From a virus: a stretch of 25,464 nt of DNA. Positions within the stretch are counted from its first letter, which is position 1. The number at the start of each line of letters is the position of its first letter. The DNA lies in the IMG/VR virus record IMGVR_UViG_3300035206_000817, positions 1 through 25,464 of that record; one strand, 5' to 3'. A program made the translations under genes and the position numbers. The notes under the pieces are model-generated. The model worked only from the letters and a program-made list of their open reading frames with translations. It was not told the DNA's origin and made no database searches. This document shows positions 1 through 25,464 of this stretch, in pieces.

Positions 1-126
1 TGCCAATTGGCAACCACTAAAAAATATTTCATTTTTAGCGTCATTTTCTCTTTTAATGATTTTTTCTTTAAACAATCTGGAATTGTCTGATTCTAATTCT
101 TGTATGATTTTCCAAGGTTTTTTCAT
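1..126 (-). CDS. N-terminal fragment of a probable phage ATP-dependent DNA ligase
   Basis: The reading frame starts at an ATG at 126 and stays open for 42 codons to the window edge, so the gene is cut off. It begins MKKPWKIIQELESDNSRLFK and continues with a helical, charged stretch ending in SGCQLA. This resembles the helical N-terminal segment of T4-like phage DNA ligases (an I-ELES-SR-KE-II pattern followed by a gene-specific LALDP segment), but the adenylation site lies outside the window. The ATG overlaps the stop of the upstream gene as TAATG, so translation is probably coupled. The coding status is fairly safe; the ligase call rests on remembered family resemblance only. Confidence 0.45.
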   Translation of the reverse strand, partial: MKKPWKIIQELESDNSRLFKEKIIKRENDAKNEIFFSGCQLA

Positions 127-299
127 TAATCAATATCTTCCTTTCCATTTTTAATTATTAAATCTTTTAATGATTTTTGTACTTCTGTTAATTCTACTTT
201 TGGTTTATTTAATTTACTTCCAATATGTAAAGCAATACCGAATCCAATTATAGTTAAAAGAATTCCAATCACTCCCAATAATATTAATTGATGATCCAT
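126..299 (-). CDS. Small membrane-anchored protein, 57 aa
   Basis: A 57-codon frame with one hydrophobic N-terminal segment (about residues 4-25, rich in L, I and G) is followed by a charged helical tail ending in KNGKEDID. This is the layout of a single-pass inner-membrane protein with a cytoplasmic tail. It sits directly behind the glucosaminidase stop (no gap) and its own stop overlaps the next ATG as TAATG, so it belongs to the same tightly packed phage transcript. No family is recognised. Its place beside a cell-wall hydrolase would fit a lysis accessory role, but that is inference only. Confidence 0.6.
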   Translation of the reverse strand: MDHQLILLGVIGILLTIIGFGIALHIGSKLNKPKVELTEVQKSLKDLIIKNGKEDID

Positions 300-977
300 T
301 TAATTTTCTTCCATCTTTCTTATCTTCATAATCATTCTAGTAACTCTTTTATCATAGTCAGCAGTTGTAGAAAATTTATCAAGTGTCTTTATTAAGACCA
401 AACTATCTAATTGTTTATTTTGTTTAAGCATATTTGCTCTGATTTCTCTAAATTCTTTATAAGCAAGATGTTCATTTAATAATCTAATATATTCTTTTAC
501 ACTATCACACTTACTAGCAAAAATTTTAACACCCCAACCAGGCCATTTCTTAATACCTAAAGGCATAAGGTGCGGCACTTCTTTGGTCCAAGTTCTTATC
601 CCGAATAAATTATTACCTTCTGTTCCAAATCTACTAGTTCCCCAACCTGACTCTAATGCGGCCTGACCTATAATCATCTCATATGGGACTCTACTATTTT
701 TAGGTAATGAAAAATTTATATAATTTATACATTTGTGCATAGCACGTACAAATTGAATATCGTTATTGTATGTAAATTCAGGTTCTTGTAGGTCCATATC
801 TTTTATCTTCTGCATATAAAACTTATCCAATTTTAAATTGACGTTCTTCACAGCAGTTTGATTGGGATAGAAAGTACCCAACGTAAAAGCAACACCACAC
901 ATAATACATAGTACAGCAAATGCTTTAGTTAAAAACCAAGACCTATCTAATGCTTTCTGCCAGTTAAATTTGGCCAT
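300..977 (-). CDS. Bax-like glucosaminidase, membrane-anchored (phage cell-wall hydrolase)
   Basis: The 225-residue protein belongs to the glucosaminidase (mannosyl-glycoprotein endo-beta-N-acetylglucosaminidase, FlgJ/Bax-type) family, which cleaves the peptidoglycan sugar backbone. The signature is QAALESGWG at 105-113, with Glu109 as the expected catalytic acid, followed by NNLFGIRTW at 122-130. A hydrophobic stretch at about 17-37 is a signal anchor, placing the enzyme in the periplasm without a holin. The C-terminal half (KEYIRLLNEHLAYKEFR, TTADYDKRVTRMI) is the usual helical end of the family. It overlaps the upstream gene by 14 bases. In a phage this would serve lysis or local wall opening; the enzyme family is clear, the role is inferred. 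Confidence 0.85.
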   Translation of the reverse strand: MAKFNWQKALDRSWFLTKAFAVLCIMCGVAFTLGTFYPNQTAVKNVNLKLDKFYMQKIKDMDLQEPEFTYNNDIQFVRAMHKCINYINFSLPKNSRVPYEMIIGQAALESGWGTSRFGTEGNNLFGIRTWTKEVPHLMPLGIKKWPGWGVKIFASKCDSVKEYIRLLNEHLAYKEFREIRANMLKQNKQLDSLVLIKTLDKFSTTADYDKRVTRMIMKIRKMEEN

Positions 978-1248
978 TTTTAATCACCTGTTTTAAATCT
1001 TTTATTGTTTTCTTTTTATCAATTGTAATAACATACCATTTATATCTAACCTTATGTTCATTTGAAGGTCCAACCCACGGTATATCATATTCTCTTTGAA
1101 AGGTTAACAAACCTTGTAAGTATAATTTAACAACATCTGATAACGTACTACCATCTGTTTGTTCTTTTTTAATTCTATCTGTAATAAACTGACCTTTACC
1201 TTTAATCAATTTATTTAATATGTCTTTATGTCTTTTCAATAATTTCAT
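964..1248 (-). CDS. Hypothetical phage protein, 94 aa
   Basis: A lysine-rich 94-residue protein of no recognised family. The N-terminal 40 residues (KRHKDILNKLIKGKGQF, DGSTLSDVVKLYLQGLL) look helical, and the second half has alternating beta-type segments (KVRYKWYVITID). The C-terminal tail KTIKDLKQVIKNGQI is basic and helical. No membrane segment or signal peptide is seen. The start at 1248 forms an ATGA overlap with the upstream gene, which supports this start, and the gene overlaps the glucosaminidase start by 14 bases. Confidence 0.6.
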   Translation of the reverse strand: MKLLKRHKDILNKLIKGKGQFITDRIKKEQTDGSTLSDVVKLYLQGLLTFQREYDIPWVGPSNEHKVRYKWYVITIDKKKTIKDLKQVIKNGQI

Positions 1249-1559
1249 TTTATAGCCTTTCTGACAAAATATTCAAAACCACCTTCTTCAATTTTCTTTT
1301 GTATAAACACAAGATGGTTATTATCTAAAACCTCTCTATAGCCTTTAAATATCTTTTTACTAGTTCTTCCTGGAAAATTGTTTAATATATCATTTGATAA
1401 ATGACCTGTATAATATAACTCCCATTCACATACTCCATTATTTAATACTTCATTACAGATGGCGATACCTTTTTTAATTTCTTCCTTTAACCATTCATCA
1501 ATGTGATTTTTATCTAATCTACTCATAATATATCTTTCTATGTTAAAGTTGTAATCCAA
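1245..1559 (-). CDS. Hypothetical phage protein, 93-104 aa
   Basis: An acidic and aromatic-rich small protein with no recognised family. It contains WLKEEIKKGIAICNEV and a CEWELYYTGHLSNDILNNF segment; it has two cysteines and no membrane segment. The first ATG (1559) overlaps the SprT-like gene by 17 bases. A second in-frame ATG at 1526 is preceded by an AGAAAG Shine-Dalgarno-like sequence and may be the real start, giving 93 residues. Its stop overlaps the next start as ATGA, so it is part of the continuous minus-strand series. Confidence 0.6.
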   Translation of the reverse strand: MDYNFNIERYIMSRLDKNHIDEWLKEEIKKGIAICNEVLNNGVCEWELYYTGHLSNDILNNFPGRTSKKIFKGYREVLDNNHLVFIQKKIEEGGFEYFVRKAIK

Positions 1560-1971
1560 TATAACTCACTTTTGGTTGAAATGACCAAAACAAATCGTTA
1601 TGGTTTCCTGTATCTCCTAAATTTTGCATTTGATATAAATGTACCATTTCGTGTACCAAAGTATCTAAAAAATCCTTCTTTTCAGGATAGTCAGGTAACA
1701 TCTCTAATCTAAAAAGTCTTGTTCCTTTTCTTTTCCATTCCAAGGTCACTACTTGTCCTATACATTTTTCTTTTGCTAAATTTTTTATTTCTACCTGCCC
1801 GAATGGTGATAGTTTACCTTCAAATACGGTGTCATTAATATGTTTAAACCAAACTTTAATATCTTTATATTTGGTGAGATATTTTCTTTTTACAGAAAAT
1901 TCTTTTTTCAATTTCTTCTTTAACTTCTGGACTTTTAATTTATTTCTTTTCTTACTTGTTCTTTTTGGCAT
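1543..1971 (-). CDS. SprT-like zinc metalloprotease
   Basis: The 142-residue protein has the zinc-protease motif HEMVHLYQ at 107-114 (HExxH at 107-111) and a downstream third ligand candidate, His124 in GNHNDLFWSF, the arrangement of SprT/Spartan-like enzymes. The N-terminal 30 residues are extremely lysine/arginine-rich, which suggests DNA or RNA binding. SprT-like proteins, known from many T4-like marine phages, are thought to act on DNA-bound proteins; the substrate here is unknown. It ends with a short tail after the third ligand and lacks the C-terminal zinc ribbon of long SprT proteins. It overlaps both neighbours by 17-20 bases. Confidence 0.8.
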   Translation of the reverse strand: MPKRTSKKRNKLKVQKLKKKLKKEFSVKRKYLTKYKDIKVWFKHINDTVFEGKLSPFGQVEIKNLAKEKCIGQVVTLEWKRKGTRLFRLEMLPDYPEKKDFLDTLVHEMVHLYQMQNLGDTGNHNDLFWSFQPKVSYIGLQL

Positions 1972-2272
1972 TCAATAATTCCTCTTTACGCTTCTTATCT
2001 GCTTTTTGTCTTAAACCAGCAGCAATGCCTTCTAAAATATCAGGCAAATGTGTTTGAATAATATTAAGCATATCAATTGTATATCTATGAGCAAGTTTAT
2101 GTAACTCTTGCTCTAATATAGCAGACTTATCAATATCAGTTCCTTTAATGGTTTCAGATATAACGTGGCCAATAACTGCCTTGCTATAATCAGACGCCTT
2201 CACTGCATTAAAAATGCTAAATGACCAAATGTATATAAAAACTAACCAAAAAATAAATATAGTTCTTCTCAT
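1952..2272 (-). CDS. Small secreted or membrane protein, 106 aa
   Basis: The start chosen is the ATG at 2272: it follows a GGGGA ribosome-binding site and overlaps the stop of a 29-aa upstream gene as TAATG. The protein opens with MRR and a hydrophobic stretch (IFIFWLVFIYIWSFSIF), and a signal-peptidase-like site after AVKA fits export. The rest is helical, with LHKLAHRYTIDMLNIIQTHL and a basic KKRKEELLNAKKNK tail. No family is recognised. An upstream in-frame start (2344) would give 130 residues but runs through the small gene. Confidence 0.6.
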   Translation of the reverse strand: MRRTIFIFWLVFIYIWSFSIFNAVKASDYSKAVIGHVISETIKGTDIDKSAILEQELHKLAHRYTIDMLNIIQTHLPDILEGIAAGLRQKADKKRKEELLNAKKNK

Positions 2273-2361
2273 TAATACGTCCCCAGCATTACGCATATTG
2301 TCGTTAATGTAACCCAGGTTACTCCTGATAAAAATAAAACCCAAAAATATAATCTAAACAT
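2272..2361 (-). CDS. Tiny membrane peptide, 29 aa
   Basis: A 29-codon frame, MFRLYFWVLFLSGVTWVTLT followed by TICVMLGTY, is almost wholly hydrophobic and would form one membrane helix. It is joined to both neighbours: its ATG lies inside the end of the upstream gene (8-base overlap) and its stop overlaps the next ATG as TAATG. This exact fit within the coupled gene series is the main evidence that it is real. Function is unknown; small membrane peptides of this kind occur in phage accessory regions. Confidence 0.5.
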   Translation of the reverse strand: MFRLYFWVLFLSGVTWVTLTTICVMLGTY

Positions 2362-2548
2362 TACAGGCCTCATCAATTATTTCGTCAATATTAAATTCGT
2401 CAATTCCAACTAGTCCTAAATTAACATCTAATTTTGTGATATTATCTTTAGCAGTTGTTTTTGTGATTAGTCCTTTTTTCAATTTATCTAGGACTTCATC
2501 AACAGCTTTTTCAGCAACATCCGTTGCCCATTGTTTTACTTTACCCAT
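2354..2548 (-). CDS. Hypothetical small phage protein, 64 aa
   Basis: A 64-residue acidic/helical protein beginning MGKVKQWATDVAEKAVDEVL and ending DEIIDEACNV. Similar short proteins starting MGKVKQWA are, to my recollection, common in T4-like marine phages, without assigned function. A clear ribosome-binding site (AAAGGAACC) precedes the ATG. The upstream region carries TATAAATG at 2596-2589 (minus strand), one base off the T4-type late box, and a structured element further up, so this gene probably opens a transcription unit with its downstream neighbours. Confidence 0.7.
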   Translation of the reverse strand: MGKVKQWATDVAEKAVDEVLDKLKKGLITKTTAKDNITKLDVNLGLVGIDEFNIDEIIDEACNV

Positions 2549-2681
2549 AGTAGGTTCCTTTCATAATGTAATTTATAAGTTTTTCTCTCATTTATACTAC
2601 TATTATAACAGAATTAGGTCAATAAAACAAGCAAAAAATGGTATATTTTGTCCGTTTTTTATGTTGTAAATCAAAGGGAAA

Positions 2682-2736
2682 ATAGGGTGCGACAGATTGT
2701 CAAGTAGAATGTTCTACTTTTGTTCTCACACCCTAT
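2682..2736. other. Three-way-junction-like structured element
   Basis: An outer 8-bp pairing (ATAGGGTG at 2682-2689 with CACCCTAT at 2729-2736) encloses two further hairpins. One is GACA-GAT-TGTC at 2691-2701. The other is a perfect 18-base palindromic stem, AAGTAGAATGTTCTACTT at 2702-2719. Transcribed from the minus-strand late-type box at 2773-2766 it would lie in the 5' leader of the 64-aa gene. No T-run follows either side, so it is not a standard terminator. Role unknown: leader RNA, processing site or protein-binding site. Confidence 0.5.
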
Positions 2737-2765
2737 AGTTGTATTCCATAGAATCACTCTAAAGA

Positions 2766-2773
2766 TATTTATA
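2766..2773 (-). promoter_or_regulatory. T4-type late promoter box TATAAATA
   Basis: The minus strand reads TATAAATA exactly, abutting the TAA stop of the DUF6433 gene (2776-2774). This is the late-promoter consensus of T4-type phages. It points toward the 64-aa gene and its downstream series. Confidence 0.55.
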
Positions 2774-3265
2774 TTATGAAGTTTTGTAATCTGCGTTCCA
2801 TCCAAATGCTTCTTTAACCACAGCGTCTGTTAGACCTTTGTACCGTAGATTGAGTGAGTGTTCTTTAACTGCAATCATAAGTTTAGCGTCTTCAGCGTGT
2901 AATCCTTCAAGTAGTTGGATAAACATCATTTCTTTTTTAGATTTAGCAAGTTTGTTATCTGCACCCTTTACAAAGTGCCATAATTTTCTTGCTTCAGTAT
3001 ATAAAGTTGTGTGTTCTGTACCTGCTGGTGCGTCATTTTCTTTGTATGGTGGAGTACCATCTGGTAAATCCCACTCAATACTAGGATCAAAAGCACCTTT
3101 TAAAACTTGTCTTAAAGGTACTGAATCGTTGTCTTTTAATACTTTTATCTTTAGTGGTTTGTCTTTTGCGTTGTTAACTTTTGTTAAGATTTCGTGTAGC
3201 AATGGAGCAGAAGATCCTGCGTATTGCTTATTCATTTGATTGATTGATTGTGTTGTTATTGGCAT
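2774..3265 (-). CDS. DUF6433 family phage protein
   Basis: This 163-residue protein matches the DUF6433 family found widely in T4-like cyanophages and pelagiphages. Recognisable landmarks are the N-terminal helical LLHEILTKVNNAKDKPLKIK, then FDPSIEWDLPDGTPPYKEND, then KKEMMFIQLLEGLHAEDAKL, and a C-terminal LRYKGLTDAVVKEAFGW. Function is unknown. A strong ribosome-binding site (GAGGAGG) lies just ahead of the ATG, and an exact TATAAATA box stands 58 bases upstream, which suggests abundant late expression. It is the best single marker for the phage origin of the left half. Confidence 0.8.
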   Translation of the reverse strand: MPITTQSINQMNKQYAGSSAPLLHEILTKVNNAKDKPLKIKVLKDNDSVPLRQVLKGAFDPSIEWDLPDGTPPYKENDAPAGTEHTTLYTEARKLWHFVKGADNKLAKSKKEMMFIQLLEGLHAEDAKLMIAVKEHSLNLRYKGLTDAVVKEAFGWNADYKTS

Positions 3266-3296
3266 ATTTGCCTCCTCATTTTGTTATCTATTTCAA

Positions 3297-3320
3297 TGTA
3301 GGGCAGTAAACCGCCCTACA
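3297..3320 (-). terminator. Hairpin at the wHTH/DUF6433 junction, possible terminator
   Basis: A perfect 8-bp inverted repeat, TGTAGGGC and GCCCTACA, encloses an 8-base loop. It sits 21 bases behind the stop of the winged-helix gene and ahead of DUF6433. No U-run follows on either strand, so termination would be factor-assisted or the hairpin may serve as a 5' leader element. The adjacent TATAAATA box would start RNA inside the first arm, letting the new transcript escape the hairpin. Confidence 0.45.
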
Positions 3321-3322
3321 TC

Positions 3323-3330
3323 TATTTATA
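3323..3330 (-). promoter_or_regulatory. T4-type late promoter box TATAAATA
   Basis: The minus strand reads TATAAATA exactly, between the winged-helix gene stop (3342) and the DUF6433 start (3265). The position and exact consensus fit a T4-type late promoter for DUF6433. Confidence 0.6.
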
Positions 3331-3341
3331 CTTAACTAAAA

Positions 3342-3671
3342 TTAAGCAGAGTAAGCATACGGCGTACCGTATAGTTTTTTGATCCCAGCAGCGATTATCG
3401 CTTTTGAAGGTTCACCTATTCTATAAGATGTTCCTTTTGCTGTTTTGTTCACATAGATCATATTGCCTTCTGATCTCAATGTGTCAACTAGTGCTCTTGG
3501 AGACACTAAATCGAATCTGTTTCTTAAAGTTTTCCAAGTAACCGATTCTCCTTTTGATAAAAGATTTAAAACTTTAACTCTTTTTGATAAAGTTTTTCTA
3601 CCTCTAGTAGATTTTCTTTTAGCTTTTGATACAACTCTTAATGAGTCGTTTCTAAATAAAAATTTAAACAT
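3342..3671 (-). CDS. Winged-helix-like DNA-binding phage protein
   Basis: A strongly basic 109-residue protein. Residues 15-33 are a lysine/arginine tract (SKAKRKSTRGRKTLSKRVKV). Residues 30-68 form a helix-turn-helix-type region (VLNLLSKGESVTWKTLRNRF, then SPRALVDTLRSEG), followed by a wing-like MIYVNKTAKGTSYRIG. The end is AGIKKLYGTPYAYSA. A good ribosome-binding site (AGAAGGAG) precedes the ATG. This suggests a sequence-specific DNA binder or small regulator; no named family is claimed. It ends ahead of a hairpin and a late-type promoter box. Confidence 0.65.
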   Translation of the reverse strand: MFKFLFRNDSLRVVSKAKRKSTRGRKTLSKRVKVLNLLSKGESVTWKTLRNRFDLVSPRALVDTLRSEGNMIYVNKTAKGTSYRIGEPSKAIIAAGIKKLYGTPYAYSA

Positions 3672-3762
3672 TGTTTAAACTCCTTCTATTATTTTGGCAT
3701 TATTATAAAAGTTATTAAAGTTGCCACGTTCAATAACTATCCCAAAGTGCTTTATGGAATTC

Positions 3763-4155
3763 TTAAAATTTGTCATAATCAATTGTAATTGAATATAGGT
3801 CTTTACCTTGACCTTTTGTTGTTACGGACCTATCCACTCTTGGTTGTAGAGGGTGGTTAATTTTTACTTGTCTTAATATCATAGATTTTAATGCTTCTGA
3901 AAATAGTTTATAATCTTTTAAAAAAGTTGGGGCTGTTAGATTAAAATTTTCATCTTTCATTCTTAATAAAACTATTTGTGTAATTTCTTCACTAATAGCC
4001 TGTACAAATATTTTATTATGTTGTACTCTTATTTGCTCTTGTCTTTTTTCATCTTCTTGTGATTGTGGATTTCGTCTAATTGGTATTTTAGGAAAGATTA
4101 TTATGTTATCTTTTCCTTTAATTGGTTTTTTAGGGTCTTTTGGATCATCTGACAT
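3763..4155 (-). CDS. Hypothetical phage protein, 130 aa
   Basis: The start at 4155 overlaps the stop of the upstream nuclease gene as TGATG; an alternative ATG two codons earlier (4161) is also in frame. The N-terminus is proline/lysine-rich and likely disordered (DDPKDPKKPIKGKDNIIIFP). A helical middle follows (NKIFVQAISEEITQIVLLRM, then TFLKDYKLFSEALKSMILRQ) and a short C-terminal region, GKDLYSITIDYDKF. No family is recognised with certainty; the layout is familiar from T4-like marine phages. Confidence 0.6.
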   Translation of the reverse strand: MSDDPKDPKKPIKGKDNIIIFPKIPIRRNPQSQEDEKRQEQIRVQHNKIFVQAISEEITQIVLLRMKDENFNLTAPTFLKDYKLFSEALKSMILRQVKINHPLQPRVDRSVTTKGQGKDLYSITIDYDKF

Positions 4156-4652
4156 CAGCATTTCTTTTGTATATTATATAATTTCATAATAGTATGTAAA
4201 TCTTCTATATGTACTAATTCAAAATTTATACCTTGTACTGCAACTTGTTTTTTTATTGCCCTACATCTTAAAATTAATTCTTTTATTTTTTTATGAGCAC
4301 CGTTTTTACTATCTTTAGCGTAGTCATAAACTAACCAAAAATAATTACCATAACAACCATTAACTACATTAAATAAACAATGTGAAAGTTTATCAAAATG
4401 TGATTGAACATTTCCTAGTTGTTTGCACTCAATATGTATTGATGTGTCATTAGCTGTAATTAAAAAATCACCTTTTCTAGGTAAATTATAATGACACCTA
4501 AAACGTGGTTCTTTTTGTATAGAAATATTATAATTTGATAACTCATCAAAAACATAGTTTTCAAATAAAGCACCATTTTTTTGAGCACACTCGCCAGCAC
4601 TTCTTCTATCTACTACTAATTCACCTTCAAATAATGTATTAACTGTTCTCAT
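4155..4652 (-). CDS. PD-(D/E)XK nuclease-like phage protein
   Basis: The 165-residue protein carries a PD-(D/E)XK nuclease pattern: Glu31 in ALFENYV on the first helix, Asp62 in RKGDFLI, then Glu75-x-Lys77 in IHIECKQLG. The spacing and beta-strand character fit a Holliday-resolvase/restriction-like core. It probably cuts or processes DNA with a metal ion; the substrate is unknown. The start forms an ATGA overlap with the glutaredoxin stop, so the two are co-translated. A small endonuclease near a glutaredoxin is usual in T4-like accessory regions. Catalysis is inferred from motifs. Confidence 0.65.
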   Translation of the reverse strand: MRTVNTLFEGELVVDRRSAGECAQKNGALFENYVFDELSNYNISIQKEPRFRCHYNLPRKGDFLITANDTSIHIECKQLGNVQSHFDKLSHCLFNVVNGCYGNYFWLVYDYAKDSKNGAHKKIKELILRCRAIKKQVAVQGINFELVHIEDLHTIMKLYNIQKKC

Positions 4653-4918
4653 ATTTTCTCACCCTTAAAATTAACCAGACCTTTGTCTGAAAAATATTCA
4701 ATTAGTTCGTTATAGCCGCCGATATGTTTATCTTCTATAACTATTTGAGGTATAGTTCGTACTCGTTTACCTATCGCCTCATACAGTTCTTCAGGTGTAT
4801 TAAAATCTTTCCCAAACATTTTTTCTTTGTATTCAAAGCCTAAAGTCTTAATCAGTTGTTTTGCTTTTGTACAATACTGACAGTTAGGCTTTGAGTATAT
4901 TTGGATTTTATTGCTCAT
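4649..4918 (-). CDS. Glutaredoxin
   Basis: An 89-residue glutaredoxin: active-site CQYC (Cys13, Cys16) after the first strand IQIYSKPN, the cis-proline TIP at 55-57, and the glutathione-binding GGY at 67-69. It reduces disulfides with glutathione and in phages usually serves ribonucleotide reductase. The start taken is the ATG at 4918, within the end of the upstream lipoprotein gene (11-base overlap); an in-frame ATG at 4927 would add three residues. It is joined downstream to the nuclease gene by ATGA. Confidence 0.9.
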   Translation of the reverse strand: MSNKIQIYSKPNCQYCTKAKQLIKTLGFEYKEKMFGKDFNTPEELYEAIGKRVRTIPQIVIEDKHIGGYNELIEYFSDKGLVNFKGEKI

Positions 4919-5519
4919 TGGTAGCAATTATTTCTACTTCGTCATACGATTTCTTAGCCAGTTTTTTTAACTGGTAAGCGTCAACTATTTCTTCCATAGA
5001 ATAGTTGTACATCTTATTGTATGGTCCCATAGGTAATCTTAATCCTATCCAAGCACGGTAGTAACCATTTTTCGTTAAAGTTACCTCTTGCTTAAATACT
5101 TCATAACCACGTACTGGTGTATTCTTAATAATGTTTACTATAGTTGTTTCAACATCAGTTACAACAGTTTTAGTTTGAGATTTACCTAACTCGGTAGTAA
5201 AAATCTTTGCCTTCTTATTCATCTCACCTTTTATTTTATCAGCAACTTCAGCCTTAGCGATCATTGTCGCCTTGTCAATTGCCAATTCTAGGTCAGGTGA
5301 TGTAGAAGTTCCGACACCGAAGACACATTTTTTGTCTTTCTTTTTGCCGAACATTTTAGTACCACATTCTTTATTCTCGGAATAATCTTTCATATACCAA
5401 GAAGGAACTTTTAGTACCTGGTTCTTACTTTCTTTTTTGATTTTATAAGTATTACTTGAACAATTTGCAAGCGTGATACCTAATAAACCAATTATTATAT
5501 ATTTGAGTACTTTACTCAT
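4908..5519 (-). CDS. LPP20-like lipoprotein (cassette copy 2, gene D)
   Basis: A 203-residue exported protein. The signal peptide ends in a lipobox-like LANC with Cys20; the -1 Asn is unusual for a lipobox. After a lysine-rich linker comes the LPP20-type domain: VPSWYMKD, GVGTSTSPDLELAIDKATMI, then AEVADKIKGEMNKKAK, and YYRAWIGLRLP. The LPP20 family comprises outer-membrane-associated lipoproteins of unclear function. It is a close paralogue of the protein encoded at 7038-7664, sharing VTDVET, TPVRGYE and YNKMYNY. It overlaps the upstream small membrane gene by 8 bases and the glutaredoxin gene by 11. Its role in a phage may be surface alteration or envelope escape; this is inference. Confidence 0.75.
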   Translation of the reverse strand: MSKVLKYIIIGLLGITLANCSSNTYKIKKESKNQVLKVPSWYMKDYSENKECGTKMFGKKKDKKCVFGVGTSTSPDLELAIDKATMIAKAEVADKIKGEMNKKAKIFTTELGKSQTKTVVTDVETTIVNIIKNTPVRGYEVFKQEVTLTKNGYYRAWIGLRLPMGPYNKMYNYSMEEIVDAYQLKKLAKKSYDEVEIIATNEQ

Positions 5520-5673
5520 TTTTCACTTTCTCCTTCACTTTATTAAACACATTATATACTAATTCCTTAGTTTTGTCAACAGCCTGTGTTTTCTCAACTG
5601 TTGATACAAATGGATCCCAAGCAAATGCTATGATTATCCATAGTATTACTAGGGTTATTATACCTCGTATCAT
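5512..5673 (-). CDS. Small membrane protein (cassette copy 2, gene C)
   Basis: A 53-codon frame: a hydrophobic N-terminal helix (about residues 4-18, IITLVILWIIIAFAW) is followed by DPFVSTVEKTQAVDKTKELV and a basic helical tail. It is the paralogue of the protein at 7654-7833, sharing FxWxPFxxTVEKT. Both its junctions are conserved in the other copy: the start overlaps gene B as TAATG and the end overlaps the LPP20-like gene. Function unknown; single-pass membrane topology with a cytosolic or periplasmic helical tail. Confidence 0.7.
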   Translation of the reverse strand: MIRGIITLVILWIIIAFAWDPFVSTVEKTQAVDKTKELVYNVFNKVKEKVKNE

Positions 5674-6095
5674 TATTTTCTTACCTCCCAGTTTCCATTT
5701 TTATCTAAACAAACTTTCCCAGGTTTATGGTATGCGTGTTTAGGTCGTTCATAATACCTACAATAGGCAGGTGTATTCATATCACCATAATAAAACATAG
5801 CGAATAACTCCCAATAACTTGGTCCATCATACACCTTTCTACCATCAGCACATTCAACAACTTCTTCTTTGATGATTTCTCCATCAACTTCTGTAATTTT
5901 TACTTTTATGAAACAATATTGGTCTTTGATAGGTTGTATTTTATCATATTCAACTTTATTGTCCCCATTTTCTAATATGTTTATTTTTTTAATTGTATTT
6001 TCAAATGAATCTTCAGCAAATGTTATGTTAGCAATTAACATTAATGCTATGATTGCAAATGTAAATATTATAATTCTGTTAAAATGATTCTTCAT
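5673..6095 (-). CDS. Secreted Cys-containing protein (cassette copy 2, gene B)
   Basis: The ATG at 6095 is chosen because it forms ATGA with the upstream stop and begins a clear signal peptide (MKNHFNRIIIFTFAIIALML, with cleavage likely after ITFA). An earlier in-frame ATG (6137) adds 14 residues overlapping the upstream gene. The mature part has four cysteines in CFIKV, VECADG, AYCRYY and KVCLD, and a YWELFAMFYYGD core. It ends in PGKVCLDKNGNWEVRK, matching the end of the paralogue at 7833-8378. Disulfide bonding in the periplasm is plausible. Function unknown. Confidence 0.7.
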   Translation of the reverse strand: MKNHFNRIIIFTFAIIALMLIANITFAEDSFENTIKKINILENGDNKVEYDKIQPIKDQYCFIKVKITEVDGEIIKEEVVECADGRKVYDGPSYWELFAMFYYGDMNTPAYCRYYERPKHAYHKPGKVCLDKNGNWEVRK

Positions 6096-6523
6096 TGTGC
6101 CTTCTCCGCTCTTGCGTTTAATATATGACTTTCCCAATCATAATCCCAATGTGGATTGTTATCTATTGGACAAGGTATCATTCCGTCTTTTGCTGAAATG
6201 AGTGCAAGTCTTTCAAATGCACCTTCACCGTTTATACTATCCAACAACTTATTCTGATGGCATAGATATAAATGAACATTCCAATTGAAGTCTGATTTAG
6301 CAATAATCCCAGAGCCGTTCTTCAGTTTCATTAAGTCATAATAAACTTTAGTATCTGGATTGCCATTCCATTTAGGACAATCTTCATATTTCAAACATTG
6401 TTTATCTATTGGTGTTGCATTTTGCAATAGTCTATCAAAAAATTCATCCATTGCTTTTAATTCTGTTTTAGGTTGTTCAGTTGGTATCATTAATACCAAA
6501 GTTAATAATATAATTTTTATCAT
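6092..6523 (-). CDS. Secreted hypothetical protein (extra gene in cassette copy 2)
   Basis: The start at 6523 (ATGA overlap with the lipoprotein upstream) opens a short signal peptide (MIKIILLTLVLMIPTEQ). The mature protein has cysteines in KQCLKYEDCP, YLCHQ and IPCPID, and an aromatic HWDYDWESH near its end, followed by ILNARAEKAQ. It has no counterpart in cassette copy 1, so it was gained by copy 2 or lost from copy 1. Its stop overlaps gene B as ATGA. No family recognised. Confidence 0.65.
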   Translation of the reverse strand: MIKIILLTLVLMIPTEQPKTELKAMDEFFDRLLQNATPIDKQCLKYEDCPKWNGNPDTKVYYDLMKLKNGSGIIAKSDFNWNVHLYLCHQNKLLDSINGEGAFERLALISAKDGMIPCPIDNNPHWDYDWESHILNARAEKAQ

Positions 6524-7020
6524 TGAGTTAACCTCCACCTTCCATCTGGCATTTTACAAGCTTCGTGCCACTGCATTTTTCTATATGGATTTCCATATAA
6601 TATTGAGTCAAAAAATCTTGTATTGTTTAAATTCTGATCGTGTGTAGTTTCAACCATTGTACACTTAATAGGTCCTTTTAAATAAAAACCTGTTGTTTTA
6701 ATAATCCCATTACTGGTTGTTTTAGGGTTCATCCACGTTGTAAAACCTGGACCATTCGGTGCATTTTCTAAATGATCTACAAATGCTCTAGTCATTAATT
6801 GGTCATCCGTTTCACTATTCATCATATCAGCACCTTTAAATGAACCGATAACAGCACACGTAGCAACAACACCTGGGTTATCACTTAAATATTGCCAACA
6901 GGTTGCCCCAGCAACAGCCGCGGTGGTGCTAGCACCTATATAGGACTGATTGCTGGCGCAATTTGAGAGCAACAACAAACCACTAAGTAAAACAAACTTC
7001 TTTAACATCTTCAGTTTCAT
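6520..7020 (-). CDS. Glycine-rich lipoprotein (cassette copy 2, gene A)
   Basis: The ATG at 7020 gives a 166-residue lipoprotein: the signal ends in LLLLSNC with Cys21. A small-residue hydrophobic stretch follows (GASTTAAVAGATCWQYL, TCAVIGSFKGADMM). The second half has FVDHLENAPNGPGFTTWMNP, GIIKTTGFYLKGPIKCTM and the end KMPDGRWRLTQ, all shared with the paralogue at 8375-8896. A TTG three codons earlier (7029) is a possible start. Alanine/glycine-rich segments of this kind can insert into membranes. Function unknown. Confidence 0.7.
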   Translation of the reverse strand: MKLKMLKKFVLLSGLLLLSNCASNQSYIGASTTAAVAGATCWQYLSDNPGVVATCAVIGSFKGADMMNSETDDQLMTRAFVDHLENAPNGPGFTTWMNPKTTSNGIIKTTGFYLKGPIKCTMVETTHDQNLNNTRFFDSILYGNPYRKMQWHEACKMPDGRWRLTQ

Positions 7021-7037
7021 TTTGGACAACTATATTA

Positions 7038-7664
7038 TTAATTGCTGATGAGATTATTTTCAGTTTCCGTTTGCTCAATCTTTTTATATGCTAATTCAGC
7101 TTTTTTTTTTAGCTCAAAAGCATCTACTACGTCTATCACAGCATAATTATACATTTTGTTATATTCGCCGAGAGGCAATCTTAAGCCTATCCACGCACGG
7201 TAATAATTATTTTTTGTCATAGTAACTTCCTGAGCAAATATCTCATAACCTCTTACAGGAGTTTCCTTAATGATGTTTACAAGTACAGTTTCAACATCTG
7301 TAACTACAGATTTTTGGTATGTTTTACCTAATTCAGTTACAAACATTTTAGCCCTCTTATTCATTTCACCTTTGATAATGTCAGCAAGCTCTGCTTTCGC
7401 AACTAATTTTGCTTTCTCAATTGCAAGTTCTAAACTTGGTGAAACAGAAGTACCAACACCATAAATACATTGCTTATCTTTGCCTTTACCGAAAGTCTTA
7501 ATATCGCAAGCTTTCTTTTCAGCAATGTCTGCCATGTACCACCCAGGCACTTTATGCACGGTCTTATTTTTTTCTGATTTAATTGAATACTTATTAGACG
7601 CACAACTAAACAATAATAATCCTGCAAATACAATTATTGTGTATTTTATTATATTACTTTTCAT
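7038..7664 (-). CDS. LPP20-like lipoprotein (cassette copy 1, gene D)
   Basis: A 208-residue lipoprotein with a good lipobox, LFSC (Cys21). The LPP20-type domain follows: VPGWYMAD, YGVGTSVSPSLELAIEKAKL, AELADIIKGEMNKRAKMF and YYRAWIGLRLPLGEYNKMYN. It matches the protein at 4908-5519 almost throughout, diverging mainly in the N-terminal signal and the C-terminal tail. Its start lies 11 bases inside the upstream small membrane gene. The short gap to the next gene (cassette copy 2, gene A) suggests one long transcript through both copies. Confidence 0.75.
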   Translation of the reverse strand: MKSNIIKYTIIVFAGLLLFSCASNKYSIKSEKNKTVHKVPGWYMADIAEKKACDIKTFGKGKDKQCIYGVGTSVSPSLELAIEKAKLVAKAELADIIKGEMNKRAKMFVTELGKTYQKSVVTDVETVLVNIIKETPVRGYEIFAQEVTMTKNNYYRAWIGLRLPLGEYNKMYNYAVIDVVDAFELKKKAELAYKKIEQTETENNLISN

Positions 7665-7833
7665 AATGTTTTTTCACTCCTTCCGTTATGTGTGTATATA
7701 TATTATTTACTGATTGCTTTGTTTTATTGACAAGTCGAGTTTTCTCAACTGTTGTTGTAAATGGAACCCACGTAAATGCAATCACAGTCCATAAGATTCC
7801 AATAGTTAATACCATTTTAATTATACCAAACAT
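7654..7833 (-). CDS. Small membrane protein (cassette copy 1, gene C)
   Basis: The start chosen is the ATG at 7833, which overlaps the upstream stop as TAATG, as in the other cassette copy; upstream in-frame codons run through gene B and are not conserved. The 59-residue protein opens MFGIIKMVLTIGILWTVIAF, a membrane helix, then TWVPFTTTVEKTRLVNKTKQ and a helical basic end. It is the paralogue of the 53-residue protein at 5512-5673. Function unknown. Confidence 0.7.
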   Translation of the reverse strand: MFGIIKMVLTIGILWTVIAFTWVPFTTTVEKTRLVNKTKQSVNNIYTHITEGVKKHYEK

Positions 7834-8378
7834 TAATTTATCCTCTTCCATTTCCCAGTAGGATCCAAACAGACCGTCCCGGGTATTTTGAATATACTCT
7901 TCTGTTTTGCATACTTTCTGCAATACAGCGGAGCATTCTCGTCGCTGTAATAAAATTCAGCAAAAAGTTCCCAGTAACCTGGTTTTCTTGCTTTCTCTAA
8001 TTCAATTAATTTTTTTAATTTTTCAATCTCTTGGTCTTTGGTCAGTCCGTGCTTAGTATCGGAACAATGTATTTCTTCCTTTTTAATTATTGAATCGTCT
8101 TCATGCTTAATAACTACTGTCACAAAACACCATTGTCCATCAGGTGTTTTAAATCGTTCCTTAACTGAACTCTTTATAACACTTTCATCTGTAGCATAAA
8201 TTTTAGCAATACTTTTTGATAAAGCAATTGTCTGATCATCTGTAGATACAGTAATCACAGGAGCTTTTGTACCTGATAAATCATTGTCTACACTGTTAAC
8301 TTCAGCGTAACCTTTTTGCCAAATGACCGAAGAAATCAGAACAGTAAATACAATTATGAAAAATCTTATAGGACTCAT
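7833..8378 (-). CDS. Secreted Cys-containing protein (cassette copy 1, gene B)
   Basis: The ATG at 8378 overlaps the upstream stop as ATGA and begins a signal peptide (MSPIRFFIIVFTVLISSVIW, cleavage likely near GYA). The 181-residue protein has conserved cysteines in WCFVTV, IHCSD, LYCRKY and TVCLD, and a YWELFAEFYYSDEN core. A helical insert (QEIEKLKKLIELEKARK) is absent from the paralogue at 5673-6095. Function unknown; a periplasmic protein with disulfides is plausible. Confidence 0.7.
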   Translation of the reverse strand: MSPIRFFIIVFTVLISSVIWQKGYAEVNSVDNDLSGTKAPVITVSTDDQTIALSKSIAKIYATDESVIKSSVKERFKTPDGQWCFVTVVIKHEDDSIIKKEEIHCSDTKHGLTKDQEIEKLKKLIELEKARKPGYWELFAEFYYSDENAPLYCRKYAKQKSIFKIPGTVCLDPTGKWKRIN

Positions 8379-8896
8379 TTTTGTATCTCCACCCTGCCAT
8401 CTGGCATTATACAAGCAGTTCCAAAGTTTACTTTTCTAATAGGTGAATTGCCTATCCAATTGATCGGCCACGGCGGTGTAATATCAATAGTGCTTGAATA
8501 ATCTCTACATTTAATTGGACCTTTATAGTAACTCCTTGTTGTATGAATAATTCCTGAATTTCTTGTATTTGGATTGTACCAATTTGTATAACTTGCACCA
8601 TTTGGAGCTCCAATTAAATGGTCTACAAAATATGATTTATGAACATTGAAATCAGAATTCCAAATCGCATCCGCTCCAAATGCTCCGCCTGCAACAGCGC
8701 AAGCTGCAATAACTTCCACACTCTCTACAGCACCTGCGCACGTTGCTCCTGCGTTGATAGAACCTATAAGTGCTCCTGGATTGCCATCTTTTAAATTATT
8801 AGCACAACTTGTTATTAATAAACCTAATAACAAAATACTACTTAATTTCTTTAACTGTGTTCCACAGTTTGAGCAAATATAAGATAATAAATTCAT
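8375..8896 (-). CDS. Glycine-rich lipoprotein (cassette copy 1, gene A)
   Basis: A 173-residue lipoprotein with lipobox LITSC (Cys31). The alanine/glycine-rich stretch SINAGATCAGAVESVEVIAA and the shared FVDHLIGAPNGASYTNWYNP, GPIKCRD and IMPDGRVEIQK make it the paralogue of the gene at 6520-7020. The N-terminus is longer than that of the paralogue and contains CSNCG before the hydrophobic stretch, yet the ATG at 8896 is the only credible start and makes an ATGA overlap with the upstream gene. Function unknown. Confidence 0.7.
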   Translation of the reverse strand: MNLLSYICSNCGTQLKKLSSILLLGLLITSCANNLKDGNPGALIGSINAGATCAGAVESVEVIAACAVAGGAFGADAIWNSDFNVHKSYFVDHLIGAPNGASYTNWYNPNTRNSGIIHTTRSYYKGPIKCRDYSSTIDITPPWPINWIGNSPIRKVNFGTACIMPDGRVEIQK

Positions 8897-9288
8897 TTTT
8901 TTTTCGTTTTTTTTAACTCTTTAGCTATAAAAGAAACCTTACCGAATTTGTTTTGATAATGAACTAATTCAGCTTCGGTCAATAATTGATTTTTTTTAAG
9001 TCCTGCTAGTCCCGGCTCGACAATAATGAAGCTTTTAATATGTGATGTTTTATCTACATCCTTTTTTTTTAACTCCTTAGCAATCTCAGCCAATTCTTTC
9101 TCAAGTGTTTTATAATATGCCTTGCGACATGCCTTATATTTTTCTTCACTTGTGTTTTTTTTTAAAACTTTGCCCGATTTTTTTTTTAGACAATCAAAAC
9201 AGTAGATTTTGCCATTAACAAATTCTTTAAAAAGCTTTAAATAATCCTTGCTCAGTGAAAGAGAACATTTGGAACAATAATATTTCAT
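8893..9288 (-). CDS. Zinc-ribbon-like small protein, 131 aa
   Basis: Two CxxC pairs, Cys5/Cys8 in YCSKC and Cys30/Cys33 in YCFDC, form a likely zinc ribbon at the N-terminus. The rest is lysine-rich and helical (YYKTLEKELAEIAKELKKKD) with a C-terminal FGKVSFIAKELKKTKKK. It may bind nucleic acid or protein; no named family is claimed. It is the first gene of the minus-strand block, so the promoter for the lipoprotein series probably lies in 9289-9420. The end is coupled to gene A of cassette copy 1 by ATGA. Confidence 0.65.
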   Translation of the reverse strand: MKYYCSKCSLSLSKDYLKLFKEFVNGKIYCFDCLKKKSGKVLKKNTSEEKYKACRKAYYKTLEKELAEIAKELKKKDVDKTSHIKSFIIVEPGLAGLKKNQLLTEAELVHYQNKFGKVSFIAKELKKTKKK

Positions 9289-9610
9289 TAGATAAACCTA
9301 AAAACTCTTTGTTATTTTAGCTTGTAATTCCTAACAGTTTAGATGTGGAATCAAGTTTTGTAATAACATTATAGAATACTGAAAGGGATTTAATTTTAAA
9401 GTGAAATAGGTCTAATTATTTTTCACTAAGTATTTTCTAAACAATACTCTGTTAGGACAGCATCTGCATCTTTCTTCAACTCTGGTAATTATTTTTCTTG
9501 CAATTTCTGCTTTAATCGTTCTTTTCTCACAATATTTGTATAATTCAAAGTATCTTTTATTAATCTTGAATTGAAAAATATTATTTAAAACATTAGTATA
9601 ATATTGAATT
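9289..9610. other. Gap between phage-like and island regions, with a possible minus-strand gene remnant
   Basis: The 322 bases carry no ATG-started gene. On the minus strand, a frame ending at a TAG at 9414-9412 is open for more than 55 codons and reads like protein (YFELYKYCEKRTIKAEIARK, then RVEERCRCCPNRVLFRKYL), but it lacks an ATG, GTG or TTG at a suitable place. It may be a decayed gene or use a rare start. A minus-strand TATAAT at 9373-9368 without a good -35 could start the leftward transcript. A plus-strand TATAAT at 9597-9602 lies just ahead of the next gene. An inverted repeat CCTAACAG/CTGTTAGG (9330-9337, 9449-9456) is too widely spaced to judge. Confidence 0.4.
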
Positions 9611-10123
9611 ATGAAAATAATTGAAAATTTATTAGAAAAGATAATGTTTGCCTCTCGATGGATTATGGCTCCAGTTTATCTTGGGTTAATAGTCTGTTTA
9701 ATTTTTTTATTATATGTCTTTATTCATGAAATAATTGTTTTTATACCTCTAGCTACTAGCGCAGGAGAATCTGGTGTTATTTTATTTGTCTTAAATTTAA
9801 TTGATCTGTCTTTAGCGGGAAATTTATTGCTTATGGTTATTTTTTCTGGATACGAAAATTTTGTATCTAAAATTGATGTTGGTAATCATAAAGACAAGCC
9901 ATCATGGATGGGCAAGGTTAATTTTGCAAATTTAAAATTAAAACTAATTTCTTCAATTGTGGCCATATCAGGAATACATTTGCTTAAAATATTTATGAGC
10001 CTTGATCAGTATACCAAAGAACAAGTAATACTTTATATTTCGGTTCACCTTGCGTTTGTTTTAAGCGGCGTCCTTTTAGCTTTTATGGATTACATTATTG
10101 GAAAGACTGCCAAGCATTCATAA
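9611..10123 (+). CDS. yqhA: YqhA family (UPF0114) inner-membrane protein
   Basis: A 170-residue integral membrane protein closely matching Escherichia coli YqhA of the UPF0114 family. Shared landmarks are ASRWIMAPVYLGL near the N-terminus, LIDLSLAGNLLLMVIFSGYE, NFVSKIDV, then SSIVAISGIHLLKIFM and the C-terminal HLAFVLSGVLLAFMDY. About four membrane segments are visible (15-38, 54-80, 112-128, 138-162). Function is not established. It is a typical bacterial chromosomal gene and the first plus-strand gene after the phage-like block. A TATAAT lies only 9 bases ahead of the ATG, so a leaderless transcript is possible. Confidence 0.85.
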   Translation: MKIIENLLEKIMFASRWIMAPVYLGLIVCLIFLLYVFIHEIIVFIPLATSAGESGVILFVLNLIDLSLAGNLLLMVIFSGYENFVSKIDVGNHKDKPSWMGKVNFANLKLKLISSIVAISGIHLLKIFMSLDQYTKEQVILYISVHLAFVLSGVLLAFMDYIIGKTAKHS

Positions 10124-10183
10124 TTTGTTTAACGGTGAGGATTTAGTTATTTTTATAAGAGAATATGATCATATATACGACTA

Positions 10184-10987
10184 TTAGTTTTCTGATTTAG
10201 TTTTAATTATTTCTTTAAGCAAAACATCAATCCCAGATTTTTCCTGATAATCATTTTTTACTAAATGATGAACCCTGCCGTCTGAAAATAGTTTTTTAGC
10301 AATATCAGTAGATTTTTGATTTTTATCGTCATAAACGCATATGGATTTACCATTATTCTTATTTAAAACATTAAATGTAGGCACATCAGTTTCTCCATCG
10401 CCAAAAAAAATCATATTTTCAAATGGCACATGTATATGGTCACCAAAATACTTCTTTTCATTCACGCCTTCTTGGTCATTAACTTCAAAAGCACCTTTGT
10501 GAATTCTATATAAGAATTGAACTTTATTTGAATAATTTACAGACAATTTAGGCCATAAACCTCTGCCATTCTTGAATATATATTCACAAGCATAAACTCT
10601 ATTTAATTCATTAAAAAAACTACAACCTTCAATCATATTAGTTAATCCTGAAGATATGATATAGTGTTCTACATCAACATTTTTTTCTTTGCCAAATTTT
10701 TTTATTCTTTTAAACCAATCATTAACACCAGGAAATAGTTTTAGTTCTTTTCCATAATTTATAAACTTTTCTCTAGATATTTCTAAATTAGCTTCATACA
10801 TTTTATTTTCTAAAATCAACATATAAGACAAAGTAGGATCCACTTTATTTTTATGAGAATAATCAATTACCTCAGACCAAAATTTACCAATATCAATTTT
10901 GCAATCAGGAATTAATTTTTGATTTTGCATGTAACCAGCACATAAAGTTCCATCAAAATCATAGCAGAGAGCAATTTTTTTATTCAT
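10184..10987 (-). CDS. HAD-superfamily phosphatase
   Basis: A 267-residue HAD hydrolase. Motif I is CYDFDGTL with nucleophile Asp10 and acid/base Asp12. Motif II is IISSG (Ser112 or Ser113), motif III probably Lys155, and motif IV FFGDGETD at 195-201. The large helical cap between motifs I and II (about 20-95) is of the phosphoserine-phosphatase-like type. The substrate is unknown. It is preceded without gap by a small gene (stop then ATG, TAAATG) and convergent with yqhA. Orthologues of this long form occur in many bacteria, so it is not phage-specific. Confidence 0.8.
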   Translation of the reverse strand: MNKKIALCYDFDGTLCAGYMQNQKLIPDCKIDIGKFWSEVIDYSHKNKVDPTLSYMLILENKMYEANLEISREKFINYGKELKLFPGVNDWFKRIKKFGKEKNVDVEHYIISSGLTNMIEGCSFFNELNRVYACEYIFKNGRGLWPKLSVNYSNKVQFLYRIHKGAFEVNDQEGVNEKKYFGDHIHVPFENMIFFGDGETDVPTFNVLNKNNGKSICVYDDKNQKSTDIAKKLFSDGRVHHLVKNDYQEKSGIDVLLKEIIKTKSEN

Positions 10988-11140
10988 TTATTTATCTTTG
11001 GAAAAGGAATATTTAACAATCTCTAACCAATATTGATGCTTGGGTAATTCCCGGCACAATAAATCTTCCTCAAAATCTAGCAAGGATTTGATAGTGCGAT
11101 ATCTTTTTAGTATTTGAGTCATTAATTTATTAAAGATCAT
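10988..11140 (-). CDS. Small protein upstream of the HAD gene, 44-50 aa
   Basis: A short frame with starts at 11140 or 11122 (both ATG, in frame) reads MTQILKRYRTIKSLLDFEED, then LLCRELPKHQYWLEIVKYSF and a short lysine end. It looks soluble and helical. Its stop is directly followed by the ATG of the HAD gene (TAA-ATG), suggesting an operon and possibly coupled translation. No clear ribosome-binding site is seen at either start. Function unknown. Confidence 0.5.
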   Translation of the reverse strand: MIFNKLMTQILKRYRTIKSLLDFEEDLLCRELPKHQYWLEIVKYSFSKDK

Positions 11141-11178
11141 GTAATTTAGTCACTGTGCTTAGTTGTTCATATACATGG

Positions 11179-11634
11179 TTATTTAACTGATAATTTTAAC
11201 TTGGCTATTTTTTCTTCCACTTCTGAAGTAGCTTTTAATATTTTATCCTTCTCCGTGGGAGAAATAATTTCCCCCTGAGCTCCAGCAGGATTGATGGCAT
11301 CCTGTGTAACATCCATGAGGTTGCCGATTCTGCCGCCAATATTAATCAATACGTTAGATATGTTTTCGAATTCATTAATTTTTTTAAATTCTTCTGATAA
11401 CTTTAGACCAAAATTATCCAAAAAAGGCGTCCCCAGTCCTTTTTTTTGCATTAAAATATCTAATTTAATTGCATCATCAAAATATAAATTATGGTCTTTA
11501 TCATCGTGGTCGCTGCATTTTCTAAAATGTGAAACTGTCTTTCCGGAAATATTTTTTACTTCATCATCATTTATTTTACTAAGAGCAAAAGATAAAACTT
11601 GTTCCACAGTTAAGATTTTCCTGATTTTAGTCAT
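11179..11634 (-). CDS. Putative regulator-like protein, 151 aa
   Basis: The N-terminal half (ILTVEQVLSFALSK, GKTVSHFRKCSDHDDKDHN, LYFDDAIKLDILMQKKGLGT, PFLDNF) resembles small alphaproteobacterial phage-regulator-like proteins with a helix-turn-helix start and a DDAIxLD segment. The second half is a helical tail rich in Glu/Lys (about 85-151), perhaps for oligomerisation. DNA binding is a guess from pattern, not a strict motif. It is divergent from the plus-strand series starting at 11716, so it is well placed to control both. No ribosome-binding site is evident. Confidence 0.5.
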   Translation of the reverse strand: MTKIRKILTVEQVLSFALSKINDDEVKNISGKTVSHFRKCSDHDDKDHNLYFDDAIKLDILMQKKGLGTPFLDNFGLKLSEEFKKINEFENISNVLINIGGRIGNLMDVTQDAINPAGAQGEIISPTEKDKILKATSEVEEKIAKLKLSVK

Positions 11635-11664
11635 ATTTTAAATATTCAGAGTTTAACAGATTAG

Positions 11665-11692
11665 TTGTTGTCATCAATATTTGTGATAAAAT
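11665..11692 (+). promoter_or_regulatory. Possible sigma70-type promoter
   Basis: TTGTTG (11665-11670), a 16-base spacer and TAAAAT (11687-11692) stand ahead of the small membrane gene at 11716, within the divergent gap next to the regulator-like gene. The match is imperfect and AT-rich DNA gives many such hits. Confidence 0.25.
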
Positions 11693-11715
11693 ACTGAAAA
11701 TTAATAGTATTATTT

Positions 11716-11874
11716 ATGGCAAAAATTATCAAAAAAGGCTTAAAGAAAGGAAATAGATCAATATTGGAAAGAAAGTTAGATGAAGTAAACCACACCATGG
11801 AATTGATTAGAACGATTATTCCAATTATAATTTTAATAGTTCAAATTGTTATTTTAATAAAATTATTTGGTTAA
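11716..11874 (+). CDS. Small membrane protein, 52 aa
   Basis: The frame has a basic N-terminus (MAKIIKKGLKKGNRSILERK), a short helix with LDEVNHTMELIRT, and one strong membrane segment (IIPIIILIVQIVILIKLF) at the C-terminus. This is a tail-anchored layout. It is followed after 12 bases by the nuclease gene at 11887, with AAAGGAA serving as the ribosome-binding site for that gene. The two probably form an operon. Function unknown. Confidence 0.6.
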   Translation: MAKIIKKGLKKGNRSILERKLDEVNHTMELIRTIIPIIILIVQIVILIKLFG

Positions 11875-11886
11875 AAAAGGAATTAT

Positions 11887-12567
11887 ATGACAAAAAAATT
11901 TAATAAAGATAAAATTTTTAATTTTTCTGCCAGTGAATTTGCTTTTGGTTTTGAGGGTTGCCAAAGGTGTTATTATGATAAAAAGGTTAACAACATAGAG
12001 CTTAAAACTCCGTTTCCAGCTATATTTTCAAAGATCGATTACATACAGAAACATTATTACCATTCAAAATCCAGCAAACTGATCTCCAAAGATTTGGATG
12101 AGGGTGAAATTATAGCCGACTATAATAAAAAGCTCTATTCAGAGCTTTTATATGACAACAAAAAAAGACCTTTCACAATTACTGGAATGATTGATGCTTA
12201 TATAAAACATGAAAATTCTTTTACCGTTGTTGATTTTAAAACAACAAAAATTGAAGAAAAGAAAATCGATACTTACACCACGCAACTGCAAAGTTATGCC
12301 TTAATGATGGAAAAACCAAGAGAAGGAAGTTTAAAATTGAATCCTGTCAAAAAGTTAGGGATATTTTGCTTTGATCCCAATAGTATGTCCGGAACCAATG
12401 AAAAAGATTGTAAAATAAATATGGATACGCAATGGTTCGAAATTAAAAGAGACGACCAGAACTTAATTAATTATATCACTAAGATATTGGATGTTTTAAC
12501 CTCTGACGAAATTCCAAAGGGAAGTCCTAATTGTGGTGTATGCAATTATAGAAAATTAATTAAATAA
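11887..12567 (+). CDS. Cas4/RecB-like PD-(D/E)XK nuclease with four cysteines
   Basis: A 226-residue protein of the RecB/Cas4-type nuclease superfamily. The core is GMIDAYI (Asp103), VVDFKTTK (Asp116, Lys118), then the QLQSYAL motif (Gln133-x3-Tyr137). Cysteines frame the core: Cys25 and Cys28 in GCQRC near the N-terminus and Cys216 and Cys219 in NCGVC at the C-terminus, as in iron-sulfur-containing nucleases, although those usually have a 1+3 pattern rather than 2+2. It probably acts as a DNA exonuclease or end-processing enzyme; no cas genes or helicase are nearby. Its stop is directly followed by the ATG of an 18-aa ORF. Confidence 0.75.
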   Translation: MTKKFNKDKIFNFSASEFAFGFEGCQRCYYDKKVNNIELKTPFPAIFSKIDYIQKHYYHSKSSKLISKDLDEGEIIADYNKKLYSELLYDNKKRPFTITGMIDAYIKHENSFTVVDFKTTKIEEKKIDTYTTQLQSYALMMEKPREGSLKLNPVKKLGIFCFDPNSMSGTNEKDCKINMDTQWFEIKRDDQNLINYITKILDVLTSDEIPKGSPNCGVCNYRKLIK

Positions 12568-12624
12568 ATGGATAAAAAAGAAGCATTAAAGCAAATCAAA
12601 GCAGGCAATTTTTCACTTATATGA
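12568..12624 (+). CDS. 18-aa coupled mini-ORF (MDKKEAL family)
   Basis: ATG follows the nuclease stop without a gap, and the TGA stop overlaps the next gene start as ATGA. The peptide is MDKKEALKQIKAGNFSLI. Its DNA is almost wholly inside a 33-bp repeat also found at 14586-14618. It may be a leader peptide coupling two genes, or the remnant start of a DUF4116-type repeat protein, whose units look like DKE-VL-AVK. Both readings are inference. Confidence 0.4.
   Translation: MDKKEALKQIKAGNFSLI
12569..12601 (+). repeat. 33-bp direct repeat R1, copy a
   Basis: An exact 33-base match to 14586-14618, beginning TGGATAAAAAAGAAGCATTA. It encodes DKKEALKQIK in both places. It lies at the start of the mini-ORF ahead of the gene at 12621. 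Confidence 0.85.
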
Positions 12625-13205
12625 ATAACATTCCAGTTGATAGCATTGTTTTTTCTGTAACTTATGAGAATTATATTAAATATATTCTAAAAGATAAACC
12701 TGAAAAAAAAGTGGGTGAATGGAATATAGGTGATCATATGACCAATCTTTTAAAATTTGGTTACACTTATTTAAAAGACTCAGATCAAATGATTGTAAAG
12801 AAATACTATATAGATAGTTTTGAAAAGCAAAGTGATGGAAGATATTGTTTTTATTTCTCTAAAAGTGAAGATATTTTTTTCGAATATCCTTATTCTAGAG
12901 TTCAAGCTAGACATTACAGAAGAAGTATTGATTTAGAAAGATGCAATAGGTTATCTGAAAATGAAATAAAAATGCGATTGGAGAAATCAAAAAATATCAA
13001 ATCTGAAGCATCTACATCTAAAAAATTAAAAAAATCAGGTGTTTTTGAACCAACAAAAGAGGAATTAACCAAAATAAGAAATGAAAAATTCAAGGATCAA
13101 CCTTTACCAACTGCAGAGCAAGCTAGAAAGTTAATCGAAAGAGTTGAAAATGGAGAAGATGCAGATGCAGTTGTTACAGAATTTTATTTAGAGAAAAATA
13201 AATAG
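12621..13205 (+). CDS. Hypothetical protein, 194 aa
   Basis: The start ATG overlaps the mini-ORF stop (ATGA), which supports it. The N-terminal 100 residues are mixed beta/alpha with many aromatics (SVTYENYIKYILKD, TNLLKFGYTYLKD, GRYCFYFSKSEDIFFEYPYS). The C-terminal half is charged and helical, with KLKKSGVFEPTKEELTKIRN and ending in RKLIERVENGEDADAVVTEF. No family recognised and no membrane segment. It converges on the minus-strand nuclease gene; its stop lies within repeat R2a. Confidence 0.6.
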   Translation: MNNIPVDSIVFSVTYENYIKYILKDKPEKKVGEWNIGDHMTNLLKFGYTYLKDSDQMIVKKYYIDSFEKQSDGRYCFYFSKSEDIFFEYPYSRVQARHYRRSIDLERCNRLSENEIKMRLEKSKNIKSEASTSKKLKKSGVFEPTKEELTKIRNEKFKDQPLPTAEQARKLIERVENGEDADAVVTEFYLEKNK

Positions 13206-13216
13206 GATCTTTACAA
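13199..13216 (+). repeat. 18-bp direct repeat R2, copy a
   Basis: TAAATAGGATCTTTACAA, exact copy of 14317-14334. The two copies bracket the minus-strand nuclease gene. Confidence 0.85.
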
Positions 13217-13228
13217 GATAGTTTATAA

Positions 13229-14200
13229 TTATTTCTTTGTACGTATAACAGAATCATAATCTCTAGCAAAAACGTTTTGTAAATATTCTTCTTTCCTATT
13301 ATTTATATTATCATTATATCTATCCATGAATCTTTCATGCCAAGGTGTTTTACTATCTTTTTTCAAAGGTAAAATTAACCATTCCATATTCTTATTTCCT
13401 GATTGTTCTATGTCATTAAGCCAGTATTTCAGACACCACATATACTGATGTTCAATACTTTTTGGTGGTGGTGGTTTTAATAAATCGTTTTTATCAAAGT
13501 CATCTAATAATTTATCTATTCCTTGCCAACAAAATCGTGCTGGTCCCTCCATGCTTTCATGTATACCACAAGCGGGAAGCTCATGTTCTAAAGTTGCTGG
13601 TTTTCCAGTAAACAAATTTTTATGAATTTTTGATATTGCTTTAAAATATTTTTCATCACTATAAAAACCATCTTTTGGCAAGTTTTTGAGATCTTTGCTG
13701 AAATGTTTTACCAAGTCATCAAACATATATTTTGCTACATCTTTAGTTAATTGCCAGTAATAAGGGATTCTAATTACTCTAATAATTTTAGGTTCACCAT
13801 TAAGTTCAATTGAATCTAATTTATTGTATTTTTTTTGATCTTTTAACATTTTAAATGTATTTTGGTAATGAACGGGACCATCAAATTCAAATACTAAACC
13901 TAATTTTTCGATAAAATAATCCGGCGTCATTCCTACTGGAGTATGTTTAGAATTTGATTTATATTTATATCCTAGTTTACCTAAAGTTTTACCTGGCAGA
14001 CCCACTAATATTTTTCCATATTTCTTTTCTGGAATAAAACAATCAATAGCAACTTTTATTGGATCTTTTTTTTGTTTTTTCTTTGGTTCAAACCAACCTA
14101 TTTGATTTTTTTTGACTTTAAAAATTTTCTTAAATTCGTTACCTAAATAATGATGATAAATATTGTCAACATTTTTTCTTCTTTTTGAATTTGTATTCAT
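13229..14200 (-). CDS. Putative DNA nuclease of VSR/DUF559-like type
   Basis: A 323-residue basic protein. Residues 88-150 hold a VSR/DUF559-like PD-(D/E)XK pattern: MTPDYFI (Asp94), LVFEFDGPVHY (Glu105, Asp107, His111), then a charged helix and RVIRIPYYWQ. The N-terminus has many Lys/Arg. The C-terminal 170 residues contain GIHESMEGPARFCWQGIDKL and a Trp/His-rich segment (QYMWCLKYWLNDIEQSG). Such cores nick or cut DNA. It is the only minus-strand gene between 11.7 and 22.6 kb and sits between two copies of an 18-bp repeat, which suggests separate insertion. The specificity is unknown. Confidence 0.6.
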   Translation of the reverse strand: MNTNSKRRKNVDNIYHHYLGNEFKKIFKVKKNQIGWFEPKKKQKKDPIKVAIDCFIPEKKYGKILVGLPGKTLGKLGYKYKSNSKHTPVGMTPDYFIEKLGLVFEFDGPVHYQNTFKMLKDQKKYNKLDSIELNGEPKIIRVIRIPYYWQLTKDVAKYMFDDLVKHFSKDLKNLPKDGFYSDEKYFKAISKIHKNLFTGKPATLEHELPACGIHESMEGPARFCWQGIDKLLDDFDKNDLLKPPPPKSIEHQYMWCLKYWLNDIEQSGNKNMEWLILPLKKDSKTPWHERFMDRYNDNINNRKEEYLQNVFARDYDSVIRTKK

Positions 14201-14316
14201 TTATTTAATTAATCGAATTTTTTATATAATAATGGAATTACGGTTTTAATCAATTGCAAAAAATAATTTAATCTATCTAGCTTTCTTTCTACTTAACTCA
14301 CTGTTAAAGAAATTAC

Positions 14317-14334
14317 TAAATAGGATCTTTACAA
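14317..14334 (+). repeat. 18-bp direct repeat R2, copy b
   Basis: TAAATAGGATCTTTACAA, exact copy of 13199-13216. It lies 27 bases ahead of the WGR gene. Confidence 0.85.
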
Positions 14335-14361
14335 ATAATACAAAACATAATAACCTTAAAT

Positions 14362-14571
14362 ATGGATAAAACACGTTTAGAATATAAGGATAAAGTTTCA
14401 CAAAAGTTTTGGGAAGTCAGCGCGACTGGTAGCACCATCAACGTTAAATATGGAAAGTTAGGAACTGCAGGACAAAACTCAGTTAAAAAAATGAGTACCC
14501 CTGATGCTGCTAAGAAAGAAGTGGAGAAGCTGATTAAGTCAAAGCTAAAAAAAGGCTATAAGAAAAAATAG
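14362..14571 (+). CDS. Stand-alone WGR-domain protein
   Basis: A 69-residue protein that is little more than a WGR domain: KFWEVSATGSTINVKYGKLG then TAGQ, with the usual Arg of YGRxGTxGQ replaced by Lys, and a conserved helical end (DAAKKEVEKLIKSKLKKGY). WGR domains bind DNA ends in eukaryotic PARPs; in bacteria they occur in MolR/DUF4132-type proteins (the yehI-yehQ region of E. coli) beside AAA+ and VWA genes, as also here further downstream. It probably binds DNA or a partner protein. No ribosome-binding site is obvious. Confidence 0.8.
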   Translation: MDKTRLEYKDKVSQKFWEVSATGSTINVKYGKLGTAGQNSVKKMSTPDAAKKEVEKLIKSKLKKGYKKK

Positions 14572-14584
14572 TAACCAAAGTATT

Positions 14585-14659
14585 TTGGATAAAAAAGAAG
14601 CATTAAAGCAAATCAAAGAAGGGGTAACCAAAAAAATAAAGGAAATAATAAATGCCTAA
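14585..14659 (+). CDS. 24-aa mini-ORF with TTG start (MDKKEAL family)
   Basis: A frame starting with TTG and reading xDKKEALKQIKEG, then VTKKIKEIINA. It overlaps the start of the DUF4116 gene by 8 bases. It carries repeat R1b and matches the peptide at 12568. It may be a remnant or a coupled leader; the lack of an ATG makes translation uncertain. Confidence 0.25.
   Translation: MDKKEALKQIKEGVTKKIKEIINA
14586..14618 (+). repeat. 33-bp direct repeat R1, copy b
   Basis: An exact match to 12569-12601. It lies between the WGR gene and the DUF4116 repeat gene. Confidence 0.85.
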
Positions 14660-15857
14660 ATGGTATGAAAAAGGTTCAGTTGAAGATAAAGTCGAATGGG
14701 CCGAAGAATGGTCACCTGATAATAATTCCGTAAATATAAATTGGTTGGCAGAAGATGGTGAACCAGATGTGCGCGAAGCACTTGCTCGTAATAAAAATAT
14801 ACCCTTACAAATTTTAAAAAAACTTGCTAAGGATGAACATTATAGTGTTCGCTCTAATGTCGCTGGGCATCCTAATGCTAGCAAAGAAATATTACACAAA
14901 TTAGCAAAGGATGGTGATAAATCTGTAAGCGGAGCGGCTAAAAATAATCCCAATTTTAAAACTCTTGAATTTGCCGATAAGAAGTCAAAAGGAGATAAAA
15001 AGTTTATTCTCGCAGCGGTAAAACAAGATGCTCGAGCTCTTCAAGATACCGACGACAAGTTAAAAGGAGACAAAGAGATTGTTCTTGAAGCGGTAAAACA
15101 ATCTGGCTCTGCTCTTCAACATGCCGATAAAAAATTAAGAGCAGATAAAGAGTTTGTTCTTGCAGCGGTAAAACAAAATGGTGATGCTCTTCAATATGCC
15201 GATAAGAAGTTAATGGGAGATAAAAAAATTGTTCTTGCAGCAGTAAAAAAAGAAGGCTCTGCTCTTCAACATGCCGATAAAAAATTAAAAGGAGACAAAG
15301 AGATTGTTCTTGAAGCGGTAAAACAAGATGGTCGAGCTCTTCAAGATGCCGATAAAAAGTTAAAAAGAGATAAAGAAGTTGTTCTTGCAGCGGTAAAACA
15401 AAAAGGTTGGGCTCTTAAATATGTCGATAAGAAGTTGAAAGCCGATAAAAAAATTGTTCTTGCAGCGATAAAACAAGATGTCAGTAATCTCCAATATGCC
15501 GATAAAAAGTTAAAAGCTAATAAAGAAGTTGTGCTTGCAGCGGCAAAACAAGATGGTCGGGTTCTTGAATTTGCCGATAAGAAGATGCAAGCCAATAAAG
15601 AAGTTGTTCTTGTAGCGATAAAACAAGATGTTTATTATTTCCCATACGCCGATAAAAAGTTAAAAGCTAATAAAGAAGTTGTGCTTGCAGCGGTAAAACA
15701 ATCTGGTCGAGCTCTTGAATTTGCCGATAAGAAGTTAAAAGGAAATAAAAAAATCGTACTCATAGCAGTAAAACAAGATGTCTCTGCACTTGAATATGTA
15801 GACGACAGTTTAAAAAATAATCCTGATATTCTGGCAATAGTTAATAAGGATAAGTGA
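14652..15857 (+). CDS. LRV + DUF4116 repeat protein, 401 aa
   Basis: Residues about 28-105 hold three leucine-rich-repeat-variant (LRV, HEAT-like) units of the type AKDEHYSVRSNVAGHPNAS. From residue 108 to 382 come eleven 25-residue units of DUF4116 type, each close to ADKKLKGDKEIVLEAVKQ plus 7 residues, with a shorter twelfth to the end. Such solenoid proteins have no enzymatic core and usually act as binding or sensing scaffolds. No signal peptide or membrane segment. The units are near-identical at DNA level, so copy number may vary between strains. Its stop overlaps the next small ORF as TGATG. Partners in this island are inferred. Confidence 0.8.
   Translation: MPKWYEKGSVEDKVEWAEEWSPDNNSVNINWLAEDGEPDVREALARNKNIPLQILKKLAKDEHYSVRSNVAGHPNASKEILHKLAKDGDKSVSGAAKNNPNFKTLEFADKKSKGDKKFILAAVKQDARALQDTDDKLKGDKEIVLEAVKQSGSALQHADKKLRADKEFVLAAVKQNGDALQYADKKLMGDKKIVLAAVKKEGSALQHADKKLKGDKEIVLEAVKQDGRALQDADKKLKRDKEVVLAAVKQKGWALKYVDKKLKADKKIVLAAIKQDVSNLQYADKKLKANKEVVLAAAKQDGRVLEFADKKMQANKEVVLVAIKQDVYYFPYADKKLKANKEVVLAAVKQSGRALEFADKKLKGNKKIVLIAVKQDVSALEYVDDSLKNNPDILAIVNKDK
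14973..15797 (+). repeat. Eleven tandem 75-bp coding repeats
   Basis: A 75-base period encodes the 25-residue DUF4116-type units. Common DNA blocks include GCCGATAAAAAGTTAAAAG and GTTCTTGCAGCGGTAAAACA. Variation between units is mostly at a few codons (Gly/Ala/Arg after KLK; Asp/Ser/Lys after VKQ), which suggests recent expansion or gene conversion. Confidence 0.85.
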
Positions 15858-15952
15858 TGGATAGAAAAGAAGCATTAAATATAGTTCAAGAATCTGGATA
15901 TGAATTAGAAAATCTACCTGATAAATTTAAAAAAGTTGATAAAAAAAATTAA
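15857..15952 (+). CDS. 31-aa coupled small ORF (MDRKEAL family)
   Basis: The start overlaps the DUF4116 gene stop as TGATG. The peptide opens MDRKEALNIVQESGYELENL and ends PDKFKKVDKKN; it fits one DUF4116-like unit (K-EAL-IV---G--L---P-K-K). It is related to the peptides at 12568 and 14585. It could be a real small partner of the repeat protein or a remnant. Confidence 0.45.
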   Translation: MDRKEALNIVQESGYELENLPDKFKKVDKKN

Positions 15953-15966
15953 TTTTATTAAGATAA

Positions 15967-15986
15967 GTCAAAAATTTTTTTTTGAC
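15967..15986 (+). promoter_or_regulatory. AT-rich hairpin ahead of the BRCT-LRR gene
   Basis: GTCAAAAA and TTTTTGAC pair around a TTTT loop, 20 bases ahead of the ATG at 16007. The right arm includes TTGACA, but no good -10 box follows at the right spacing. It may be a weak terminator for the preceding genes or an operator. Confidence 0.25.
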
Positions 15987-16006
15987 AAAATGTTAATATT
16001 TTCACA

Positions 16007-19000
16007 ATGAAAAGTCTATTAAAAGCAATAAGAAGTTCAGAAGATTTAACCTGTTTATTTAATTTTTGTGAAAATAATGGGATTGAGATGTCGCGTAAGG
16101 GTTACGCTATAACTTTGGAAAATATCCAAACTGGAGTCATTAACTGGGGGGGATACGGTAGTGTCTTTAGCATTGGTCCAAATCTGTTCAACTATTTAAC
16201 ACTTAAATATCCCGATGGAGACCCTCCAAGAGGAAAAACTTTCGCACATGTAAAAATGATATTTAACGGAGACCTGAAAAATAATGATACAGAAGAGGTT
16301 ATTCAGAGGATCGAAAAATTGGGGGGATTAGTCGTTCAGAATATTGATAAAAAGATCAACTTGATAGTGAACGGGAAAGATGCAAATAAACAATTAGTAA
16401 AGAAGGCAGAGAAATTAAATCATGTTCTGATTCTGGATGAAAAACGTTTTATCGAGATCTTACCTGCAATTAGAAAAAAACCCATAAAACGAAAAGTAAA
16501 ACCACGAAAAGACCTTCCTAATACAGTCGATAAAAAAGTGTTGAATAATTTAAAAAAACTTTTTATCAGCCGTGACAACGATCTTATTTCTCAAGGTCTC
16601 GAAATGTTTCGTTCTTTGGAAAATGCTGATGTATCCAAATATTTTCTAGATGAGGTTCAATATGCAACTAAGGCTGATGGTCGTCTTATTCCTAACCCTA
16701 TATTTAGTGGAACCGCTCCTGCACAACCTTATCTGAATTATGCCCTGTTAGGGGTTATTGCTTATGCTCCTGATGATTGTGAAATTGCTAACAATTTAAA
16801 AAATTCTGTTAAATTTCTAGATATTGAGACTACGATTTCAAGCCCATTGGCAGCGTTTCAAAATTTGGAATCATTGGATTTAAGTAACTCAGAGGGATTG
16901 GAAGACCTTGATGGTATTGCCTCGTTAAAAAAGCTGCAACATATTGAGATCAATAACTGTAATGCTTTGAAAAGTTTGAAAGGTTTGCTTAATAAAAACC
17001 TGAAGATGACATCATTAGATTTAAGAAATTTTAGATATTTAGAAAATCTTGAGGGTGTTCAAAGCATGAATAATTTGAAAAAAATTGTGCTTGTAGGATG
17101 TGATAAATTAAAGAACGTAGATGCACTAAAAAATCTAACTCATTTAAAAGAAGTTGAGATGGATGGCCTTAGAGCTTTAGAATCCTTAGAAGGTCTTAAA
17201 GTTTTGGAGAAAAGTCGAACTGAATTGGATTTGTATGGATTTGATTCAATAAAGAATCTGAAAGGGATCCAGAATTTTCATAAACTTCAATCTCTTAGTA
17301 TTACAAATAATAGTTTGACTGACATTACTGCTCTAAAAGGGCTGAAGTCTCTTAAAAAACTTTATATAAGTTCCGATAATTTGACCTTGCTAAAAGGTAT
17401 TGGGTCACTTCCTAAACTAGAGATATTAGATATATATGTCCGAATTGTTAAAAGTTTAGATGGTCTTAAAAATCTAACTGCCCTGGACAAGATGGTTATA
17501 AATTGTGATAAATTAAATAGTCTAAAAGGTCTCGAGCAAGCTCCTAATATAACTGATTTAACAATATGTTCTAAAGATCTGAAAGACATCACCAGAATTA
17601 ATTCCTTAACCAAGTTGAAGACTCTGGATTTAAGTAGTTGTAATTCAATTCAAAACCTTCATGGGCTAGAAAAATTAAATTTTTTGGAGTCAATTAATGT
17701 GAATGATTGCAGCAAATTAGTAAGTTTGCAAGGGGTACCAAATCCAAATGTCTTTGGATCAGACGTCAGTTTTGACAATTGTTCCTCTCTGAAGGATATT
17801 ACGGCCCTGAAAGGAATCTCTAAAATTGAAAGAATGAGTTTAGATGGATGCTCTTCAATTAGCAAAACAGAAGGACTAGAAAACATTGAAATAGAGAGTC
17901 TTAGTTGCTATGATATGAATATAAATGCGCTGCAAAATTTAAGTAATCTTAAAGTCAAAACACTCCATTTATATTTAGGTGCGTCAGGCACACCAACATC
18001 TTTAGAAGGTTTTAAGGTATGGGAATCAGTCACCGATCTAACTGTCCACAAAAAATCCTTTAAAAGCCTAATTGGTATTGATGCTTTCCCAAACATTAAT
18101 TATTTAAGTTTAGAAAAATGCGAAAGACTAATAAATCTAATTGGAATTGAAAAACTGAAACATCTAGAAAAGTTAGATTTAACAGGATGTACTGCAATGA
18201 AAGAAGTAAGTTCATTGTCAGAATTGCCAAATCTAGCAGAATTGAAAATGGATGGATGTACTCAAGTGGATCCTCTTCCCCGTCCTAAAGTGATGGAAGA
18301 TCGGGAGAAAGTGGAAAAATATCAATTGCGACTGTTAAAAGCACTTGGGAAAGATGTACCTGTAACTGCAAAAAAAAAATCTATAGGATCTAAAAATAAT
18401 AAACCTTCTGTTGATAAGAAAACATTTTCTAAAGTCAAAAAGCTGCTGACTGTCCGTGACATTAATTTAATTAACCAAGGATTGGAACTCGTCCGTTCAC
18501 TGGAAGACCACTCCTTATATCAGAAGCTTCTTAAAGGAATTCAGTATAAAATTTTTAAATCTAAAACATGGAATGCTGAAGAACAGGTAAAGGGTCGTCT
18601 TGTCCCAAATTCTACATTTAAAGGAACTGGTCCGGCACAACCTTATCTGAATTATGCAATGAGAGAGCTGATCAATAATGCTCCGAACGACTTTGTGCAA
18701 AAGATCCGAAATGAGGTGAAGGATTTGCAACTTGATGTATTTGGAGACATTTCAAATTTTACAAACCTTGAAAAATTATCTTTGTCTTATTCTTATAATT
18801 CACCCGAGAGTTATAAACCAACCATTTCATCTTTAAATAAATTCTCAGTTTTTGAAAAACTTACTTATCTAGATATATATGGTTACTTTATTCCTGATGA
18901 TCAGGACCTGAAAGGGCTTTCAAATCTTAAAAAATTAAGAGAACTCAATTTATCTGGAGGATCTGCACTGAAAACACTTATTGGAATGGAGAATTGTAGA

Positions 19001-20110
19001 GAGTTACAAAAATTGGATATTGAAGAGTGTACTAAATTAATCGATGTTGAAGGACTAAGTGGTTGCCAAGAACTTAAATCTATTAAATTATCAAGCGCTA
19101 AAAGATTAAAAAACCTAAATGGATTGAAAGGATTGAAGTCATTGAAAACTATTAATATCGATGCTGCAGAATCCTTAGAAAATCTGGATGGTTTAAAAGG
19201 ATGTAGTTCTCTTGTGGAAATTAATATTAGTAATTCGGAATCCTTAAAAAATCTAGATGGCTTACATGGATGTAATTCCCTTGAGAAAATTACAATTAGC
19301 GGAGGATCTTGTGATGGAAATTCCAAAAAACAACCTATTAAAAACGTTGATGGTCTCAGAGGTTTGAAAAATTTAAAGGATGTAGATTTATCCATTTTTA
19401 CCTCATTGAAAAATGTTGATGGGTTAAGGGGATGTTCTGTTCTTGAATCGCTTCGTATTGAATCGGATTCATTAGAAAATATAAATGGTTTGCAAAATTT
19501 GAAGGCTCTAAATTATTTCTATCTTGATGCAATAAAATTGAAGAATATCGATGGTCTTTCTGGGTGTGAAAACCTAGAAGATTTTGATATCCAATCTGAA
19601 AATATTGAAAACTTAAATGGATTAAAGGGGTGCAACAAGTTAAAAACATTGAATATTCCTGGTTTAGCAAAATCATTAAACCTCGATGGATTGGCTTACG
19701 CGGATGGTTTGCGAAGAATTAACTTTTCTGGTTGTAATCTAACAAGTTTTGACTTCACTCAGAAAATTCCACGAATAATGGGAATAGAAATCAAATCTTG
19801 CAATCAGATTAAATCATTGGAAGGGCTTGGAAATTTGATCAATTTAACTAAACTCGTAATCAAGAACTGTACAAAACTCGAGAATCTTAAGGGACTTGAG
19901 GGTATAAAAACCCTTGAATCAGTAATTATTCAGGATTGTAAATCATTGAAAGACGTAGACGCCTTACTTTCATTGCCAAAACTTGATATCTTCAAGATAC
20001 GTTCCTGTGGAATTAAGAAGGAAGAACTGCCAGGACATTTAAAAGTTATAGTTAAAACAACAATTAGTTATTATGATGACTTACCACATGATTTTGATGA
20101 CAACAAATAA
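16007..20110 (+). CDS. BRCT + leucine-rich-repeat protein with duplicated module, 1367 aa
   Basis: Residues about 76-152 form a BRCT domain (KNNDTEEVIQRIEKLGGLVV, then INLIVNGKDANKQLVKKAEK, ILDEKRFIEIL). At 174-290 comes a helical module with GRLIPNPIF and APAQPYLNYAL, followed by a long run of bacterial leucine-rich repeats (about 290-755; 22-23-residue units like LKNLDGLKGCxSLxxIxI). The same module recurs at 802-930 (GRLVPN, GPAQPYLNYAM) with a second LRR run to about 1350. BRCT domains bind DNA ends or phosphoproteins; LRRs bind proteins. No signal peptide, so cytoplasmic. A large sensor or scaffold is likely. The MoxR gene follows after 65 bases. Confidence 0.8.
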   Translation: MKSLLKAIRSSEDLTCLFNFCENNGIEMSRKGYAITLENIQTGVINWGGYGSVFSIGPNLFNYLTLKYPDGDPPRGKTFAHVKMIFNGDLKNNDTEEVIQRIEKLGGLVVQNIDKKINLIVNGKDANKQLVKKAEKLNHVLILDEKRFIEILPAIRKKPIKRKVKPRKDLPNTVDKKVLNNLKKLFISRDNDLISQGLEMFRSLENADVSKYFLDEVQYATKADGRLIPNPIFSGTAPAQPYLNYALLGVIAYAPDDCEIANNLKNSVKFLDIETTISSPLAAFQNLESLDLSNSEGLEDLDGIASLKKLQHIEINNCNALKSLKGLLNKNLKMTSLDLRNFRYLENLEGVQSMNNLKKIVLVGCDKLKNVDALKNLTHLKEVEMDGLRALESLEGLKVLEKSRTELDLYGFDSIKNLKGIQNFHKLQSLSITNNSLTDITALKGLKSLKKLYISSDNLTLLKGIGSLPKLEILDIYVRIVKSLDGLKNLTALDKMVINCDKLNSLKGLEQAPNITDLTICSKDLKDITRINSLTKLKTLDLSSCNSIQNLHGLEKLNFLESINVNDCSKLVSLQGVPNPNVFGSDVSFDNCSSLKDITALKGISKIERMSLDGCSSISKTEGLENIEIESLSCYDMNINALQNLSNLKVKTLHLYLGASGTPTSLEGFKVWESVTDLTVHKKSFKSLIGIDAFPNINYLSLEKCERLINLIGIEKLKHLEKLDLTGCTAMKEVSSLSELPNLAELKMDGCTQVDPLPRPKVMEDREKVEKYQLRLLKALGKDVPVTAKKKSIGSKNNKPSVDKKTFSKVKKLLTVRDINLINQGLELVRSLEDHSLYQKLLKGIQYKIFKSKTWNAEEQVKGRLVPNSTFKGTGPAQPYLNYAMRELINNAPNDFVQKIRNEVKDLQLDVFGDISNFTNLEKLSLSYSYNSPESYKPTISSLNKFSVFEKLTYLDIYGYFIPDDQDLKGLSNLKKLRELNLSGGSALKTLIGMENCRELQKLDIEECTKLIDVEGLSGCQELKSIKLSSAKRLKNLNGLKGLKSLKTINIDAAESLENLDGLKGCSSLVEINISNSESLKNLDGLHGCNSLEKITISGGSCDGNSKKQPIKNVDGLRGLKNLKDVDLSIFTSLKNVDGLRGCSVLESLRIESDSLENINGLQNLKALNYFYLDAIKLKNIDGLSGCENLEDFDIQSENIENLNGLKGCNKLKTLNIPGLAKSLNLDGLAYADGLRRINFSGCNLTSFDFTQKIPRIMGIEIKSCNQIKSLEGLGNLINLTKLVIKNCTKLENLKGLEGIKTLESVIIQDCKSLKDVDALLSLPKLDIFKIRSCGIKKEELPGHLKVIVKTTISYYDDLPHDFDDNK

Positions 20111-20175
20111 TTAGAAAACTGAATATACAATAATTAATTATTATAATATGATTCAGATTTAAATAGGTGTAAATT

Positions 20176-21327
20176 ATGAAGAAAAACCTCTTGCTCTATG
20201 GAGCAAAATTAGATTCCAAAAAACTTGGAACAGCGCTCGAACATATTTTCGAAACAAATTTGTCACTTCAGAATAAGGGTAAGCGAGGAACCCCAGTTTG
20301 TATTTGGGGAACGCATGGACTTGGAAAGACGATGTTAGTGCAAGAGTTTGCAAAAAAAAATAAATGGCACTTAGCATATTGCGCACCTGCCCAGTTTGAA
20401 GAAATGGGAGACCTGCACGGTATGCCATATCAAGTAGATCCTGATAAAAATATAATTGGAGATGAATATACTGCTTTTGCTCCTCCAGATTGGGTACCTA
20501 AACAGAAAGGACCCGGAATTCTCCTTCTCGATGACATTAACAGAGCAGATGATCGAATATTGAGGGGTTTAATGCAATTATTACAAAACTTTGAGCTGTT
20601 TTCATGGCAATTGCCACCAAAATGGCAAATTGTAGCAACAGCAAATCCAGAGGGAGGAGATTATTCTGTTACACCAATGGATGATGCTATGCTGACAAGG
20701 CTACTCCATCTAACGATGGTTTTTGATCCTAAAACTTGGGCACAGTGGGCAGATAGTGCTGGAGTAGACTCCCGAGGAATTGATTTTGTTTTGACATATC
20801 CCGAAATAGTTTCTGGTAAACGCACAACACCGAGATCTCTGGTGCAGTTCTTTGAACAGATCAAGGATATACCTAATCTCAAGGATGAGATAGAAATGGT
20901 CTCTACTTTAGCTCTCAGTTCTCTGGATGATGTTACTGTGGGAACTTTTTTGGGATTTGTCAATGACAACCTGGAACAACTTGTTAGTTCAGAAGAAATA
21001 TTACAAGCAAAAGATTTTAAAAAAGTTTCAAAACGAATCGAAAGTCTAAGTAAAACAGACGTGGGAGAAAAAAAAACAGAAGAGGGAGGAAAAAGAGTAG
21101 ACAGACTTGCAACAATATGCACTAGATTGTATCTGACGTTGACCAAAGAAAAATACGAACCCCAAAGTAATCATTCTGATAATCTGGTTAAATTTATGTT
21201 GATAGAATGTTTGCCCAACGATCTACGAATGAGTCTTCACTCCGATCTCATGAAAAATGGATCAGAAAAAGTGAAAAAAATGCTTCGAGACAAGCGTCTT
21301 GCAAAATTACTAATTGGCGGCATGTAG
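20176..21327 (+). CDS. MoxR-type AAA+ ATPase
   Basis: A 383-residue AAA+ protein: Walker A GTHGLGKT at 45-52, Walker B ILLLDD at 115-120 followed by INRADD, sensor-1 Asn in ATANPEGG (157), and a DAMLTRLLH segment (170-178) with Arg175. The C-terminal helical lid continues to about 250 and a less conserved charged tail follows. MoxR ATPases act as chaperone-like motors with VWA partners. The VWA gene follows immediately. An AGGTG ribosome-binding site lies 8 bases ahead of the ATG, and a TATAAT (20142-20147) stands in the short gap. Base composition is visibly less AT-rich than the LRR gene. Confidence 0.85.
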   Translation: MKKNLLLYGAKLDSKKLGTALEHIFETNLSLQNKGKRGTPVCIWGTHGLGKTMLVQEFAKKNKWHLAYCAPAQFEEMGDLHGMPYQVDPDKNIIGDEYTAFAPPDWVPKQKGPGILLLDDINRADDRILRGLMQLLQNFELFSWQLPPKWQIVATANPEGGDYSVTPMDDAMLTRLLHLTMVFDPKTWAQWADSAGVDSRGIDFVLTYPEIVSGKRTTPRSLVQFFEQIKDIPNLKDEIEMVSTLALSSLDDVTVGTFLGFVNDNLEQLVSSEEILQAKDFKKVSKRIESLSKTDVGEKKTEEGGKRVDRLATICTRLYLTLTKEKYEPQSNHSDNLVKFMLIECLPNDLRMSLHSDLMKNGSEKVKKMLRDKRLAKLLIGGM

Positions 21328-21328
21328 T

Positions 21329-22531
21329 GTGAAGGATGTACAGGAAGAATTGTCGCGCTGCATTATTCAAATGCTGTTCAAAGAACCTTTTTTCAATCAC
21401 TTACTAAGTGGAGTAGTTCGCGTAGTTACAAAAAAGGTCCCAACCGCTGCAGTAAGTTTTTCAGGGAATAAAATTCAACTTTTGATAAATGAATCTTTTT
21501 TCATTAAAGAACTTCGGTCGCAAACCAATAGGGTGGCGGTTATTAAACATGAGAGTCTACATCTTTTGTTTAAACATCTTTTTCGCATGGATTTAGAAAA
21601 ATATGATCGCTCTTTATTCAATATAGCTGCAGATTTAGTTGTAAATCAGTTTATAGGTTCCTGGAAGTTGCCTGATAGTGCAGTTACACTAAGATCATTT
21701 CCAGACTTAGAATTGGAACAGAATCAAACCGTAGAGTGGTATTATAAAAAGCTCATAAAACTTCGAGATTCTTCCTCTGCAAGAGACTCTTTCCCTAAAA
21801 GCGCTGAAGCTTTGTCAAAAAAACTGGATAAAACTATTCACGGTGATCATAGTCACTGGGGAATCCCCAAAGATGCAAAAGGCCAGGTCGATGCATATGG
21901 TGCTGAAACGGAACTAGATCGTATGATCATCCAAGCAAGAGAACGAACTCCGTCCAAATATCATGATACTATACCCGGAGAAATTAATGCCCTCATTGAC
22001 TCTTTGATTGAAAGTCGAAAACCCAAGGTGGATTGGAGGAGAACTTTGCGAATTTTTGCTACGAACAGTCGCCGGACTTATATCTTTTCGACAATGCATC
22101 GTATTAGCAAACGCTACGGCACCCGCCCGGGAATTAAAGTCAAACAATTTCAAAAGATAGCAGTGGCGATTGACACTTCTGGATCTGTCAGTGACACAGA
22201 TCTAGGTATTTTTTTCACAGAAATTGATGCCATGTACAAGCAGGGGGCAGAAATCGTGGTCATTGAATGTGATGCGGAAGTGCAACGAACCTACAATTAC
22301 AAAGGTCAATTGCCCACCGAAGTTGCCGGAAGGGGAGGAACTGAATTTGATCCGGTATTTGCTTTTCTTAGGAGCAATCGTCTCACTCACTACGATGGAT
22401 GCATTTACCTTACAGATGGATGTGCTGACGAGCCTACAATTCGTCCACCTTGCCCTTTATTGTGGGTAATTACTGCCGATGGAGATGCAGGGGATCATCT
22501 TCGTTTTGGGCGAATTATAAAATTGTCATAA
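21329..22531 (+). CDS. DUF2201-like metallopeptidase + VWA-domain protein
   Basis: The GTG at 21329 follows the MoxR stop by one base; a TTG at 21314 would overlap it and add five residues. From the GTG the protein has 400 residues. It has an N-terminal metallopeptidase-like domain with HESLH at 74-78 (HExxH) and NIAADLVVNQFIGSWKLP, the DUF2201-like pattern. The C-terminal VWA domain has an intact MIDAS: DTSGS (Asp282, Ser284, Ser286), Thr338 in GGTEF and Asp363 in YLTDG. VWA partners receive force or signals from MoxR. It probably works with the MoxR protein as a pair; whether the peptidase site is active is unknown. Confidence 0.85.
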   Translation: MKDVQEELSRCIIQMLFKEPFFNHLLSGVVRVVTKKVPTAAVSFSGNKIQLLINESFFIKELRSQTNRVAVIKHESLHLLFKHLFRMDLEKYDRSLFNIAADLVVNQFIGSWKLPDSAVTLRSFPDLELEQNQTVEWYYKKLIKLRDSSSARDSFPKSAEALSKKLDKTIHGDHSHWGIPKDAKGQVDAYGAETELDRMIIQARERTPSKYHDTIPGEINALIDSLIESRKPKVDWRRTLRIFATNSRRTYIFSTMHRISKRYGTRPGIKVKQFQKIAVAIDTSGSVSDTDLGIFFTEIDAMYKQGAEIVVIECDAEVQRTYNYKGQLPTEVAGRGGTEFDPVFAFLRSNRLTHYDGCIYLTDGCADEPTIRPPCPLLWVITADGDAGDHLRFGRIIKLS

Positions 22532-22606
22532 AATTAGTAGAAGTAATTGATGGTATGACGATCATTAAATTATTTCTTTAAGTTTCTCAAGCTCCCCTTC
22601 ATATGT

Positions 22607-25198
22607 TTATGTCAATGGAGCAATTTTATTTCCATCAATTTCCTTAAACTCACCTTTTTTTAATGTTCTGGGAATTACTCTATATCCTTTTTTATCTGGC
22701 AACATCAGTGTTACTTGCTGCAACATTTCAGGACCAATGCTAATGTGCAAGGGTCGTTTTTGTCCATAGAAATACATACGGTCAAAGATGAGGTTTTCAT
22801 CTATCCATTTGGCTACTTCCATCATATCTTCATCTTCAACAATAAAATCAACAGCAGCTCCAAGTCTTGGGCATATTATCTTATTATTCTGATCTAATTC
22901 GTATGCAGCATGTTGATCTAGTTCAGGTGCAATGCGCCCAGGAATTAGTTTTGCGAGTTCAGTCGAACAAAAACCAAAAGTTAATTCGATTGAGCCAAAA
23001 TAATCTATAATCGGATCTAATAATCCCTGAGCTAATTCTTGAAGGGCGGTGTAGCTGTCAGGATTCTTTGGAAGATTTTCAATCCCTGAATTTTTCTGTG
23101 TTTCTCCGCACTCAATGAAGTTACGGTAAAAGTAATTTTCACCACAAGCAGTGTCAATATCTGGAATTGTTTTGCTTCGAATAAGTGAAAGTTTGTCGAC
23201 TTGCCATCTCTGTTTTTCCAACTTATGCAAAAATTCCTTTGGGGCAGGCCCATATTCTCTAAAATCAAAAAGTTTTAGTTCTTCTAATTGTTCATCAAAT
23301 GTACACTGTTGAGCAAAACTTTCCATTTCCTCATTCATATACTTTGATTTTTGATACAAATTCCGAGGTTCAAACTCATCTCCATACTCGTAGAATTCAA
23401 GTTTTTGTTTGCGGAAATCAATTTTTGTACGTTCTAATAATCGAGGTATAGCTTCCTCAGCAAAATTGTCATAACGCATCAAAGATATTTTTCCAGATAG
23501 AATATGTATTTTCAGCAAATCCGCTGATGTAACATCACCATAGAGTACCGTGGCACATCCTACATAAACTCTAAGCAAGGGTGGTAGTCGCTCTACTAAA
23601 GAGGTATGAAGTTGCAAAGATTTTTTTGGTAACAACAAACCTAAACCTTCTGAAGCAGCTTTTGAGCAGTTTCTATCAATTTCTTCTACATTAGATATTT
23701 TAAAGAGTAAATCACGGGCATCGTTCCTTGCTTTACCGATATTTCCAAAAAAAACTTTAATGTCCCGCTGAAATGAAAATTGCATTTTATTAAAAGCAGT
23801 ACGCTTCTTGAACAATTCTAATGCTAAAAATACGAGTAAATCATTTCTTTTAGATTCTCCGGCTGCATTCAACAACGAGTCATTTTTTTGGCTACGCAAA
23901 AAACGTAATGCGCGACCTAGTGAACCAAATGCTTTTTTCAGGAGATCTAAATTCTGAACCTCATTAGATGTTGGTTCCCTTCCAAAATCAATCCACTGAA
24001 TCCATAAAGTTTCTAATAACTCCTTGTATTCTTCATATTTTTCTTTATCTTTTTCTTCAGGAGTACGTCTAGGTGCGAGCCTGAGGTTTGCTCGCTTCAA
24101 AAATGAATGAGATCTGCTTTGGCTGAGCAAATATCGTTGATGTAGGACTTTATCTTTAAATACAAAGAAAACACCGGGAGCCACCGCGATTGACTCTTCA
24201 TTCAGATGTTCTTCTATAAATTCTTTCAATTCTTTTGGTGCATAGTATTTTTGGAAAGTTTTTCTACCAGTTAGTACACCATCTCGAAAAGACTCGCTTT
24301 GATTTTTATTGTTATATTCCAACATCACGGCAACCACAAGTAATCCACTTGCTAAAGAGTATGCACCTTGTAATGCATCAACTCTATCCTGAAAATCTTC
24401 AATCACGTTTAGAACATAACCTAAATTGACTATATCAGTTTCAATTTTTTGTTTATCACTAGCGTAGTGAGGATCCCAACCATAAGCTTCAATGTCATTT
24501 TCAATAAGACCTCGTAAGTCGTCTCCCTTTCCACAACCATAATCAAAAACAGAATAGTCTCCGTCAAGAAAACCTAAACGCATTAGAGATTGAATAGGCG
24601 CTGAAAATCCATAACGCACCATTGCAGTACGGTGGCGCTGAATTCCGGATTCGTCAGAATCTTCATTGTATGTTCCAGATTGTTCTATGCCTGATTTATC
24701 TTTATTTAACAACGGAACGAATTGATGACCTTCGATATAATATCCCTCATTATTAACTAATTTTTCCCACTGATTTCGAAATCCAATTCTTGACACATCC
24801 TTGAAAAGTCCAAGATTTTCAGCTTCTTTTGTTAAATTTGTAAAGCATTCTCTTTGTGGGTGATTTTCTGAAAGCAGTAATTCTTTTCTGTGGAGGATTG
24901 GCGGATTGAAGGAATTGGAATAAGTTCGGAAAGTGCATTTGTCAAGTTTAAAATCCACATGCCAACTAGATTCAAGTTCCGGGAATCCTTCATCGAAAAA
25001 TTTCGGATAATTCAAGAAGGAAAGAGAGGATAAATCATTAGATAATTTCAGAACATTGAACTCTGAATCAGTCTTGAGTCCAGCTCGATCAAGCCCTTTT
25101 ATAATGGTCGCCTGTTCTTCATTTGAGAGTGAACTTAATTGCGAAACATGAATGTAATATGCTGTCGGTGTTCGTTTCCCAATATACTGTTTAGACAT
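22607..25198 (-). CDS. DNA-phosphorothioation-associated methyltransferase fused to an M15-like peptidase domain
   Basis: From the ATG at 25198 the protein has 863 residues; a GTG at 25231 would add 11 but lies within the upstream gene. It matches the Dnd-related putative methyltransferase family (TIGR04096 type): RHRTAMVRYG (188-197), SAM motif VFDYGCGKGDD (217-227), GWDPHY, NLGYVLNVIED (258-268), and the later LPPLLRVYVGCA (538-549). NPPILHRK lies at 98-105. The last part (about 717-824) resembles the M15/hedgehog-type DD-peptidase fold: TFGFCS, DQHAAYE (His763), AAVDFIV (Asp784) and LHISIG (His818), three candidate zinc ligands. The role may be DNA modification or defence; no dnd genes are in the window. 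Confidence 0.75.
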   Translation of the reverse strand: MSKQYIGKRTPTAYYIHVSQLSSLSNEEQATIIKGLDRAGLKTDSEFNVLKLSNDLSSLSFLNYPKFFDEGFPELESSWHVDFKLDKCTFRTYSNSFNPPILHRKELLLSENHPQRECFTNLTKEAENLGLFKDVSRIGFRNQWEKLVNNEGYYIEGHQFVPLLNKDKSGIEQSGTYNEDSDESGIQRHRTAMVRYGFSAPIQSLMRLGFLDGDYSVFDYGCGKGDDLRGLIENDIEAYGWDPHYASDKQKIETDIVNLGYVLNVIEDFQDRVDALQGAYSLASGLLVVAVMLEYNNKNQSESFRDGVLTGRKTFQKYYAPKELKEFIEEHLNEESIAVAPGVFFVFKDKVLHQRYLLSQSRSHSFLKRANLRLAPRRTPEEKDKEKYEEYKELLETLWIQWIDFGREPTSNEVQNLDLLKKAFGSLGRALRFLRSQKNDSLLNAAGESKRNDLLVFLALELFKKRTAFNKMQFSFQRDIKVFFGNIGKARNDARDLLFKISNVEEIDRNCSKAASEGLGLLLPKKSLQLHTSLVERLPPLLRVYVGCATVLYGDVTSADLLKIHILSGKISLMRYDNFAEEAIPRLLERTKIDFRKQKLEFYEYGDEFEPRNLYQKSKYMNEEMESFAQQCTFDEQLEELKLFDFREYGPAPKEFLHKLEKQRWQVDKLSLIRSKTIPDIDTACGENYFYRNFIECGETQKNSGIENLPKNPDSYTALQELAQGLLDPIIDYFGSIELTFGFCSTELAKLIPGRIAPELDQHAAYELDQNNKIICPRLGAAVDFIVEDEDMMEVAKWIDENLIFDRMYFYGQKRPLHISIGPEMLQQVTLMLPDKKGYRVIPRTLKKGEFKEIDGNKIAPLT

Positions 25199-25208
25199 CT
25201 GTAATTTA

Positions 25209-25464
25209 TTAATTTCTTTTGACACTTTCACGCACCCTTGAATCTTCGTCCTCTGCTAACTTTTCCAGGACCAAAACGGGTGTATTTGCATTTTCTGCAA
25301 CACTTTCGCGCACCCTTGAATCTTCGTCCTCCGCCAGCTTTTCCAGGACCAAAACGGGTGTATTTGTGTTTTTTGCAACATTTCTGCGTGCCCACCAAGA
25401 CTCATCTTTCGCAATCTTCTTTAGTACAATGGGTGGGGTGTTTGGATTTTCGGCTATTGATTCG
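25209..25464 (-). CDS. C-terminal part of an LRV (HEAT-like) repeat protein
   Basis: The frame enters at the window edge and ends at a TAA at 25211-25209. It holds three and a half 24-residue units of leucine-rich-repeat-variant type, such as ANTPVLVLEKLAEDEDSRVR. The last two units are almost identical in DNA (72-base period). The units resemble the LRV part of the DUF4116 protein at 14652. The stop is 10 bases ahead of the methyltransferase ATG, so the two are probably one operon. The start and any catalytic domain lie outside the window. Confidence 0.75.
   Translation of the reverse strand, partial: ESIAENPNTPPIVLKKIAKDESWWARRNVAKNTNTPVLVLEKLAEDEDSRVRESVAENANTPVLVLEKLAEDEDSRVRESVKRN

What the first reader, a model, noticed from the sequence alone, without database searches (positions are those of the whole stretch)
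14362..22531. Candidate undescribed system: WGR + LRV/DUF4116 + BRCT-LRR + MoxR + metallopeptidase-VWA
All five genes are on the plus strand in series. MoxR-VWA pairs beside WGR proteins are known (for example the yeh/mol region of E. coli), and MoxR/VWA modules are proposed in NTP-dependent conflict systems. This version replaces the usual WGR-DUF4132 effector by a free WGR domain, a BRCT-LRR giant and an LRV/DUF4116 solenoid. A model: repeat proteins and BRCT/WGR sense foreign or damaged DNA, MoxR-VWA relays it, and the HExxH domain or nearby nucleases act.
Basis: inference. Interest (0 to 1): 0.75.

Follow-up and report, generated by a model that had tools for sequence, protein, structure and literature searches.

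The report
Bacterial ATPase–peptidase–repeat-protein module in SAR11

Summary
Outside this contig the BRCT-LRR giant, the MoxR ATPase and the metallopeptidase-VWA (DUF2201) protein form a conserved module: all seven Bacteroidota loci with a close MoxR relative carry VWA and LRR genes beside it (four found by MoxR alone; chance about 5e-9). WGR has one independent link, a WGR-LRR-BRCT fusion at one such locus. DUF4116 is not a part: it occurs alone in many SAR11 islands. The IMG/VR record is a hybrid: 1 to ~8.9 kb is pelagimyophage; beyond that the DNA resembles SAR11 chromosomal islands. A second assembly (8,356 bp, 99.8%) supports LRR-MoxR-VWA. Window MoxR and VWA belong to the LRR-linked bacterial clade, not the common phage VWA-MoxR pair (none of 80 such loci has LRR or WGR). 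Best reading: an LRR/BRCT(/WGR) sensor coupled to a MoxR-vWA-peptidase remodeller, a new variant of MoxR-vWA conflict-type systems. Defence is plausible (AbiE, Avs-like, DndA/SspA-type neighbours) but untested. By sequence it is not the E. coli yeh system.

The parts
14362..14571 (+). Free WGR domain, 69 aa; probable optional component
   Evidence: PF05406 5e-16; one independent link: WGR fused to LRR and BRCT beside MoxR-VWA in L023, the only WGR found in that genome
14652..15857 (+). LRV + DUF4116 repeat protein, 401 aa; neighbour, not part of the module
   Evidence: DUF4116 1e-126; ten ~75-nt repeats in register; DUF4116 genes stand alone in SAR11 islands L151-L155
16007..20110 (+). BRCT + two cap-LRR blocks, 1367 aa; core component, proposed sensor
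   Evidence: cap-LRR relatives beside MoxR-VWA in L012, L013, L014, L028, L029
16250..16420 (+). BRCT-like domain, about residues 82-138 of the LRR giant
   Evidence: RFC1 BRCT 5.1e-5, LigA and PARP1 BRCT weaker
16514..16906 (+). First cap domain ('PAQPYLNYA'), about residues 170-300
   Evidence: 43% identical to the second copy; mostly pLDDT above 85 in the model
18407..18793 (+). Second cap domain
19930..20077 (+). 3' end of the LRR gene; a second copy (148 nt, 92.6%) lies just before the ion-channel gene on the overlapping contig L021 (11331-11476)
20176..21327 (+). MoxR-type AAA+ ATPase, 383 aa; Walker A GTHGLGKT at 20308-20331
   Evidence: AAA_5 3.6e-8, phrog_1297 9e-37; motifs; tree
21314..22531 (+). 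DUF2201 protein, 405 aa: metallopeptidase-like N-terminus (HESLH 21548-21562) plus VWA with MIDAS DTSGS (22172-22186), T and D
   Evidence: DUF2201_N and DUF2201; phrog_1314 1.1e-60; motifs
22607..25231 (-). DNA-phosphorothioation-associated putative methyltransferase (TIGR04096); convergent neighbour
   Evidence: 4.7e-174
8900..16000 (.). Stretch with DNA similarity to SAR11 cellular genomes (context of the cassette)
   Evidence: 80 of 397 Pelagibacteraceae genomes match pieces; pairwise
300..8896 (-). Pelagimyophage-type genes, mostly syntenic with phages Mosig and HTVC008M (context)

Best explanation
The core is a three-component, ATP-driven sense-and-remodel module. SHOWN: a conserved gene set of cap-LRR giant, MoxR AAA+ ATPase and DUF2201 protein, with intact Walker motifs, HExxH and MIDAS in the window, sometimes with BRCT and once with WGR in the LRR protein. 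INFERRED: the LRR/BRCT(/WGR) protein is the sensor. BRCT of the RFC1/LigA/PARP1 type and WGR of the PARP type would bind DNA ends, and the LRR solenoid would bind a ligand or hold the complex inactive. The vWA MIDAS captures a peptide of the sensor or its target, the MoxR ring pulls, and the metallopeptidase domain cuts or is released. The likely job is response to invading or broken DNA, that is, defence or damage response. In this window the module sits in a SAR11-type genomic island; DUF4116 and the Dnd/Ssp-like genes are neighbours, not parts.
For: Linkage: a scan with the LRR cap found L012-L014, each with MoxR (60-64%) and VWA (45-53%) beside it. A search by MoxR alone added four genomes, all four with VWA and LRR adjacent; chance of the LRR adjacency about 5e-9 from genome-wide LRR counts. 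In G003 and G004 the only LRR_4 ORF of the genome, and in G680 both, lie in this locus. Fusion: WGR + TPR + LRR + BRCT in one protein at L023; BRCT + caps in L012. Motifs. Clade: window MoxR and VWA group with the cap-LRR-linked loci (99/99 and 100/99). Defence-like neighbours: AbiEii 5e-99 and Avs2-like/NACHT proteins at L013 and L014; TIGR04096, DndA/SspA-type and SspD-like genes and a PDC-S34 gene here. A 234-nt repeat at 96.6% brackets the L012 module, as if inserted. MoxR-vWA conflict systems with a third sensor component are described (PMC7159879).
Against: No functional data. L012, L028, L029, L023 and L030 have no obvious defence cluster beside them. No separate toxic effector is recognisable. 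The L023 VWA has HQxxH and its first MIDAS motif was not found by pattern, so peptidase activity is not universal. WGR is absent from most related genomes. BRCT is recognised in only three loci (window, L012, L023). The cap domain has no confident PDB match and the VWA model is poor.
Confidence: 0.42

Rival explanations
1. Housekeeping chaperone: MoxR-VWA is a maturation or unfolding machine, and the LRR protein is its client or adaptor (as in RavA-ViaA or CbbQ-CbbO), with no role in conflict.
For: MoxR-vWA pairs commonly act this way (review in PMC7159879). Most Bacteroidota loci have ordinary neighbours.
Against: Patchy distribution (3 of 395 Bacteroidota genomes), a module bracketed by repeats, and AbiE/Avs-like or Dnd/Ssp-like neighbours at three loci.
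Confidence: 0.27
2. DNA-damage response or repair module of the host: BRCT and WGR find broken ends and MoxR-VWA remodels or clears the bound complex.
For: BRCT matches RFC1, LigA and PARP1; PARP1 also pairs BRCT with WGR (general knowledge); WGR and BRCT fused at L023.
Against: BRCT and WGR are missing from several loci that keep the triad; no repair genes recognised nearby.
Confidence: 0.15
3. Phage virion-assembly pair: the MoxR and metallopeptidase-VWA are phage proteins that process structural proteins, and LRR/WGR/DUF4116 are accidental neighbours.
For: Phages have a related pair (phrog_1297, phrog_1314; hundreds of records), proposed for virion assembly (PMC7824862); the record is labelled viral.
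Against: Window proteins sit in the bacterial LRR-linked clade; gene order is reversed and phage loci have no LRR or WGR; phages Mosig and HTVC008M have no relative in the stretches compared; the region resembles SAR11 chromosomes.
Confidence: 0.06
4. Chance clustering inside a gene-rich SAR11 island; no functional unit.
For: True for DUF4116; the island is a mosaic with repeated fragments.
Against: The LRR-MoxR-VWA triad recurs in eight loci of two phyla.
Confidence: 0.05

Closest known systems
MoxR-vWA-centric ternary conflict systems (Kaur et al. 2020, PMC7159879)
   Same: A MoxR AAA+ ATPase and a vWA protein plus a third, large, system-defining protein; vWA sometimes fused to a peptidase; mobile, patchy, conflict-type neighbours
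   Different: Third component is a BRCT/WGR cap-LRR giant, not VMAP, iSTAND, FtsH or beta-propeller; WGR and BRCT do not occur in that paper and LRR occurs once; found here in marine bacteria not known as multicellular
Phage MoxR + metallopeptidase-vWA pair (Iyer et al. 2021, PMC7824862; phrog_1297/phrog_1314)
   Same: Same two protein families: AAA+ MoxR and an N-terminal metallopeptidase fused to vWA
   Different: Different clades in both trees, order VWA then MoxR, no LRR or WGR within 10 kb in 80 loci
E. coli yehF-yehI-yehL-yehM-yehP-yehQ region
   Same: WGR protein near a MoxR ATPase and a VWA protein
   Different: No significant similarity of MoxR or VWA to YehL or YehP; has DUF4132 and SWIM proteins, no LRR giant
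Leptospira WGR-LRR protein LIC_11051 (NF047464)
   Same: WGR joined to LRR in one chain; window WGR 3.5e-14, LRR giant 1.2e-5
   Different: Far below the family cut-off of 1000 bits; annotated as a fibronectin-binding protein; no MoxR-VWA link tested
Plasmid MoxR-(third protein)-VWA sets (Arcobacter, Rhodovastum, Synechocystis pSYSA)
   Same: MoxR and DUF2201-type VWA side by side or with one gene between
   Different: About 30% identity; third protein has no detectable similarity to the LRR proteins

Membership tests
MoxR-vWA-centric ternary conflict systems | Core MoxR AAA+ and vWA pair encoded together | tested here: met
   Adjacent and overlapping by 14 nt here; adjacent or near in all seven related loci
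MoxR-vWA-centric ternary conflict systems | Conserved third component of a described class (VMAP, iSTAND, FtsH, beta-propeller) | tested here: not met
   Pfam, NCBIfam and PADLOC give none of these; the third component is BRCT-LRR
MoxR-vWA-centric ternary conflict systems | Role in conflict with invaders | not testable with these tools
   Only neighbourhood evidence
Phage MoxR + metallopeptidase-vWA pair | MoxR and VWA of the phage clade | tested here: not met
   Window proteins fall in the cap-LRR-linked clade, 99/99 and 100/99
Phage MoxR + metallopeptidase-vWA pair | Location in a phage genome | tested here: inconclusive
   Record holds phage genes at 1-8.9 kb, but the cassette lies in SAR11-like DNA
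E. coli yeh (YehL/YehP/WGR-DUF4132) | MoxR of YehL type and VWA of YehP type | tested here: not met
   BLASTP E 0.16 and 0.30
E. coli yeh (YehL/YehP/WGR-DUF4132) | DUF4132 protein | tested here: not met
   No DUF4132 hit among the right-half proteins scanned
Known anti-phage systems in PADLOC-DB 2.0 | Core proteins match a PADLOC model | tested here: not met
   Five proteins: only weak partial hits, best 0.0015
DUF2201 (PF13203 + PF09967) | Metallopeptidase-like and VWA-like domains above cut-off | tested here: met
   59.7 and 65.2 bits, cut-offs 23.2 and 26.4

The most novel reading that the evidence does not exclude
A further class of MoxR-vWA defence systems whose third component is a BRCT/WGR-armed LRR receptor that detects DNA ends, carried in mobile islands of SAR11 and Bacteroidota, with the LRR receptors duplicated and recombined at some loci to vary what they recognise.
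Probability: 0.27. Interest if true: 0.75.

Novelty: new variant of a known kind. Interest (0 to 1): 0.52.

Why it matters
SAR11 is among the most abundant and most streamlined groups of marine bacteria, and little is recorded about how it resists phages. A compact module that joins DNA-end-type domains and a large LRR to an ATP-driven peptidase would add a receptor-like branch to MoxR-vWA conflict systems, reminiscent in layout of LRR immune receptors elsewhere. The Flavobacteriaceae versions (about 5 kb: MoxR, cap-LRR, VWA) make it directly testable.

Tried and rejected
(1) Five-gene unit: rejected; DUF4116 is an independent SAR11 island gene. (2) Phage virion-assembly pair: rejected by tree, gene order and DNA context. 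(3) Yeh/mol variant: rejected by sequence. (4) PAQPYLNYA pattern in IMG/VR: no match. (5) VWA close-relative scan of IMG/VR: none; with an alignment, 552 places, the best 80 all less than 40% identical. (6) Methyltransferase and w13229 in IMG/VR: none. (7) Methyltransferase in other Pelagibacteraceae: only the G001 bin, 1 of 297. (8) MoxR in Alphaproteobacteria: only that bin, 1 of 337. (9) Structure: cap model without significant PDB match; VWA model too poor to search. (10) Sigma-70-type promoters no more common than in shuffles. (11) WGR alone in phages or plasmids: no match. (13) My notebook states the distance from the nuclease gene to the channel gene as 21.7 kb; the correct figure is 16.1 kb.

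Full report
OBSERVATION. The window is a whole IMG/VR record of 25,464 bases. The five + strand ORFs exist at the stated coordinates with the stated domains. The BRCT was the weakest call (Pfam 0.0027), but the segment matches the RFC1 BRCT at 5.1e-5 and LigA and PARP1 BRCTs more weakly (LigA model 4e-6). The LRR giant holds two copies of a ~130-residue cap domain, 43% identical, each with PAQPYLNYA. MoxR has GTHGLGKT, LLLDDINR and TANP. The DUF2201 protein has HESLH, DTSGS, GRGGT and YLTDG, so the HExxH and MIDAS are complete. LRR and MoxR are 65 bases apart; MoxR and VWA overlap by 14.

LINKAGE OUTSIDE THE CONTIG. A profile of the two caps was scanned against 84,980 genomes. It returned an almost identical contig (L011/L021, Pelagibacteraceae MAG) and three Bacteroidota contigs (L012-L014), all three with MoxR (60-64% identical) and VWA (45-53%) next to the cap-LRR gene. 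These were chosen by the LRR, so I searched again by MoxR alone at E <= 1e-60: 3 of 395 Bacteroidota, 2 of 149 in the family of L014, 4 of 250 in the family of L012, 1 of 337 in the class of L011 (the starting genomes are among these). Four new genomes scored above 480 bits (L023, L028, L029, L030). All four have VWA adjacent or near and an LRR gene within 5 kb. Genome-wide LRR counts put the chance of this at about 5e-9 if positions were random. A fifth, weaker MoxR (L024, 308 bits) stands alone. In L028 and L029 the order is MoxR, cap-LRR, VWA in one run; in L013 and L014 MoxR and cap-LRR, with VWA convergent; in L030 VWA, MoxR, LRR.

WGR AND DUF4116. L023 encodes WGR, TPR, LRR, BRCT and LRR in one 1,156-residue protein four genes before VWA; this is the only WGR found in that genome. 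G474 has its WGR far away, and the genomes of the other five Bacteroidota loci have none. So WGR is a plausible but optional part. DUF4116 is absent from the related loci; two genomes have it on other contigs. It occurs in SAR11 islands without MoxR, LRR or WGR. It is a neighbour.

PHAGE OR HOST. PHROG assigns VWA to phrog_1314 (1.1e-60) and MoxR to phrog_1297, and tblastn finds the VWA in 264 phage records. But in 80 IMG/VR loci the pair stands in the order VWA then MoxR where both are present (a few fragments lack the MoxR), with no LRR-type ORF or WGR motif, by pattern, within the stretch held, up to 10 kb each side. Trees put window MoxR and VWA with the cap-LRR-linked bacterial loci (99/99 and 100/99). 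The two more distant LRR-linked loci (L023, L030) fall outside this tight clade. Bases 300-8896 are pelagimyophage: 57-63% identity and synteny with Pelagibacter phage Mosig for several genes. From about 8.9 kb on, pieces match DNA of SAR11 cellular genomes: 80 of 397 genomes, including a contig of 1.46 Mb. Codon usage of 8.9-14.2 kb is close to a SAR11 contig (0.33) and far from Mosig (0.83). In other SAR11 genomes the Cas4-like nuclease gene (relative of 11887-12567), a 98-aa gene and a Castor/Pollux-type channel are consecutive. L021 overlaps the window over 8,356 bp at 99.8% and ends in that channel gene. Joining the two records by coordinates, nuclease and channel are 16.1 kb apart, with w12621, w13229, WGR, DUF4116, LRR, MoxR, VWA, methyltransferase, LRV protein, cysteine desulfurase and an SspD-like protein between; the 98-aa gene is missing. 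So the cassette fills a site that is short in other SAR11 genomes. Whether the phage-SAR11 join near 8.9-9.6 kb is biological or an assembly chimera cannot be told here. WGR and DUF4116 next to the LRR start rest on the window assembly alone, since L021 begins inside the LRR gene.

MOBILITY. In L012 a 234-nt repeat (96.6%) brackets the module, and 274 nt covering the VWA 3' end and the start of the next LRR gene are duplicated at 97%. In the SAR11 pair, 148 nt of the LRR 3' end recur (92.6%) just before the channel gene. L029 has a second LRR-type gene after VWA. Repeated loss and duplication of LRR genes at these loci suggests recombination; that this diversifies recognition is speculation.

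MECHANISM. Shown: gene set, domains, intact motifs. Established knowledge: MoxR-vWA pairs are AAA+ remodellers whose vWA captures a peptide (review in PMC7159879); BRCT and WGR occur together in PARP1. Inferred: DNA-end sensing, conformational release or cleavage by the metallopeptidase domain, and a conflict role. For conflict: AbiEii and Avs2-like/NACHT-TPR genes at L014, Avs2-like genes at L013, DndA/SspA-type and SspD-like genes and TIGR04096 here, patchy distribution, insertion signs. Against: five loci without defence neighbours, no phenotype, HQxxH in L023. The chaperone and repair rivals stay open.

COMPARISON. Closest are the MoxR-vWA ternary conflict systems (PMC7159879) with another third component, and the phage MoxR + metallopeptidase-vWA pair proposed for virion assembly (PMC7824862). 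The E. coli yeh region is laid out similarly, but its MoxR and VWA are not recognisably related to these. Searches of open-access papers found no description of an LRR/BRCT/WGR-MoxR-DUF2201 set; subscription papers were not covered.

Noticed in passing
window 8900-9600: Apparent join of pelagimyophage DNA (left) and SAR11-type island DNA (right); chimera or real recombination undecided. SAR11 islands carry a distant version of the same lipoprotein-type cluster near relatives of the w11179 and w11887 genes.
   Followed up: partly
window 4908-8896: Tandem duplication of a three-gene lipoprotein-type cassette (4908/7038, 5673/7833, 6520/8375 match the same three phage Mosig proteins), with relatives in SAR11 islands.
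   Followed up: partly
window 22607-25231 and L021 8101-11277: TIGR04096 phosphorothioation-associated methyltransferase, an LRV protein, a DndA/SspA-type cysteine desulfurase and an SspD-like protein: a partial phosphorothioation-like set beside the module.
   Followed up: partly
phrog_1314 records, e.g. H1, H7, H14, H19: Phage records label this protein 'HNH endonuclease', but the window member is DUF2201 metallopeptidase-VWA by Pfam; the label looks wrong.
   Followed up: no
window 12569-12605, 14586-14622, 15858-15894: Short repeats (97% and 73%) after three genes; the first matches the start of a DUF4116 gene in SAR11 contig L151 at 96%: fragments of DUF4116 genes, perhaps recombination points.
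   Followed up: partly
window 13190-13216 and 14308-14334: Shared AAATAGGATCTTTACAA element, once at a gene end and once before the WGR gene; function unknown.
   Followed up: no
L012 4848-5081 and 18437-18670: 234-nt direct repeat (96.6%) bracketing the MoxR-VWA-LRR module, with a gene copy cut short on one side: signs of insertion.
   Followed up: partly
window 10184-10987: HAD-like protein matching PADLOC candidate PDC-S34 (2.4e-94), with a relative in SAR11 contig L156 (62%).
   Followed up: no
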